From Paracoccaceae bacterium (GTDB lineage Bacteria; Pseudomonadota; Alphaproteobacteria; Rhodobacterales; Rhodobacteraceae), in the NCBI GenBank assembly GCA_028097405.1, contig JAOHEK010000001.1, forward strand, positions 1-64,000: DNA of 64,000 nucleotides, read 5' to 3'. Positions 1-64,000 of the stretch are shown here, piece by piece. The notes below the pieces were generated by a model. That model was not told the DNA's origin and did not search any database. It saw only the letters and a list, made by a program, of their open reading frames with translations. The position numbers and the translations under genes are program-made. Position 1 is the stretch's first letter. Every line of letters starts with the position of its first letter.

Positions 1-227
1 TTGGCGCTGAGCATACGCATCAGGCTTTTAGGGTCCTTGTCCATGTCTTGCGCCAAAGCCTCGAATCCCACGGTCGCGTTGACGTAGTCACGCAGTAGCA
101 CCTTGCCGGTCTCCAGATCGTCGCTGAGCATCGCCTCGATTGCTTCGCGGAATAGACCCGCCCGAAACTCAGGATCGCGCTCAGCACGCGCTTTGATCGT
201 GTCTTTGAAGTCTTTTGTCAGTGGCAT
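1..227 (-). CDS. HigA-like antitoxin, C-terminus cut by window edge
   Basis: Too incomplete for the ORF track, but the minus strand reads open from ATG at 227 to base 1. The visible protein begins MPLTKDFKDTIKARAERD and continues through a segment ending DMDKDPKSLMRMLSA, which resembles the helix-turn-helix of antidote proteins in HigBA/RelBE-type modules. Its ATG lies one base after the toxin stop codon, so the two are translationally coupled with the toxin gene first, the usual HigBA order. The presumed role is to bind and neutralise the toxin and to repress the shared promoter. The last residues of the DNA-binding domain fall outside the window. Confidence 0.7.
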   Translation of the reverse strand, partial: MPLTKDFKDTIKARAERDPEFRAGLFREAIEAMLSDDLETGKVLLRDYVNATVGFEALAQDMDKDPKSLMRMLSA

Positions 228-228
228 G

Positions 229-558
229 TCAGTCGCCTTTCTCTTTGCGGGCCTTGTAGTCGTCCCAATATGCTTTGGCCTGCTCTATGTCTTTCGACTG
301 GCGCTTTTTCGTCCCGCCACAGAGCAGGATCACAAGTGTATCGCCGTCTTGGCCAAAATAGACGCGGTAACCGGGGCCGAAAGTGATGCGCCGCTCGGAC
401 ACGCCTTGGCCTACTGGCTTCACATCGCCAAGATTCCCGGTTTCGATCCGTGCAAGCGCCGTTCGCACCTTCAATGCCGCCGCCGTATCCAGACCATTGA
501 ACCAATCCTCAAACGGCGTTTTCCCCGTTTCGGTGGCATAGACAACAAGCTTATTCAT
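229..558 (-). CDS. RelE/HigB-family toxin (addiction module killer protein)
   Basis: The ORF track starts at 588, but the internal ATG at 558 gives MNKLVVYATETGKTPFEDW, the normal N-terminus of the roughly 110-aa Gp49/HigB-type killer family. Family hallmarks include the conserved GPGYRVYFGQDGD segment and a basic C-terminal KKRQSKDIEQAKAYWDDYK helix. Such toxins are ribosome-associated mRNA endonucleases; activity here is inferred. The antitoxin follows one base downstream. Its place at the edge of an integrated element suggests a role in stabilising the element. Confidence 0.85.
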   Translation of the reverse strand: MNKLVVYATETGKTPFEDWFNGLDTAAALKVRTALARIETGNLGDVKPVGQGVSERRITFGPGYRVYFGQDGDTLVILLCGGTKKRQSKDIEQAKAYWDDYKARKEKGD

Positions 559-609
559 TGGAGTTATTGGTGACACATGCGTTACCATTTGTCAATCTAT
601 TTTGCAGCG

Positions 610-2133
610 TCAGTGCGTCATCCCCCGATCCATCTCGACCTCCCGCGCCTCTAGCTCTGTCTCAACCTCTCTTTGGCGGCTTTCACTAATTTCAAGCTGG
701 TCTCGAGTTGCGTGCGCAGCTTCCCGTAGTTCGAGCCCTCGCTCAACAAGCCGTGCAACGCAGCCACGGACGCCGTTTGCGATTGAATGAGCACCGACAC
801 GCAAGCGGCCAATCCATCCATCTGGCTCTGCATCCTGTTCGTCGAGCGCGCCTCTAACCCGCTCAATTCCTTTGCTGAGACCTCGCAGGCCGTCACCAAC
901 CGCTCGACGCACGCGAGCAAGTCGTGTTCCAAGGCTGTCAGGGGTGTCGTCATCTAATTCTCCTCGATCTTGATGCAGGTCACTGATCTGCCGCCCAGCG
1001 TGCAGGTTCTCACGCGCGTTTTCGTCGGATCCAGCACCAGCCATGTCGCGTCCTCCCTGTCGATCCGCGTCAGGCCCAGGTCCGTCAATTCCGAGCTGGT
1101 CAGCATCAGCGTCCAGAGCAAGCTCGCGGCCATCATCGAGACGGTCCCGACCAAGAACGTCCCCGTGATCAGCCAGGGCGAGATCGTCAGCCAGCTCTTG
1201 TTCTGTCGCAGAAAGGTGCGGGTATCGCTCTCGATTGTACGATGCGCGATGGTCGCAATGTGCTTCAAATCGGTCCTGAAGCTCTCCAGCTGGGATGCCA
1301 TCGAGGCGGCGTAGTCCTGCCTGATCGTGTCCAGTTCCGCGTTCAACTTCTCGCTCAGCCGGGTCGGCTTGCCAGTTTTCATGGAAAATCTCTCCTTTTA
1401 GACGCCAGCGTTCGTCCGTGTCGGGGTCGCGGGCCGTTAGGTAATCCTTGCCGACGCGAGGCAGGTCGTAGCCCGCGTCTGTGAGGGCATCGACCATGGT
1501 TGCGCGGTCGGTAATCTGGCCAATGCTGATCTGGTCTTGCAGCCATGCATGCAGCTCGTCGCGGCCTTGGGCGCGTGTTGGGGTCTCCATGGTATCGCGG
1601 ACCTCTTGCACACGCTCCAACTCCATCGGATCGGCCCAGCCGTGGCGCTGGTTCATCACGTCGCGCAAACTATCGAACGCTTTCTCATAGCCGGGCGGCG
1701 CGATGTTCAGGCTGCGGCTCGAGGTCAGCTCCAAGCGCGGCGTGCAGAAGTGAAGCTCGACACGGTCTTCGTGGGTATGTCGGACCCAAAGCATGTCATA
1801 TTGCGTCGGGTCCAGCCCCGCGAAGGCCAGATCCTCGAAGTGACCTATGACCTCGGCCTGCTGGTCCTCGGTGGGTGCATCCTCTGCGGCAAAGCTGATC
1901 ACGCCCGCACGATAGGTCCATTGGTGACGGCTGGCATCGATCAAGGCTTCGGTACGGTCTGGATTGCCGCGCAGGACTTCTGGTAGAGGCTCCCGCGTGA
2001 CGGTCATCGGCTGGCCGTCGGCATCGCGGATCAGGTCGCGGTTGTCGTCATAGGCCAGCACCTTGTCCGCAACGAGGTAGCCGACCGGGCCAGCGCCCGC
2101 GCCTTTGCCATTGCGGAAGAACTTGATCAACAT
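610..2133 (-). CDS. mobA: MobA/VirD2-like relaxase of the ColE1 (MOBP, HEN) type
   Basis: A 507-aa DNA relaxase that would nick oriT and lead strand transfer in conjugal mobilization. The N-terminal ~230 residues hold the catalytic part: a GPVGYL motif whose Tyr19 is the candidate nicking tyrosine, and a WVRHTHEDRVELHF motif with the H-E-D-R...H pattern of the ColE1/MbeA group rather than a three-histidine triad. The middle and C-terminal parts are acidic, low-complexity and helical. The start overlaps the end of mobC by 7 bp, and two further genes are nested in another frame within its 3' half, an organisation like mbeA-mbeB-mbeD of ColE1. The C-terminal sequence is probably constrained by that overlap. 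Catalytic assignment is by motif only. Confidence 0.85.
   Translation of the reverse strand: MLIKFFRNGKGAGAGPVGYLVADKVLAYDDNRDLIRDADGQPMTVTREPLPEVLRGNPDRTEALIDASRHQWTYRAGVISFAAEDAPTEDQQAEVIGHFEDLAFAGLDPTQYDMLWVRHTHEDRVELHFCTPRLELTSSRSLNIAPPGYEKAFDSLRDVMNQRHGWADPMELERVQEVRDTMETPTRAQGRDELHAWLQDQISIGQITDRATMVDALTDAGYDLPRVGKDYLTARDPDTDERWRLKGEIFHENWQADPAEREVERGTGHDQAGLRRLDGIPAGELQDRFEAHCDHRASYNRERYPHLSATEQELADDLALADHGDVLGRDRLDDGRELALDADADQLGIDGPGPDADRQGGRDMAGAGSDENARENLHAGRQISDLHQDRGELDDDTPDSLGTRLARVRRAVGDGLRGLSKGIERVRGALDEQDAEPDGWIGRLRVGAHSIANGVRGCVARLVERGLELREAAHATRDQLEISESRQREVETELEAREVEMDRGMTH
651..953 (-). CDS. MbeD/MobD-like small mobilization protein nested inside the relaxase gene
   Basis: A 100-aa ORF in a different frame entirely within the relaxase gene. 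It begins MTTPLTALEHDLLACVERLV, which resembles the start of ColE1-family MbeD/MobD proteins (TELE-x-LL-x-ALE pattern), and is predicted to be mostly helical with leucine-rich heptads. The ATG immediately follows the TAG of the upstream nested gene and both lie in the same frame, indicating coupled translation. MbeD-type proteins assist mobilization and entry exclusion in ColE1; the role here is inferred from similarity and arrangement. It could still be a chance frame, but position, order and start motif together argue for a real gene. Confidence 0.6.
   Translation of the reverse strand: MTTPLTALEHDLLACVERLVTACEVSAKELSGLEARSTNRMQSQMDGLAACVSVLIQSQTASVAALHGLLSEGSNYGKLRTQLETSLKLVKAAKERLRQS
954..1382 (-). 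CDS. MbeB-like membrane mobilization protein nested inside the relaxase gene
   Basis: A 142-aa ORF overlapping the relaxase in another frame. The N-terminus (about residues 1-60) is a helical region, LSEKLNAELDTIRQDYAAS and following, and the centre carries two closely spaced hydrophobic segments (WLTISPWLITGTFLVGTVS and MMAASLLWTLML). ColE1 MbeB has the same plan: a conserved N-terminal helical part and a membrane-associated part, encoded inside mbeA. It ends one codon before the ATG of the MbeD-like gene. Together with mobC and the relaxase this reconstructs a complete ColE1-type mob block. Function is inferred. Confidence 0.6.
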   Translation of the reverse strand: MKTGKPTRLSEKLNAELDTIRQDYAASMASQLESFRTDLKHIATIAHRTIESDTRTFLRQNKSWLTISPWLITGTFLVGTVSMMAASLLWTLMLTSSELTDLGLTRIDREDATWLVLDPTKTRVRTCTLGGRSVTCIKIEEN

Positions 2134-2600
2134 CGGCGCGCGGCCTCGATGATCTGGGCAAGCTGGCGCTCGATGGTCAGCAGGCGGCGGGCAACGGTGA
2201 GCGCATCGAGGTCAACACTGCCTGCCAGCATCGCACGGTTCAGCCATCGCGCGATCTGGTTGAGGTTGCCGCCAATGCGCCCGATTGCCAGCACCAGCGC
2301 AGGATCAACGCGGGGAATGGGCTTGCGACGGCGTGCCTCGGTCAGGCCAAGCGCCTCGCGCAGCAAGGTCGCGGCGGGCAGGCCAGCAGCCTCGGCTTTG
2401 GCGCGGAGCTGGGCCTTCTCTGCCGCTGTGCACCGAAAGACGAAAGTCTCGGCCAGCGGCTCTTTGGTGCGGGCATAGCCTGCGCCGGTGGGGTTCGAAG
2501 GGGAGGCTTGCCGCCCCTCGCAAGGTCCCGTGTCAGCAGCGCCAGCGTATGACATGGGTCGCCTTGCTGTTTGCTCTTCGGTGGGATCGGTTGTGGTCAT
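2127..2600 (-). CDS. mobC: MobC-family relaxosome accessory protein
   Basis: The ORF track begins at 2690, but the ATG at 2600 (MTTTDPTEEQ) overlaps the stop of the upstream replication-type gene as ATGA, a coupled start. The C-terminal half shows the MobC signature: DPALVLAIGRIGGNLNQIARW followed by a helical tail. MobC proteins bind oriT next to the nick site, help melt the DNA and recruit the relaxase. The central FRCTAAEKAQLRAKAEAAG segment is ribbon-helix-helix-like. It overlaps the relaxase start by 7 bp. The first ~45 residues are low-complexity. Confidence 0.8.
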   Translation of the reverse strand: MTTTDPTEEQTARRPMSYAGAADTGPCEGRQASPSNPTGAGYARTKEPLAETFVFRCTAAEKAQLRAKAEAAGLPAATLLREALGLTEARRRKPIPRVDPALVLAIGRIGGNLNQIARWLNRAMLAGSVDLDALTVARRLLTIERQLAQIIEAARRC

Positions 2601-3469
2601 GATCTGAGGCCTGCGGCTTGGACTTGCGCCGTTGTCACCAGCTTGGAGGCCAGCAATCTGTCGATCTGCTTGGCCGTGATGTGTTTGCACATCGGGCTAC
2701 GATCACCGATCCAACAGGCCAGCCGCGCATGGTGATCGGCCTGCAACGCCGCTGTCTTTTCTCGGTCCTCCGCCTGCTTCCCGACATAGGCTTGCCAACG
2801 CCGCGTCTGAAACCAGTTATCGGAAAAGCAGACCTTGGAGCGGGTGAAACCTGCACTGTCGGTGGCGTAGGCTTGGACCGCCTGCCGCAAGTCCTCCGGT
2901 CTGACCCCTTCCTTCATGGCCTCTTCGATCTGGGCAAGGCAGGCTGCTTTGCCACGCAATCGGTCGGGCGGATAGACTGCCAAAATCTTCTCAACCTCCA
3001 CCGCCTCGCGCTCGCGCGAAGGAGGTTCTTGTTTAGGTTCAATGGTAAGGTTCCTGTCCCGATTTGAGACTACCCCCGTCTCACCCTTGAGACTTTTCCC
3101 CCGCTTTTTTGAGACGTTTCCCCCCGTCTCATTCTGAGACTCAACCCCTTTGGGACCGCTGTCCCCACCCTTCGGGCGGGCGCTTGGACCAAGGACAATG
3201 TCGAGGTGCAATTCATACTGATTGGACCCGCGCCCGCCATCACCATCCCCTCGGGCATGGCGTGTGACAAGGCCGTATTCCTCCAAGGTCGTCATGTGCC
3301 GAAACAGCGTTGCACGGCCCATCTCGCACTCGTCCGCTAACCGCTGTGCGCTTGGGTTGCATTGGCCCGTTTCTTTATTGTGAAAGTCTGCCAGTTGAAT
3401 CAGCACAATCTTGGCGGCGGGCTTCACGCCTTTGACGTTCGCGGCCCAGATCAACGCCATGCCGCTCAT
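2597..3469 (-). CDS. Helix-turn-helix replication-type protein of the element
   Basis: A 290-aa protein with an N-terminal winged-helix domain (about residues 1-95; MALIWAANVKGVKPAAKIVL and RLADECEMGRATLFRHM), typical of HTH_36 plasmid and phage replication-associated proteins. A hydrophilic linker of about 50 residues rich in Lys, Gly and Ser follows, then a C-terminal helical domain. The DNA of the linker carries repeated TGAGAC/GTCTCA motifs, suggesting an origin inside the gene. ATGA overlap with mobC places both in one transcript. It may initiate replication of the excised circular form or regulate the mob genes; the sequence does not decide between these. Confidence 0.65.
   Translation of the reverse strand: MSGMALIWAANVKGVKPAAKIVLIQLADFHNKETGQCNPSAQRLADECEMGRATLFRHMTTLEEYGLVTRHARGDGDGGRGSNQYELHLDIVLGPSARPKGGDSGPKGVESQNETGGNVSKKRGKSLKGETGVVSNRDRNLTIEPKQEPPSREREAVEVEKILAVYPPDRLRGKAACLAQIEEAMKEGVRPEDLRQAVQAYATDSAGFTRSKVCFSDNWFQTRRWQAYVGKQAEDREKTAALQADHHARLACWIGDRSPMCKHITAKQIDRLLASKLVTTAQVQAAGLRS
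3065..3140. repeat. Iteron-like TGAGAC/GTCTCA cluster inside the replication-type gene
   Basis: Four TGAGAC copies start at 3065, 3088, 3110 and 3135 (spacing 23, 22 and 25 bp), interleaved with two inverted GTCTCA copies at 3078 and 3126, embedded in C-runs. Spacing near two helical turns on one DNA face is iteron-like. They encode the linker of the HTH protein, the position where lambda-type initiators keep their origin. Alternatively the repeats may simply reflect repeated linker codons. Confidence 0.5.
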
Positions 3470-3508
3470 ACTGGTGATCCTAAGAAAGCAGGTAACTGTG
3501 TTGGGGCG

Positions 3509-3560
3509 TTTGAAACATTCCCGTTAAGTTCACGGTTTGTCAGGGGACATTTTGAAACAT
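3509..3560. promoter_or_regulatory. Direct repeat TTTGAAACAT x2 upstream of the replication-type gene
   Basis: The only non-coding space of the visible element (3470-3588) holds two perfect 10-bp copies of TTTGAAACAT at 3509-3518 and 3551-3560, 42 bp apart, with a small CCGT...ACGG inverted repeat between. This interval must contain the promoter of the minus-strand rep-mobC-mobA block and may contain operator sites or part of oriT/attP. No clear -35/-10 pair could be fixed. Confidence 0.4.
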
Positions 3561-3588
3561 AAGCCCATAGATTTATTTGATAAAATGG

Positions 3589-3637
3589 ACGGATTGCAAA
3601 TCCGTGTACACGAGTTCGATTCTCGTACTCGCCTCCA
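3589..3637 (+). other. Attachment site: 3' half of tRNA-Cys(GCA)
   Basis: The 49 nt from the anticodon arm to CCA match a tRNA-Cys: anticodon stem ACGGA/TCCGT around loop TTGCAAA (anticodon GCA), T arm ACGAG-TTCGATT-CTCGT, acceptor 3' strand ACTCGCC, then TCCA. The bases before 3589 are AT-rich and cannot form a D arm or 5' acceptor strand, so this is not a functional gene. It is best read as the core repeat left at the right border of an element that integrated into tRNA-Cys. Confidence 0.85.
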
Positions 3638-3652
3638 TTTAAAATCAATGAC

Positions 3653-4222
3653 TTAGATGAATTTCAAGAAATGCCCTAGGGCGCTTCTAAACATTCTGGT
3701 TTTGTTCTGTTCTGATGTGCGGGTGGTTTGGTCCGAGCAGTCGACCAGCGGTGTAAGAACACCGATCCAGAGGGCAACAGCCAGCAAATGCAACGTCAAT
3801 GCGATGTCGAGCAGTGTAGTGTCACGGCCAGAGACATGTCCGACGTGATCAAAGGACCAGATCGCAATGACCTCACCTAATACCGAGATCCAAATTCCAA
3901 CGCGGCCTATGAACAGGCCAGCGATCAACAGACCAAGACCCACCAAACGTAACAGCAAAGCAGTGCCTACAGGTGTGGTCCAAAGCAGGCCAAGCATCTC
4001 AAGATCGGTCATGCCGCTGACATCGCCCGTCAGATTGGCACCGCGCAATGAAAAGGCGAGGATCGTTGCCATCACCCCCAAAACGGCGAATGCCACGGCC
4101 AAACCACGAGTGCGATCCAGCCGAAACATCAACGTGGCGATGACTGTGCCAGCCGCAGTCATCACACCAAGATAGAGCGCAAACTTTGTGATGATGGCCG
4201 CCAGCCCGAACGCATCAGGCAT
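3653..4222 (-). CDS. copD: CopD-family copper resistance membrane protein, C-terminally shortened
   Basis: 189 aa with about five hydrophobic segments and the CopD-domain pattern around FDHVGHVSGRD and LTLHLLAVALWIGVLTPL. CopD proteins act with periplasmic CopC in copper handling at the inner membrane. Family members are usually near 290 aa; this one loses similarity after LTPL and ends in a hydrophilic tail whose stop is 16 bp from the tRNA-Cys attachment repeat. The shortening may therefore reflect an old rearrangement at the integration border. Its ATG overlaps the TAA of the copC remnant (TAATG), a trace of original coupling. It may no longer be functional. Confidence 0.65.
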   Translation of the reverse strand: MPDAFGLAAIITKFALYLGVMTAAGTVIATLMFRLDRTRGLAVAFAVLGVMATILAFSLRGANLTGDVSGMTDLEMLGLLWTTPVGTALLLRLVGLGLLIAGLFIGRVGIWISVLGEVIAIWSFDHVGHVSGRDTTLLDIALTLHLLAVALWIGVLTPLVDCSDQTTRTSEQNKTRMFRSALGHFLKFI

Positions 4223-4325
4223 TATTCAACAGTGAAACTGAAGGTGCCGTTCAGCGCGTGACCATCAGAGCCTAGTCCGCGCCACCTGCAACCAGTAAGG
4301 CGGCAACCGCCATTATTGATCTCAT
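4221..4325 (-). pseudogene. copC: copC remnant with internal deletion
   Basis: Between the glutaredoxin-MauE gene and copD the minus strand reads MRSIMAVAALLVAGGAD and stop, a signal-peptide start, then in another frame SDGHALNGTFSFTVE and stop, which looks like the usual C-terminus of CopC (DGH-x-x-x-G-x-x-F-x-V). The body of the protein (a family member is about 120 aa) is missing and the joint is out of frame. The final TAA overlaps the copD ATG, as expected for a former copCD operon. Identification rests on two short segments plus context. Confidence 0.55.
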
Positions 4326-4398
4326 TGCAGGCTCCGCCCCTTAGGTCTTTTCAGTGTTGCTAAGGCTTCTTGTTGATGGAGGGTCAAATGCTTTGTCA

Positions 4399-5148
4399 TC
4401 ACAGCTTCGACAGCATCCAGATGGCCATCCCGACCATCATCAGATTCTCGGTCAATGATACGAACCCCAACGGAACCTTGCTGTCTCCACCGACGCAGGC
4501 GCATTTGAGTTCACGTTTGTCGATGTAAACCGCCTTCAACACGCTGATCGCGCCGATGCTGGCCACAAACAACGCTGCTGGTGCCGACAACCACGTGAGA
4601 ACACCCACCATCATAAGCAGACCTGCCCCAGTCTCAACAAACGGATAGACATATCCGTAGCGAACCCACCGTTGGGCCAGCAGGTCGTAGTTCAGGAACA
4701 TCGTCGCAAATCGTTCAACGTCTTGCAGTTTTTGCAGACCCAACAGCACCATGGATATCGAGATGAACCATTCCAATGTCCGTCCCGTGAATACGGCACC
4801 TAACGCCAACCAAGTAACAGCGATGGCCATCATCAAAGCGACCGAGAACAAAGCGATGACAGGTTTATAGGTCGTGGTATCTTTAGACTTGGTGGCTTTC
4901 CCTAGATGTGCGCTCAGGTCATCGAAACCACCGATGCGTTCTTTGCCAATGAACGTCTGTGGCGTCGTCTTCACATCATGTTTGGCTTTGAAGGCATCAA
5001 CCTCTTCGCGGTTGGTAAGGTGACGGTCTTTCACATGAAAGCCCTGACGTTCCAGCAGGTCTTTGGACTTCAGCCCGTACGGACACATATGATCGGTCAT
5101 CACCATGCGATAGAGAGTGGCAGTTTTGGCAGCGGTATCCTTGGGCAT
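4399..5148 (-). CDS. Glutaredoxin-MauE/DoxX-like membrane fusion protein
   Basis: 249 aa in two parts. Residues 10-85 form a glutaredoxin-like domain with active-site motif CPYG at 22-25 and the cis-proline region TTPQTFIGKERIGGFDDL. Residues 95-249 carry four to five membrane spans typical of MauE-like proteins, with a late CACVGGDSKVPLG motif whose cysteines could act as a membrane redox or metal site. It is transcribed divergently from a CueR-type regulator through a MerR-type promoter, so a copper-linked thiol redox role is likely. The exact substrate is unknown. Such fusions are seen beside copper genes in marine bacteria; this placement is recalled, not searched. Confidence 0.75.
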   Translation of the reverse strand: MPKDTAAKTATLYRMVMTDHMCPYGLKSKDLLERQGFHVKDRHLTNREEVDAFKAKHDVKTTPQTFIGKERIGGFDDLSAHLGKATKSKDTTTYKPVIALFSVALMMAIAVTWLALGAVFTGRTLEWFISISMVLLGLQKLQDVERFATMFLNYDLLAQRWVRYGYVYPFVETGAGLLMMVGVLTWLSAPAALFVASIGAISVLKAVYIDKRELKCACVGGDSKVPLGFVSLTENLMMVGMAIWMLSKL

Positions 5149-5215
5149 GGTGTCTCAATCCTTTTGCGGGTGTGTTCCTCAGGAGAACGACCAACCTTGA
5201 AGTTTCTACATCACC

Positions 5216-5246
5216 AACCTAATCTCTCCAGTAACTGGAAGGTCAA
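5216..5246 (-). promoter_or_regulatory. CueR-type promoter/operator for the glutaredoxin-MauE gene
   Basis: On the minus strand: -35 TTGACC (5241-5246), a 19-bp spacer holding the imperfect dyad ACCTTCCAG-TTA-CTGGAGAGAT, then -10 TAGGTT (5216-5221). The over-long 19-bp spacer centred on a dyad is the hallmark of promoters activated by MerR-family regulators, and ACCTTCC matches CueR sites. It points at the gene starting at 5148, about 70 bp away. Confidence 0.75.
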
Positions 5247-5257
5247 GGGCGCGTTTC

Positions 5258-5641
5258 ATGAATATTTCTGCTGCTGCGAAAGCTTCGGGTCTGCCCGTCA
5301 AAACTGTGCGCTACTATGCTGACATCGGCTTGGTGGACGCACCTTCGCGATCAGAGGCAGGATACCGTAGCTACGATGACGTAGCAGTTCGTAAACTGGT
5401 ATTTGCCCGAAGGTCACGTGCGTTCGGCTTCAGCATAGAAGAATGTCGGGAGCTTCTGGGGCTGTATCAAGATCAGGACCGCACAAGCTCTGAGGTCAAA
5501 CGCATTGCGTCAAAGCGTCTTGAGGAGATCGAAGTCAAACAACGTGAACTTCAATCCCTGCACGATGCGTTGGCGCATCTTGTGACATCTTGCCGTGGAG
5601 ACCACAGGCCTGACTGTCCAATCATCGACTACCTAGGGTGA
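5258..5641 (+). CDS. cueR: CueR-type MerR-family Cu(I)-responsive regulator
   Basis: 127 aa. An N-terminal winged helix (MNISAAAKASGLPVKTVRYYADIGLV) is followed by the dimerisation helix and a metal-binding loop with Cys112 and Cys120 (CRGDHRPDC), the same positions as E. coli CueR, and Ser77, the residue that distinguishes the monovalent-metal sensors. It should sense Cu(I)/Ag(I) and untwist the divergent 19-bp-spacer promoter at 5216-5246. The length is normal. It appears intact although its presumed copCD targets are decayed. Confidence 0.9.
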   Translation: MNISAAAKASGLPVKTVRYYADIGLVDAPSRSEAGYRSYDDVAVRKLVFARRSRAFGFSIEECRELLGLYQDQDRTSSEVKRIASKRLEEIEVKQRELQSLHDALAHLVTSCRGDHRPDCPIIDYLG

Positions 5642-5749
5642 GCGGGCTTTGCAGCGACGCGGAAGCGAAACAGCCATTAACCTTTCCGGTTCTTTGCGTC
5701 ATGATCTGTCACGCACGGGCGCCATGCCCCCATCTTGGAAGGATGTCCC

Positions 5750-6643
5750 ATGACCAAACCCAGCATCGGCTTTATCGGCGTCGGCCTTATGGGTCACGGT
5801 ATGGCCAAGAATATCGTCGAAGCAGGCTATCCCTTGGCGGTCACCGCCTTTCGCAAACGCGAAGCTGTGGACGATCTGGTGGGCCGTGGTGCCGCTGAGA
5901 AAGCTGATGTGAAGTCCGTCGCAGAAACCTCAGATATCATTTTCCTATGTGTGACCGGATCAATCGAAGTCGAAGCCTTGATGCGTGGACCCGACGGGAT
6001 CATTGCCGCGCTTAAGCCGGGGGCCATTGTCGTTGATTGTTCTACCTCTGATCCGGTTTCGACGCTTACACTGGCGGCCGAGGTTGAAGCCGCAGGCGGT
6101 CGCTTTGCCGATGCGCCGCTTGGGCGAACCCCGAAGGAAGCGTGGGACGGCACGCTTGACGCGATGGTTGGGGCATCTGATGAGGTATTTCAGATCATCA
6201 AACCCGTCATTGACACATGGGCGGGTGTGGTGGTGCATTTGGGCGACGTGGGGCTGGGTCATAAGATGAAATTGGTCAACAATTTCATCGCCATGGGCTA
6301 TGGCGCGCTTTATTCTGAGGCTTTGGCGATTGCGCGCAAATCCGGCCTATCTACGGAACAATTCGACAGCGTCATCCGCCCCGGTCGGCTGTCTAACGGG
6401 TTTTACGAGACCTTCATGAAATGGTCTTTGGAGGGCGACGAAAACGCCCATAAATTCGCTATCAGCAATGCCCACAAAGATATGGCCTACCTTGCAAATC
6501 TGGCGACATCTGTTGGCGCTGTGAACCCCATGCAGGCCGTTGTGAAGAACGCCTATGCCGCCATGGATGCGGCTGGCGAAGGTGATCGCTTTGTGCCGAT
6601 GTTGGCCGATTTTATCGCCCGTACGAATGGCTTGAAGGATTAA
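5750..6643 (+). CDS. NAD(P)-dependent beta-hydroxyacid dehydrogenase (3-hydroxyisobutyrate dehydrogenase family)
   Basis: The start at 5750 (MTKPSIGFIGVGLMGHGMA) is preferred over 5735 because AAGGA lies just upstream of it. The N-terminal Rossmann fold has GVGLMG; the C-terminal helical domain has the catalytic-lysine segment GHKMKLVNNFIAMG. The substrate loop reads DAPLGRTPKEAWDGTL rather than the common DAPVSGG, so the substrate differs from 3-hydroxyisobutyrate; sulfolactaldehyde, tartronate semialdehyde and similar small hydroxyacids are possible. 297 aa is family-typical. It sits upstream of the ABC transporter genes in the same direction, but the 118-bp gap means co-transcription is uncertain. 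Confidence 0.8.
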   Translation: MTKPSIGFIGVGLMGHGMAKNIVEAGYPLAVTAFRKREAVDDLVGRGAAEKADVKSVAETSDIIFLCVTGSIEVEALMRGPDGIIAALKPGAIVVDCSTSDPVSTLTLAAEVEAAGGRFADAPLGRTPKEAWDGTLDAMVGASDEVFQIIKPVIDTWAGVVVHLGDVGLGHKMKLVNNFIAMGYGALYSEALAIARKSGLSTEQFDSVIRPGRLSNGFYETFMKWSLEGDENAHKFAISNAHKDMAYLANLATSVGAVNPMQAVVKNAYAAMDAAGEGDRFVPMLADFIARTNGLKD

Positions 6644-6761
6644 ACAGCCCTTAAACCCCAAGCCCTGACCGCAGAAACGCTTGATTTCCCAGCTTTTCCC
6701 GGTCAGCTTGCGGGACTTAAGACAAGCCATACGAAACGCTTGCCACAATGGGGAGATACAC

Positions 6762-7478
6762 ATGAGAACGCTAATCATCACATTAGCCACCACAGTTGCG
6801 ATGGCCGGGTCGGCCATGGCCCAAGACGTCGTCCGTTTGGGAACCGAGGGCGCCTACCCTCCGTGGAACTTCATCAATGACGCCGGTGCCGTCGATGGCT
6901 TCGAGCGCGAGTTGGGCGACGAGCTGTGCAAGCGCGCATCATTGAACTGCGAATGGGTCACGAACGAATGGGATTCGATCATCCCAAACCTTGTGTCCGG
7001 CAACTATGACGTCATCATCGCAGGCATGTCGATCACAGACGAACGCGACGAAGTGATCGACTTCACTGCAGCCTATACGCCACCTGATCCATCGACCTTT
7101 GCTGCCGTGTCAGATGATGTAGATCTGACAAGCGGCGTCATCGCGGCTCAGACCGGTACCATTCAGGCAGGCTATGTGGCTGAAACCGGTGCAACACTGG
7201 TCGAATTCGCAACCCCAGACGAAACAATTGCCGCTGTTATGAACGGTGAAGCCGATGCGGTTTTGGCCGATGACAGCTTTATCAAGACGGCTCTTGAGGC
7301 GAATGGTGATCTGCAGGTTGTTGGCGATCCTGTTGCTTTGGGCGGTGGTGTTGGCATGGGCATCCGCGAAAGCGATACTGAATTGCGCACCAAGTTTGAC
7401 GCGGCCATTGACGCCATGAAGGCCGACGGCAGCCTCAACACGATGATCGAAAAGTGGGAAGTCAGCTCGAAGTGGTAA
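6762..7478 (+). CDS. Periplasmic amino acid-binding protein of a polar amino acid ABC transporter
   Basis: The real start is ATG 6762, preceded by GGGAG and opening a clear signal peptide MRTLIITLATTVAMAGSAMA cleaved before QDVV; the track start at 6681 would bury it. The mature protein is a family 3 solute-binding protein: LGTEGAYPPWNFINDAG, a WDSIIPNLVSGNYDVIIAGM lobe and a DAVLADDSF segment. The overall pattern is closest to the lysine/arginine/ornithine/histidine-binding group, suggesting a cationic or polar amino acid, but the ligand cannot be read from sequence. A GC-rich hairpin follows the stop codon and the two permease genes come next. Confidence 0.9.
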   Translation: MRTLIITLATTVAMAGSAMAQDVVRLGTEGAYPPWNFINDAGAVDGFERELGDELCKRASLNCEWVTNEWDSIIPNLVSGNYDVIIAGMSITDERDEVIDFTAAYTPPDPSTFAAVSDDVDLTSGVIAAQTGTIQAGYVAETGATLVEFATPDETIAAVMNGEADAVLADDSFIKTALEANGDLQVVGDPVALGGGVGMGIRESDTELRTKFDAAIDAMKADGSLNTMIEKWEVSSKW

Positions 7479-7500
7479 GTGCTGATCTTTGACGCCAATC

Positions 7501-7522
7501 GGGGTCGGGTTCGCCCGGCCCC
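7501..7522 (+). promoter_or_regulatory. Stable intra-operon mRNA hairpin after the binding-protein gene
   Basis: GGGGTCGGG-TTCG-CCCGGCCCC forms a 9-bp stem with one G-U pair and a UUCG tetraloop, with no U-run after it. Such hairpins between a binding-protein gene and permease genes commonly protect the upstream mRNA from 3' decay and allow more binding protein than permease to be made. Confidence 0.65.
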
Positions 7523-7585
7523 AACACGACGACCCAAAAAACGACGGGATTACACGTTGGACCACTCTTGCGTTGATGCCACCTG

Positions 7586-8467
7586 ATGTTTGCCTATTGC
7601 GCTGATCCAAGCACCCTTCAAGGCTTTGCATGGCTCACCTGCTATTTGACCAATGGCAAACATTTGATCGCCTATACGTCGATCGGAACCGTGCTGCTGT
7701 TGTTGGCCATCACGGCCCCCACAGCACTGGCCTTTGGCTTTGGCGGAGCCATTGCGGCGCGCAGTCGGGTTGCCCCAGTCAGATGGTTCGGGCAAGGCTA
7801 TACCGCGATTGTGCGCGGGGTTCCCGACATCGTCTTCTTCTTATTCTTCGTCATCGCTTTGGATCAGGCGCTGGAATGGTTGCGCCACAAGGCCCTTTGT
7901 CCGGACTGGGACGAACCCATCCGGCAGGGTAGCGATTTTGTGGTCTGCACGGCGGCCAAACTGCCGCTTTCAGCCTCGCCTCAATGGGTGCACGAGGTGT
8001 ACGGTTTTCTTCTGGCGGTCCTGACCTTCGCTATCGTCTTCGGGGCCTTCGCGGCCAATGTGCTTTATGGGGCCATGCGCGCGGTTCCAACTGCCCAGAT
8101 CGAAACCGCCGAAGCTTATGGCATGACCGAGCGTCAAAGCATCTGGCGCATTCTGGTGCCGCAGATGTGGGTCTATGCCCTGCCCGGCCTGTCGAACCTT
8201 TGGATGATCCTTGTCAAAGCAACGCCCTTGCTGTTCCTTTTGGGCGTCGAAGACATCGTCTATTGGGCCCGCGAATTGGGCGGCACAAAGGGCGTTATAT
8301 TTGAGTATCCGCATCCAGATTGGCGGCTGTACTACTTCCTTGCGCTGCTGGTCTTCTATTTGTCCCTGACCCAATTTTCCGAAGTCGTTCTGCGTCGTCT
8401 GTCAGTAAAGCTAAGTCGAGGCCAAGCCACCTTTGCCGGTGAGCGCCAACGAAAAGCGACCACGTGA
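7586..8467 (+). CDS. ABC transporter permease, polar amino acid type (first)
   Basis: 293 aa, longer than the usual ~230 aa HisQ/HisM type because of an insert between early membrane spans (CPDWDEPIRQGSDFVVCTAAK) that should form a periplasmic loop with two cysteines. About five membrane spans are visible, and the EAA loop (AQIETAEAYGMTERQSIWRILVPQ) that docks the ATPase is intact. It ends with a 4-bp overlap on the second permease gene. No ATP-binding subunit gene is found in the operon. Confidence 0.85.
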   Translation: MFAYCADPSTLQGFAWLTCYLTNGKHLIAYTSIGTVLLLLAITAPTALAFGFGGAIAARSRVAPVRWFGQGYTAIVRGVPDIVFFLFFVIALDQALEWLRHKALCPDWDEPIRQGSDFVVCTAAKLPLSASPQWVHEVYGFLLAVLTFAIVFGAFAANVLYGAMRAVPTAQIETAEAYGMTERQSIWRILVPQMWVYALPGLSNLWMILVKATPLLFLLGVEDIVYWARELGGTKGVIFEYPHPDWRLYYFLALLVFYLSLTQFSEVVLRRLSVKLSRGQATFAGERQRKATT

Positions 8468-9291
8468 TGGAGTGCTTTGACACCATTGCCGCTTATGCGT
8501 TCCGATCCATCGGCTATGGAGAACGCCTACTGCCGCGCTCGGATTTCACACTTTGTCAGCAGATCACGCTTATCGGATCAGGCATGCTTTGGAACATCTA
8601 CTTTGGCGCGCTTGCATTAATGGCTGGGTTCTTTTTGGCCACGGCACTTGCTTTGGGAAAGGCCGCAAAAACGCCCCTGATCCGCAAACCCTCTGAATGG
8701 TTCATCTTTCTGTTCCGAGGCTCGCCCTTGTTCATCCAGTTTTTCCTCGCTTACGAAGCTTTCGTCCTTTTGCCGAAAGAAGGGATCGAGATCTTTGGCA
8801 TCACCGCTGACACCCGTTGGCTGACCAAAGCTTGGGCCGGCGCTTTGGTGGTTTTGTTCCTCAACACCTCGGCCTATGCCGCCGAAATCTTTTACGGAGC
8901 GCTCAGGTCCGTGCCAAAGGGCGATCTGGAAGCGGCAGATGCATACGGGATTTCTGGCTGGTCGCGTTTTCGCCGGATCGTCTGGCCCACAATGATGCGC
9001 CTTGGCTGGCCCGGCTATACGAACGAAGCAATCTTCCTGTTCCACGCGACAACGCTGGTGTTTTTCTCAAGCTTCCCGGCATGGCAACAACGGGGCGACG
9101 CGCTTTATTATGCCAAATACTTTGCCGACAAAACGTTTAACCCCTTTGTGCCTTACCCCATCGTCGCGGCCTATTTCATCTTGCTGACGCTGATCGTGAT
9201 CTGGGTTTTCGGTCTGATCAACCGGCACCTGAACCGTCATTTGCCGGGCCGCGCAAAACCGATCCGCTATCGCCCGCAGATGATCCGCTAG
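8464..9291 (+). CDS. ABC transporter permease, polar amino acid type (second)
   Basis: 275 aa, overlapping the first permease by 4 bp (ATGA). Membrane spans, the FRGSPLFIQFFL segment conserved in polar amino acid permeases, and the EAA loop GDLEAADAYGISGWSRFRRIVWP are all present. It also carries a pre-TM N-terminal extension of about 35 residues. It pairs with the gene at 7586 to make the transmembrane channel. The stop TAG is directly followed by the ATG of the DUF1636 gene, so that small gene is almost certainly co-translated. Confidence 0.85.
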   Translation: MMECFDTIAAYAFRSIGYGERLLPRSDFTLCQQITLIGSGMLWNIYFGALALMAGFFLATALALGKAAKTPLIRKPSEWFIFLFRGSPLFIQFFLAYEAFVLLPKEGIEIFGITADTRWLTKAWAGALVVLFLNTSAYAAEIFYGALRSVPKGDLEAADAYGISGWSRFRRIVWPTMMRLGWPGYTNEAIFLFHATTLVFFSSFPAWQQRGDALYYAKYFADKTFNPFVPYPIVAAYFILLTLIVIWVFGLINRHLNRHLPGRAKPIRYRPQMIR

Positions 9292-9627
9292 ATGGCGTTG
9301 GCCTTGCAAATCTGTGTGGCCTGTCTCGGCCCCGGTCGTCTCGGCGAAGTGGCGGCGATAGAACGGGCACTGGCCAGCAGCGACATCTCGGGTGATGCAG
9401 ACCTTCACCGCATCGCTTGCGGCGAAACCTGTAAATCCCCGGCGCGCCTTTGGCTGCAAAGCGATGGCGGGGCGAGCTATATTTTCGAAGGCGTCGATCT
9501 TGATGCCGACCGGGACGACATCATGGCGACTCTGCGCTGCTATCTGGCCAGCCCTAAGGGTTGGATCGAAGACGCGCGCCCCTGCGGTCGTTTGCGATTT
9601 TGCCTAACGGCCCGCGTGCCCGCTTAG
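9292..9627 (+). CDS. DUF1636 small cysteine-containing protein
   Basis: 111 aa. The pattern matches the DUF1636 family: an N-terminal cysteine motif CVACLGPGRLGEV, a second motif IACGETCKSPARLWL, a YIFEGVD strand and the C-terminal SPKGWIEDARPCGRL-LTARVP. The family is annotated as predicted metal-binding; no activity is established to my knowledge. The ATG abuts the permease stop with no spacer. The placement between a transporter and a formylglycine-generating enzyme homologue suggests a role in metal or cofactor supply, which is speculation. Confidence 0.7.
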   Translation: MALALQICVACLGPGRLGEVAAIERALASSDISGDADLHRIACGETCKSPARLWLQSDGGASYIFEGVDLDADRDDIMATLRCYLASPKGWIEDARPCGRLRFCLTARVPA

Positions 9628-9699
9628 GCACGGGTTTTTCCTGTGGCAGACGACGGTACCTTGAGGCAAACTTGGGATTAGGACGAAGGGGGCAAAACC

Positions 9700-10650
9700 A
9701 TGGACGGACAGGCCTGTTGTACGCCCGCTGCTGCGCGCGCGCGCGGTTTTGCACCCGAACTTGCCAACACAGGCACAGGGCCGACGTCCCTGCCCCCCCT
9801 TGTCGATGTTGCGGGCGGCCACGCCTTAGTTGGCACCAATCACCCCGAACTGCGCGATGATCGCGAAAGCCCGCTGAAGACAAAGCGCATCCGTGCCTTC
9901 CGGATGATGGAAACCACCGTCACCAATGCCATGTTCGCCGAATTCGTCGATGACACGGGCTATCAAACCGAAGCCGAGCGCTTTGGCTGGTCCTTCGTCT
10001 TTCATCACAACGTCTCGGGCAAGATTGCTGCCTCCGAAGGCGTGCAAGGTGTCGAATGGTGGCGCAAGATTGATGGCTCATTCTGGCGGATGATCAACGG
10101 GCCGGGTTCGGACAACGATTGGCAGGCCGAACACCCGGTCGTGCATGTCTCGTGGAACGACGCACGCGCCTTTGCGGCATGGGCGGGCGGGCGTCTGCCA
10201 ACCGAAGCGGAATGGGAACATGCCGCGCGCGGCGGTCTGGGCGATGTTCCGTTCCCATGGGGTGACCGCGATCCCGACGACACGGATTTTCAGCCCTGCA
10301 ACATCTGGCAAGGACGGTTTCCGGACCTGAACACTGGCGCTGACGGCCACATAGCGACAGCCCCCGCACGGTCATTCATGCCGAACGGCTTTGGCCTTTT
10401 CAACATGGTCGGAAATGTTTGGGAATGGACGGGCGAGCCTTTCAAGCTACGCTCGGTCTCAAAGCGGTTGAAAGGCCACGCTGGCAATCTGCCGAATTCG
10501 AAACTGCTGAAGGGCGGATCTTTCCTTTGCCACAAAAGCTATTGTTTTCGCTATCGCATCGCGGCGCGCACCGGCAATACCGCAGACACCTCAACCGCGC
10601 ATCAGGGCTTCCGATTGGTTTTCGATGAAAGCGTTTCAGGCAAGAATTAA
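9700..10650 (+). CDS. Formylglycine-generating enzyme (SUMF1/FGE) homologue
   Basis: 316 aa, RBS-like AAGGGGGC upstream. The SUMF1 fold runs from about residue 35 (VDVAGGHALVGT) to the end (QGFRLVFDE). The catalytic copper-binding cysteine pair is present as LCHKSYC, Cys277 and Cys282, closely matching the active site of human SUMF1, so this is a genuine FGE rather than an inactive EgtB/SUMF-like relative. FGE converts a cysteine in the CxPxR motif of type I sulfatases to formylglycine. No sulfatase lies in the window. The N-terminus reads MDGQACCTPAAARARG, a cysteine-proline motif resembling its own substrate. It follows the DUF1636 gene by 72 bp. Confidence 0.88.
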   Translation: MDGQACCTPAAARARGFAPELANTGTGPTSLPPLVDVAGGHALVGTNHPELRDDRESPLKTKRIRAFRMMETTVTNAMFAEFVDDTGYQTEAERFGWSFVFHHNVSGKIAASEGVQGVEWWRKIDGSFWRMINGPGSDNDWQAEHPVVHVSWNDARAFAAWAGGRLPTEAEWEHAARGGLGDVPFPWGDRDPDDTDFQPCNIWQGRFPDLNTGADGHIATAPARSFMPNGFGLFNMVGNVWEWTGEPFKLRSVSKRLKGHAGNLPNSKLLKGGSFLCHKSYCFRYRIAARTGNTADTSTAHQGFRLVFDESVSGKN

Positions 10651-10700
10651 ACCTTCATAAAGCGGCTATCCAACGGAACCGAAACTGTTTAAATGACCCA

Positions 10701-10844
10701 ATGAGACGTTTTCTGATTTGGTCGATGATCCCGGTTACGCTGTTGATTGGAGCGCTGGAAAGCTGGTTCGGTGGGTTGGGAATTTTTCTTGGCTTCGTCC
10801 TTTATGCCTTGGCATTCATATTGTGGATCAGATTTTTGGACTAA
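10701..10844 (+). CDS. Small two-span membrane protein, 47 aa
   Basis: Below the ORF-track cutoff. MRRFLIWSMIPVTLLIGAL then FGGLGIFLGFVLYALAFILWIRF gives two hydrophobic stretches around a short ESW loop, with positive charge at the N-terminus. No strong ribosome binding site is seen and the ORF is short, so it could be spurious, but the amphipathic pattern and its stop 8 bp from the converging secreted ORF make it plausible. No family recognised. Confidence 0.4.
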   Translation: MRRFLIWSMIPVTLLIGALESWFGGLGIFLGFVLYALAFILWIRFLD

Positions 10845-10852
10845 GCCCGTCT

Positions 10853-11014
10853 TCAGTGTTTAAGCGTTCCGTTCAGTGGTGCTGGACCGTCTATGCGTGT
10901 CTCAACACTGGATTTGATCGGATCTTTGCCGTGTGGTTGGGCCATGACAGGCAGGCTAACAGCAATTGTGGTTACACCGGCAAGATATGCGGCAAGGGTG
11001 ATTTTCTTTTTCAT
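10853..11014 (-). CDS. Small secreted protein, 53 aa
   Basis: Below the ORF-track cutoff. The minus strand carries GGGAG 8 bases upstream of ATG 11014, then a classic Sec signal peptide MKKKITLAAYLAGVTTIAVS ending PVMA before QPHGKD. The mature part is only about 28 residues, hydrophilic and without cysteine. RBS, signal peptide and compact intergenic fit argue for a real gene. No function recognised. Confidence 0.6.
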   Translation of the reverse strand: MKKKITLAAYLAGVTTIAVSLPVMAQPHGKDPIKSSVETRIDGPAPLNGTLKH

Positions 11015-11128
11015 CTAAATGCTCCCTAGATCTGATCTCCAACTTACATATGTAAACGAAATTTACATTTAAAGGGGTGCTTCTATCTTTTTCGTCGAAC
11101 CGCTAAGACGGGGCAGCAAGGGGGTCCC

Positions 11129-11908
11129 ATGAAAATCGCGACATTCAATATCAACGGTATTAAGGCACGGTTCGAAGCCCTGACCGACTGGCTTCAAAAC
11201 TCGGCCCCCGATGTGGCGCTGCTACAAGAGATCAAATCTGTCGACGAAAACTTCCCGCGCGAACATTTCGAAGATTTGGGCTATATCGTTGAAACCCATG
11301 GGCAAAAAAGCTTCAACGGCGTCGCGATCATGTCAAAACTTCCGCTGGAAGACGTCACACGCGGTCTTCCGGGCGACGATGCCGACGAACAAGCACGCTG
11401 GATCGAGGCGACCGTGATGGGTGAAAAGCCAGTACGGGTCTGCGGGTTGTACCTACCGAATGGCAACCCCGTGCCGGGGCCGAAGTACGACTATAAGCTG
11501 GCTTGGATGAAACGCCTGAAAACCCGTGCCGAAGCGCTTCTGGCCGCCGAAGAACCCGCCCTGATGGCAGGCGATTATAACATCATCCCGCAAGACGAAG
11601 ACGCCGCGCGCCCCGACGCTTGGCGAACAGACGCACTGGCCCGCCCCGAAAGCCGCGCCGCCTACCGCGAAATCCTGAACCTTGGGTTTACCGAAGCGTT
11701 CCGCGCCCGCCACCAAGGCGCCGGCCATTATTCATTCTGGGATTATCAGCGCGGTGCTTATGATCGAAATGACGGCATCCGCATCGATCATCATCTTTTA
11801 ACCCCACAAGCTGCTGACTTACTGACAGATTGCTGGATCGAAGCCGATGTTCGGGGCCGCGAAAAACCCTCGGACCACACGCCGGTCTGGATCGAACTAG
11901 ACGCATAA
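11129..11908 (+). CDS. xthA: Exodeoxyribonuclease III
   Basis: 259 aa, strong RBS (AAGGGGG). An apurinic/apyrimidinic endonuclease and 3'-5' exonuclease of base-excision repair. Family motifs are in order: MKIATFNINGIKAR (metal Asn), LLQEIKS (Glu), the AGDYNIIPQDEDAARP active-site stretch, FWDYQRGAYDRNDGIRIDHHL and the C-terminal SDHTPVWIEL with the catalytic histidine. Full length and normal. The XthA branch (rather than ExoA) is supported by the RNDGIRIDHHLL segment. Confidence 0.95.
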   Translation: MKIATFNINGIKARFEALTDWLQNSAPDVALLQEIKSVDENFPREHFEDLGYIVETHGQKSFNGVAIMSKLPLEDVTRGLPGDDADEQARWIEATVMGEKPVRVCGLYLPNGNPVPGPKYDYKLAWMKRLKTRAEALLAAEEPALMAGDYNIIPQDEDAARPDAWRTDALARPESRAAYREILNLGFTEAFRARHQGAGHYSFWDYQRGAYDRNDGIRIDHHLLTPQAADLLTDCWIEADVRGREKPSDHTPVWIELDA

Positions 11909-11974
11909 ACGAGCTATCGCATAAAAGTGGCCCGCCGAAAACGAGCCATTTTCTTTTTGCGAAAAGCTATTTGT

Positions 11975-13301
11975 TTACTTGAACAGAAGCCTGTCTTCGA
12001 GCGATTGCAAGCTGTCCATGTAGAAGCTTACAGCGTCATATGCCGAGATATCCATCGCTTGAGCATAGGTGCTTCAGTCCAAGACACCTTCGTTCGTGTT
12101 CTCTTGCAAATTGGCGATCAAAGCTGGGCCTGCCTTGGTTCTTTTCAGACCATTTGCAACCATGTCCGAGCGGAAACCATTGTCGAAAGCATCCCAGCTT
12201 GCCGAACGATGAGCCAGTTTTTCGCCGGAAATTTCTAAGATCGCTGCCTTGTCTTCTTCCGAGACCTGCGCCCATGCTTCGTTGGACAGAATAACCGAAT
12301 ATGTTGGCGTATAAAGGCCGTAGTCGACTTCGGTTACCGCAATATTGTCGTTCCAAATTCCCAAGGCGCGCGCGGCACCGTGGGCTAGAAAGAACGTCGC
12401 AGGTGCGTCATGCGTTGCATCATAGTTCGACACGAAGTCAACAGCCTCGGTACGCAAAACAGCGGGACCGAATACGTCAAGACGTTTGAAGTATGGGACG
12501 GGTTACACGTTCTTGTCGACGACGTTCTCGGTTGCGATGATCGGAACATCGACATCACGCCAAATGTAGGCGGCGGTGCTGCAATGAAGCCAGGAAGTTG
12601 AGCTTTGTCGAAGTCGCCCGTTTCAGCTAGAAACTCATCGTGCAAGCGCCACAGGGATACGGCGGTCTGTTCAGCCGAACCGCCCATCAATGGTAGTGAA
12701 GGAAGTTGCAGTAAAGGATGCGATGCGCTCAGATGTGAATTTAGGACATAAGCGGCATCAACCTCGCCTGACGTCACAAGCGAGTATTGCTCTTCTTGAT
12801 CGCGGCTTATGACGTCGGGATCAACGAAAGAGACACGTCGCTCGGTCACTTCGGTGATTTCAGCCCGATAAAGATCGATGATCCCACTCCACTGTTGATG
12901 ATAAACGGCGGAGCAGATGTCTTGTTGAATGTGAAGACAAGAGGACCTTCTGGACCCGTGGCGTCAACTTGTGGCCCCGTATCGGCTTCGGCGGCATCTT
13001 CAAGTTCAAGCGTGGTCGCACTTTCGATAGCGGCCTCTGGTCCCGCATCGTTTAGGACGGGCAACACTGGTTTATCTTCCAGTGCAAGCACCATCCAATT
13101 GCTGTCTGCTTTGGCAGGGGTGGCCAAAGAACCATCCGCGTTTAAGCAGGAGATCTGCAGCACTTGGCCGACAGATATCCGGTTCGGATTGTCGCCAATC
13201 TCGGCTTGGTTGAATTTGTGAAGCGGCTTAAAATCGACGGTGCCATAGACCCGCGAGCTAATTTTGCTCAGCGAGTCAACACTTACGATTGTGTATGTCA
13301 T
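11975..13301 (-). pseudogene. Broken gene for a LysM-TRAP (DctP-like) binding protein fusion
   Basis: The minus strand from MTYTIVSVDSLSKISSRVYG (13301) encodes a LysM domain (to about residue 55), a Glu/Ala-rich linker, then a DctP-type TRAP solute-binding domain beginning LVFTFNKTSAPPF. The frame is lost near 12885 and resumes as AEITEVTERRVSFVDPDV; it is lost again near 12565 and resumes as WRDVDVPIIATENVVDKNV, where an in-frame TAA is followed by PYFKRLDVFGPAVL. A TGA after EGVLD interrupts the last helix, which reads on to the TAA at 11975. That makes two frameshifts and two nonsense codons. LysM replacing a signal peptide on a TRAP protein is unusual. The fragments at 12385-12849 and 12074-12457 in the ORF track are pieces of it. 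Confidence 0.75.
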
Positions 13302-13616
13302 TACGTCACTTGACCATGTGATCAAGACGTTACGTCACTTCCAGTTCTCGTCAGGTAATTTGACGAAAGTATGTTAATAGTTTTAAACAACTTAGACATG
13401 TATTTTTCGTAGATTGTTCGCCTAAGGTCAAACACCATTTCCACGAACATCCCGATAAAATGATACTTCGACAAAATTTGACCCAAGTGGAATCGCCCTG
13501 AAATCGACACCTGATGAACTGGCGGATTTGGTCTTTCTCAAGATCACAAAATCAATTGATCAAAAAACACCGCCAACATTCACCTCTGCTTAGTCCGTAG
13601 CTTCTAATACAAGGCC

Positions 13617-14354
13617 ATGAACCGGACGATGGTCATGAAAGCACTTGGGGCTTTACTGTTGCCTGGCGGTCCATTCGGGTGGGCCGTCCGTGCGGTGTTT
13701 TGGTGCCTTTTCGGTTTTGGTCTGGTGTCGATAGAACTGTACCTAATCGGCGAAACGCTTCGCTTTCCACGCGACTTTCTGGTCGCTTCCTTGGTGATTG
13801 TCCCGTTATCAACACTGGCGATGGTCTATAATCTACACTGCATCAATGCTCTGAATAAGATGACTAAAACAGCATCAACGGACAAATTAACCGGCCTTTT
13901 AAACAGGCGCGGATTTTTCGAGGCGGTCGAGAACGCTGAAGATGGCGCCATGCTGGTCATTGATATCGACCACTTTAAATCCATCAACGATCGCTATGGT
14001 CATCCCATCGGTGATGTTGTTCTTAACGCGATTGCCGATCATCTACGCCGCAATAGTCGCGATAACGATATTTTGGGCCGGATCGGCGGCGAGGAATTTG
14101 GGCTTTTCTTATTCGGCGCCGACAGTCTTGAGATTGACAAAATCGGTACACGGATCTGCAGCGGCTTTGTGATCCATAACCAAGACGTGCCTGCGCCCAT
14201 CAAAGTAACGATGTCCATTGGGGCCGCCTATTCGGCAATGTCCGAAAACTTGACCCAGCTTTTTAAGAACGCAGACGAAGCGCTTTATGGCGCCAAACAC
14301 AGCGGGCGGGCGCGTTTAAACTTTTGGCAACCGCCGACATCGGGGCGCGTATAG
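13617..14354 (+). CDS. Diguanylate cyclase, membrane-anchored
   Basis: 245 aa. Two membrane spans (about residues 20-45 and 55-75) are followed by a GGDEF domain: STDKLTGLLNRRGF, IDIDHFKSINDRYGH, and the active-site GGEEF. An RDND allosteric I-site lies five residues before it, so feedback inhibition by c-di-GMP is expected. It would synthesise c-di-GMP from two GTP at the inner membrane. There is no recognisable sensor beyond the membrane segments. The 315-bp stretch upstream (13302-13616) holds no convincing gene. Confidence 0.9.
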   Translation: MNRTMVMKALGALLLPGGPFGWAVRAVFWCLFGFGLVSIELYLIGETLRFPRDFLVASLVIVPLSTLAMVYNLHCINALNKMTKTASTDKLTGLLNRRGFFEAVENAEDGAMLVIDIDHFKSINDRYGHPIGDVVLNAIADHLRRNSRDNDILGRIGGEEFGLFLFGADSLEIDKIGTRICSGFVIHNQDVPAPIKVTMSIGAAYSAMSENLTQLFKNADEALYGAKHSGRARLNFWQPPTSGRV

Positions 14355-14366
14355 GCCCGTTTGCGA

Positions 14367-17228
14367 TTATTCTGCCGCAACCTTACCCATGCCCAACATC
14401 TCGGCCAAATAACGGCCTGTGTGGCTTTCGGCGACTGCCGCCACCTCTTCCGGTGTACCGACGGCCACGATCTTGCCGCCACCGTCACCGCCTTCGGGGC
14501 CTATATCAATGATATGATCGGCCGTTTTCACAACGTCTAGGTTGTGTTCGATCACCACGACGGAATTGCCCTGTTCGACCAACTCGTGCAGCACTTCCAG
14601 CAGTTTGCGTACGTCTTCAAAATGCAAACCCGTCGTCGGTTCGTCCAGAATATACAGCGTCCGGCCCGTCGCGCGCTTGGACAATTCCTTCGACAGCTTC
14701 ACCCGCTGCGCCTCGCCACCCGACAAAGTCGTCGCTGGTTGACCCACCTTGATATACCCAAGCCCCACCCGCATCAGCGCGTCCATTTTCTCGCGGATCG
14801 TCGGCACGGCCTTAAAGAACGTCTGCGCATCTTCGACGGTCATATCCAAGACATCGGCAATCGACTTGCCTTTAAACTTAATCTCTAACGTCTCGCGATT
14901 ATACCGCGCGCCTTTACAGGTTTCGCACATCACATAGACGTCGGGTAGAAAGTGCATTTCGATCTTGATCAACCCATCGCCCTGACACGCCTCGCAGCGT
15001 CCACCTTTGACGTTAAAGCTGAAGCGACCGGGCTTATAGCCGCGCGCCTTAGATTCCGGTAGCCCTGCAAACCAATCGCGGATCGGGGTGAAGGCGCCGG
15101 TATAAGTCGCCGGGTTCGAACGCGGCGTGCGCCCGATCGGGCGCTGGTCGATGTCGATGACCTTGTCTAGATGCTCCAACCCTTTGATCGTCTCGCAAGG
15201 CGCCGGAGTTTGGCGCGCACCATTCAGCGCCATCGAGGCCGTCTTGAACAAAGTCTCAATCGTAAGCGTGGATTTACCGCCACCTGAAACACCCGTCACG
15301 CAAACGAACTTGCCCAGTGGAAACTCCGCCGTGACGTCTTTCAGGTTGTTGCCGCTGGCCTTCACAACCTTGACCGATTTGCCCTTTTTGCCTTCGCGCC
15401 GCTCACTCGGGATCGCGATTTTACGACGGCCTGCCAGATAGTCGCCCGTGACCGACTTCTTATTCTTAATAATCTGCGCCGTGGTGCCCTTGGCCACCAC
15501 CTGACCACCATGCACGCCAGCCCCCGGCCCGATGTCAAAGACGTAATCCGCCTCGCGGATCGCCTCTTCGTCGTGTTCGACCACGATCACCGTATTGCCT
15601 TGATCGCGCAGATTTTTCAGCGTTTGCAACAGGCGTCCGTTGTCGCGTTGGTGCAAGCCAATCGAGGGTTCGTCCAAGACATAAAGCACACCAGTCAGAC
15701 CAGATCCGATCTGGCTGGCCAATCGGATGCGTTGGCTTTCGCCCCCCGACAAAGTGCCCGCATTCCGCGCAAGCGTCAGGTACTCAAGCCCGACGTTATT
15801 CAAGAAGCCAAGCCGTTCGCGGATTTCTTTCAAGATGGCCTTCGCAACCTCGTTCTTCTGTTTCGATAACTGTTTCGGCGCACCCTCGACCCAAGCCAAT
15901 GCCTCGCGGATCGACATCTGCACCACCTCGCCCGCATGCAGACCGCCGATCTTGACGGCCAAAGCTTCGGGCCTAAGGCGAAACCCGCCGCAGACACCAC
16001 AGGGTCGGTTGTTCTGATAGCGTTCAAATTCCTCGCGAATCCAATTGGAATCCGTTTCGCGATACCGCCGCTCCATGTTCGGAATAACACCTTCGAAAGG
16101 CCGCGACACCTGATAGACACGCCCGTTTTCATCGTAGCGAAAGTTGATCTCGTCCTTGCCCGAACCGTACAGGAAAACCTGCTGCACATGAGCATCTAGG
16201 TCTTTCCACTTGGTACTCTGATCAAATTCGTAGTGCTTGGCGATCGCTTCAATCGTCTGCTTGAAATAAGGGCTTTTGCCTTTCCGCCACGGAGCCAATG
16301 CCCCGTCGTAGATTTTTAATGTCTGGTCCGGTACCACAAGGCGTTCGTCAAAGAACAACTCGACGCCCAAACCATCGCATTCCGGGCAAGCCCCGAAGGG
16401 CGCGTTAAACGAAAACAGGCGCGGTTCAATCTCGGGGATCGTAAAGCCCGATTCTGGACAGGCGAAGTTCTCCGAGAACGTCATGCGCTCGGGTTCGCCT
16501 TTTTTCGGGGCCGTTTCCAAAATCGCGATGCCGTCAGCCAAATCCAAAGCGGTGCGAAACGAATCCGCCAGCCGGGTTTCCAGATCGTCCTTCACCACCA
16601 GACGGTCGACGACGACGTCGATGTCATGGCGATATTTTTTGTCCAGCTTCGGCGGGTCTTCCAATTCATGGAATTCGCCATCAACTTTTATCCGTTGAAA
16701 GCCCTGTTTGCGCAGTTCTAGAAATTCCTTCCGGTACTCCCCCTTGCGGTCCCGCACGATAGGGGCCAGCAAATAGGCGCGCGTCCCTTCCTTCAGGGTC
16801 ATCACACGGTCGACCATGTCTTGGATCTGTTGCGCTTCAATCGGCAGGCCGGTGGCGGGCGAAAAAGGCGTGCCGGCGCGGGCAAACAAAAGCCGCATAT
16901 AGTCGTAAATTTCCGTAACCGTGCCGACCGTCGAACGCGGGTTCTTAGACGTCGTCTTCTGCTCAATCGAAATCGCCGGGCTTAACCCCGAGATATGATC
17001 CACATCCGGCTTTTCCATCATGTCGAGGAATTGGCGCGCATAGGCTGACAGCGATTCCACATAGCGACGCTGACCTTCCGCATAGATCGTATCGAACGCC
17101 AGCGAAGACTTGCCCGACCCTGACAGTCCGGTGATCACCACCAATTGGTTGCGCGGAATATCAACGTCAATGTTCTTAAGGTTATGCTCGCGCGCACCGC
17201 GCACCTCGATGTTCTTCTGCTCAGCCAT
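14367..17228 (-). CDS. uvrA: Excinuclease ABC subunit A
   Basis: 953 aa, full length. Two ABC ATPase halves with Walker [10 protein letters not shown] and GVSGGGKST, signature LSGGESQRI and [11 protein letters not shown], and zinc-binding cysteine pairs ([25 protein letters not shown] with CETCKGARY). It acts with UvrB to find bulky DNA lesions in nucleotide excision repair. The start is supported by the standard [20 protein letters not shown]-terminus. A perfect SOS box lies 67 bp upstream, so LexA control is expected. Its 3' end converges with the diguanylate cyclase gene only 12 bp away. Confidence 0.98.
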
Positions 17229-17294
17229 GGCACCCTTTCGACGACGCGAACCAGAGAGATAGCGGACACACCGCGGAACTCAATGGCGTTAACG

Positions 17295-17309
17295 GAACAT
17301 TACAGGAAC
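17295..17309 (-). promoter_or_regulatory. Alphaproteobacterial SOS (LexA) box upstream of uvrA
   Basis: Minus strand GTTCCTGTAATGTTC fits the direct-repeat consensus GTTC-N7-GTTC of alphaproteobacterial LexA exactly, 67 bp before the uvrA ATG. uvrA is a classical SOS gene. Confidence 0.85.
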
Positions 17310-17414
17310 ATCAGAGGAAGGTCACGCAGAAATCCGCGACTTTCTTGTGGATAAGTTAGGCAGGTGCGCTGAAACTTGAAAGGTCTCTGCTGGGATCTCG
17401 TGTCAAGACAACGG

Positions 17415-17434
17415 GCCCCCGGAAAACTGGGGGC
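17415..17434 (-). terminator. Hairpin downstream of lpd
   Basis: GCCCCC-8 nt-GGGGGC stem-loop seven bases after the lpd stop. No strong U-run follows on the minus strand, so it may be a weak terminator or 3' mRNA protector. Confidence 0.45.
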
Positions 17435-17440
17435 ACTTTC

Positions 17441-18838
17441 TTAAATGTGGATCACGCGATCATAGGCGTCCAGCACGCTTTCGTGCATCATTTCGGACAA
17501 GGTTGGATGCGGGAAGACAGTTTCCATCAGGTCTTCTTCTGTGGTCTCTAACTGACGTCCCACCACATAACCTTGGATCAACTCGGTCACTTCTGCGCCG
17601 ATCATATGCGCGCCCAAAAGTTCGCCGGTTTTCTCGTCAAAGATCGTCTTAATCAAGCCCTCGGGTTCGCCCAAAGCGATTGCCTTACCGTTGCCGATGA
17701 AGGGAAAACGCCCAACTTTCACCTTGAAGCCCAGCTCTTTCGCCTTCGCTTCGGTATAGCCCACTGACGCGACCTGCGGATGACAATAAGTGCAGCCTGC
17801 GATGCTTTCGGGTTTCACCGGATGCACCTTGTTCTTGCCTGCGATCAGCTCGGCTACCATGACACCTTCGTGGCTTGCCTTATGCGCCAACCAAGGGGCG
17901 CCCGCGATATCGCCAATTGCGTAAAGCCCATCGACGCCTGTTCGGCAATATTCATCTGTCACCACATGGGTTCGGTCAACTTTCACGCCCAAAGCCTCAA
18001 GTCCCAGACCTTCGGTATTGCCGACGATGCCAACAGCCGAAATCACCGTGTCAAAGTCGTGCTTTTCAACCTTGCCACCGACTTCGATATGCGCCGTGAC
18101 TTTCGTCTTCGACCGGTCCAGCTTTTTCACCATCGCTTTTTGCAGGATTTTCATGCCCTGCTTTTCAAAGGCCTTCTTGGCGAAAGCGCTGATCTCGGCG
18201 TCTTCCACGGGCAATACACGGTCCATTACCTCGACCACAGTCGTGTCGGCCCCAAGAGTGTTGTAAAAGCTGGCGAATTCAATGCCGATCGCGCCCGATC
18301 CAATAACCAGAAGCTTCTTCGGCATGTGCGGCGGCGTCAGCGCGGCCTTATATGCCCAGACCCGTTCGCCGTCAGCCTCAAGCCCCGGCAGTTCGCGTGC
18401 GCGCGCTCCGGTGGCAAGGATGATCGACTTGGCGGTCAGTTCCTCGGTGCCCTTAACCGTCTTGACCGAAACCTTGCCTTTGGCGGGCAGCGACGCCTCG
18501 CCCATGACAACCTCGACCTTGTTCTTTTTCATCAGGTGGCCAACGCCCGAGTTCAACTGCTTGGCGATCCCCCGCGAGCGTTTGACGACCGCATCCAGAT
18601 CATAGCCAATGCCGTCGGCCTTAAGGCCGAATTCCTTGGCCCGGTGCATCAGGTGGTACACTTCCGAAGACCGCAGCATCGCTTTTGTGGGAATACAGCC
18701 CCAGTTCAGGCAAATCCCGCCCATATGTTCGCGTTCCACGATGGCCACTTTCAGACTCAACTGGCTTGCCCGAATAGCGGCGACATATCCGCCCGGGCCA
18801 GCACCTATCACGACGACATCAAAGGATTTTCCGGCCAT
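17441..18838 (-). CDS. lpd: Dihydrolipoyl dehydrogenase (E3)
   Basis: 465 aa FAD flavoenzyme that reoxidises dihydrolipoamide in 2-oxoacid dehydrogenase or glycine cleavage complexes. Visible: N-terminal FAD motif GAGPGGYVAAIRA, redox disulfide GGICLNWGCIPTK, NAD motif GSGAIGIEFASFY, second FAD motif YAIGDIAGAPWLAHKA, and the C-terminal interface HPHPTLSE with the catalytic His-Glu pair. No E1 or E2 gene lies in the window, so the partner complex is not shown. Roseobacter genomes often have more than one E3. Confidence 0.95.
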   Translation of the reverse strand: MAGKSFDVVVIGAGPGGYVAAIRASQLSLKVAIVEREHMGGICLNWGCIPTKAMLRSSEVYHLMHRAKEFGLKADGIGYDLDAVVKRSRGIAKQLNSGVGHLMKKNKVEVVMGEASLPAKGKVSVKTVKGTEELTAKSIILATGARARELPGLEADGERVWAYKAALTPPHMPKKLLVIGSGAIGIEFASFYNTLGADTTVVEVMDRVLPVEDAEISAFAKKAFEKQGMKILQKAMVKKLDRSKTKVTAHIEVGGKVEKHDFDTVISAVGIVGNTEGLGLEALGVKVDRTHVVTDEYCRTGVDGLYAIGDIAGAPWLAHKASHEGVMVAELIAGKNKVHPVKPESIAGCTYCHPQVASVGYTEAKAKELGFKVKVGRFPFIGNGKAIALGEPEGLIKTIFDEKTGELLGAHMIGAEVTELIQGYVVGRQLETTEEDLMETVFPHPTLSEMMHESVLDAYDRVIHI

Positions 18839-19016
18839 TTTGCCTGTGCTCCGAATTTGCTTAACGTTAAACCATCTGACACAATCTCAGGCACAAGTCA
18901 CCAGCACAATCATCAAAAGCCAAGCATAACCGCTATGCATTGCCCGAAGCTGTGCGGATTTCAGCAAATATTAAAATGTTTCCACCATACCTACTCCCAA
19001 TAGAGGAGGCAGCGCG

Positions 19017-20261
19017 TTGCGTCTAAGATTTCCCAGTCTGGCAAAATGCGCGGTGCTTTTGCTCATTGGCACGCTGGTGGTCGCGACCCATATCGTCGCG
19101 CAAATCGAACAGCGTGGGCAATCAATGCTGGCCGACGAAACGCTGAAACAAGCCAAGCTTGTTGCTATCGTTACAGAAAACGCCCACGCGCAATATTCTG
19201 AAAGCGTTTACGGCGCGCATCAGGCTGGCATCGCCTCGACGATCGAAGAATTTCCCGAACCCGGTGAAATCCACTTTCCCGGTACGTTTACGCACCTTAT
19301 GTCCAGTCAGTACACAAGCACGAATCCTGGCGTAACTTATCGACTGTACAGCGATGATCCTTTCGAACGGGCAAGCGATCGTGTTCTGGACACCTTTCAA
19401 ATCGCGGCGCTTGTCGCCTTGCGCAAAAACAACTCCGCAGAATATTGGCGGATTGTGCCCGGCACAGACACGGCCCAATCGGTAAGATACGCAACCCCGA
19501 TGCGGATGCAGGAAAGCTGCATCGCTTGTCATAACAACCCCAAATGGGGGCTTAAACGCGACGACTGGAGGATGGGCGAAGTGCGTGGTGTTTTTGAGGT
19601 GACGGTGCCTATCACAGAAGGCTCGCTCAGTTCACGGTCCGAAAATGCCACCCTCTTTGCCCTTGTGCTGTTATCAAGCCTCTTGGGCATTTTCGTGGTC
19701 TACCCAGTGGTGAACCGCGAAGTTGCCCGCCGGGCCCATTTTGAGAGTTTAAGTAAAAATCTAACGGTTCTGGCCGGAACCGACGCGCTATCCGGCCTTG
19801 CCAACCGGCGGGTGTTTGAAGATGCCTTGGAAACAGCCTCGCATATGGCCGCGAGTGGCGACAGCCGATTGGGGTTGATCATTCTGGACATCGACCACTT
19901 TAAACAGGTCAACGACACCTACGGTCATGATGTGGGTGACGCCGTGATCACAGGGTTTGGCGAGATAATCAAAGCCAACATCCGCCCCGGTGACGTCGCT
20001 GCGCGCATTGGGGGTGAAGAGTTTGCTGTCATCTGTCCCGACGTCTCGCCAGAGGAACTTGCCCGCATTTCGGAACGTATCCGCGCCGCTGTCGAAGCCA
20101 AATCCTTTAAAGCCGAGTACAACAGCTTTCGCATCACAACCAGTGCCGGCGCAACAATGCTTGATGCCGAAGACGACCAACGCACGTTCTATCGGCGTGC
20201 CGACCGGCTTCTATTTACGGCTAAACAAAAAGGGCGCAACTTCGTGTGCGTCGCACCCTGA
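19017..20261 (+). CDS. Diguanylate cyclase with periplasmic c-type-heme (DUF3365-like) sensor
   Basis: 414 aa. TTG start at 19017 is supported by a strong AGGAGG eight bases before it. Layout: N-terminal membrane anchor (LAKCAVLLLIGTLVVATHIVA), a periplasmic domain to about residue 210 with a covalent-heme motif CIACH at 168-172 and the NPKWGLKRDDWRMGEVRGVFEVTVPI segment of Tll0287/DUF3365 domains, a second span (FALVLLSSLLGIFVVYP), then GGDEF with GGEEF and an RPGD I-site. Heme attachment needs export and the cytochrome c maturation system. It likely links periplasmic redox, NO or O2 state to c-di-GMP; the ligand is not known. Confidence 0.88.
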   Translation: MRLRFPSLAKCAVLLLIGTLVVATHIVAQIEQRGQSMLADETLKQAKLVAIVTENAHAQYSESVYGAHQAGIASTIEEFPEPGEIHFPGTFTHLMSSQYTSTNPGVTYRLYSDDPFERASDRVLDTFQIAALVALRKNNSAEYWRIVPGTDTAQSVRYATPMRMQESCIACHNNPKWGLKRDDWRMGEVRGVFEVTVPITEGSLSSRSENATLFALVLLSSLLGIFVVYPVVNREVARRAHFESLSKNLTVLAGTDALSGLANRRVFEDALETASHMAASGDSRLGLIILDIDHFKQVNDTYGHDVGDAVITGFGEIIKANIRPGDVAARIGGEEFAVICPDVSPEELARISERIRAAVEAKSFKAEYNSFRITTSAGATMLDAEDDQRTFYRRADRLLFTAKQKGRNFVCVAP

Positions 20262-20266
20262 TCGCA

Positions 20267-20854
20267 TTATGCGGCTTCAGCGGCCTGCATTTGATTAATA
20301 AGGCCACCGTATCCGCCGCTATCCAGATAGGCCTGTTCGGCATCGCTGGACTTGCGCCCCAAAGCCTCGTTCCGCGTGGAAAATCGACCGTAACGCCGAA
20401 TAATCTCGCGATGAGCACGGGCGTGCAGCAGATTGTTCTCGCCGGTCTCGGGCATCCGCGTCATAAACATGCGCACCGCACGGTCTTGATCCACCAAACA
20501 TTCCGAGTGCATCAGCGGCAGGTAAAAGAACTGCCGCGCCGGCTCGTCGATCCGCATATCCCAGCCCTTGGCAATGGCCGCTTTTGCCGCCGCCTTGGCC
20601 AAACCATCGCTGGCAAAAGCCTTGGCTGTGTCACGGTACATATTGCGAGAGAACTGATCGGTTAGAATAATATAAGCCAGCGCACCTGACGCGTGGGTCA
20701 ACCAAAGCGACAACGCGCCATCACAGGCCTTACTGTAGTCATCTTCGAAACGATCAATGATCGTCTTATCCAAAGCAGGGTCACCTGAGTACCAGTCTTT
20801 CGGCTCTACTTCATCCAGCCAAAAGGCCAGGACTTCTTCCGGGTTAAACATCAT
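20267..20854 (-). CDS. DUF924 family protein
   Basis: 195 aa, matching DUF924: N-terminal PEEVLAFWLDEVEPKDWY, the central ILTDQFSRNMYRDTAKAFASD, and LPLMHSECLVDQDRAV. The family is soluble, all-helical and TPR-like with no established biochemical role. The stop lies 5 bp from the converging diguanylate cyclase. Length is normal. Confidence 0.85.
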   Translation of the reverse strand: MMFNPEEVLAFWLDEVEPKDWYSGDPALDKTIIDRFEDDYSKACDGALSLWLTHASGALAYIILTDQFSRNMYRDTAKAFASDGLAKAAAKAAIAKGWDMRIDEPARQFFYLPLMHSECLVDQDRAVRMFMTRMPETGENNLLHARAHREIIRRYGRFSTRNEALGRKSSDAEQAYLDSGGYGGLINQMQAAEAA

Positions 20855-20944
20855 TCACCACCGTCGTTACCACTTTAAATCCCCCAGGACTTCTCAAGCG
20901 TTGCAATTTCCGTTCCCACGATCAAGCGATTATCTGCCCTTAGG

Positions 20945-22210
20945 TCACACTTCTTCCTCGGCTTCGGCATTTTCAGCATAGAATTCCTGCGCAGCCTCCA
21001 CAGCAACCGCCGTTCCCGTGGCCAAAACAGGCGCATAAGACACCGCGTCATAGTCGTCTTCGCTGGCATAATTCGATACACGTCGCGTGATCCGGAAGAT
21101 GACGTATCCCGCCAGCAGCAACATCACGACCATCAAAAACGCCCAGAACCCTTCTGGCCCAAACGCCGTCATGGCCCAACCTGCAACGATCGGCCCCGAA
21201 ATCGCGCCCAATCCGTTCACAAAAAGCAAGCTGCCCGACGCCGACGCCATTTTTCCGGGATCAAGGTAGTCGTTGGTATAGGCGATCAGCAGCGAATAAA
21301 GCGGGTTCGACATACCGCCCATCAAAAATCCGGACACCAAAATCACCTGAAGACTGCCGCCGCCCAGCCAGCCCAAAAGCCCTGCCGCACCACCGCCCAA
21401 ACAAGTTAACAGGATCAATACCCGACGGTCCATCCGATCCGAACAATACCCAATGGGAAACTGAAAAATCAGCCCACCCATGAAGGTGATCGAGACGAAA
21501 AGACCGATTTCGGACACGCTTAAACCCGCTTGGGTGCCGTAAACCGAGGCCATGCCAAATTGGGCGGCAAAGACAAACCCAAGCAGAAACATGCCCACCA
21601 TGCCGGTCGGCGAGACCTTGAACAATTTCACAAGCCCCATCGGCTCGGCAGCCTCAAAAGTTGGCGTCGTTGTCGCAGCAAGCAAAATTGGTGCAAAGGC
21701 CAGCGACACCAAAACCGAGGGAATGATGAAAAGTACAAATCCACCAGGATCCGCCACATTCAACAGCCCTTGACTGGCCACGATCCCGCTCATCTGCACG
21801 ATCATATAAAGCGACAGAGTTTGGCCCCGGGTTTCATTGGTAGACGAGCTGTTCAGCCAACTTTCCGCTGTCACATAAACGCCCGAGAACGAAAACCCGA
21901 AGATCACACGCAATAGGATCCACGCCCATGGTTCTGTTATTGTTGGGTAAAGGATCAAAACGGCTGATATGAATGATCCAAGGGCTGCAAAAACCCGCAC
22001 GTGCCCGACCCGTCCGATCATCCACGGCGTCAGACGCGATCCAAACAAAAAGCCAACGAAATAGCCGGAAGTGATGATCGACAGTTCTGTGGTCGAAAAC
22101 CCTTCGATTGAACCGCGCACACCGATCAGTGACCCCTGAAGGCCGTTTCCGACCATCAAAAGGAACATTCCCAGCATCAGTGCCCAAGTGCTTCCAAGAA
22201 CTTGCAGCAT
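20945..22210 (-). CDS. MFS transporter, YcaD-like
   Basis: 421 aa with twelve predicted membrane spans, the loop motif GSRLTPWMIGRVGHVRVFA after span 2 and YVTAESWLN, both characteristic of the YcaD-type major facilitator group. A cytoplasmic acidic tail (ENAEAEEEV) follows the last span. Substrate unknown. Lies 93 bp downstream of queA in the same direction. Confidence 0.85.
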   Translation of the reverse strand: MLQVLGSTWALMLGMFLLMVGNGLQGSLIGVRGSIEGFSTTELSIITSGYFVGFLFGSRLTPWMIGRVGHVRVFAALGSFISAVLILYPTITEPWAWILLRVIFGFSFSGVYVTAESWLNSSSTNETRGQTLSLYMIVQMSGIVASQGLLNVADPGGFVLFIIPSVLVSLAFAPILLAATTTPTFEAAEPMGLVKLFKVSPTGMVGMFLLGFVFAAQFGMASVYGTQAGLSVSEIGLFVSITFMGGLIFQFPIGYCSDRMDRRVLILLTCLGGGAAGLLGWLGGGSLQVILVSGFLMGGMSNPLYSLLIAYTNDYLDPGKMASASGSLLFVNGLGAISGPIVAGWAMTAFGPEGFWAFLMVVMLLLAGYVIFRITRRVSNYASEDDYDAVSYAPVLATGTAVAVEAAQEFYAENAEAEEEV

Positions 22211-22303
22211 CGCCGCGCTCCATCTTTTTATTGGCGATAACGCGCAGGCTTGGCGCTTACATGTTCAACAGCGACTTGCCGATGTCGGAATTATTCCCCG
22301 GAA

Positions 22304-23356
22304 CTACTCGTGGGGCAAAAGAAGCGAAGAATCGCCGTAGGAGAAGAACCGGTAGTTGTTCTGGATGGCATGGTCATAGACTTGGCGGATACGGTCGCTG
22401 CCTAGGAAAGCTGAAGCCAGCATCATCAGCGTTGACTTCGGCAAGTGAAAGTTCGTCATCAAGGCATCTGCCATTTTGAAGCGGTACCCCGGCGTGATGA
22501 AGATGTCTGTCGCCCCCGACCAAGCCGACACGCCGTCCGCCCTGCCCGCCGTTTCAAGCAGCCGCATCGCAGTCGTACCAACGGGAACGATCCGGCCACC
22601 GGCGGCGCGAGTGGCGTTGATCTCGCGCGCCGACGCTTCGGTGATCTCGCCCCGCTCGGCATGCATTTTATGGTTGGCTACATTGTCGGTCTTCACCGGC
22701 AAAAAGGTGCCCGCACCAACGTGTAAAGTGACGAAGCTGCGCGTGATCCCACGCACCTTCAGTGCCGCGACCAAGGCATCATCAAAGTGAAGCGATGCCG
22801 TGGGGGCCGCGACCGCGCCGCTGTTTGCCGCCCAGATCGTCTGATAATCTTCAACGTCCTGCGCATCAGACGCACGCAGACTTTCGATGTAAGGCGGCAG
22901 CGGCATGGCGCCCGCCTCGGCCAAGGCCTGATCGAAGTCGTCGCCGCCCAAATTGAACCTCAGGTAAGCCGTGCCATCCAAGCGTCCTTCGACAACCGAC
23001 AAAAGGTCGGGCGAAAACCGCACCTCTTCGCCGTCGCGCACTTTCTTCAGGGGCTTTAGCAAGGCCTGCCACGTACCGTCGGCTTGGGGTTCCAGAAGGG
23101 TCGCTTCAATCCGGGCCTTGGTCGCTCCGGCATCACCGCTTCGGTGTCGAAGCCCTGACAGACGTGCGGGAATAACCTTGGTGTCGTTCAGAACCAACCG
23201 GTCGCCAGGGCGCAGATAATCGGGAAGATCAATGGAATGAGCATCCGTCAGCGACGACGGGCTTGCCACCAACAATCGTGAAGAAGACCGAGGACGCGCA
23301 GGTCGTGTGGCAATCAGCCGTTCCGGCAGCTCAAAGTCGAAATCTGACAATCTCAT
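22304..23356 (-). CDS. queA: S-adenosylmethionine:tRNA ribosyltransferase-isomerase
   Basis: 350 aa. Penultimate enzyme of queuosine biosynthesis: transfers and isomerises the ribose of SAM onto preQ1 in tRNA. Family motifs: [65 protein letters not shown] and the C-terminal [10 protein letters not shown]. Only 9 bp separate it from the AsmA-like gene upstream, suggesting co-transcription. No preQ1 riboswitch was seen. Confidence 0.95.
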
Positions 23357-23365
23357 TAGGGCAGT

Positions 23366-26300
23366 CTATCCTTGAGGCGGCGCGCTGCGGAAAATCTCGC
23401 GGAACATGCCGGGCGTCAGAATGGACAAGGGGTTTACTGCGATCTTTGGATTATTCGCACCGCCAGACACACGGTAGTTGAACCCGAACAATCCTTCGCC
23501 ACGTCGCGTAAAGATCGAACCGATCCCATTCAGAAAATAGACCGGTGAAATAACACCTCGGAAATCTAATTGCTTACTGGCAAGGTTGTAGAAGCCATCG
23601 CCGGAAATCCCGATCGAAGGCCCCACGGCCGCCGCCTGTAGCAACTGCAACCGCTGCGGCGTCAGGCGAAACCGTCCGTCAATGTTGCTGAACTTGATGC
23701 CGGGACCATTCAGTTGATCAAGCACACCGATGACACTGATCGCATCCAGCAAATCGGCCATCAGGGGTGCATTGCGAATACGCATATCCTTGATGTTGAA
23801 CCGCCCGTCATAATTGCCTGCAGGTGCGCCTGACACCGGCGTCAAGTCCAGCTCCAACTCGCCGAACTGCCCATTCTCCGTCAGCCCGGCATCCCGGATC
23901 ACACCTGCTGCATTGTTCGAACTGATCCGAACAGCCGTGCCGCCATTGGCTGGCGTCAATTGACCCTTAATCGGCGTCCCATTATTGACCCGTGCCTCAA
24001 ATTCACCTCGAAGCCCGCCTGCGCCACGCCGCAATTGGCCCCGAACCGCGCCAAGCGCAATGCTGTCAGTCACAATCAGGCGGTCAAGATTTATTTCAAT
24101 CGTGCCTGCGTCGCGACTGCTTGATCCGCCTGACGACCCGCTACCACTTTCAAAGCGCCGCAAGTCGAAGGTGCCACCATTGATGCCTATGGCGGTACCG
24201 TTGGCTCCGGGTGTCAACGTAACCGAGGAATTCAGCCAATTGCCAATCCTAGCCTTGCTGAAACGTGCACGGCGAAACCCATTCGCCGAAAAATCCAACG
24301 TGCCGTCCAGCGACAGCCCCGCAGCATCGACGGAAAACGCCTCGACCTTGGGGACGTCGTTCAAGGTCACGCGTGTCGCCAACGACCCCGATGACCCACG
24401 GCCCTTTCGCCAATTGATCGACGGTATCGACAATCCAAGCCCGACTAAATTCGACGTCAATTCCAGCTCGGACGGTTGATCAATTGGCAGCGTCAACGTG
24501 TAATTCGCCTCTGTGCTGCCGCTTAACAATCCGCGCGGCAAACCGACACCAAAAGCGGCAATCGTGCCATCTGAAAGCGTCACCTGCCCTTTGACTATTC
24601 CACCGTTCTTTGCCCCCTCCTTAAAGGGTTGCTCCCAAGTTGCGGTTAAAGGAACGCCGTCAAGTCTGACGGTTCCATCGACCGAGATACCGTCCTGATT
24701 TGCAAGCACCAACAAGTCGGGCGAGGACAACACACGATCTTCGACCAACTTATCCGAGGTCACATTCGTCAGGCGGGCAACAACGTCATAAGTGACCCCA
24801 TCGTCGGGGATGTCTCGGGCCAACGGCAACCGCACAACCGCACGCGCCGAAGCCGTCGCATTTGCTATATCCGGTGATCGATTGGCCCGTTCCATTATCC
24901 GCAAGGGCCGATTGTTCAGCACCGTCAAAGCCGCAGTCAGCGGTCCTTGTGCGTTCACCACAATCTCGGCCAAGGCGGGTTTTGGTCGCGTATCTTCGAC
25001 CTTGAACACCGACCCGCTGGCATCAAGCCACTCGCCTGTGCTGGCGGTCACGCCACCTTCCTCAATTGACAGGGTGAAATCGTAATCCAGCATCGTCGCG
25101 CGCCCAGCAACCGAGGTCAGCTCGGGCAGTTCCGACAGGAATTTCGCGCGTGCCTCGTCAAATTCGAAACTGAGCGAAATGTCGACATCTCCACCAGTTT
25201 CAAACCGCACCCCGGCCGCCGGGTTAAGCACAACGCCGTCTTTCAGGTTTTCGGTCAGCCAGTCCCGCGTAACGGGCGCCAGACCTAAGGGCCAAAGCTC
25301 TAGAACGCGGTCTTTTTGTAGTGATTTCGTCTTCGCATCAATCGTGGCAATCCAACGGCCTTGCCGGGCTTCCACCTGCCCCGAAGCCCGCAACGGTACA
25401 CCTTCATTGTCGATCACAAGTTGGGCGATTTCGACCGAAAAAGGATCAAGACGCAAACGCGCATCGGCACGGATATCGTCGAAGGACACGGGCGCGGCAA
25501 AAACACCACCGCCATTGTAACTTAATTCTTCGACCCGTAATTGCCCTAGAAATGCACGCGGCCAGGGGCCGTCCAATTCGCTCAGATAACTATGGCCGGT
25601 TGCGCGCAACGCACCCAGTTCGCTTTTGACGGAAATCTGCGAAAAATCGATCCGCTGACGAACCGGGTCAAATGTGAAATAGGTCTGCGCGCTTTCAAAC
25701 GTGACGGGCGGTGTATCATTGGTGGGTCTCAAAGCGCCGGCGGCAAAATCAAAGGTTCCGCTGGTTCGCGCCAAGGTGCCGGTTTCATCCAGATCAATAC
25801 GCAACGAGCCTGACAATGACGTGTCCAAAACCGAAAGCCAAGACAAGGCCGGCGACTGAATTGCAATGTCCGCAGCTGGCATATCGTTCACCTGAACGCC
25901 AAGCGACACGTGCCCCGTCATCCGGCTGCGCGACACCGAAGCTTGAACGTTGGCGATGTCGTCGGTGCCGTTGAACACGTCCGATATCAAAGAGACCGAT
26001 AAGCCGTCCGAAGTCCGCCGCGCGCTGGCCGTCGCATTCGACGCCTGCCAGATGCGACTTGAGCGGGCGTCCTCTAACGTCAGAACAATGCCGTTGGCGG
26101 TCACGTTGGTCAGCGACGACAGCGCATCGGAAGCCAGCATTTGGTCAATCTGCGCCAGAAGTTCTGGCAAGTCGGTGGTTTCCACATCGCTGGATTGGCT
26201 CGTGTCAAAGGCAAAGCTGCCATCCGCATTCCGCCTGATCGTGACTTGTGCACCCGACAAATCCAAACTCGACGCCGCCACCTTGCCTCGCAATAGCCGA

Positions 26301-26662
26301 TCAAGCGATAAATCCGCGTCCAATGTGTTTAGATGGGCATAGCCACCACCTTGGGGGTCCGCGATCTGAATGTCGCGTAGCATGATATGCGGCACACCGT
26401 CTCGCCCGATCCCAAACTGAATGTCACCTAAGAGCAAGGGCGAGCCCTCAAGCTCGACATTTACACGATCCTGAAACGACACACGCAGCACGTCGGGCAG
26501 CGTAATCATCCGCCCCGAAACCGACAGCGCCAGAACGCCAAAAACAAGACTGGCGACAACAAGCGAAAACACCGTGCCAAGCCCGCCACCCGCTCGGCGG
26601 CGTTGCTTTCGCACGGGCACTTTAGTCGATGGTTTGCCGGGAGGGTCTGCGTTGTCAGCCAT
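23366..26662 (-). CDS. YhdP/AsmA-like bridge protein (DUF3971)
   Basis: 1098 aa. A short cytoplasmic N-terminus rich in Arg/Lys, one membrane span (TVFSLVVASLVFGVLALSV) and a long periplasmic beta-rich body ending in an AsmA-like C-terminal domain (LLQAAAVGPSIGISGDGFYNL, ISPVYFLNGIGSIFTRRGEGLFGFNYRVSG). These features place it in the YhdP branch of AsmA-like proteins, which are thought to form hydrophobic grooves carrying phospholipids between inner and outer membrane. The alphaproteobacterial function is inferred from the family. Followed closely by queA. Confidence 0.82.
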   Translation of the reverse strand: MADNADPPGKPSTKVPVRKQRRRAGGGLGTVFSLVVASLVFGVLALSVSGRMITLPDVLRVSFQDRVNVELEGSPLLLGDIQFGIGRDGVPHIMLRDIQIADPQGGGYAHLNTLDADLSLDRLLRGKVAASSLDLSGAQVTIRRNADGSFAFDTSQSSDVETTDLPELLAQIDQMLASDALSSLTNVTANGIVLTLEDARSSRIWQASNATASARRTSDGLSVSLISDVFNGTDDIANVQASVSRSRMTGHVSLGVQVNDMPAADIAIQSPALSWLSVLDTSLSGSLRIDLDETGTLARTSGTFDFAAGALRPTNDTPPVTFESAQTYFTFDPVRQRIDFSQISVKSELGALRATGHSYLSELDGPWPRAFLGQLRVEELSYNGGGVFAAPVSFDDIRADARLRLDPFSVEIAQLVIDNEGVPLRASGQVEARQGRWIATIDAKTKSLQKDRVLELWPLGLAPVTRDWLTENLKDGVVLNPAAGVRFETGGDVDISLSFEFDEARAKFLSELPELTSVAGRATMLDYDFTLSIEEGGVTASTGEWLDASGSVFKVEDTRPKPALAEIVVNAQGPLTAALTVLNNRPLRIMERANRSPDIANATASARAVVRLPLARDIPDDGVTYDVVARLTNVTSDKLVEDRVLSSPDLLVLANQDGISVDGTVRLDGVPLTATWEQPFKEGAKNGGIVKGQVTLSDGTIAAFGVGLPRGLLSGSTEANYTLTLPIDQPSELELTSNLVGLGLSIPSINWRKGRGSSGSLATRVTLNDVPKVEAFSVDAAGLSLDGTLDFSANGFRRARFSKARIGNWLNSSVTLTPGANGTAIGINGGTFDLRRFESGSGSSGGSSSRDAGTIEINLDRLIVTDSIALGAVRGQLRRGAGGLRGEFEARVNNGTPIKGQLTPANGGTAVRISSNNAAGVIRDAGLTENGQFGELELDLTPVSGAPAGNYDGRFNIKDMRIRNAPLMADLLDAISVIGVLDQLNGPGIKFSNIDGRFRLTPQRLQLLQAAAVGPSIGISGDGFYNLASKQLDFRGVISPVYFLNGIGSIFTRRGEGLFGFNYRVSGGANNPKIAVNPLSILTPGMFREIFRSAPPQG

Positions 26663-26740
26663 AACTGTCCTTATCTGGGGTGTATTCTCTGCTGATCCGC
26701 ACTAAAACCCAACCTATAATCTGCAATCTACGAGGTATCG

Positions 26741-27202
26741 ATGTCACAATTGGGTCATTCCGCCCCCGATTTCACCCTGCCGCGCGATGGCGGTGATGAT
26801 ATCACGCTGTCAAAAATGGCTCCAAAAGCCGTCATTCTTTATTTCTATCCGCGCGACGACACGCCGGGATGTACCACCGAAGCGCTTGATTTCACCGCCA
26901 TGCTCGCCGATTTCGACGAATGCGGTGCCGTGGTGATCGGCGTGTCGAAAGACACCGTCGCAAAACATGATAAGTTCGTCTCAAAGCATGATCTTGGCAT
27001 CATCCTTGCATCTGATGCCGACGGTCAAACTTGCGAGGACTACGGCGTTTGGGTTGAAAAGAATATGTACGGCAAAATCTACATGGGGATCGAACGTGCA
27101 ACCTTCCTGATCGACGGAACGGGCGTGGTGCAGCGCGAATGGCGTAAGGTCAAAGTAAAGGGCCACGTGGCCGAAGTGCTGGACGCCGCACGCGCCCTTT
27201 AA
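26741..27202 (+). CDS. bcp: Thioredoxin-dependent peroxiredoxin, Bcp/PrxQ type
   Basis: 153 aa. Peroxidatic cysteine in TPGCTTEALDF; the position five residues later, a cysteine in many Bcp proteins, is leucine. Other cysteines are DECGAVV and GQTCEDYG, either of which could resolve. The C-terminal YMGIERATFLIDGTG is standard. It reduces organic and hydrogen peroxides in the cytoplasm with thioredoxin. RBS GAGG precedes the ATG. Separated by 13 bp from the DUF455 gene, so likely one operon. Confidence 0.93.
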   Translation: MSQLGHSAPDFTLPRDGGDDITLSKMAPKAVILYFYPRDDTPGCTTEALDFTAMLADFDECGAVVIGVSKDTVAKHDKFVSKHDLGIILASDADGQTCEDYGVWVEKNMYGKIYMGIERATFLIDGTGVVQREWRKVKVKGHVAEVLDAARAL

Positions 27203-27215
27203 AGGAACTCCTCCC

Positions 27216-28028
27216 ATGTCCGAAACGCTTACAGCCATGGCGGTCGACGTGCTGACCACCGCTGATGGTCGTGCAAAAACCGTGCTTAGCCGATCTTATG
27301 CTGCGCGTTGGTTCGCGGCGCGCGCAAGCGGCGCAGATATCGCTATCGGCACCGCAGAGCCGCCGGCATTTCCAGCCCGCCCCGACACACCCGAGCTTCG
27401 AAATCCACGCGATGTGCCCAAGCGAAAGCCCGGAACACCCGAAGGCCGCATCGCCCTATTGCACGCGGTCGCCCATATCGAGCTGAACGCGGTCGATCTG
27501 CATTGGGATCTGATCGCACGGTTTGGCGATGTACCGATGCCTGTTGGATATTACGATGATTGGGTTAAAGCCGCAGACGAAGAATCCAAACATTTCAATC
27601 TTGTCTTAGACTGTCTTGAAGCATCGGGCAGCCACTATGGCGCACTTCCAGCCCACGCAGGCATGTGGCGCGCGGCCGAAGACACAAGCGCTGATCTGAT
27701 GGGGCGTCTTGCTGTCGTGCCAATGGTGCTTGAAGCACGCGGCTTGGACGTGACCCCCGGCATGATCAAGATTTTCTGTGCTGCCAAAGCCGATGATGCG
27801 GTCGCAGCACTGGAAACCATCTATCGCGAAGAGGTCGGCCATGTTGCCTATGGATCGAAGTGGTTTCACTTTCTTTGTGGCCGCGAAAACCTTGACCCCA
27901 AACCACTTTTCCATGAATTGGTTCGCAAATACTTTCACAGCACCTTGAAACCGCCGTTCAATGACGAAAAACGTGCCGAAGCAGGTATTCCCCCGGATTT
28001 CTATTGGCCACTTAGCGAAAGCGCCTAA
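27216..28028 (+). CDS. DUF455 ferritin-like protein
   Basis: 270 aa. A helical ferritin-like core with metal-ligand candidates: AHIELNAVDLHWD, ADEESKHFNLV and REEVGHVAYGSKW, the E-H/E-x-x-H pattern expected for a di-iron centre. The family is annotated DUF455 and related to MiaE-type ferritin-like enzymes; substrate unknown. AAGGA precedes ATG, and only 13 bp separate it from bcp, hinting at a peroxide- or oxygen-related role. Ends EAGIPPDFYWPL, the typical family tail. Confidence 0.85.
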   Translation: MSETLTAMAVDVLTTADGRAKTVLSRSYAARWFAARASGADIAIGTAEPPAFPARPDTPELRNPRDVPKRKPGTPEGRIALLHAVAHIELNAVDLHWDLIARFGDVPMPVGYYDDWVKAADEESKHFNLVLDCLEASGSHYGALPAHAGMWRAAEDTSADLMGRLAVVPMVLEARGLDVTPGMIKIFCAAKADDAVAALETIYREEVGHVAYGSKWFHFLCGRENLDPKPLFHELVRKYFHSTLKPPFNDEKRAEAGIPPDFYWPLSESA

Positions 28029-28171
28029 TTTATCGGCAGATTCTCGCCTATTTACCTCCTCGCGACGGGCGAACCACCTGTTTCCTTGCCTGTGTTTTCC
28101 ACAAGCATTAACACTTTTACGACAGGGTCGGGACAGGACCCTTTTTTGATTTCTGGGTACGGGACAACCTT

Positions 28172-29494
28172 GTGGTACGACTAAAACAAAAATTTCATGC
28201 GTCGATTGAACGTACCTTCCCTGAACAACGACTGTTTTTACGGTCGGATAAAGACACACGATTTATACGACTATCGCCCGGCACTCAGTTTATCGGCATA
28301 GCGGGCAGCGCCTTGCTGTTGGGTTGGACGATCGTGTCTTCGGCCATTTTGGTGATGCACAGCCTTGGTGCCGGCGACTTGCGCGAACAAGCGATGCGCG
28401 ATCAGGCTGTCTACGAGTCGCGGTTGAACGAAATTTCCATCGAACGCAACGCTCGCGCCCAAGAAGCCTCGGCTGCGCAGGAACGCTTCGCTGTCGCCTT
28501 GGCCGAAGTTTCAGCCATGCAATCGCGGCTTTTGCAGTCCGAAAATCGCCGCCGCGAGCTTGAAACCGGCGTTGACGTGATCGCAGGCACCCTGCGTGAA
28601 ACCATGAAGGAACGCGACAATGCGCGCACACGCGCAGACAGTTTGGTCGCCGAATTGGCCGAAAGTGTCGCCGATCAGCCCGAAATGACCCACATGGCCG
28701 ATCTTGAGAATACGCTTGATTTCATGACTGTCGCGCTTGGCGATCTGGCAAAAGAACGCGACGACATGACCGGTTTTGTCGACGAGGCTGAAACACTGTT
28801 AGAAGACGTCGCCTTCGATCAGCGTCTGGAAGCCGAACGCAACGAACGCATCTTCACACAAATCGAAGAAGCCGTGACCACCTCGCTTGAACCTCTGGAC
28901 GAAATGTTCACCTCCGTAGGACTTCCGACCGACAGCATCATCGAACAGGTCCGCCGCAGCTATTCCGGCCAAGGTGGCCCGCTGACACCATTCACGTTTA
29001 CATCGGGCAACGGCGACACGACAGAAGATCCGCTGACAAAACGCGCTAACGAAGTGTTGGAGCAGCTTGATCGCGTCAATCTGTTCCGTATTGTAGCCGA
29101 AAAAATCCCCTTCAGTTTTCCTGTCAAGGGCAGTTATCGCTCGACAAGCGGATTTGGTCCACGTTGGGGCCGCAAGCACGAAGGCCACGATTGGGCGGGG
29201 TCTCGTGGCACGGCGATCCATGCAACAGCGGACGGTATTGTGGTCCATGCCGGCCGACAGGGCGGATATGGTAACCTCATCAAGATAAAGCATGAATTTG
29301 GATTTGAGACCAGATACGCACACTTGTCAAAAATCCGAGTATCAGTTGGTCAAAGAGTCTCGCGCGGTGAGCTAATCGGTGATATGGGAAACACTGGCCG
29401 TTCCACCGGGACTCATCTTCACTACGAAGTGCGTTTAGGGGGGGAAGCCATAAACCCAATGAAATACATCAAGGCAGCAAGAGATGTTTTCTAA
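28172..29494 (+). CDS. Membrane-anchored M23 (LytM) peptidase with coiled coil
   Basis: 440 aa from a GTG start. A cytoplasmic N-terminus (RLKQKFHASIERTFPEQRLF, as in the DUF5930 family), one membrane span (FIGIAGSALLLGWTIVSSAILVM), a long coiled coil (about residues 70-220) and a C-terminal LytM domain with zinc motifs HEGHDWAG and GTHLHYEV. It would cut or remodel peptidoglycan cross-bridges in the periplasm. Its 3' end overlaps the bactofilin gene by 11 bp, a conserved pairing that ties the peptidase to a cytoskeletal scaffold shaping the cell. Confidence 0.92.
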   Translation: MVRLKQKFHASIERTFPEQRLFLRSDKDTRFIRLSPGTQFIGIAGSALLLGWTIVSSAILVMHSLGAGDLREQAMRDQAVYESRLNEISIERNARAQEASAAQERFAVALAEVSAMQSRLLQSENRRRELETGVDVIAGTLRETMKERDNARTRADSLVAELAESVADQPEMTHMADLENTLDFMTVALGDLAKERDDMTGFVDEAETLLEDVAFDQRLEAERNERIFTQIEEAVTTSLEPLDEMFTSVGLPTDSIIEQVRRSYSGQGGPLTPFTFTSGNGDTTEDPLTKRANEVLEQLDRVNLFRIVAEKIPFSFPVKGSYRSTSGFGPRWGRKHEGHDWAGSRGTAIHATADGIVVHAGRQGGYGNLIKIKHEFGFETRYAHLSKIRVSVGQRVSRGELIGDMGNTGRSTGTHLHYEVRLGGEAINPMKYIKAARDVF

Positions 29495-30002
29495 AAGCAA
29501 AATGAACGAACCGGGCTCAAAAGGCTCAGAGGCAGACAAGCAGCAGAAGGCCACGGATATGAGCCAATCATCGGCGAGCACGGACTTTGCGTCCTCTACG
29601 CCAAAGACAAAACCCCCCGCATCGGTTCTTTCGGCGGATCTACAGATCTCCGGTAACATAAAGACCACGGGTGACGTGAACATCGAAGGCAATGTTGAAG
29701 GCGACATCCGCGCCCACCTTTTAACTGTCGGCGAAGGTGCCACGGTTAAGGGCGAATGCATCGCAGACGACGTCGTGGTCAATGGCCGCGTCATCGGCAA
29801 GGTGCGCGGATTGAAAGTCCGCCTGACGTCAACCGCACGGGTCGAGGGTGATATCATCCATAAGACCATCGCGATTGAATCCGGCGCCCATTTTGAAGGC
29901 TCTGTTCAACGTCAGGAAGATCCATTGAACGCAAAAGGCAGTGCGGCACCAAGACCAGCTGGCACGCCTACAGGTCAATCGGCTCCCGCCGCCAAAACCT
30001 GA
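29484..30002 (+). CDS. Bactofilin (polymer-forming cytoskeletal protein)
   Basis: 172 aa. A disordered Ser/Lys-rich N-terminus, then the right-handed beta-helix core from LSADLQISGNIKTTGDVNIEGNVEGDI to HKTIAIESGAHFEGSV, and a Pro/Ala-rich tail. Bactofilins polymerise without nucleotide and position wall enzymes. Start ATG 29484 has AGCAAGAG upstream and overlaps the peptidase stop, indicating coupled synthesis. A rho-independent terminator follows at 30021. Confidence 0.93.
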   Translation: MFSKSKMNEPGSKGSEADKQQKATDMSQSSASTDFASSTPKTKPPASVLSADLQISGNIKTTGDVNIEGNVEGDIRAHLLTVGEGATVKGECIADDVVVNGRVIGKVRGLKVRLTSTARVEGDIIHKTIAIESGAHFEGSVQRQEDPLNAKGSAAPRPAGTPTGQSAPAAKT

Positions 30003-30020
30003 TATACCAGTCATTTTTGA

Positions 30021-30052
30021 AAAGGGCGTTCGCATCGGCGAGCGCCTTTTTT
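30021..30052 (+). terminator. Rho-independent terminator after the bactofilin gene
   Basis: AAAGGGCGTTCGC-ATCG-GCGAGCGCCTTTTTT: a stem with one wobble and a short mismatch, followed by six T residues, 19 bp after the stop codon. Confidence 0.8.
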
Positions 30053-30263
30053 CGTGGTGTCCGCCTTGTCGACGAGCACATCTTATTTTCGGTAAGCCCC
30101 TCCGCTTTCCGTACTGCCTTCAATCGCAATATTTCGAAATTGTCTTAACTTTTGCAAGACTTGACCACAACTCGGACATAATTTTAACTAATGTTGAGTT
30201 AGGGATCGCGCTACCGTTAAAAAGCCCCCGTATCAGTAGTTTAAATAACTAAGGAAAAGTTAC

Positions 30264-31196
30264 ATGGGCACCACTTTTATGAAGAAACTCTTAGCAGCAA
30301 CAATTGTTGTTCAGAGTTTGTTCCTCACCGCTGCATACGCCTCCGAAGGAAACATTTCTCGTCTGATGAACAGCAAAACGCTGAACGCTGCAATTTCGGC
30401 ATCGGTGGACATCCAGATCATCGATATCCGCCACGAGAAGTACGTCAAGAAAGGCACAATTCCGGGTGCTGTCGCTGTCACCTACAAAAAGTGGCGCGGT
30501 CCAGCAGACCGTCCCGGCCAGCCCCCAAGCGAAGCTGCGCTGGAAGCAATCCTTGGCGAAAATGGGATCGATATCAACAAACCAATTGTTATCTTCAACC
30601 AGACCGGGAAAACCATGCAGACCGGTCAAGCGGCCTATGTTTACTGGTTGTTGAAGACGGCCGGAGCACAGCAGGCCGCAATCCTAAACGGCGGCTTCAA
30701 AGCTTGGAACGCAGCAGATTGGCCAGTGGCACTTACTCCGATGACCAATGAACCAATCACGGTCGATGTCACCTACAGCTTTGAATGGTGGGCCGAACCC
30801 ATGGACATTTTCGGTGTCGCAACCGGCCAACTGCCCGGCGCAATCCTTGATGCACGGCTCGACAGTCAGGTCAAACGTTCGGTTAAAACCGGCAAGCCGA
30901 TGAAAAGCATGCCTTTGGCGCGCTTTATTCCAACCAGTCTTGTGGTCGAAAACTTGACGCCCAAGCGGTTGACCACATCAGCTATGGACGAATTTAGGTC
31001 TGCACTTGAAGGTCGCGGGATAAATCTGGACGGTGAGATGCTGATCAGTATTTGCCAAACCGGCGAGCTAAGTGCCCTGTCATGGTTCTATGCCTCGGAA
31101 ATCGTAGGAATCGATAACGTCCAGTATTACCCTGACGCCTTGCAAGGTTGGGTTGCTGATGGCGGTCTTCTGTTCGGCCTAAGCAACGATAACTAA
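30264..31196 (+). CDS. Exported tandem-rhodanese sulfurtransferase
   Basis: 310 aa; AAGGAAAAG precedes ATG 30264 and a signal peptide follows (MKKLLAATIVVQSLFLTAAYA). Two rhodanese domains: the first has IFNQTGKTMQTG where the active-site cysteine is replaced by Asn/Gln, so it is non-catalytic; the second has SICQTGELSALSWF with the active-site Cys. This inactive-active layout is common for tandem rhodaneses. Substrate and periplasmic role are unknown. The upstream 261 bp is AT-rich and holds the bactofilin terminator; a terminator follows at 31228. Confidence 0.85.
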   Translation: MGTTFMKKLLAATIVVQSLFLTAAYASEGNISRLMNSKTLNAAISASVDIQIIDIRHEKYVKKGTIPGAVAVTYKKWRGPADRPGQPPSEAALEAILGENGIDINKPIVIFNQTGKTMQTGQAAYVYWLLKTAGAQQAAILNGGFKAWNAADWPVALTPMTNEPITVDVTYSFEWWAEPMDIFGVATGQLPGAILDARLDSQVKRSVKTGKPMKSMPLARFIPTSLVVENLTPKRLTTSAMDEFRSALEGRGINLDGEMLISICQTGELSALSWFYASEIVGIDNVQYYPDALQGWVADGGLLFGLSNDN

Positions 31197-31227
31197 GCCT
31201 TTAGAAACACGATCAAACATTTAGATT

Positions 31228-31262
31228 AGAAAGGCCTGTAAATTTGCAGACCTTTCTTTTTT
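31228..31262 (+). terminator. Rho-independent terminator after the rhodanese gene
   Basis: AGAAAGGCCTG-TAAATTTG-CAGACCTTTCT followed by TTTTT, 31 bp after the stop codon. Confidence 0.85.
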
Positions 31263-31396
31263 GCGATCGACGCCCCCTTCGTTGATGCAAACCGGTTCAA
31301 AGGGATTGTACCGACTATCTTCACCGAAAATCGCCCCGCTTGAAGCCTCCTCGCCGCATTGCTATCACCCTGCCAACACCAAACCCGGAGAACCCA

Positions 31397-32527
31397 ATGC
31401 GCGCCGAAGCCGAAAACTCAGTCGCAGCGATCGAGAAATCGCTCGACCTTCTGGCGCGTCGCCTAGACTGGGACACAGCCCCCCATCGCTTGGAAGAATT
31501 CAACGCAATGGTCGAAAGCCCAACCCTTTGGGATGATCCTGAAAAGGCCCAGAAACTGATGCGCGACCGTCAAATGCTGGTCGATGCCATGGATCGCTAT
31601 ACGAGTATGAAACAGGAAATCTCCGACAACGTCGAACTGATCGAAATGGGCGAGTTGGAAGACGATGCTGAAATCGTCGCCGACGCCGAAGCCAGCTTAA
31701 AAAAACTGGCCGAACGCGCCGCCGCCGCCGAACTCGAAGCGCTTCTGGACGGCGAAGCCGACGGCAATGACACCTTCCTTGAAATCAACTCGGGCGCAGG
31801 TGGTACGGAAAGCTGCGATTGGGCTTCGATGCTGTCGCGCATGTACGTCCGCTGGGCTGAATCCAAAGGTTACAAAGTCGAACTGCAATCGCGAACAAAC
31901 GGCGAAGAAGCGGGCATCAAATCGGCGGCCTATAAAATCACCGGCGCGAACGCATACGGTTGGCTGAAATCCGAAAGTGGCGTGCACCGCTTGGTCCGGA
32001 TTTCGCCCTTTGACAGCGCAGCCAAACGGCACACGTCGTTCTCATCGGTCTGGGTTTATCCAGTCGTCGACGACAACATCGAAATCGACGTGAACCCCTC
32101 CGACATCCGCATCGATACTTACCGGTCCTCAGGCGCCGGCGGCCAGCACGTCAACACCACCGATTCCGCCGTCCGCATCACCCATGAGCCTACAGGCATC
32201 GTCGTGACCAGTTCGGAAAAATCCCAACACCAGAACCGCGACATCGCGATGAAGGCGCTGAAATCCCGCCTTTATCAAATGGAACTAGACCGCCGAAACG
32301 CAGCCATCAACGAAGCCCATGAAAACAAGGGCGACGCAGGCTGGGGCAACCAAATTCGATCCTACGTTCTGCAACCCTACCAGATGGTCAAAGACCTGCG
32401 CACCAACCACGAAACCTCCGACACCTCCGGTGTCCTCGACGGCGATCTCGACGCTTTCATGGCCGCCACCCTCGCCTTGGGTGTCTCGGGGATGAAGCGC
32501 AGCGAAGCCCAAGGCGAAGAGCTATAG
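31397..32527 (+). CDS. prfB: Peptide chain release factor 2, C-terminus altered by an IS
   Basis: 376 aa. The start at 31397 ([13 protein letters not shown] upstream) is preferred over the track start at 31340. The stop-codon recognition motif SPF (RISPFDSA) and the peptidyl-hydrolysis motif GGQ ([13 protein letters not shown]) are present; no programmed frameshift is needed. The last codons are odd: an IS256-family element begins at 32519, so the protein now ends GEEL instead of GED, as shown by the duplicated target at 33896 where GGCGAAGATTAA (G-E-D-stop) survives. Both motifs are intact, so function should be kept. The gene's own downstream sequence is now 1.4 kb away. Confidence 0.97.
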
Positions 32528-32545
32528 CTGAAAGTTGGTGATGGC
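32519..32545 (+). repeat. Left inverted repeat of the IS256-family element
   Basis: Starts GAGCTATAGCTGAAAG and matches the complement of the right end at 23 of 27 positions. Confidence 0.85.
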
Positions 32546-32613
32546 CCCTGAGGGGCGGCATATCATGGCGTTGTTCACGCGCCGCAATTCTCGAAGAGAA
32601 AAGGATATGCCAC

Positions 32614-33864
32614 ATGACGACGAATACCATTACCCAGCTGACCGATCCACAGGGATTTTCGCCTGATCCCCTGACTGACCTGCTACGATCCGGCGCGCAG
32701 CGTCTGATTGAGCAAGCGGTTGAGGCCGAACTTGCCGTGCTGCTGGAGGCCTATGCCTCTGACAAAACGGACGATGGCCGCGCCCGTCTGGTGCGCCACG
32801 GCCATCTGCCAGAGCGCGAAGTCATGACCGGTATCGGTGCTGTGCCGGTCAAGGTGCCGCGCGTGCGCGACCGGGGCGATACCGCTGAGAAAGTCCGGTT
32901 CACCTCGACAATCCTGCCACCCTATTTGCGCAAAGCCAAATCCATCGAAGAGCTGCTGCCATGGCTTTACCTCAAAGGTATTTCCACCGGCGACTTTCAC
33001 GAAGCGCTCGCCGCCCTGCTTGGCCCGAACGCGGCAGGACTGTCTTCGACGACGATTTCAAGGCTCAAATCTGATTGGTGGAAAGAGTACGATCGCTGGC
33101 AACGCCGCGATCTCAGCACGCGCCGGTTCGTCTACATCTGGGCTGATGGCGTCTACTTCCGCCCCCGAATGGCTGAGGAAAAACAATGCGTTCTGGTGCT
33201 GATAGGGGCAGACGAGTGGGGTCGCAAGGAGATCATCGGCCTCGCCGACGGTTACCGCGAAAGCACCCAGAGTTGGCGAGAGTTGCTGCTTGATCTGCAA
33301 AGGCGTGGCCTTACCCATGCCCCCGATCTTGCTATTGGCGACGGGGCTTTGGGGTTCTGGCATGCACTGCGCGAGGTCTTTGGCGCGACAAAAGAACAGC
33401 GCTGCTGGTTCCACAAAACCGGCAATGTACTGAACGCGATGCCCAAATCTGTCCAAGCCAAAGCAAAGGGCCATTTGCACGATATTTGGCAGGCCGAAAC
33501 CCGTGTGGATGCCGAGGCGGCTTTTGATTTCTTTGTCACAACTTACGGCGTGAAATACGACAAGGCTGTTGGCAAGCTGACCAAAGATCGCGACGTGCTC
33601 CTGGCATTCTATGATTTTCCTGCTGAGCATCGGAAGCACATCCGGACCACCAATCCTATCGAAAGCACCTTTGCCACGGTTCGACATCGCACCGGCAAAA
33701 CTAAAGGATGCCTCAGCCGCAAAACTGGGCTTGCAATGGCGTTCAGGCTGATGATCTCAGCCCAGGCCAAATGGCGCAAACTCGACGGAGCAAATCGCAT
33801 GCCTGAAATCATCCAGGGGATTGAATTCAAGGACGGGATCAAGCAACTTCAAAGCGCCGCCTGA
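32614..33864 (+). CDS. IS256-family transposase
   Basis: 416 aa, full length. A mutator-type DDE transposase: N-terminal DNA-binding region (LIEQAVEAELAVLLEAYASDK, VKVPRVRDRG), catalytic Asp in YIWADGVYFRP, a second Asp in AIGDGALGFW with the family motif QRCWFHKTGNVLNAMPKS, and Glu in TTNPIESTFATVRHRT. No frameshift or stop, so the element may be active. It starts 69 bp after the IS ATG-proximal end and stops 5 bp before the right inverted repeat. Confidence 0.95.
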   Translation: MTTNTITQLTDPQGFSPDPLTDLLRSGAQRLIEQAVEAELAVLLEAYASDKTDDGRARLVRHGHLPEREVMTGIGAVPVKVPRVRDRGDTAEKVRFTSTILPPYLRKAKSIEELLPWLYLKGISTGDFHEALAALLGPNAAGLSSTTISRLKSDWWKEYDRWQRRDLSTRRFVYIWADGVYFRPRMAEEKQCVLVLIGADEWGRKEIIGLADGYRESTQSWRELLLDLQRRGLTHAPDLAIGDGALGFWHALREVFGATKEQRCWFHKTGNVLNAMPKSVQAKAKGHLHDIWQAETRVDAEAAFDFFVTTYGVKYDKAVGKLTKDRDVLLAFYDFPAEHRKHIRTTNPIESTFATVRHRTGKTKGCLSRKTGLAMAFRLMISAQAKWRKLDGANRMPEIIQGIEFKDGIKQLQSAA

Positions 33865-33868
33865 TCAC

Positions 33869-33895
33869 GCCGTCACCAACTTTCGGGCATAGCTC
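33869..33895 (-). repeat. Right inverted repeat of the IS256-family element
   Basis: Reads inward as GAGCTATGCCCGAAAG on the minus strand; followed directly by the second copy of target CAAGGCGAA. Confidence 0.85.
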
Positions 33896-33955
33896 CAAGG
33901 CGAAGATTAAGACCTTCTTCTGTCGATAAACTTCGGGGGTGAGGCCAAAGGCCGA

Positions 33956-33980
33956 GGGGGCAGCGCCCCCGTCTTCCTCC
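33956..33980 (+). terminator. GC-rich hairpin, likely the original prfB terminator, displaced by the IS
   Basis: GGGGGC-AGC-GCCCCC followed by GTCTTCCTCC, 50 bp after the relic prfB stop. The context GAGGCCAAAGGCCGAGGGGG resembles short palindromic elements frequent in Rhodobacteraceae genomes (recalled, not searched). Confidence 0.55.
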
Positions 33981-34093
33981 TCCCATCACATACCCGAAAA
34001 TATCTGGCGCCAAAACATCTGGTCCCAAAACAACTGGTATCGCACAGCCAACCCGGTCACACTCGCCCAGCGTAAAACAAGGGTCGCGCCCAC

Positions 34094-35341
34094 ATGCTTC
34101 TGGTCAGAAACCGAAACTATCGCATGTTCTTCTCAGCCGCCGGGATTTCCAACCTCGGTGATGGCATCTCTGCACTTGCCTTTCCTTGGCTGGCGACCCT
34201 CATCACCCGCGATCCGTTTCTGATCGGCCTTGTCGCAGCCGCCGGGCGCCTACCGTGGCTGTTATTCGCCCTGCCCGCAGGCGTGATCACCGATCGGGTC
34301 AACCGTCAAAGCTTGATGGTGCGCGCTGATCTCTTCCGGTTGGCGCTGACATTCGGCGTCGTCGCGATGGTGCTTTCCGCTCCGCCCCTACCGCTTGCAG
34401 ATCAGGCCAGCACGGCACTTTCCATGATCGTAGGGCTTGCCGCCGCCGCGTTCCTATTAGGCACTGCCGAGGTCTTTCGCGACAACGCCGCACAAACCGC
34501 CATGCCACAAGTCGTCGACAAGGCCGACCTTGAGGCTGCCAATGGCCAGCTTTGGTCGATCGAACAGATCATGGGGCAGTTCATCGGACCACCACTTGCC
34601 GGGCTTCTGATTGCATTCGCCATTCCCCTGCCGTTCCTGTTCGACGCGGCAACCTTTGGCGTCGCGGCCCTGCTCATCTGGCTGGTCACCATGCGCGATG
34701 TGCCGCTCGCTCCCAAAACCACCAGTTTTCGCGCCCAGTTCATGGAAGGGGCGGTGTGGATGCGAGGTCACAAGGTGATCCTAACCTTCGCGATTATGCT
34801 GTCGGTTCTGAACTTCGTCACCTTCGGCGTCCTCGCAACTCTGGTTCTCTTCAGTCAGGACGTGCTGGGCCTCACCGCCACGGGGCATGGGCTGTTGTTG
34901 TCGGCAGGCGCTTTGGGTGCCGTGATCGGTGGCCTCACCGGACCTGCCCTTGTCAAAGCCATCGGCGCCCGCCGCGTAATCGTAACGTCCCTCGCAATAT
35001 TTTTTCCGGCCTTTCTGGTGATCGGTCTCAGTTCACATCCCGTGGTCGCCGCTGCCGCGATTGCCAGCCTCTGGGGTGCAGGCATGATCTGGAATGTGGT
35101 GACGGTTTCCTTGCGCCAACGGGTGATCCCGCCCGAACTTCTGGGCCGGGTCAACTCGATTTACCGCTTCTTTGGCTGGGGCTCGATCCCGCTAGGCGCA
35201 CTCACCATGGGAGCCATCGTCGCTATATTCGAGCCGACCTTCGGGCGCGATACAGCCCTGCGCCTGCCGTTCTTCATCGCCAGCGGGATCACCGTCCTTC
35301 TGTTGCTTTATGCGATGCTTAAGGTTCGCCTAGACGACTGA
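34094..35341 (+). CDS. MFS transporter, EntS/multidrug-exporter-like
   Basis: 415 aa with about twelve membrane spans. N-terminal LLVRNRNYRMFFSAAGISNLGDGIS and the span 2-3 loop GVITDRVNRQSLMV are typical of the EntS/MefA-type exporters, as is FRDNAAQTAMPQVV. Substrate unknown. It lies between the IS-interrupted prfB and the converging PBP1A gene. Confidence 0.85.
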   Translation: MLLVRNRNYRMFFSAAGISNLGDGISALAFPWLATLITRDPFLIGLVAAAGRLPWLLFALPAGVITDRVNRQSLMVRADLFRLALTFGVVAMVLSAPPLPLADQASTALSMIVGLAAAAFLLGTAEVFRDNAAQTAMPQVVDKADLEAANGQLWSIEQIMGQFIGPPLAGLLIAFAIPLPFLFDAATFGVAALLIWLVTMRDVPLAPKTTSFRAQFMEGAVWMRGHKVILTFAIMLSVLNFVTFGVLATLVLFSQDVLGLTATGHGLLLSAGALGAVIGGLTGPALVKAIGARRVIVTSLAIFFPAFLVIGLSSHPVVAAAAIASLWGAGMIWNVVTVSLRQRVIPPELLGRVNSIYRFFGWGSIPLGALTMGAIVAIFEPTFGRDTALRLPFFIASGITVLLLLYAMLKVRLDD

Positions 35342-35411
35342 ACAAAGGACACAGCCCGCAGATTTCAGACAAAAAACCGCGCAAATAAGCCAAATACGGG
35401 CTCTTTTCCGT

Positions 35412-37925
35412 TTAATACAAACTGCCCGACGAAATTTCGCTGGTGGTCGCTTGTTTCGGGATGGTCACGATCCTGCCCGAGCCCGTTTCGATTTGGGTCG
35501 GCACATCGCTCAGCAGTTCTTCTGTGTATAGCGGCAAGTTCGCGCCCATGGCAAATCCACCATCAAACGCAATGCCGAAGACCGGTTGTTCGCCTTCGCG
35601 GAAATATTCGGACACCACGTTTTCACCGCGGGCATTATCTGGCAATCGCGCGCCATTATAGCGATCAATGTTGATAAACCGCCCACCGGGCGGAATGGCA
35701 AACCGACCACCACCGTATTTCGCAACGGCCTTTTCCATGAACTTCTGGAACACCGGTCCGCACATTTTGCCACCAGATGCTTTGCTTCCCAAGGGCTCTG
35801 GCTGATCGTACCCGATGTAACACCCCGCCGCGATGGTCGAGGTGAACCCGACAAACCAGACGTCACGCGCATCATTGGTCGTACCCGTCTTGCCTGCTGT
35901 CGGCACGCCCAGGTTCACAGCCCCTGCAGCGGTGCCGCGTTCCACCACACCACGCATCATCGAGGTCAACTGATAGGCTGTGATTGGGTTCATCACCTGT
36001 TTGCGGTTCGACTTGATGCCGGGCAGCTTGCCACCGGCAAGTTCGCGGTTCTCGCAATCTGCGCAGGTGCGCTGATCGTGGCGGTAAATCGTTGTACCCC
36101 AGCGGTCTTGCACCCGGTCAACAAGCGTCGGTTCCACGCGTTCGCCGCCATTGGCGAACATCGCATAAGCCGACACCATCTTGAAAAGCGTGGTTTCTTG
36201 GCTGCCTAGCGCATTGGCCAAAAACGGATCCATGCGATCATAGACCCCGAAGCGTTCCGCATAACCTGCAACCACAGGCATGCCCACTTCTTCGGCCAAA
36301 CGCACCGTCATCAGGTTCCGCGAGCGTTCGATACCCGTCCTAAGCGGCGTTGGTCCATAAAACCGGTTCGAAGCGTTCTTGGGTCGCCAAATCCCACCGT
36401 TGCCCGTCTCGACTTCAATCGGTGCGTCGATGACGATCGTCGCTGGCGTAAACCCGGAATCCAAAGCCGCCGCGTAAACGAAAGGCTTAAACGACGATCC
36501 CGGCTGGCGCAGACCTTGGGTTGCACGGTTGAAGTTCGATGCTTGGTACGAAAACCCACCTTGCATCGCCAGAACACGACCTGTGTTCACATCCATCGCC
36601 GTAAAGCCGCCCTGCACTCCGGGAATTTGGCGCAAAGAAAATACCGGATCATCAGCCGAGCCACCTTCGTGGCGCACATAGATCACATCGCCAACACTTA
36701 GAATGTCGCTCGCAACATTCGCACCTCGGATCCAACCCAAATCCTCGGGCGTGATGAAATGCCCGTCGGCACCATCGTCCCAACCTTCAACACCCACACG
36801 GGCCGAATTGGGCCCAACATTAAGCACCACGGCCGGATACCAATCGACCACATCGCGGGCCAGCTTCGGTGTGTTCGACAAGGCTTCGCGCCAGTCTGCT
36901 GCCAGCGCCTCTGGGTCAATCAAAGCCGACGCACCGCGCCATTCGCCTTGCGCTCGGTCATACTGTTCCAAAGCTTCCCGCAAGGCCGCTGCCGCAATCG
37001 CCTGCATGTCGGGATCAACGGTTGCGCGGATCGTTAGACCGGCAGCTTTAAACCCGTCTTGTCCGAAATCCCGGCTTAGCTGACGGCTGATTTCTTCCGT
37101 AAAGTAATCCCGCGATGGCAGCTTAGTCGCGAATGACTCGCGATCACCCGCTTGCACGGTCAACAAAGGCGCAACCCGCGCCTCTTCAAACGTCACGTCT
37201 TCCAGAAACCCGTTCTGCCACATCTCGCGCAGCACAAAGTTCCGCCGTGTGACGGCGCGTTCCAATTCCCGCACCGGATGATATGTGGATGGCGCTTTCG
37301 GCAAGGCGGCCAAATAAGCCGCTTCCTGTGCGTTCAACTCGTTCAGCGTCTTGTTGAAATAGGTCTGAGCCGCCGCGGCCACCCCATAAGCGTTTTGACC
37401 CAAGAAGATTTCGTTCAGGTAGATCTCAAGAATTTTTTCACGCCCGATCGTGTTGACCATCCGAGTGGCCTGAATGACCTCTTTGATCTTGCGTTCAATC
37501 GCACGCTCACTGCCGAAAAAGATGATCTTGGCGACCTGCTGTGGAATGGTCGACGCACCACGTACACTTTCGCCGCGGCTTTCCACAGCCTCGTACAAAG
37601 CCGCCGCTATGCCGCGCAAATCAAAGCCCGCATGTTCGTAAAAGTTCTTATCTTCTGCCGAGATAAAGGCGTTTTTGACCATGTCAGGGATTTCGTCAAA
37701 GGGGATATAGATGCGCCGCTGTTCGGCGTATTCGTCAATAATCCGACCTTCGGGCGAATAAATCCGTGTCAACGTCGGCGGCTGATAGCTGGCCAAAGGG
37801 GCCACTTCGGGCAAATCCCTGCCATAAACATAGAAAATGCCGCCAATCGTCAGCGCCGCCATCACAAGCCCAAGCGTGACCATCGTAAAGATCGCGCCGA
37901 AAAATGAGAACATAAACCGTATCAC
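35412..37925 (-). CDS. mrcA: Penicillin-binding protein 1A
   Basis: Start set at GTG 37925 (VIRFMFSFFGAIFTMVTLGLV), which has GGTGGAG upstream and opens directly into the membrane anchor; the track start at 38012 adds an unlikely hydrophilic leader. 837 aa. Glycosyltransferase family 51 (about residues 55-230): AEDKNFYEHAGFDLRG, GASTIPQQVAK. Transpeptidase: GSSFKPFVYA with nucleophile Ser, SRN motif (ERSRNLMTV) and GKTGTTND. An OB-like insert lies between. It polymerises and cross-links peptidoglycan. Located directly downstream of the amidase gene, a conserved alphaproteobacterial pairing. Confidence 0.95.
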   Translation of the reverse strand: MIRFMFSFFGAIFTMVTLGLVMAALTIGGIFYVYGRDLPEVAPLASYQPPTLTRIYSPEGRIIDEYAEQRRIYIPFDEIPDMVKNAFISAEDKNFYEHAGFDLRGIAAALYEAVESRGESVRGASTIPQQVAKIIFFGSERAIERKIKEVIQATRMVNTIGREKILEIYLNEIFLGQNAYGVAAAAQTYFNKTLNELNAQEAAYLAALPKAPSTYHPVRELERAVTRRNFVLREMWQNGFLEDVTFEEARVAPLLTVQAGDRESFATKLPSRDYFTEEISRQLSRDFGQDGFKAAGLTIRATVDPDMQAIAAAALREALEQYDRAQGEWRGASALIDPEALAADWREALSNTPKLARDVVDWYPAVVLNVGPNSARVGVEGWDDGADGHFITPEDLGWIRGANVASDILSVGDVIYVRHEGGSADDPVFSLRQIPGVQGGFTAMDVNTGRVLAMQGGFSYQASNFNRATQGLRQPGSSFKPFVYAAALDSGFTPATIVIDAPIEVETGNGGIWRPKNASNRFYGPTPLRTGIERSRNLMTVRLAEEVGMPVVAGYAERFGVYDRMDPFLANALGSQETTLFKMVSAYAMFANGGERVEPTLVDRVQDRWGTTIYRHDQRTCADCENRELAGGKLPGIKSNRKQVMNPITAYQLTSMMRGVVERGTAAGAVNLGVPTAGKTGTTNDARDVWFVGFTSTIAAGCYIGYDQPEPLGSKASGGKMCGPVFQKFMEKAVAKYGGGRFAIPPGGRFINIDRYNGARLPDNARGENVVSEYFREGEQPVFGIAFDGGFAMGANLPLYTEELLSDVPTQIETGSGRIVTIPKQATTSEISSGSLY

Positions 37926-38021
37926 GGAAACTCCACCTTCACGTTGGGCCACATGCCGTTGAAGGTTGTTATATGGGGTTCGTCGCGCATGGTCAAAAGG
38001 GACACGCGGCATTTAGCCGGT

Positions 38022-39191
38022 TCATTTGCGTAAAGATTGGCCAAGAATTGCGTCCTCCTGAAGCCATTGCTGCAATCCGTCGCGAATAGCGAAAGCCGCT
38101 TCGGTCTGCCATTCCGAGGACGTCAGCCGTGCCAGATCAGCATTTGATGACAAAAAACCCAATTCAATAAGGACCGAAGGGATGTCTGCAGCCCTTAGAA
38201 CAGCGAAATCGCCTTGCCGTTCGGGGCGCGAATTCACCGCCAGTCCAGAGGCACCGAACGCTTCGATCAGGGTCAACGATAGGGCTGCGGCGCGCGGGTC
38301 GGTGTCTTGTCTTTGCAACGCCATCAACGCCATCGCAAGTTGATCGCTTGTGCCGCTTAGGTCCACACCCTTCAAAATATCGTCCGTATCACCGCGCTGA
38401 GACTGGCGATCATCAGCATCGGCAGCTGCGTCACCGGCCAACGTATAGATCGTAATGCCCGAAGCCCGCCCAAAGTCTGCGGCCAATCGATCCGCATGAA
38501 GCGACAAGAACACATCCGCTTTGGCCGCGCGTGCGCGGCTCAGACGTTCGTCAAGGGGCACGAAAATATCTGTCTCGCGGGTCAAAACGACGTCAAACGC
38601 CGTGGTTGCTTCCAGTTCATCGCGTAGCTTAAGCGCAAATTCCAACATCAGGTCTGCTTCGTTCAGCTCGCCCGCATCGGCGCCCGGATCGCGGCCACCG
38701 TGGCCAGGATCAATCATTACGACAGGCCTGGCTTTAATCGGCGGTTCGACAGCGACGTCCAAGGGTTTGGCAAGGTCCAGAAATTCAGCCGCCGAGGCAG
38801 GGGCAAGCGACAGTTCAAGCCGTGACGATCCATCCTCGATCGTGATCATTTCGGCCGTATCCACCATTAAGGGTTCACGCAAAAACACAATGATCCGCGA
38901 CACCTCAGGGCTGTGACGTTCGGCTGTGATCTCTGAAATCGATTGTGACCGCGAAACCGGCATCTCACCCAAATCAACACCGCTGATTTCAAGCACCAGT
39001 CGTGGCGGCTCACCAGCCACCCAGACCTTCCACGGCACCGCCGAACTCAGCGGCACATCGACCTTAACCGCCCCACCGTCGTCGCGAATGGACAACGCAC
39101 CCGTTAAACGCGGTGCGTCATCATCGGCAAAGCCCATGCCTGCCGAAAGCATAACGGTTAACACCGCCAGCGCTGTTCTTAATCTACCCAT
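38022..39191 (-). CDS. amiC: N-acetylmuramoyl-L-alanine amidase (AmiC type)
   Basis: 389 aa with a signal peptide (LAVLTVMLSAGMGFA), an AMIN domain (about residues 30-120, septal targeting) and an Amidase_3 zinc hydrolase: MIDPGHGGRDPGAD, LNEADLMLEFA, FLSLHADR and VLIELGFLSSNADL hold the zinc ligands and catalytic glutamate. It splits septal peptidoglycan during daughter-cell separation. The gene lies 96 bp upstream of PBP1A on the same strand. Confidence 0.93.
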   Translation of the reverse strand: MGRLRTALAVLTVMLSAGMGFADDDAPRLTGALSIRDDGGAVKVDVPLSSAVPWKVWVAGEPPRLVLEISGVDLGEMPVSRSQSISEITAERHSPEVSRIIVFLREPLMVDTAEMITIEDGSSRLELSLAPASAAEFLDLAKPLDVAVEPPIKARPVVMIDPGHGGRDPGADAGELNEADLMLEFALKLRDELEATTAFDVVLTRETDIFVPLDERLSRARAAKADVFLSLHADRLAADFGRASGITIYTLAGDAAADADDRQSQRGDTDDILKGVDLSGTSDQLAMALMALQRQDTDPRAAALSLTLIEAFGASGLAVNSRPERQGDFAVLRAADIPSVLIELGFLSSNADLARLTSSEWQTEAAFAIRDGLQQWLQEDAILGQSLRK

Positions 39192-39249
39192 CTGCCTCGG
39201 GGCCTTTTTTCACCACGTTACCTCGAAACCTCACCCAGACGAAACAAAT

Positions 39250-40401
39250 TTAGTCGACAAAACCTTTCGCGACCATAAACGTTTTCAAACGGCTCAACCC
39301 TTCTTCGATATCATCGGTCGATCGCGCATAAGAAAACCGTAACGTGCCTTGCCCGCGCGCCTTATCGAAATCAAGGCCCGGTGTCACGGCCACACCCGCT
39401 TGTGCCAAAATCTCGGCTGCAAAAGCACGGGCGTTCGTCGTCAGTTCGGACACATCTGCATAGACGTAAAACGCCCCATCGGGGGGCGCGATCCGGTCAA
39501 ATCCGGCGGCGTCCAGACCCTTTAGCATCAGCGCACGGTTGGTCTTGTAGACATCGATATTGGCCTGCAATTCCGCGTCACACTCCATCGCCGCCAAAGC
39601 CGCCACTTGGCTAGCGTGCGGCGCGCAGATGAACATGTTTTGTGCCAGACGTTCAATCGTGCGCACATGATCTTCGGGCACCACCATCCAGCCCACGCGC
39701 CAACCGGTCATCGAGAAATACTTGGAAAACGAATTGATCACATAGACGTCGTCCGTCACCTCCAACGCCGAAACGGCGCGCTGGCCGTATTCCAGCCCGT
39801 GGTAAATCTCATCTGACACGAAAGACGCACCTTTGGCCGCGGTCGCCTCGATCAAGGCCGTTAAGGCCGGGCCGTCCAACATCGTTCCCGTTGGATTGGC
39901 AGGCGATGCGGCGATCAAGCCTTGGATGTTGTCGGGTAATGTCTCGGGCGTCGGTTGATGGCGATCTTCAAGACGCGTCGGGATATCGACCGGCGTCAGG
40001 CTTAACGCGCTTAGGATCTGCCGGTAGGACGGATAGCCCGGCGCGCCCAATGCCACCCGGTCGCCCGCTTCGAACAAAGCTGTAAACGCCAGCAAAAATG
40101 CCCCCGACGATCCCGCGGTGACGATCACGCGGCTTGGCGATAAATCCAAATCATACCGCGTGCCGTAAAGGGCCGCGATCTTGGCCCGCAATTCAGGCAA
40201 ACCCAAAGCCACCGTATAACCAAGCGCGCCCCTATCCATCGCATCCGCCAAAGCCCGCCGCGCGCCGATGGGAGCCGGAGTGCCGGGCTGGCCGACTTCC
40301 ATGTGTATAATGTGGCGCCCTGACGCTTCGGCGCGCGCGGCGGCCTCCATCACATCCATAACTATGAAGGCATCCACATCGGATCGTTTGGACAGGCGCA
40401 T
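39250..40401 (-). CDS. PLP-dependent aminotransferase, class I/II
   Basis: 383 aa of the aspartate aminotransferase fold. PLP lysine in NSFSKYFSMTGWRVGWMV, cofactor-contact ASPANPTGTML and SDEIYHGLEY, and the C-terminal Arg in TLRFSYARSTDDIEEGL for substrate carboxylate. Branch suggests a general alpha-amino acid donor enzyme; the precise substrate cannot be assigned. Divergent from the DsbA-like gene across 196 bp without clear regulatory motifs. Confidence 0.88.
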   Translation of the reverse strand: MRLSKRSDVDAFIVMDVMEAAARAEASGRHIIHMEVGQPGTPAPIGARRALADAMDRGALGYTVALGLPELRAKIAALYGTRYDLDLSPSRVIVTAGSSGAFLLAFTALFEAGDRVALGAPGYPSYRQILSALSLTPVDIPTRLEDRHQPTPETLPDNIQGLIAASPANPTGTMLDGPALTALIEATAAKGASFVSDEIYHGLEYGQRAVSALEVTDDVYVINSFSKYFSMTGWRVGWMVVPEDHVRTIERLAQNMFICAPHASQVAALAAMECDAELQANIDVYKTNRALMLKGLDAAGFDRIAPPDGAFYVYADVSELTTNARAFAAEILAQAGVAVTPGLDFDKARGQGTLRFSYARSTDDIEEGLSRLKTFMVAKGFVD

Positions 40402-40597
40402 GACGGCTACTCACTTTGGGCCAGACTGCTCTGCCCGGCAGGCCACCCAAGGTCAATGGCCCAACCGGCCCCCCGTGACAATTCGTGCGCCTGACAACTC
40501 GCAAACGTCACAAGAACGTGAGGTCACTGCAACAACAGTCGCTTGCACTTTGTGCAACGTCTGGCATTGTTGCGACGCTCTTTGCACAGGTGGACTC

Positions 40598-41350
40598 ATG
40601 AAACGCGCCCTTATTTCCATGCTTTTTGCCGTCGTTGCCGCTGGCAGCGCCCATGCCCTTGATATCGAAAGCATGACTGACGAAGAACGGTCCATCTTTC
40701 GCGAGGAAATCCGCGCCTATCTGCTGGACAATCCCGAAGTGCTGATGGAAGCGATCGGCGTTCTGGAACAGCGTCGCGAGCAAGAGGCGGCCAACCTTGA
40801 CGTCGACCTTCTGGCACAAAACCGCGACGACATATTTGATGACGGTTACAGCTTTGTCGGAGGCAACCCCGACGGCGATGTCACCGTTGTCGAATTTCTG
40901 GATTACCGCTGCGGCTTTTGCAAACGCGCCTTCCCGGCCATTCAGGAACTTTTGGCGACCGATGGCAACATCCGCCTAATTGTCAAAGAATTCCCGATCT
41001 TGGGCGAAGAAAGCGCATTGGCTTCGCGCTATGCCATCGCCGCGAAAGAGGTCGCTGGCGATGCGGCCTATAAAGACATCCACGACCTTCTGATGCTGCA
41101 TAATGGTAGCGTCAGCGCAGGCTTTCTGGCCCGCACGTCACGTGAATTGGGTCTGGACCACGGAGCCATCGCCGAACAGATGGAAAGCCCCGAAGTCGAA
41201 AGCATCATCAGCACCAACCGCGCCCTTGCGCAACGCTTGCAAATCCAAGGCACGCCCAGCTTCATCATGGGCGAGAACTTCGTGCGCGGTTTTGTCGAGC
41301 TGGACCAGATGCGCGCGATTGTAGACCAGATCAGAGCCGAGCAGGGTTAG
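40598..41350 (+). CDS. DsbA-family thiol-disulfide oxidoreductase
   Basis: 250 aa from ATG 40598, where a signal peptide starts (MKRALISMLFAVVAAGSAHA); the longer track ORF from 40268 is antisense to the aminotransferase. An N-terminal helical segment (residues 22-75, ERSIFREEIRAYLLDNPEVLMEA) as in ScsC/Com1-like proteins, then a thioredoxin fold with active site CGFC (105-108) and cis-Pro in IQGTPSFIMG. It likely oxidises or isomerises disulfides of exported proteins. Confidence 0.9.
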   Translation: MKRALISMLFAVVAAGSAHALDIESMTDEERSIFREEIRAYLLDNPEVLMEAIGVLEQRREQEAANLDVDLLAQNRDDIFDDGYSFVGGNPDGDVTVVEFLDYRCGFCKRAFPAIQELLATDGNIRLIVKEFPILGEESALASRYAIAAKEVAGDAAYKDIHDLLMLHNGSVSAGFLARTSRELGLDHGAIAEQMESPEVESIISTNRALAQRLQIQGTPSFIMGENFVRGFVELDQMRAIVDQIRAEQG

Positions 41351-41564
41351 GCTTGGGGCGGTCGGTGGTTTGGAAGATCGCCAACCATAATTGGACATCA
41401 ACGGGACTTCATCGTTAGGTCCGCTTTGCAGGACGACGTTGGCTTACGCTTGCTCTTCCGAAGGTCTGCTTCTCACGAAAGGTATTACTGCCCACGGTTT
41501 GATTTAGGAGGCGAAATCCGTAGTGTTGCCGTTTAAGGGGCAACGAGAAAAGAGGAAGTGCATT

Positions 41565-42455
41565 ATGCTTGCGCAATACCGCTGGTGCTTCATCGCCATA
41601 TTTCTTGCGGCCCCAGCAGTCGCCAAAGACTCTTTGGAGCATATCCGAAGTCAATTGATGGAGATTACTGGTTGGTCCGAGCTTTGCGAGGTTACGGACT
41701 GCGATCAATTTCCCGTGGGCTACAATACCTATGCCTTCGGACCCTCGGTGTATTACTTTCCGACAATGTCTTCGATGACGGTTAGGCCGCCAAATGTTCT
41801 GCGCGGTGGAGTGAAAGCAGGACGCTTTTATGAGTTGGACAGCAAGGAAACGGTCCAGCGGTCTTTGAGCATTTCTGGCGGTACAACTATCCCAGGCTGC
41901 TGCCATCATTTGCTAACGTTTTACGGATTGGCCGATGCGATGCCCACGTTCAGGGAACGCCCGGACGGGAACAGGATGCCATCGGCTTGGACGATGATCA
42001 CGTCCTTTGATCAACCACGCATAAGATCGGCAAGGCGCCAGCGTCTTGGATATGGCGACAAGCGGATTCCGACGATCCGTAACCTAATTGGAGATGACCC
42101 GCTTTCCTACAATGACGATTTTTGGCTGCTATCATTCCACGAGCCGGATGCAAGGAACATCAGATATTTCGAGGTGCTATCGAAGCGCCAAATGTTGAAC
42201 GGACATTTTGTTTACGCCGCTTGCCACAGGACTTGTTCGTTCAGGACTTTGAGGCTGGAAGAAACGGTCGATGAAGTGAGACCACATCTGTTTCTTGGAG
42301 AGATGCTGTTGACCGGCGAGAATATGTTTTTGTGTTCATCGGAAGAACTGACAATTGGCTGTGATCCGGCACCTGAAATATTCGACCAAGTCGCTGTGAT
42401 GCTTGCGCTTATCGAAGGAATGTTTGACGCGGCGGCGATTTTTCCGGGGAAATGA
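41565..42455 (+). CDS. Secreted protein of unknown function, cysteine-rich
   Basis: 296 aa from ATG 41565, which has AGAGGAAG upstream and opens a signal peptide (MLAQYRWCFIAIFLAAPAVA). The mature part has paired cysteines (LCEVTDC, GCCHH, ACHRTC, LCSSEELTIGC), consistent with disulfides made in the periplasm. I recognise no family. Its composition is slightly less GC-rich than neighbours, and it stands alone between dsbA-like and ispG genes, so it may be acquired. Its neighbour DsbA-like protein could fold it; this is only proximity. Confidence 0.65.
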   Translation: MLAQYRWCFIAIFLAAPAVAKDSLEHIRSQLMEITGWSELCEVTDCDQFPVGYNTYAFGPSVYYFPTMSSMTVRPPNVLRGGVKAGRFYELDSKETVQRSLSISGGTTIPGCCHHLLTFYGLADAMPTFRERPDGNRMPSAWTMITSFDQPRIRSARRQRLGYGDKRIPTIRNLIGDDPLSYNDDFWLLSFHEPDARNIRYFEVLSKRQMLNGHFVYAACHRTCSFRTLRLEETVDEVRPHLFLGEMLLTGENMFLCSSEELTIGCDPAPEIFDQVAVMLALIEGMFDAAAIFPGK

Positions 42456-42583
42456 CATACTCCCGAAAACTGCGATTCAACGATCGCCAGCACTTGAAAG
42501 CCGTCATTCCGTTTGATTGTAGCATCGGTAAAGTGGGCTCAAAGCCGACGTTCAATCCGCCAAACTAAACACACCCAACCACC

Positions 42584-43705
42584 CTACTCCGCCGCCTGTT
42601 CGGCCGCCTCAATCTCAGCCGCCTTCTTCTCAACCTGTTCCACGATGTGTTCGACCATCTGGTCGTTCGACAACTTGTGGCTTTGCGCCCCCGCCAGATA
42701 GACCATACCCGATCCCGCACCGCCGCCGGTAAAACCGACATCAGTCATCAACGCCTCGCCCGGGCCATTCACCACGCAGCCAATGATCGACAGGCTCATG
42801 GGTGTTTTGATGTGTTCCAGCCGCTTCTCCAACGTCTCGACGGTTTTGATCACGTCGAACCCTTGGCGCGCGCAGGACGGGCAGGAAATGATGTTCACGC
42901 CGCGGTGCCGAAGCCCCAAGGATTTCAAAATCTCATAGCCCACTTTCACTTCTTCCACCGGGTCCGCTGACAGGGACACACGGATCGTGTCGCCAATCCC
43001 CATCCACAACAGGTTACCAAGCCCTATGGCGGACTTGATGGTGCCGCTGGTCAGCCCGCCCGCTTCGGTAATCCCAAGATGGATCGGCGCGTCCGTTGCC
43101 TCGGCCAATTGCTGATAGGCAGCGGCAGCCATGAACACGTCTGAGGCTTTGCAGGAAATCTTGAATTCGTGGAAATCATTGTCTTGCAGGATTTTGATGT
43201 GATCCAGCCCGCTTTCGACCATCGCATCGGGGCAAGGCTCGGCGTATTTGTCCAACAGGTGCTTTTCCAGCGATCCTGCGTTCACACCGATACGGATCGA
43301 ACAGCCATGGTCCTTGGCGGCCTTGATCACCTCGCGCACACGGTCTTCAGACCCGATGTTACCGGGGTTGATCCGAAGGCAGGCCGCACCCGCCTCGGCT
43401 GCTTCAATCGCGCGTTTATAGTGAAAGTGAATGTCGGCCACGATGGGCACCGGGCTTTCGGCGACAATCTGTTTCAACGCAGCTGTACTGGCCTGATCGG
43501 GGGTCGAAATCCGAACGATATCAGCGCCCGCATCCGCCGCCGCCTGAACCTGCGCAACTGTGGCTGCGACGTCCGACGTGTCGGTGTTGGTCATGGTCTG
43601 AACCGTGATCGGCGCATCGCCCCCTACAGGAACATTGCCCACATGGATTTGACGCGATTTGCGCCGATAGATATTGCGCCAAGGACGGATCGAGTTCAGC
43701 GACAT
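42584..43705 (-). CDS. ispG: 4-hydroxy-3-methylbut-2-enyl diphosphate synthase (IspG/GcpE)
   Basis: 373 aa. Makes HMBPP from ME-cPP in the MEP isoprenoid pathway. N-terminal TIM barrel ([35 protein letters not shown]) and C-terminal [4Fe-4S] domain with cluster cysteines [12 protein letters not shown] and [12 protein letters not shown], plus the conserved glutamate in the latter. Standard length for the two-domain bacterial form. Lies downstream of the RodZ-like gene with a 56-bp gap. Confidence 0.97.
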
Positions 43706-43761
43706 GGGACACCACCTGAATTGCTCGCTGATGACATAAGATGCGAAGGCCGGTTAGGCAA

Positions 43762-45057
43762 TCACTCGCTACCGGTTTCCGCTTCGGCCACCGAAATAAA
43801 CCGTGCCAGATCAGAGTCAGCCGAAGCATCCGCCTCGACATAGTTCTCAAGCAGCGCGTCAGGCGCCAGAACCACATCCCGGATCACCGAGGGGCCATCG
43901 CCCGCAGGCCCATAGGTTTTGCCATTGACGGCAAAGTACAACGATCCCGCATTACCAGCTCGCAAGGTTGCGGCCTCTTCGGTCAGCGGCACGTCGAATT
44001 CTTCGCCAGCATCCAAGATTTTCTCAAAGATTACGGTGCCATCGGCCCCTCGAACCCGCACCCAAGACGGGCGTACCGCCAAAAGCGAGACCGATGGCGC
44101 TGACGCCGCCACCACCTGTACTTCGGGCAAAAGGTTGTCGATGTCGAACCGCGCCACGTCTTCGGTGCCTGACGGCAAACCTGACGTAGCGCCCGGAACG
44201 GCAAACGGAAGGTTGTCGGGCCGCGGCACTTGCCGTGCGGTGATTAGCCGCTCGTCACGGGTTGGGGCCAGCGTACCCACGGAATCAGGATCAATCGATG
44301 AAATCGGCCCATCCCGCGACGCCAGCACTGGCAAATCCAAGGCTTCGGGGCGCGATAACCGGTCAAACCGTTCGGTGACCGGGGCCACTAGTGCGTCGTT
44401 GTCGGTGCTTCCGTCTTCGCGCGCCAGAACCGCCGAGCTAAGCGGATCAAGATCAGCCAAAACCTGCGGCGTCTGGTCAACCGGCGTCAAACGCACCTTT
44501 TGCACTTCTTGCAGAACAAACCAACCGCCATAGCCCAACCCGCCTAGCAAGACTAAAAGGACTGCAATCGAGCCAAGCGCGCGCGGCTCAAGCCCCGACA
44601 TCAGAGCTTCGCCCTTGGGCAAATAGCTGACGGATGGGTTTGTAAAGGGATCGCGCAAATGGTCCGTTTTATCGGACGACATGCGGGATTTCTTTACGCC
44701 CGGCGCTTTGTCAGAGCGGATGCTGGCATCGGGGGACATGCCGTGGGCAACCTCAAAACCGCCCTCGCGGCAAAAGGTTTCGAACGCCCATTCGGGGTCA
44801 AGTCCCAGATACCGCGCATAAGATCGCACATAACCCGCGACAAACCCCGGCGTATCAAAAGCCGAGGGGTCAGTATTTTCGATGGCGGAAATATAAGTGG
44901 CTTTGATCTTAAGCTCGCGCTGAACGTCCAACAAGGACTTGCCCTTGGTCGCGCGTTCACCGCGCATGACATCGCCCATAGACAGCTCAAAATCGTCGAA
45001 ACCCTTCAGCTTCGACGCTTCGACCTCTTGGTCTGGCGGCTTGCGGCGCCCACTCAT
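43762..45057 (-). CDS. RodZ-like HTH transmembrane protein
   Basis: 431 aa. N-terminal HTH_25 domain (residues about 15-85, MGDVMRGERATKGKSLLDVQRELKIKATYISAIE), a cytoplasmic linker, one membrane span (LGSIAVLLVLLGGLGYGGWFVLQ, about 160-182), an acidic periplasmic linker and a C-terminal DUF4115 domain (VRPSWVRVRGADGTVIFEKI...FAVNGKTYGP). RodZ links MreB filaments to the wall elongation machinery; the assignment is by architecture. The rodZ-ispG neighbourhood is widely conserved. Confidence 0.85.
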   Translation of the reverse strand: MSGRRKPPDQEVEASKLKGFDDFELSMGDVMRGERATKGKSLLDVQRELKIKATYISAIENTDPSAFDTPGFVAGYVRSYARYLGLDPEWAFETFCREGGFEVAHGMSPDASIRSDKAPGVKKSRMSSDKTDHLRDPFTNPSVSYLPKGEALMSGLEPRALGSIAVLLVLLGGLGYGGWFVLQEVQKVRLTPVDQTPQVLADLDPLSSAVLAREDGSTDNDALVAPVTERFDRLSRPEALDLPVLASRDGPISSIDPDSVGTLAPTRDERLITARQVPRPDNLPFAVPGATSGLPSGTEDVARFDIDNLLPEVQVVAASAPSVSLLAVRPSWVRVRGADGTVIFEKILDAGEEFDVPLTEEAATLRAGNAGSLYFAVNGKTYGPAGDGPSVIRDVVLAPDALLENYVEADASADSDLARFISVAEAETGSE

Positions 45058-45169
45058 CTTGTCTGCCCCAATATTCTCATCATCTTTCCCCAGGATCGGG
45101 CGGCAGAATCGCCCGAAGCTTTATGTATTACGTCATAACACATAGATAAAATGCGGTCACGGGATCAGT

Positions 45170-46393
45170 TTACGCGGAAAGCTCGGCCCGATTAAGCGCA
45201 CAATGGGACCAAAGTGCGTCCATCGCCCTTACCAAAGCATCAATTTCCTTGGATCCATGCACCGGCGATGGCGTGAAACGCAACCGTTCGGTCCCGCGCG
45301 GCACCGTCGGATAGTTGATCGGCTGAACATAGATTCCATTATCGTTCAGCAACATGTCCGACAATGTTTTCGTATGAACCGGATCGCCGACAATCACCGG
45401 AACGATATGGCTGCCGTGATCGATCAGTGGCAAACCAAGCGCACGAAAGCGCGTTTTCAAGATGCGCGCTTGCGTTTGATGCATATCCCGGCGTGCCTGA
45501 TCGGATTTCAGCAATCGAACCGAGGTCGCAGCACCCGCTGCAATGGTCGGCGCCAGCGATGTCGTAAAGATGAAGCCCGGCGCGTAAGATCTTATGGCGT
45601 CACACATTTTCGCAGTCGCCGCAATATATCCGCCCATCACACCATAGGCTTTTGCCAAAGTGCCGTTGATGATGTCAATCCGATGCGCCAGACGGTCCCG
45701 TTCGGCCACGCCGCCACCGCGCGGACCATACATGCCCACCGCGTGCACCTCGTCGATATAGGTCAAAGCGCCAAACTCGTCGGCCAGATCGCAAATCTCT
45801 TCGATGGGTCCGAAATCGCCGTCCATGGAATAGATCGATTCAAAGACAATCAGCTTCGGTGCATCTGCATCGTCGGCTTCCAACAACTGGCGCAGATGCG
45901 CTACGTCGTTGTGCCGGAAAATCCGCTTTGCCCCACCGTTACGCCGTACGCCTTCGATCATTGATGCGTGGTTCAACGCATCCGAATAGATAATCAAACC
46001 GGGAAACAGCTTTGGCAGTGTCGAAAGTGTCGCATCATTCGCAATGTAAGCGCTGGTGAACAACAACGCGGCTTCTTTGCCATGCAAATCCGCCAGTTCT
46101 ACTTCCAATTCGTTATGGTAAGCCGTTGTTCCGCTTATATTTCGCGTACCACCTGACCCGGCACCGGTCTTGTCCAACGCATCATGCATGGCCGCCAAAA
46201 CCTCTGGATGCTGGCCCATGCCCAGATAGTCGTTGCCACACCAAACTGTGACCGGGCGTTCGGTGCCGTCAGGCTTCTGCCAGGTCGCGTTCGGAAACTG
46301 CCCTTGAGCCCGCACAATGTCGATAAATGTGCGATAACGGCCTTCATCATGAAGCTTCTGGATCGCTGTGTCCAAGTGGGCAGTATAGTCCAA
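45170..46393 (-). CDS. hemA: 5-aminolevulinate synthase (C4/Shemin pathway)
   Basis: 407 aa PLP enzyme condensing glycine and succinyl-CoA to 5-aminolevulinate, first step of heme biosynthesis in alphaproteobacteria. Motifs: [50 protein letters not shown], and the PLP lysine in [15 protein letters not shown]. Length and N-terminus ([21 protein letters not shown]) are family-typical. No clear FnrL or AerR site was found in the upstream 90 bp. Confidence 0.97.
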
Positions 46394-46482
46394 GGTCGTG
46401 CTCCTAAGCCGGAGATTGAGTGATGATCACGTATTATGTCACTAAGTTGACTGAAAATAGAGAACAAATTGACGCGGAACGT

Positions 46483-47097
46483 TTAGTCCCTGATCACAAT
46501 TTCGCAATCTCCCGGCCCTCCGCTGCTTTCACAGCCCGCTCGCGCGGCGTCGTCCGTCTGTCCTATACCCCAACTTCCCGATTTCCCTGATATCGCAAAG
46601 GCTTTCGGCGATTTCGCTTTGCGGTAAGTTCTGTCAAAGGCGACGGTCGCATCAATCGACAGTGTCAAATCACGCGACTTGTAGCGCTTCGGCACGACCT
46701 GAGCCGCGACCTTACAGTTTTGCGTGCCGTTCGACTTCATCGCATTGCACGCGGCAACCGCCGCACGGCTTGCAGCTTCGGGTGTGTGGTAATTCATCGC
46801 GGCCTGAATGCTGTCATGCACCATTCCGTCATCGGGCGAATAGGCGATCGCGGCGTAATACCGAACCGGCTGGCGCAACTGTTGGGCCATCAAAGGGATG
46901 ATGCCGGTCACAATCTTCTGTTCCAGTTCGGTAAGTTCTGCCGCCATCCGAATGCTGTGACCTTTTTCGGAAAACAGCGCCCGTTGTGCATCGCGCTCGG
47001 TCAGCACATCGCCCACCGCAGGCGACGCCAAAAGCAAAAGTGCCAGAAAGCCGAAAGCCCGAAAATCGAAAGATAAAAAATCAAAAGACAACCGCAT
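46483..47097 (-). CDS. Secreted DUF4189-like protein upstream of hemA
   Basis: 204 aa with a signal peptide (FGFLALLLLASPAVG). Two weak repeats resemble the DUF4189 pattern of Tyr-x-Ala-Ile-Ala...Ala-Ala-x-x-Cys: YYAAIAYSPDDGMVHDSIQAAMNYHTPEAASRAAVAAC and KAFAISGKSGSWGIGQTDDAARAGC, each ending near a second cysteine (TQNCKV, GDCEI). The N-terminus is duplicated (SFDFLSFDF), reflecting a short purine-rich repeat in the DNA. Lies 89 bp upstream of hemA, same strand. Function unknown. Confidence 0.6.
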   Translation of the reverse strand: MRLSFDFLSFDFRAFGFLALLLLASPAVGDVLTERDAQRALFSEKGHSIRMAAELTELEQKIVTGIIPLMAQQLRQPVRYYAAIAYSPDDGMVHDSIQAAMNYHTPEAASRAAVAACNAMKSNGTQNCKVAAQVVPKRYKSRDLTLSIDATVAFDRTYRKAKSPKAFAISGKSGSWGIGQTDDAARAGCESSGGPGDCEIVIRD

Positions 47098-47208
47098 GTT
47101 TCACCTCATCATTGCCAACTGATACCCGGCCCCGCGACAAACCACCAGCGCTCTGGACGCCGCCTCAAACTCCGCTACGCTACCCGCAAACAGACAGGAG
47201 CCAACCCC

Positions 47209-48597
47209 ATGACACTCGACGCCGTTCTTGCCCAAATCGACTCGGATCTTGACGCTTCCATCGATCGCCTGAAAGACCTCCTCCGTATCCCCTCAATTTC
47301 GACCGACCCCGCCTTTAAGGACGACTGCCAGAAAGCCGCCGACTGGCTGGTCGCCGATCTGGTCTCGTTGGGCGTCGACGCCGAAGCTAGGCCCACCCCC
47401 GGCCATCCTATGATCATCGGCCACGTCGGTGAAGGTGCGCCGCACCTCATGTTCTACGGCCACTACGACGTCCAACCCGTCGATCCCCTAAACCTGTGGA
47501 ACCGCGACCCCTTTGATCCCGCCATCGAAGACACGCCCAAAGGCAAAGTCATTCGTGCGCGCGGCGCCTGCGACGACAAAGGCCAGTTGATGACCTTCGT
47601 GGAAGCCTTCCGCGCATGGAAAACCGTCCACGGCAAATGGCCCTGCAAAATCACCTTCATCCTTGAAGGCGAAGAGGAATCCGGCTCGCCGTCCCTTGTG
47701 CCGTTCCTGAAGGAAAACGCGCCAGAACTCAGCCAGCCCGACATCGCTATGATCTGCGACACCGGCCTTTTTGACCGCGACACCCCCGCCATCACCACCA
47801 TGCTGCGCGGGCTTTTGGGCGAAGAACTGACGATCAAGGGCGCCGACAAAGACCTGCACTCGGGCATGTTCGGTGGTGCCGCCATCAACCCCATCCGTGT
47901 CCTCACCCGCATCATCGCCTCCCTCCACGACGAAACCGGGCGCATCACTGTGCCCAATTTCTACGACGGTGTGCCCGAGCTTTCGAACTCCCAAAAGGCC
48001 CAGTGGGAAAACCTTGGCTTCGACGCCAAAGGCTTCTTGGCCGACGTCGATCTTTCGGTCCCAGCAGGCGAACAGGGGCGCAGCGTTCTGGAAATGATCT
48101 GGTCGCGGCCCACCTGCGAAGTGAACGGCATCTGGGGCGGCTATACCGGCGACGGCTTCAAAACAGTCCTTCCAGCCGAGGCCTCTGCGAAAATCTCGTT
48201 CCGCCTTGTCGGCACCCAAGACCCAATGGAAATCCGCAAAAACTTCCGCGCTATGGTCGAATCCATGCTTCCACAAGATTGCACGGTCGAATTCGCAGAC
48301 CACGGAGCCGGCCCCGCCAGCGTCATGTCGACAGAAGACCCGGCCTTTGAGGCCGCACGCCTCGCCCTTACTGACGAATGGCCCAACGCCGCGGCCTGCA
48401 TCGGCTCGGGCGGATCAATCCCCATCGCCGGTTACTTTCAAGAATACCTCGGCCTGCCGTCAATGCTGATCGGCTTCGGGCTGGACGACGATCAATTGCA
48501 CTCCCCAAACGAGAAATACGACCTTAGGAGCTTTCACAAAGGCATCCGAAGCTGGGCCCGGGTGCTGGATGCGCTGACCCAAACTGACACAGCTTAG
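47209..48597 (+). CDS. M20-family dipeptidase
   Basis: 462 aa. Di-zinc peptidase of the CNDP/ArgE/DapE group: HYDVQPVDPLNLW with the metal His and its Asp, RGACDDKGQL with the bridging Asp, LEGEEESGSPS with the catalytic Glu pair, and ICDTGLF. A dimerisation lobe sits in the middle (KDLHSGMFGGAAINP). It likely hydrolyses dipeptides or acylated amino acids; specificity cannot be read. Its stop overlaps the end of the converging gene by 4 bp. Confidence 0.92.
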   Translation: MTLDAVLAQIDSDLDASIDRLKDLLRIPSISTDPAFKDDCQKAADWLVADLVSLGVDAEARPTPGHPMIIGHVGEGAPHLMFYGHYDVQPVDPLNLWNRDPFDPAIEDTPKGKVIRARGACDDKGQLMTFVEAFRAWKTVHGKWPCKITFILEGEEESGSPSLVPFLKENAPELSQPDIAMICDTGLFDRDTPAITTMLRGLLGEELTIKGADKDLHSGMFGGAAINPIRVLTRIIASLHDETGRITVPNFYDGVPELSNSQKAQWENLGFDAKGFLADVDLSVPAGEQGRSVLEMIWSRPTCEVNGIWGGYTGDGFKTVLPAEASAKISFRLVGTQDPMEIRKNFRAMVESMLPQDCTVEFADHGAGPASVMSTEDPAFEAARLALTDEWPNAAACIGSGGSIPIAGYFQEYLGLPSMLIGFGLDDDQLHSPNEKYDLRSFHKGIRSWARVLDALTQTDTA

Positions 48598-49766
48598 CGG
48601 GTTGGAGGATACACAGGCGGCTCGCCTGCAAAGTACGCAGCCATATTGGCTTCCAGCCTCGCACGCAGCGCACTGTCACACCCAATCGTCTTCGCAAGAT
48701 CCAATGCGGGCTTCCGGTTGTCTCTGAAAACCTCGGCCGATACCACGATCATGGGAACGAAACGGCTCAAGACGTCGACCGTTTCCTGATCCGTGGTGCG
48801 GGAATCCGCTTCGCCGGTCGAGTAGTTTCTCGTCGTCTCTGTCTCGGTATATATCAAGGAACGAGTTGGATCACCGCAGGTGCCAATGGCATCTTGACGG
48901 GCCAAACCCCACAAAGCGATTGAGTTTGTAAAGCCTGCCCCTTTGGGGATTTTCCGCACGGCAGATTGCCAACCAGTTGACCTCTTGCCCCTTTCGTCCG
49001 CTTTTCTGGCCCGCCAGACCCAATCGAGCACGTCAAATTCCCCATCGTGAAGTAGCCGGAACACCGACGGTATCCAAATAGCATTGAAGACATCAGTGGT
49101 TTCAATGGACGACAGGAAGCCAAGTTCTACGGATATTGTCGGATCAAGGTTTTCAACATAGTCGGCCCGCATTTCGTCGTAGCGCCCTCTGAAGTTCAAA
49201 TCCCAATCCGCAGTATTGGTCCAAGTGAAGAAATTCGGCACAGAAACGGTCTGGCGAATATCCCGCACCATTTCTTCAACTATGAAATTGTCCGCCACTT
49301 CAGCATAAGAAACGTCGTTTTCAACCCACGAAGGCTCGTTAAAGTCTCCCGTAATTGCCACGTAATTGCGTCTAGCAAACTGAAAAGCCATTTCCTCGCT
49401 TACGGCCCCAAAGCGCGCGTTCCACGCTATGTGTCCAGGACTCCCAAGCGCAGTCGCATCAGCACTACAATCAAATTGAAATAACCTCGTCGCAGTGGTC
49501 CACTTATCAGCGAGAACGGCGCGAACTCGGTCTATACAATCTTGGCCGTCCAACTCCTGCAAAACGTCCATTTGATCCTTGAGGTGTGGTACGATGCGTC
49601 CATTCCAAACCGCCATGGTGATGTCGGCTTCGGCGACACCCAACGCCTCTGCCAGCGCGACCAACTGATCAACCGCCGAGCGTGTCGGATCAAACCGATC
49701 ATTATCCGCACCAGCCGGCCATGCTAAAAGCACCCCAAGAACAACATATCGCAGCATACCGCTCAA
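48594..49766 (-). CDS. Secreted protein of unknown function
   Basis: 390 aa, possibly starting at the second Met (MLRYVVLGVLLAWPAGA, signal peptide). No motif recognised. The mature part is moderately acidic with few cysteines, and rich in Trp and Asp (WDLNFRGRYDEMRADYVENL; FDVLDWVWRARKADERG). It lies tail-to-tail with the M20 gene, overlapping 4 bp, and has no evident operon partner. It could be a lineage-specific protein. Confidence 0.6.
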   Translation of the reverse strand: MSGMLRYVVLGVLLAWPAGADNDRFDPTRSAVDQLVALAEALGVAEADITMAVWNGRIVPHLKDQMDVLQELDGQDCIDRVRAVLADKWTTATRLFQFDCSADATALGSPGHIAWNARFGAVSEEMAFQFARRNYVAITGDFNEPSWVENDVSYAEVADNFIVEEMVRDIRQTVSVPNFFTWTNTADWDLNFRGRYDEMRADYVENLDPTISVELGFLSSIETTDVFNAIWIPSVFRLLHDGEFDVLDWVWRARKADERGKRSTGWQSAVRKIPKGAGFTNSIALWGLARQDAIGTCGDPTRSLIYTETETTRNYSTGEADSRTTDQETVDVLSRFVPMIVVSAEVFRDNRKPALDLAKTIGCDSALRARLEANMAAYFAGEPPVYPPTR

Positions 49767-50084
49767 CTCCGTGTTTCTATCTGTAAGTGAATTTCTACCG
49801 ATTTACCGATCGTCGAGCAACTACCCTACCCCATCCACCGACGTCATACCGACGTCATACCGACGCGATACCGATAGTGGTTTTTGCGCGATATCAGCAC
49901 CTTACGCCCTGATCGCCCTTCAACCCCCAACACCCACCGAACGCAGCACCTATATTTCGTTCAGGTTTGAAAAAATGCACCTCTCAAACAACCGCCTCAT
50001 TTTCGCCCCGGAAATTACGCAAACATAAAAGATCAGTGAACAAGGCAGCCCAATTTATGGGCCGGGTAGCAAAGGTTTTAAGGT
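49767..50084. other. Intergenic stretch with short tandem repeat
   Basis: 318 bp with no supported gene; the 85-aa ORF at 49771 has low-complexity, unlikely composition. The stretch contains the 11-bp tandem repeats at 49838-49876 and probably promoters for both flanking genes. Confidence 0.5.
49838..49876. repeat. 11-bp tandem repeats, CCGACGTCATA
   Basis: Two perfect copies, CCGACGTCATA at 49838 and 49849, a variant CCGACGCGATA at 49860, and a partial CCGATA. GACGTC is itself a palindrome, so this could be an operator cluster, but repeat number is small. Confidence 0.6.
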
Positions 50085-50393
50085 ATGACAGACGCAATGA
50101 AAGTGGCGAAGCAACGCCGCATCAGCTATAAAAATGACATCGTGAATATGGAAAAAGAGATCGCGGAACTGAAAGAATTGGTTGCTGACTTGGACAGTTT
50201 CCTAGAATTCGGCGACGCTCTTTTGACCAACACGGCACCAGCCGACGCTTCGGCTTCGACACCGAATGCGATCAGCGAACCGAAGGACAAGAATGCCGCC
50301 GACACGTCAGTTTCGGCGCGGAAGCCTTCCACACCGCGGGGCGACACAGACGATCAGATCTCGGCAATTCTGTCCCAACGCGCGGCCGGTTAA
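50085..50393 (+). CDS. Small coiled-coil protein of unknown function
   Basis: 102 aa. Residues 1-45 are a charged coiled coil (AKQRRISYKNDIVNMEKEIAELKELVADLDSFLEFG); the remainder is Ala/Ser/Pro-rich and probably disordered. AAGG lies just before the ATG. No family recognised. Soluble, cytoplasmic, likely a scaffold or regulator. It stands alone between the tandem-repeat region and the Hint-domain gene, with a roughly 300-bp gap (50394-50690) in which I see no gene. Confidence 0.5.
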   Translation: MTDAMKVAKQRRISYKNDIVNMEKEIAELKELVADLDSFLEFGDALLTNTAPADASASTPNAISEPKDKNAADTSVSARKPSTPRGDTDDQISAILSQRAAG

Positions 50394-50690
50394 GACCTGA
50401 GCGTTCAGGCGACAAAAATGGCCCATCTGACACTCGTCAGGCGGGCCAATACCCCATTCTTGCGATTGTTGCATCCATGCACGGCTGCCATCGCCAATCA
50501 TCCCCCCTCTTTCTTCAAGAATTACCTTGTGCCATAAGGCCTTATGGACTTGCCCCGAGAGGCGAGCCGCTTGAGGCAAAAATGATGGCGACCCTAAACA
50601 ATGGCGCGTCCCAATTTGGCAGACATCCAGATTGTGGCGACAACCTCGCATCGCGTTCGATGCATCCCATCTTGAGTGGAATCACTTAGG

Positions 50691-51788
50691 ATGGTCACCA
50701 GAACGATATTCCCCTTTGATAACGAAGCCTTGGTCGTCGACGCTTCGTCGCCCTTCCTTACGCCGGGCAGTTCGATCGTAAATGCTTCGGACACACCACT
50801 TGGTACGATTTTCGTATTTCAAGCCGGTTTTGACCGGGTGACGGTCACAATCGATGACACAGGCGGCAGTCCGGATGTTTTTGAGGATGATCTTCCCAAT
50901 CAACACGTCATCATCGACGGCGGCGGATTGGTCGCCAACGGCAACGGTGTCGAATCGGAATCCGAATTCCAGCTTCTAGAATTGGACGCATCGGGCAACA
51001 CAGTTGGCCCTCTTATTCCCGTTTCGATTTTTTCGCAGAATGGACAATTTTCCAACATCTGGGGTTTGTCGACTTCGGCAACGCTTGTACCGGGCACACG
51101 CTACACGGTTGCCACGGATACGGTCGCAGGCAGCAGCCCCTATGAGGATATCATCTGTTTCTGTAAAGGAACGATGATCCAAACTGCGACGTCTTCTATC
51201 CCTGTGGAATCATTGGCGAAGGGTGCGAGCATCAAAGAATTCGGCGGACGCGCGCCAAAAATTCGCGCCGTCTTCAGCACCGTTATTGATCACGAAACCT
51301 TATCCAGAAACCCTAAACTGCGCCCCATATGCATTTCAGCCGGGGCGCTCGGCAACGGTTTGCCGCACCGCGATCTGCGGGTGTCGCGCCAGCATCGGAT
51401 GCTGGTGTCATCAAAGATCGCCAAGCGAATGTTCGGTGCAATCGACGTACTTGTCCCCGCCATCAAGCTAACCGAACTCCCAGGCATTTACATCGATGAG
51501 AACATCAGCGAGGTCGAATACTTCCATATCCTGTTCGACAAGCACGAAGTGATATTTGCCGAGGGCGCGCCCTCGGAAAGCTTGTTCACTGGGCCCGAAG
51601 CGCTGAAAGCCGTGTCGCCCGCAGCTCGCGACGAGTTGTTCGAGATTTTTCCTGACATTGCCTCTCAAGACTTCTTTCCAGAAGCCGCGGCGATAATTCC
51701 GCCGGGAAAGGATCAGAAAAAGCTGATCGCCCGGCACCTTAAAAACCAAAAACCGATTTTGGAATTGATGAACAGCCAACCCAACTGA
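50691..51788 (+). CDS. Hint_2-domain protein (intein/hedgehog-like), roseobacter type
   Basis: 365 aa, starting at MVTRTIFPF (50691) rather than the track start at 50676. An N-terminal beta-rich domain (1-150) is followed by a Hint_2 domain beginning at the catalytic-type cysteine Cys156 in ICFCKGTMIQTATSSIPVESLAKG, with HRDLRVSRQHRMLVSSKIAKRMFG and VEYFHILFDKHEVIFAEGAPSESL. The family normally starts CFTPGT; here it is CFCKGT. Hint folds cut or splice at the first cysteine, but many Hint_2 proteins are of unknown activity. Probably exported; no classical signal peptide is visible. Confidence 0.8.
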   Translation: MVTRTIFPFDNEALVVDASSPFLTPGSSIVNASDTPLGTIFVFQAGFDRVTVTIDDTGGSPDVFEDDLPNQHVIIDGGGLVANGNGVESESEFQLLELDASGNTVGPLIPVSIFSQNGQFSNIWGLSTSATLVPGTRYTVATDTVAGSSPYEDIICFCKGTMIQTATSSIPVESLAKGASIKEFGGRAPKIRAVFSTVIDHETLSRNPKLRPICISAGALGNGLPHRDLRVSRQHRMLVSSKIAKRMFGAIDVLVPAIKLTELPGIYIDENISEVEYFHILFDKHEVIFAEGAPSESLFTGPEALKAVSPAARDELFEIFPDIASQDFFPEAAAIIPPGKDQKKLIARHLKNQKPILELMNSQPN

Positions 51789-51852
51789 CCCATGTCAGGC
51801 GGCAAGCACCGATCGGCGTTTCAATCCGAAATCATCCAATGAACATGTGAAG

Positions 51853-51929
51853 TGGCGCGGTTGACGGGGCTCGAACCCGCGACCCCCGGCGTGACAGGCC
51901 GGTACTCTAACCAGCTGAGCTACAACCGC
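51853..51929 (-). tRNA. tRNA-Asp(GTC)
   Basis: The minus strand forms a full cloverleaf: acceptor GCGGTTG/CAACCGC, D arm GCTC...GAGT, anticodon stem CCGGC/GCCGG with loop CTGTCAC (anticodon GTC), T arm GCGGG-TTCGAGC-CCCGT, discriminator G and encoded CCA. 77 nt. Confidence 0.97.
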
Positions 51930-51965
51930 GCGTGAGAGCGGGCATAAGGAAGGCACATGCCCTCG

Positions 51966-52889
51966 TCAAGCGGATTTGTGCAACTTTCTGTCCGCCGCCT
52001 GAAGCTTGGTCAAATGCCGGGCCAGTGCGTCGAAAACCAAGCGGACCCGTCGGTTGGTTTTCAATTCGCGAGGGGCTACCAGCCAGACCGGAAATTCGAA
52101 TGTCAGGACATCTGAGAGGATAGGAACCACCTCATCGGACATCGCCGCCATGCCGCTGCCGTTCGCGCCAATTCCAAGGCCGCGTTTGGTCAGCTCCCAA
52201 TGCACCAGATGGTTGGTCGATTTGGCAACAATGCTCGCCTCGGTCACGGGCACGCCGCGGGCGTTAAGCGCGGTAAGGAACTGACCTTCGTCACCGACAC
52301 CGATGAAGGGCACACCTGCTAGATCATCGACACTGCGAAAGGGGCCGTATTTTGCGACGAATGCAGGACTTGCAAACAATCCGCCCGCTTGGTTCCCCAT
52401 TTTGCGTGCTATCAAGTCTGGGTCGCTAGGCTCGGCGTTTCGGATGGCGATATCGGCTTCTCGACTGCGCAGATCCGACAGCGCATTGGTGGCGACGATG
52501 TCGATAACGATCCCGGGGTGTTCGGCTCTTAGGTGTTCGATCAAATCGGGCAGGATCACCATGGAATATATTTCGGACGCCGAGATTTTGACCTCGCCTT
52601 CGATGGATTGCGACTGGCCATTGGCGGCCAGCGAGAACCGGGCTGCAGCTTCCCCCATGTCGCGGACGTGTTCGGCGATTTCCAAGGCGGCGGGGGTTGG
52701 CACAACCTTGCGCCCTGCCCGTTCGAACAGCGTCACACCAAGTTCAGTCTCAAGGGCTGCGACTTGCCGCCCAAGCGTCGGTTGGGTCAAGTTCAAGGCG
52801 CGTGCCGCTGCGGACAGTGAGCCTTCTTCCAGCGTCGCCAGAAAGGCGCGTACCTGGTTCCAATCAAAAGTAATGGCCTGCCAATTCAT
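51966..52889 (-). CDS. LysR-family transcriptional regulator
   Basis: 307 aa. N-terminal winged helix (FLATLEEGSLSAAARALNLTQPTLGRQVAALETELGVTLF), then a co-inducer domain resembling periplasmic binding proteins. It is divergent from the SAM methyltransferase gene, 88 bp apart, so that gene is the likely target. Sensing ligand unknown. A T-N11-A-like site is not obvious in the short intergenic stretch. Confidence 0.92.
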   Translation of the reverse strand: MNWQAITFDWNQVRAFLATLEEGSLSAAARALNLTQPTLGRQVAALETELGVTLFERAGRKVVPTPAALEIAEHVRDMGEAAARFSLAANGQSQSIEGEVKISASEIYSMVILPDLIEHLRAEHPGIVIDIVATNALSDLRSREADIAIRNAEPSDPDLIARKMGNQAGGLFASPAFVAKYGPFRSVDDLAGVPFIGVGDEGQFLTALNARGVPVTEASIVAKSTNHLVHWELTKRGLGIGANGSGMAAMSDEVVPILSDVLTFEFPVWLVAPRELKTNRRVRLVFDALARHLTKLQAADRKLHKSA

Positions 52890-52977
52890 GCAAATACGTA
52901 TATCTTTAATGCAGATTTTGGGAATTTCTCTACATCATTGTATGTGTGATACCTCGCCCATGACAAGGAGAAACCCG

Positions 52978-53586
52978 ATGACCGATACCGCCTTTTGGGA
53001 CAAAATCGCCCCGCGCTATGCAAAGAGCAAGATTTCCAATCCAGATGCCTATGAAGAGACCCTGACGCGCACCATGCAGCATCTGAACGCCAGCGACCAC
53101 GTTCTGGAACTGGGCTGCGGCACCGGGTCGACCGCACTACGGCTTGCCGGAACCGTGAAGGCCTATACCGCCAGCGACATCTCACCCGCGATGATCGATA
53201 TTGCGCGCGCCAAACCAGGTGCCGAGGCCCTTGATCTGCGCGTGGCAGGGACCGATCGCACGTCCTATCACGATCTGAAACCGGATACTGTGTTGGCGTT
53301 CAACCTGCTGCATCTTTTGCCCGACCTTGACGGCGCACTGCATGATATCCACGCGATGTTGCCGCCGGGCGGCCTCTTTATTTCAAAGACGGCGGCCATT
53401 GGCGAGAAATGGTACTTCCGCCCCTTGCTGGCGGCGATGCAATTTATCGGGAAGGCCCCTTTTGCGCGGTTGATGAAAGTGCCCGAGATCGACGCGAAGA
53501 TCGAAGAGGCCGGATTCGAGCTGATCGAAACCGGATTGTACCCGCCTTCCACCCCAAGCCGGTTTGTGGTCGCACGCCGGATTTGA
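52978..53586 (+). CDS. Class I SAM-dependent methyltransferase
   Basis: 202 aa from ATG 52978 with AAGGAG upstream; the long track ORF from 52303 is antisense to the LysR gene upstream of this point. Motif I VLELGCGTGSTALRLAG, acidic motif II residue in YTASDISPAMIDIA, and a hydrophobic AFNLLHLLPDLDGAL stretch. Substrate unknown; the size and C-terminal hydrophobicity suggest a small lipid, quinone or toxic-metabolite acceptor. Divergent from LysR. Confidence 0.85.
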   Translation: MTDTAFWDKIAPRYAKSKISNPDAYEETLTRTMQHLNASDHVLELGCGTGSTALRLAGTVKAYTASDISPAMIDIARAKPGAEALDLRVAGTDRTSYHDLKPDTVLAFNLLHLLPDLDGALHDIHAMLPPGGLFISKTAAIGEKWYFRPLLAAMQFIGKAPFARLMKVPEIDAKIEEAGFELIETGLYPPSTPSRFVVARRI

Positions 53587-53814
53587 TCGCGACACGGGCT
53601 ATGCGATCTACGTTTAAGCTCCCCAACGGTCATCATGCTGGACCTATAATAGAAGCAGGCTGATCACGTCTGACAATGGCCTGTTTTCGACCGCTGATCG
53701 GGCCAAACCTGCTTCGATCCTAATGCCCGGTGCGATCCGACCGTGACGACCTTGCAACGTGATGTCACGAGAGGCTTGCAGCGCTGGCGCGAGTTGGCTA
53801 AACGGAACGCGGTC

Positions 53815-53890
<76 letters not shown>

Positions 53891-54192
53891 TTAACTTTCA
53901 TTACGTCGCGTAAACCCAGTTCAGGCAATGTTTTTTCCGAAAAAGCATGTGTCAAAGCCACGACTAAGCGAGTTTTCGCTTTGCCTCGCTTACCAACGGT
54001 TTCCTCGCTCAAAAAGCGTCAAAAATCGAACAAACACAGGGAAAAACCGCCCCTGCGCGAAATTACATTTTTCTGAAAATTCACATTGAGACCGCTTATT
54101 ACTTCCCTGCGCTGGCATCAGTAATTTTCCCCCTTGTTGGGGGGGGGGCTTACTGGGGCTTAAAGGTGGTCCGCCAAGTAATGAGGTTGATT
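53891..54192. other. Intergenic stretch with G-run hairpin
   Basis: 302 bp with no supported gene. Contains CCCCC-TTGTT-GGGGGGGGG at 54129-54147, a strong hairpin with a nine-G run that could act as a terminator-like or slippage-prone site, and AT-rich sequence upstream that may carry the promoter for 54193. Confidence 0.5.
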
Positions 54193-54516
54193 ATGTCTAA
54201 GCTGTTGACTGAAATACTAAGAAAAATTTCGAATTACCGGATGTCGCCTGACCAACAGGATACTGCGGTGCTGTCGCAAGACAAAAAAGACCAGCTGTCG
54301 ACGGACAAAGGCTCTGACGAAGCGTTCCGCGTATCCGATCAGCTGGGCCTTTCTGGCGCGCCCGAAAGCCTTGCTGAAGAAGAATCAGCGTCCGAACAGC
54401 AAAAGCCGATCCGGTGGAAAGTGATTTCAAAACGCGAGAAATCCGACTGGCTTGATCCATTGGACGAACACACCGCTGCGAACTTACCCGCAGGGTCCCG
54501 TAAATCTAACGGGTAA
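54193..54516 (+). CDS. Hypothetical hydrophilic protein
   Basis: 107 aa from ATG 54193 (GAGG six bases upstream); the track start at 54166 is less likely. Sequence is hydrophilic and probably disordered: MSKLLTEILRKISNYRMSP, then acidic/Gln-rich text to KSNG. No domain recognised. It could be spurious, though the RBS and distinct amphipathic N-terminal helix favour a small real protein. Confidence 0.4.
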   Translation: MSKLLTEILRKISNYRMSPDQQDTAVLSQDKKDQLSTDKGSDEAFRVSDQLGLSGAPESLAEEESASEQQKPIRWKVISKREKSDWLDPLDEHTAANLPAGSRKSNG

Positions 54517-54556
54517 CCTTCAAGCTAATTTTACAACATACATGCGATCGGGCGTC

Positions 54557-55012
54557 TCAGGCCTGTTCCTGGGACGTTCCTATCCAACGACGCGGGCCTG
54601 GGCCATTTTGACCAAGCCTGTCGGCCGGATTATAAAGCGGGCAACTTTCCAACGACAGACAGCCGCATCCGATACAATAGCCCATCTGGTCCCTTAGACG
54701 TTGCAGCGTTTCGATCCTTTCATCCAGAATGGCCACCCAAGGCTTGGCGGCATCTTCCCAGTCGCTTTTCTTGATTGCTGTCACGCGCGGCACTTTGTCC
54801 AGCACATCTTTCACTTCTTTCAGCGAGACCCCCACCGTTAGGGCAACCCGCGCAATTGCCACACGGCGCAACTCGCGGCGGTCATATCTGCGGTGATTGG
54901 CAGGCGTGCGCCAGCTTTCGATCAATCCTTCAGCTTCATAGAAGTGGATCGTCGAAACCGGCACACCTGCGCGCTTGGCCATGTCGCCGACCGACAGGTC
55001 ATTGGGAGTCAT
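54557..55012 (-). CDS. soxR: SoxR, redox-sensing MerR-family regulator
   Basis: 151 aa. MerR-type winged helix (SVGDMAKRAGVPVSTIHFYEAEGLI), dimerisation helix, and the [2Fe-2S] cysteine cluster CIGCGCLSLESC, matching SoxR C-x2-C-x-C-x5-C. It senses redox-cycling compounds (oxidised cluster activates). Divergently transcribed from a DUF1127 gene across a perfect SoxR box at 55042-55061. Roseobacter SoxR proteins often control small sets of genes unlike the enteric SoxS system. Confidence 0.95.
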   Translation of the reverse strand: MTPNDLSVGDMAKRAGVPVSTIHFYEAEGLIESWRTPANHRRYDRRELRRVAIARVALTVGVSLKEVKDVLDKVPRVTAIKKSDWEDAAKPWVAILDERIETLQRLRDQMGYCIGCGCLSLESCPLYNPADRLGQNGPGPRRWIGTSQEQA

Positions 55013-55038
55013 TCCGTCGCCTCCTTGTAAAAAAGAGC

Positions 55039-55069
55039 TTTACCTCAAGTGAACTTGAGGTCGTAGGGT
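55039..55069 (+). promoter_or_regulatory. SoxR-dependent promoter for the DUF1127 gene
   Basis: -35 TTTACC (55039-55044), 19-bp spacer, -10 TAGGGT (55064-55069); the spacer carries the near-perfect dyad ACCTCAAGTGAACTTGAGGT (9-bp arms), essentially the SoxR consensus. The long spacer is the signature of MerR-type activation. It faces the gene at 55105. Confidence 0.88.
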
Positions 55070-55104
55070 TATCCATATCAACACTCGAATCAAGGAGAAA
55101 CCCA

Positions 55105-55266
55105 ATGGCCAATCCCCTGTTCCATCTGGCGCAAGCACTGGAAGCCCGGGCCGCAAAACGGCGCAGCTTTAGACGGTTGAAAGACGTCCAGAACGATCCA
55201 CATCTCGCGCGCGATGTGGGCCTGCCCTATCGTCGTCAACACGACGTGAAAATCGACAGATGGTAA
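55105..55266 (+). CDS. DUF1127 (YjiS-like) small protein under SoxR control
   Basis: 53 aa, within a longer track ORF (54775-55266) whose upstream part is antisense to soxR. The real ATG has CAAGGAG in front. MANPLFHLAQALEARAAKRRSFRRL followed by a short helix ending ARDVGLP matches DUF1127: an Arg-rich amphipathic helix and the conserved D-x-G segment. DUF1127 proteins are linked to RNA-binding and to phosphate and stress responses in alphaproteobacteria. Placement behind a SoxR box suggests a redox-stress role. Confidence 0.78.
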   Translation: MANPLFHLAQALEARAAKRRSFRRLKDVQNDPHLARDVGLPYRRQHDVKIDRW

Positions 55267-55390
55267 CAGACTTTGTACGCCGCATCTTTGCACCGCAAAC
55301 GCGGTGTGGCCCGCTCTGCCAAAAGATCAATGACGAGGTCGACAGTATTGCACGCGCTGATGCCATCGCATGTTATAGACGGAAAAGGTC

Positions 55391-55466
<76 letters not shown>

Positions 55467-55515
55467 GCCGAGGCGCTCGTTTAGCGCCGGTTTTCTAGAG
55501 GTGCAAGCCTGATTG

Positions 55516-55953
55516 TCAGATCGGAATATCGAAACCCGGCGGGGCCAATTCAAAGCCGTCGAACTGAAAGCCCGGACTGACGGTACAGCCAACAAGTGCC
55601 CAGCCCATATTCTTCGGATCATCTGCCCTAACTTCGGCCGATTGCCAGAAATGTTCGGGCACAATGAGCTGAGGGCGCGCACCACTGGCAAGGTCGGGGC
55701 CAAGCGCTTGTTCTGTAGCGGGCCCATCTTCGGTTTCCGACAGGCGCAGCACCAAGGGCGCACCTGCATAGTGGTGCCAGATCTCGGTCGCATCCACGCG
55801 GTGCCAGTGGCTGGTCTCGCCTGCTTTCAACAGAAAATAGATGCAGGTTCCGGTCGCGCGGTCTGTGCCTTCGCCAATCCATGTTTGCCTGTACCACCCC
55901 CCTTCGGGATGGGGATCAAGGTTCAACAGGGCAATCACATCGTCTGCGGTCAT
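55516..55953 (-). CDS. DUF985 (cupin_5) family protein
   Basis: 145 aa single cupin barrel. Family motifs HPEGGWYRQTW and SHWHRVDATEIWHHYAG, the latter with the histidine/glutamate metal ligands, and PEHFWQSAEVR. Probably a metal-binding sugar- or nucleotide-related enzyme; specific activity unproven. Its start overlaps the HAD gene stop by 4 bp, suggesting one operon. Confidence 0.85.
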   Translation of the reverse strand: MTADDVIALLNLDPHPEGGWYRQTWIGEGTDRATGTCIYFLLKAGETSHWHRVDATEIWHHYAGAPLVLRLSETEDGPATEQALGPDLASGARPQLIVPEHFWQSAEVRADDPKNMGWALVGCTVSPGFQFDGFELAPPGFDIPI

Positions 55954-56627
55954 GCGACCAACTTTGCCAGTTCTACAAAGTCAGTGGCGATAAACTCCCA
56001 AGCTTCGGAGGGTTCCAGATCACTGGTTTGTCCCGGCCCGTGTTCGGTGGGTCGCGGCACAAAGGCTGTTTGCATACCGACGGCCCGCGCCGCCTTTAGA
56101 TCATAGTTGTGTGCAGCGACCATGCAGACCTGTTCAGGGCGAAGACCAAGCGCTTTGGCCGACGCAAGATAGACCGCCGGTTCTGGCTTGTAGTCTTGCG
56201 CCAATTCCGCCCCCACAATGCAATCCCAGTTCAATCCAGCGTAACGACCAAGGCGCGCCATCAAAGCGATTGATCCGTTGGAACAGGGCGCGACCAACCC
56301 AGTGGTACGCAGCGCTTGCACCCCGGTTTGGACGTCCGGCCACGGGTCTAGCCGCTCCCAGACCGCCGTCAGAGCATCAATATCCGGTACTTCGACGCCA
56401 AAGCTTTCGGCCACGCGCAACAGGTTCTCGCGGTGCAGAATATCCAAGGGCACATAGCCGCGCGCGCCGGACCGAATCCGCGCCATCGCGGGGTCGTACT
56501 CCGCCCGCCATGCCGTGGCGAAGGCAAGCGCATCCACCTCTGGCAAGGCCGTGGCCACGTCGCGGGCGACAGATGTGCGCCAATCGACACAAGTTCCGAA
56601 GACATCGAAGTTAAAGGCACGATCCAT
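55950..56627 (-). CDS. HAD-superfamily (S)-2-haloacid dehalogenase
   Basis: 225 aa. Nucleophile Asp in FNFDVFGTCVDW, PCSNGS (motif II), KPEPAVYLASAKAL (lysine), and VAAHNYDLKAARAVGMQTAFVPRP (motif IV Asp). The VDWR and YDLK patterns place it in the type II haloacid dehalogenase branch, which hydrolyses 2-haloalkanoates, plausible for a marine organism. The overlap with the cupin gene suggests co-expression; a shared pathway is unproven. Confidence 0.85.
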   Translation of the reverse strand: MDRAFNFDVFGTCVDWRTSVARDVATALPEVDALAFATAWRAEYDPAMARIRSGARGYVPLDILHRENLLRVAESFGVEVPDIDALTAVWERLDPWPDVQTGVQALRTTGLVAPCSNGSIALMARLGRYAGLNWDCIVGAELAQDYKPEPAVYLASAKALGLRPEQVCMVAAHNYDLKAARAVGMQTAFVPRPTEHGPGQTSDLEPSEAWEFIATDFVELAKLVA

Positions 56628-56648
56628 GGTGTTAGAAGAACCCAGCCC

Positions 56649-58254
<1,606 letters not shown>

Positions 58255-59172
58255 TCAAGTGCCCTTGCCTTCCGCCAAACGTCTTTCCCGCAGGAACGTA
58301 TATACGCCAGAGCCGACGATCAGTCCGACGCCGATCCATGTCAGCAGGTCTGGCACCTCGTCAAAGATGAAATAGGCGATGATCAGTGCAAAAACGATTC
58401 GCGTGTACCGGAACGGGGCGACCACCGAAACCTCGCCCACCCGCATTGCTGTGGTCATGGCCCAAAGTGCCGCCGAAACGGCCCCAACCAGAATGATGTA
58501 ATAAAGTGCAGCTCCCACATCGATGGGCTGCCAACCGCCTTGCAGCATCATGATGATGCCGCCGACCACCACCAACGGCAGCAATGACCATGCAACAGCG
58601 AATGCGGTTGAGATATGCGAAGGCAAGCGGCGGCTGGTCAGATCGCGGATCGCCAACCCGAAGATGTAAACAAACACCCAAAGCAAGTTTGGATCAAAGG
58701 CCCCCATACCGGGGCGCAGAATGATCAAGACACCGATCATACCGATACCAACAGCCGCCCATCTGCGCCATCCCACGGTCTCGCCCAAAAAAAGCGCGGC
58801 CCCCATCACGACGACCAAAGGCTGTGCCTGCGACAATGCGATGACCGTAGACAGCGGAGCCAACCCTAGGGCGAATACGATGCCCGTAGACCCCACGGCC
58901 TCGCCAAATGACCTGAGCAACAACATGGGGTTCAAGGCATCGCGCGACCACACCACACGATTTTCCCGACGCAGAAGCATCCAATAGACAAGGAACGACA
59001 AAAACGAGCTGACCATGATGATCTGGCCCGCAGATTGTGATGTGCTTAGGATTTTTACAAAGGCATCAACGGCTGCAAAAAATGCCATGGCCGCGACCAA
59101 CAACAGGATGGCGCGGCCATTGCTTTGTATGGGCGCTTGATTGGAACTAAGTTCCGCGCCCGCAGATCTCAA
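58255..59172 (-). CDS. EamA-family (DMT) transporter
   Basis: 305 aa, ten membrane spans in two EamA halves (GRAILLLVAAMAFFAAVDAFVKIL...; FAVAWSLLPLVVVGGIIMMLQGG...). Ends with a short basic tail (LRERRLAEGKGT). The start overlaps the exported cyclophilin stop by 4 bp, so they may be co-translated. Substrate unknown; metabolite or amino acid efflux is common in the family. Confidence 0.88.
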   Translation of the reverse strand: MRSAGAELSSNQAPIQSNGRAILLLVAAMAFFAAVDAFVKILSTSQSAGQIIMVSSFLSFLVYWMLLRRENRVVWSRDALNPMLLLRSFGEAVGSTGIVFALGLAPLSTVIALSQAQPLVVVMGAALFLGETVGWRRWAAVGIGMIGVLIILRPGMGAFDPNLLWVFVYIFGLAIRDLTSRRLPSHISTAFAVAWSLLPLVVVGGIIMMLQGGWQPIDVGAALYYIILVGAVSAALWAMTTAMRVGEVSVVAPFRYTRIVFALIIAYFIFDEVPDLLTWIGVGLIVGSGVYTFLRERRLAEGKGT

Positions 59173-59732
59173 CGTGCGACCGAGACGTCTTGCATGACAT
59201 CAGGCGTGCCCGCAACGGCCCCGCTTTGCCCGGCGCCGCGTTTTATCCCATCGACCACATCCATGCCTTCGATGACACGACCGACGACGGTGTATTGACC
59301 ATTTAGGAAATGACCCTCGTCAAACATGATGAAAAACTGGCTGTTGGCCGAGTTCGGGTCTTGCGCGCGCGCCATACCCACAATGCCACGATCATACGGC
59401 ACATCCGAGAACTCAGCAGGTAGATCAGGTTGATCAGAACCACCTTGGCCGGCCCGTCCTAGATCGCCATCGCTTTTGCCGAACTGAACGTCGCCAGTCT
59501 GCGCCATGAAGCCTTCAATCACCCGGTGAAAGACGACGCCGTCATAGGCACCACTTTCGGCCAGTTCGGTGATCCGCGCCACATGCTGAGGGGCCGCGTC
59601 TTCGAACAGGTCGATCACGACACGGCCATTGGATTCGCCGGCCACATCGATCACAAGGTTCGGTCCTGCGCCGTCTTCCTGCGCAAAAGCAGGCGTGACG
59701 CTAAACAAGAGTGCAAGAAGGACATTACGCAT
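59169..59732 (-). CDS. Exported cyclophilin-type peptidyl-prolyl isomerase
   Basis: 187 aa starting at ATG 59732 (AAAGG 8 bases before; the track start TTG at 59741 is possible). Signal peptide MRNVLLALLFSVTPAFA then the compact bacterial cyclophilin core: VVFHRVIEGFMAQTGD, AEFSDVPYDRGIVGMARAQDPNSANSQFFIMF, GQYTVVGRVIEGMDVV. Should accelerate proline isomerisation in exported proteins. Paralogue of the next gene; their ends overlap by 8 bp. Confidence 0.93.
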   Translation of the reverse strand: MRNVLLALLFSVTPAFAQEDGAGPNLVIDVAGESNGRVVIDLFEDAAPQHVARITELAESGAYDGVVFHRVIEGFMAQTGDVQFGKSDGDLGRAGQGGSDQPDLPAEFSDVPYDRGIVGMARAQDPNSANSQFFIMFDEGHFLNGQYTVVGRVIEGMDVVDGIKRGAGQSGAVAGTPDVMQDVSVAR

Positions 59733-60231
59733 CAGAAGCAACCTTTACGCTGATCATCCGGTCTGGGTTCATGGGCGGTTCGCCGCGTGCAATCGCATCG
59801 ACATAGTCCATGCCCGAAAGAACACGTCCATAAACAGTGTACTGGTTGTTCAGGAAGTGATTGTCGCCGAAGTTGATGAAGAACTGGCTGTTGGCCGAAT
59901 CCGGGCTTGAACTGCGGGCAGCACCCAACGTGCCGCGATCATGGGGCAAACTTGAGAACTCGGCGGGAACGTCCGGCAGCTTAGAGCCACCAGTGCCTGC
60001 GCGGCCAATGTTCATGTCATCGCCGAACACGCCATGTTCGACGTCACCGGTCTGCGCCATAAAGCCATCAATGACCCGGTGAAACACCACGCCGTCATAG
60101 GCACCAGAGCGGGTCAGTTCTTTCATCCGTTCGGCGTGCTTTGGGGCGATGTCGCTTAAAAGCTCGATGGCGACCGTGCCATCCTTCAGTTCGATCAGGA
60201 TCGTGTCTTCGGGTTTATCATAGTCGGCCAT
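59725..60231 (-). CDS. ppiB: Cytoplasmic cyclophilin-type peptidyl-prolyl isomerase
   Basis: 168 aa, no signal peptide. VVFHRVIDGFMAQTGDVEHGVFG, SSPDSANSQFFINFGDNHFLN and QYTVYGRVLSGMDYV. Same fold and many identical stretches as the exported copy, so the two arose by duplication, and one gained a leader. Precedes it on the same strand, giving a ppiB-ppi-eamA block. Confidence 0.94.
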   Translation of the reverse strand: MADYDKPEDTILIELKDGTVAIELLSDIAPKHAERMKELTRSGAYDGVVFHRVIDGFMAQTGDVEHGVFGDDMNIGRAGTGGSKLPDVPAEFSSLPHDRGTLGAARSSSPDSANSQFFINFGDNHFLNNQYTVYGRVLSGMDYVDAIARGEPPMNPDRMISVKVASDA

Positions 60232-60394
60232 CTGGCCCTCCGTTTATTCGCGTGTCGCGCGGACCCTAATGTTAGACCCGGATAAGGGAAACCCCAAGTG
60301 CTGGGATTGGGTTCAAATTCCTGCGAAAGGCCAAAACGGGTTGACCTTTTCGTGATCTGGCTTAGTCAAAGCAGGCAGCCAACGGAGAATTAGC

Positions 60395-61588
60395 ATGGCC
60401 AGAAAAACACTCGACGACATGGACCTTAACGGCAAAGTCGTGCTGACACGTGTGGATCTGAACGTGCCTATGGAAAACGGCACGGTCAGCGACACCACCC
60501 GGATAGAGCGCATTGTGCCAACGGTCCAAGCCATTCTTGACGCCGGCGGAAAGCCCGTGCTTCTGGCGCATTTCGGCCGCCCCAAGGGCGAACGCGTGCC
60601 CAAAATGTCGTTGGGCTTGATCCGCGGCGCCGTTGAAGACGTCCTTGGCGTACCCGTGGATTTTTCGGAAGACTGCATCGGCCTTCCCGCGAAAACCGCC
60701 GTAGCTGGGTTGGAAGCCGGGCGTGTGCTATTGTTGGAAAACACGCGCTTTCACGCAGGCGAAGAAAGCAATGACGCAATGTTTGCCGCTTCGCTAGCAG
60801 CCTTGGGCGACGTCTATGTGAATGACGCATTTTCCGCAGCACACCGCGCCCATGCGTCGACCGAGGCCTTGGCCCGCCTGCGCCCCTGCGCTGCTGGGCG
60901 CTTGATGGAAACCGAATTGAAGGCGCTGGAAGCCGCATTGACCGAGCCCGAGCGGCCTTTGGTGGCCGTTGTGGGGGGGGCGAAAGTTTCGACCAAGCTG
61001 GATTTGCTGGGCAATCTGGTCCGCAAGGTGAACACTTTGGTGATTGGAGGCGGCATGGCGAATACGTTTCTGGCCGCCAAAGGCATCGACGTCGGCAAGT
61101 CGCTGGCAGAACACGACATGACTGACACCGCGCTAGACATAATGGCCAAGGCCGAGGAAGCCGCATGCGACATTCTTTTACCCGTGGATGTGGTCTGCGC
61201 GAAGGAATTTGCAGCAGGTGCGGCGAACATCACAGTTGCCGCCGACGCCTGCCCTGCGGATCACATGATTTTGGACGCCGGGCCTAAAACGGTCGAACTA
61301 ATCGCCAAGGCCTTCGAGGACGCCAAAACACTGATCTGGAACGGTCCCATGGGCGCCTTTGAGATCGAGCCATTCGACAAAGCAACCGTAGCTGCGGCCC
61401 AGAAGGCCGGTGAATTGACCAAGGCCGGCGTATTGGTTTCCGTCGCCGGTGGTGGCGACACCGTGGCCGCCTTGAACCAAGCGGGTGTGTCGGGCGATTT
61501 CACCTATATCTCGTCGGCAGGCGGCGCCTTCCTTGAGTGGATGGAAGGCAAAACGCTTCCCGGAGTGGCCGCATTGGACCAAGCCTAG
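60395..61588 (+). CDS. pgk: Phosphoglycerate kinase
   Basis: 397 aa. Makes ATP and 3-phosphoglycerate from 1,3-bisphosphoglycerate (or the reverse in the Calvin cycle). [63 protein letters not shown] and [14 protein letters not shown] are intact; [13 protein letters not shown] closes the nucleotide site. Normal length. The gene is alone; no gap or tpi neighbours are seen. Confidence 0.98.
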
Positions 61589-62146
61589 GTCTTTTGCGGA
61601 ATTGCGCCGGGCTTTCGATTGATTTCCATCGTCAGCCACTGCTGAATTCCCAGTAAACCCGCGATCGGGACCGATTTGAAGAGCAGGAATGGCAGTCATT
61701 TATTCGGACTCCAAGCGAGCCACGGTTGCATTTGACGGACAATGCAACTAGATAGCTCGTATGCGGATTGCCGTTTTCAGCTGCTTGGATGCAAAGTCCA
61801 GCGATGCGAATTGTGCTCCTCTATTTCTGAAAATTCGATATTTCTGAAAATTCGATGTTTTACCTCTTTTGAGGCTCGACGCATGAAAAAATGCCAATGT
61901 TGTAGCGTGACACTGCCAGTTGTCGCGCTTGATCATTTGGTGTTTTCGGAATTCGTTTTGAAATGGCTTTGCCACAATGGAATGAAGACTGGCTTCAAGC
62001 ACGATCAGACCTGAAACCTCGACGCAACATAATGAAGGCAGAGTCTACTCTGTCAAAGGACCAAATATGACCATTCCAATATGGCCGGGCAACGCAAGCA
62101 TAACACAAGCTTGCGCCTGCTTAGCCTTCAAGGAAGGGGCGTCAGC
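61589..62146. other. Gene-poor stretch between pgk and the cysteine-repeat gene
   Basis: About 560 bp, AT-richer than the neighbourhood. The track ORF at 61742-62014 (90 aa, cysteine-rich) lacks a convincing RBS and its reading frame partly reflects a tandem repeat; I do not call it. Contains the 17-bp tandem repeat at 61823-61856. Confidence 0.5.
61823..61856. repeat. Perfect 17-bp tandem duplication
   Basis: ATTTCTGAAAATTCGAT occurs twice in a row (61823-61839, 61840-61856). Recent slippage or a doubled protein site; no function assigned. Confidence 0.75.
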
Positions 62147-62986
62147 TTGAGCAATCATAATATGCACCCCACACCCTTAGCTTTAACCATTGCGCCAGCG
62201 CATTCCTACGAAACCGTCCGGCTAATAAGGGGTTTAGTCGCGTTTATGACTGGGGCGTTTTTGCTACTTTCATTCCCTGTTCATGGTCAAAGCACATCGC
62301 CTTCTTTACCGAAAAATGCACAAGCGAAAAGCTATGGTGACGGGTGGGAATGCATCCTTGGGTACCGAGAAGCTGACCGTGGATGCGTTGAGATTGAGGT
62401 GCCAGATAATGCTTATGTGACCGACCGTTCCTATGGCGCGGGATGGGAATGCTTGCATGGGTTTCAGGAAACTGGCGATGAAACTTGCACTGAAGTGACG
62501 GTTCCCATCGGCGGCTATCTGGATTCGACCGGTCGACGGTGGGAGTGCGAAAGAGGATATGAACGTGTCGGAGACTCTTGTGAAAAAATTGCCCTACCTG
62601 AAAACGCTTATCTAACGGATGATTCCTATGGGCCAAAATGGCACTGTCGTCGCGGTTTTTTTGCCAATGGCGATGTCTGTTCAGAAATTGAAATTCCAGA
62701 AAACGCATACCTGAATTCAACACGCCGTGGGCACCCTTGGATCTGCGATCGTGGCTTTATTGAAAAATCAGGCGCTTGTGAAGCAATTGAAATCCCCGAT
62801 AATGGGTATTTTACCGACGCGACCCATGGCAACCGTTGGAAATGTGAACGCGGTTTCTTTGTAGCCGGTAGCCGTTGCCTGCCCGTCGCCATTCCTGCCA
62901 ATGCTCATCTTGCACGGTCCGGTAATCGTTGGGAATGTCACCGGAATTTTCAGAAAGTGAAGGATGCCTGCATTCTAAATAGGTAA
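62147..62986 (+). CDS. Secreted protein of seven cysteine-pair repeats
   Basis: About 279 aa. A TTG at 62147 has GGAAGGGG just upstream and is preferred over ATG 62081. After a hydrophobic export signal (LVAFMTGAFLLLSFPVHG) come seven copies of a roughly 32-residue unit: G-x-x-W-x-C-x-x-G-F/Y-x-x-x-G-x-x-C-x-x-I-x-I-P-x-N-A-Y, each with two cysteines that can form one disulfide, as in EGF-like and other small disulfide modules. The last copy is truncated at CILNR. This unit is recognisable in secreted proteobacterial proteins, but its ligand is unknown. It lies 73 bp before the DUF1611 gene. Confidence 0.75.
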   Translation: MSNHNMHPTPLALTIAPAHSYETVRLIRGLVAFMTGAFLLLSFPVHGQSTSPSLPKNAQAKSYGDGWECILGYREADRGCVEIEVPDNAYVTDRSYGAGWECLHGFQETGDETCTEVTVPIGGYLDSTGRRWECERGYERVGDSCEKIALPENAYLTDDSYGPKWHCRRGFFANGDVCSEIEIPENAYLNSTRRGHPWICDRGFIEKSGACEAIEIPDNGYFTDATHGNRWKCERGFFVAGSRCLPVAIPANAHLARSGNRWECHRNFQKVKDACILNR

Positions 62987-63059
62987 GCTTCAATTCTTGG
63001 CGCGCTTCAAAGTCTGCGCTGTAAGCAGTGAAAATTTCTCAATTCACTTAAAGGAAAAA

Positions 63060-64000
63060 ATGGAAAACGAACTATTGGCCTCAGACACCATTCGGCGAAG
63101 TATCAAAGGTGCCCAAGCACCACCATCAAATCAAAATACTCAACACAAGACAATTGCGACCGCGCCAACAGCAATTGTGTATTGCGAAGGTAATTTCGCC
63201 AAAATCGATGGAAAAACAGCAAACGGTCTTGTTCGGTATTCACAGGCATATCGCATCGTTTCTGTAATTGACGCCGCGCATGATGGATCTGATAGCGGTC
63301 AGGTTCTCGATGGGATCGAAAATCAAATTCCGATCTTTGCCACCTTAGATGCAGCAGTCTCAAACCAACCAACGGTTCCAAAAACATTCATTTTCGGAAT
63401 GGCGCCATCAACCGGCAGACTATCCCCCACGGATCGAAGCGTCGTATTAAGCGCGATCGCACACGGCATGAATATCGTCAGCGGATTGCATGAATACCTA
63501 AGCGATGATGCCGAAATCTCTGGCGCCGCCCTTTTACGAAACGTCACGATCCGCGACATTCGCAAACCCCGTCCTAGCAAAGACATGCGCCTATTCGATG
63601 GAAGCGTCGCAGACGTGAAAGCGGTTCGTATCGCCGTTTTGGGCACGGATTGCGCGATTGGAAAACGGACGACGGCGACAGTTTTAGAAGGCGCATTAAA
63701 CGCACTGGGCATTAAAACCGTTCTGATCGGAACCGGCCAAACGGGCTTGATGCAAGGCGCGAAATACGGTGTCGCCATGGATGCTGTACCGCCTCAATTC
63801 TGCTGTGGCGAGCTTGAGCGCGCGATTGTCGCCGCCTCCAAAACGGAAAACCCCGATGTCATTTTGATCGAAGGTCAGGGTGCTTTAAGCCATCCGGCGT
63901 TCTGCACATCCGCATTTATTCTGCGCGGCAGCCAACCCGATGGGGTGATCCTTCAGCATGCGCCTAAACGCGCGCACAGATGTGATTTTCCTAATATGCC
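63060..64000 (+). CDS. DUF1611-family protein, cut by window end
   Basis: Not in the ORF track because no stop is reached. ATG 63060 with AAAGGA upstream; reads MENELLASDTIRRSIKGAQAP and continues open for 313 codons. N-terminal Rossmann-like part (to about 170) and a C-terminal P-loop GTDCAIGKRTTATVL, the DUF1611 architecture. DUF1611 includes DgcN, reported to N-acetylate D-glutamate in marine bacteria, but this copy shows a different N-terminus, so its substrate is unclear. Confidence 0.75.
   Translation, partial: MENELLASDTIRRSIKGAQAPPSNQNTQHKTIATAPTAIVYCEGNFAKIDGKTANGLVRYSQAYRIVSVIDAAHDGSDSGQVLDGIENQIPIFATLDAAVSNQPTVPKTFIFGMAPSTGRLSPTDRSVVLSAIAHGMNIVSGLHEYLSDDAEISGAALLRNVTIRDIRKPRPSKDMRLFDGSVADVKAVRIAVLGTDCAIGKRTTATVLEGALNALGIKTVLIGTGQTGLMQGAKYGVAMDAVPPQFCCGELERAIVAASKTENPDVILIEGQGALSHPAFCTSAFILRGSQPDGVILQHAPKRAHRCDFPNM

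What the first reader, a model, noticed from the sequence alone, without database searches (positions are those of the whole stretch)
1..3637. A mobilizable element ends in a duplicated half tRNA-Cys
A 49-nt tRNA-Cys 3' half with intact anticodon and T arms but no D arm sits exactly at the switch from mob/rep genes to chromosomal genes. This gives the right border at base resolution and predicts an intact tRNA-Cys, carrying the same 49 bp, at the left border.
Basis: partly seen in the sequence, partly recalled or inferred. Interest (0 to 1): 0.65.

Follow-up and report, generated by a model that had tools for sequence, protein, structure and literature searches.

The report
Chimeric tRNA-Cys junction between mobile elements
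The broken half of a cysteine tRNA gene is real and marks the end of a mobilizable DNA element, but instead of touching ordinary chromosome it touches the remains of a second, different element that had used the same tRNA gene earlier, which is a known kind of pile-up.

Summary
The half tRNA-Cys (3589-3637, +) is real and unique in this 62.6%-complete MAG. The contig starts at window base 1 and the MAG holds no intact tRNA-Cys, so the left border cannot be tested here. Relatives test it: in G228 a complete element with a related mob module lies between an intact tRNA-Cys with adjacent integrase and a half tRNA whose 47 nt equal the window's; in G400 the rep-mobC-mob-toxin block (89-91% aa identity) ends in the same kind of half.

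The right side is not simply chromosome. At 3686-3712 lies a 27-bp sequence (26/27) that in 17 of 21 family genomes carrying it sits 48-61 bp 3' of a tRNA-Cys or half tRNA, usually beside one integrase group. It is conserved whether coding or not: an attP-arm signature. The left flank carries arm repeats of another integrase group (TTTGAAACA; 74% to G376). So 3589-3637 is a chimeric junction: a mobilizable element integrated at a tRNA-Cys already occupied by another element, since decayed (integrase gone, copper genes with two deletions). Genus-conserved DNA resumes at 5735. Crossover is in the anticodon loop (3594-3600). Known kind (IME accretion), well-resolved new member.

The parts
3..227 (-). 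ORF cut by the contig start, next to the toxin gene; probable antitoxin partner (left element)
   Evidence: no family match; homologue follows the toxin in G400 L092:6038-6367; function inferred from position
229..588 (-). RelE/ParE-type toxin (TIGR02683), left element
   Evidence: 90.6% identical in G400 and 92% in G376 next to the same mob genes
610..2133 (-). relaxase (MbeA-like), left element
   Evidence: relatives in 56 of 397 family genomes
2127..2690 (-). MobC/NikA relaxosome protein, left element
   Evidence: PF21983, PF05713
2597..3469 (-). HTH_36 replication-initiator-like protein, left element
   Evidence: 88.6% identical in G400; replication role not tested
3505..3559 (+). left att arm (P'-type): two TTTGAAACA repeats (3509-3520, 3550-3559), type B
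   Evidence: 3511-3590 is 74% identical to G376, 45-46% to G400 and G369
3589..3637 (+). half tRNA-Cys, chimeric att site; crossover within the anticodon loop 3594-3600; 3601-3637 is the displaced tRNA 3' half
3645..3656 (+). TCAATGACTTAG, recurrent just 3' of many intact and half tRNA-Cys copies
3686..3712 (+). 27-bp att arm (P-type) of a type-C integrase element, 26/27; right (older) element
   Evidence: G369 aligns with the window up to 3712 exactly
3653..4222 (-). ORF made of CopD truncated at its C-terminus (homology 3746-4222) fused to the att-arm sequence
4223..4330 (-). remnants of copC and of a cytochrome c gene joined at 4270-4284 by a deletion of about 690 bp
   Evidence: alignment with G212 and G360; gene names in G212 read by eye
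4399..5148 (-). glutaredoxin-MauE membrane protein of the copper cluster
5258..5641 (+). CueR, Cu(I)-responsive regulator
   Evidence: TIGR02044 above its cut-off
5735..10626 (+). DNA colinear with same-genus genome G001 (C8:38325-43424): start of genus-conserved chromosome

Best explanation
The half tRNA-Cys is a chimeric attachment site inside a tandem array of site-specifically integrated elements at the tRNA-Cys gene. (1) An element with a type-C tyrosine integrase integrated in tRNA-Cys, leaving a restored tRNA followed by its 27-bp-type arm. (2) A second, mobilizable element (type-B arms; rep, mobC, relaxase, toxin) recombined with that restored gene inside the anticodon loop, supplying a new 3' half to the tRNA on its left and pushing the old 3' half to its right end. 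(3) The older element decayed by deletion, losing its integrase and leaving its arm next to a truncated copper cluster. Shown by sequence: the half, the two arm types, the backbone homology, the copper deletions, and the recombination footprint in relatives. Inferred: the order of events, that the copper genes were cargo of the older element, and that an intact tRNA-Cys and a type-B integrase lie to the left in this organism.
For: Half tRNA unique and far above chance. Complete elements of the same plan in G228 and G400. In G228 the displaced half equals the window's 47 nt and differs from the intact copy at 4 positions. 27-bp arm in 21 of 397 genomes, 17 of them 48-61 bp 3' of a tRNA-Cys or half, 0 in the reversed control, conserved irrespective of reading frame. 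Left arm 74% to G376 type B but 45-46% to G400 and G369, while the adjacent gene is 90% to G400. G369 has the same order, mob module, half tRNA, 27-bp arm, integrase, aligning to 3712. Deletions in the copper cluster. The scheme is described for IMEs accreted beside decayed elements (PMC5704250).
Against: No intact tRNA-Cys, left end or integrase of the left element is visible. The older element has neither an integrase nor a right end in the window, so its extent is unknown. The B and C arm words are related (both contain AAACATTC), and 3 of 22 reference elements (G283, G335#2, G257) do not show clearly matching arms.
Confidence: 0.85

Rival explanations
1. Simple element/chromosome border: one mobilizable element integrated in tRNA-Cys, with ordinary chromosome from 3638 on.
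For: The half tRNA and mob/rep genes are there; genus-conserved chromosome does follow, 2.1 kb further on.
Against: The integrase-side arm of another element stands 48 bp right of the half. The copper cluster is absent from G001 at DNA level and carries two deletions.
Confidence: 0.07
2. The half tRNA is the attP of one element that carries mob/rep on one side and the copper genes on the other, present as an unintegrated or otherwise inserted copy.
For: attP also has a half tRNA between the two ends of one element; no second copy is found in the MAG.
Against: The arms on the two sides belong to different integrase groups, whereas elements with both ends in hand mostly repeat one arm type at both ends.
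Confidence: 0.04
3. Assembly chimera: two contigs of the metagenome joined through the repeated tRNA-Cys/att sequence.
For: MAG in 118 contigs, contig edge 3.6 kb away, and the joining sequence (tRNA 3' half plus TCAATGACTTAG) is repeated in many genomes of the family.
Against: The same order occurs in an independent genome, G369, and similar chimeric junctions lie inside large contigs of G014, G376, G400 and G335.
Confidence: 0.04

Closest known systems
IME accretion beside a decayed element (CIME) with a chimeric att site, e.g. IME_Sag2603_tRNAlys (review PMC5704250)
   Same: A mobilizable element integrated next to a decayed element at one tRNA 3' end, with a chimeric att site between them and distantly related integrases of the same specificity.
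   Different: Different phylum, tRNA-Cys instead of tRNA-Lys, crossover in the anticodon loop; the left border is not seen here.
Islander tRNA islands, anticodon subsite A, tandem arrays (PMC4383910)
   Same: Displaced 3' tRNA fragment in the same orientation; crossover in the anticodon loop (2083 of 3919 Islander islands); tandem arrays are known (125).
   Different: Islander requires an integrase and a fragment for each array member; the right member here has lost its integrase.
G400 second tRNA-Cys element (L092:2645-17553)
   Same: rep-mobC-mob-toxin block with 89-91% aa identity, ending in a half tRNA-Cys; second in a three-copy array.
   Different: Type-A arms (GGTATCA) and a different integrase group; the window's att end matches G376 instead.
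G369 junction (L117:1-8893)
   Same: mob module, half tRNA-Cys, 27-bp type-C arm in the same order.
   Different: Its left arm is type A (GGTATCA) and its type-C integrase is still partly present at the contig edge.

Membership tests
tRNA-gene genomic island (Islander definition) | displaced tRNA fragment of at least the 3' part, in the orientation of the intact gene | tested here: inconclusive
   Fragment met; orientation relative to the intact gene not testable because the contig ends; met in G228 and G400
tRNA-gene genomic island (Islander definition) | intact tRNA gene at the other border | not testable with these tools
   Contig starts at window base 1; none in the 62.6%-complete MAG; present in relatives
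tRNA-gene genomic island (Islander definition) | tyrosine integrase inside the island | not testable with these tools
   Off the contig; PF00589 integrases in the relatives' elements
tRNA-gene genomic island (Islander definition) | crossover in a known tRNA subsite | tested here: met
   Identity among half copies begins at the anticodon loop TTGCAAA
integrative and mobilizable element (IME) | relaxase/relaxosome genes without a complete conjugation apparatus | tested here: inconclusive
   Relaxase and MobC present; only the last 3.6 kb of the element is visible
tandem accretion of an IME with a decayed element | chimeric att site with different arm types on its two sides | tested here: met
   Type B left, type C right
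tandem accretion of an IME with a decayed element | decayed neighbour that lost its integrase but kept an att end | tested here: met
   27-bp arm at 3686-3712 with no integrase beside it, copper cluster with deletions; its far att end was not found
tandem array in the strict Islander sense | each island has its own integrase and tRNA fragment | tested here: not met
   The right element has no integrase next to its arm and no second fragment in the window

The most novel reading that the evidence does not exclude
tRNA-Cys in this family is a shared landing site for at least four integrase groups (arm words GGTATCA, TTTGAAACA, TCTAAACA, GTTTACA), and a common rep-mobC-mob backbone has changed its att end by module exchange: the window's backbone is G400-like up to the start of its rep gene (90%) but its att arm is G376-like (74% against 45%). 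In one group the attP arm is a 27-bp sequence that overlaps the end of the integrase gene and stays conserved even where the reading frame is lost.
Probability: 0.5. Interest if true: 0.42.

Novelty: new member of a known kind. Interest (0 to 1): 0.32.

Why it matters
It turns a contig-edge curiosity into a resolved history: which element arrived last, which decayed, and what must lie off the contig. It also shows that a half tRNA alone does not mark the element/chromosome border, and that the displaced half can differ in sequence from the intact gene, which matters for tools that delimit islands by tRNA repeats. The arm signatures let an integrase group be recognised even when the integrase is gone.

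Tried and rejected
Reading the 27-bp homology as a conserved integrase protein tail was rejected: the frame differs between loci, or the integrase ends 25-600 bp before it. Locating the left contig through pcm, which flanks tRNA-Cys in relatives: pcm is absent from the MAG. Locating the ancestral right junction through G001 synteny: the genes upstream of the colinear block in G001 lie inside another MAG contig (C42), so that order is not shared. A second, degenerate tRNA-Cys copy in the window: none at up to 14 mismatches over 44 nt. A tRNA intron was rejected because the break is at the anticodon stem with unrelated element DNA before it. The Rfam tmRNA match (16.8 bits against a cut-off of 47) is a sub-threshold overlap with the tRNA-like end. 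One Pfam call failed because the G228 integrase stretch contains a stop as delimited. Literature searches for a described tRNA-Cys hotspot in Rhodobacteraceae/Rhodobacterales found no paper, weak evidence because the library is partial.

Full report
What was claimed. A 49-nt tRNA-Cys 3' half at 3589-3637 was said to mark, at base resolution, the border between a mobilizable element and the chromosome, and to predict an intact tRNA-Cys with the same 49 bp to the left.

The observation. The half tRNA is there. It has the anticodon arm ACGGA-TTGCAAA-TCCGT and the T arm ACGAG/CTCGT, followed by the 3' acceptor strand and CCA; no 5' half precedes it, ARAGORN calls no gene there, and the tRNA covariance model scores 30.1 bits over part of its length. 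It is unique in the MAG. The MAG is 62.6% complete and the window is contig C1 from its first base, so the left border is out of reach. No intact tRNA-Cys was found in the MAG.

The left side. Reading leftward from the half: an HTH_36 protein, a MobC/NikA protein, a relaxase, a RelE/ParE-type toxin and an ORF cut by the contig start. The relaxase has relatives in 56 of 397 family genomes; near other copies of the module lie tRNA-Arg, -Pro, -Lys, -Phe or -Cys genes. In G228 a complete element runs from an intact tRNA-Cys with an adjacent integrase through cargo, mob, mobC and rep to a half tRNA-Cys. In G400 three tRNA-Cys copies lie on one strand of the chromosome, and the element between the two half copies has rep, mobC, mob and toxin 89-91% identical to the window's, a type I restriction system and a PF00589 integrase.

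Where recombination happened. The half copies of the family agree from the anticodon loop TTGCAAA onward, while the bases just before it vary (GGA, GTC, CTT and others). This places strand exchange in the loop, 3594-3600 in the window, the anticodon subsite of Islander (PMC4383910). In G228 the intact tRNA and the half differ at four T-stem positions, and that half is identical to the window's over 47 nt. So the incoming element brings a new 3' half and displaces the old one; the two copies need not match.

The right side. A search with the right flank gave short matches near tRNA-Cys copies in other genomes. They resolve to TCTAAACATTCTGTTTTTGTTCTGTTC (26/27 at window 3686-3712), found in 21 of 397 family genomes (the window's own included) and never for the reversed control. 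In 17 of the 21 it lies 48-61 bp 3' of an intact or half tRNA-Cys; the other four are at contig edges or beside degraded copies. An integrase of one group usually follows. In several loci the integrase stop codon lies inside the sequence; in others the integrase ends 25-600 bp before it or is not detected. The constraint is therefore on DNA, as expected of an attP arm; binding by the integrase is inferred, not shown.

Two arm types meet. For elements with both ends in hand, arm words usually recur at both ends: TCTAAACA (G149, G196, G276, G242), TTGAAACA (G376#1, G123#1), GTTTACA (G014, G335#1, G100, G076), GGTATCA (G400#2, G230, G182). Three elements (G283, G335#2, G257) do not fit well and may be hybrids themselves. 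The window's left flank has two TTTGAAACA repeats and aligns at 74% with the G376 arm but only 45% with G400, although the neighbouring gene is 90% identical to G400. The right flank is of the TCTAAACA group. G369 has the same order, mob module, half tRNA, 27-bp arm, with the integrase still partly present, and aligns with the window up to 3712 exactly. The half tRNA is thus a chimeric junction of two elements, as described for IMEs accreted beside decayed elements (PMC5704250).

Decay of the older element. Right of 3712 the integrase is missing. A copper cluster follows: copD truncated at 3746, a deletion of about 690 bp at 4270-4284, then the MauE/glutaredoxin gene and cueR, by comparison with intact clusters in G212 and G360. 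In G399 a homologous cluster lies inside a tRNA-Cys element, about 6 kb from the intact tRNA, so such cargo is plausible. The same-genus genome G001 has no DNA match to 3713-5641 and is colinear from 5735. That the copper genes belonged to the type-C element is inference; no far end of that element was found.

How common. With a 44-nt core, 315 of 397 family genomes have a match; by my own count of the table, 67 of them hold two or more copies. Not every second copy was checked to be a half.

Verdict. Known kind of system, new member, resolved at sequence level. Interest 0.32.

Noticed in passing
window 3746-5641: Copper cluster with two deletions: CopD truncated into the att arm, and copC/cytochrome c remnants fused at 4270-4284; intact versions lie in G212 (L155) and G360 (L156).
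   Followed up: partly
L055 (G001:C32) 5035-10435: A 5.3-kb tRNA-Cys interval in the same genus, bounded by an intact and a half copy, with a 1008-aa protein that looks caspase/WD40-like (by eye) but no recognised tyrosine integrase; a protein that looks like a large serine recombinase lies beyond the half at 68-1354.
   Followed up: no
L056 (G001:C15) 7009-9443: Two different integrase-like genes face each other across a half tRNA-Cys in the same-genus genome; the far end of that contig carries a piece of a mob gene 91-95% identical to the window's.
   Followed up: partly
L112 (G376:C2) 4889-19495: Three successive tRNA-Cys copies (one intact, two halves) with three different integrase genes and arm types: a triple array.
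   Followed up: partly
L154 (G399:C2:578000-597999): A tRNA-Cys element of about 51 kb carries a copper cluster near its integrase and, by eye, a VirB4/TrbE-like ATPase, so it may be self-transmissible.
   Followed up: no
window 49833-49874 and at least ten other MAG contigs: A sequence of about 40 bp that lies upstream of the conserved dehydrogenase gene in G001 (L057:8185-8231) recurs on many contigs of the MAG; a dispersed repeat of unknown nature.
   Followed up: no
window 53815-55466: Two tRNA-Val(TAC) genes 1.5 kb apart in opposite orientation.
   Followed up: no
L092-L111: The rep-mobC-mob module occurs near different tRNA genes (Arg, Pro, Lys, Phe, Cys) in different genera, suggesting exchange of its integration module.
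   Followed up: partly
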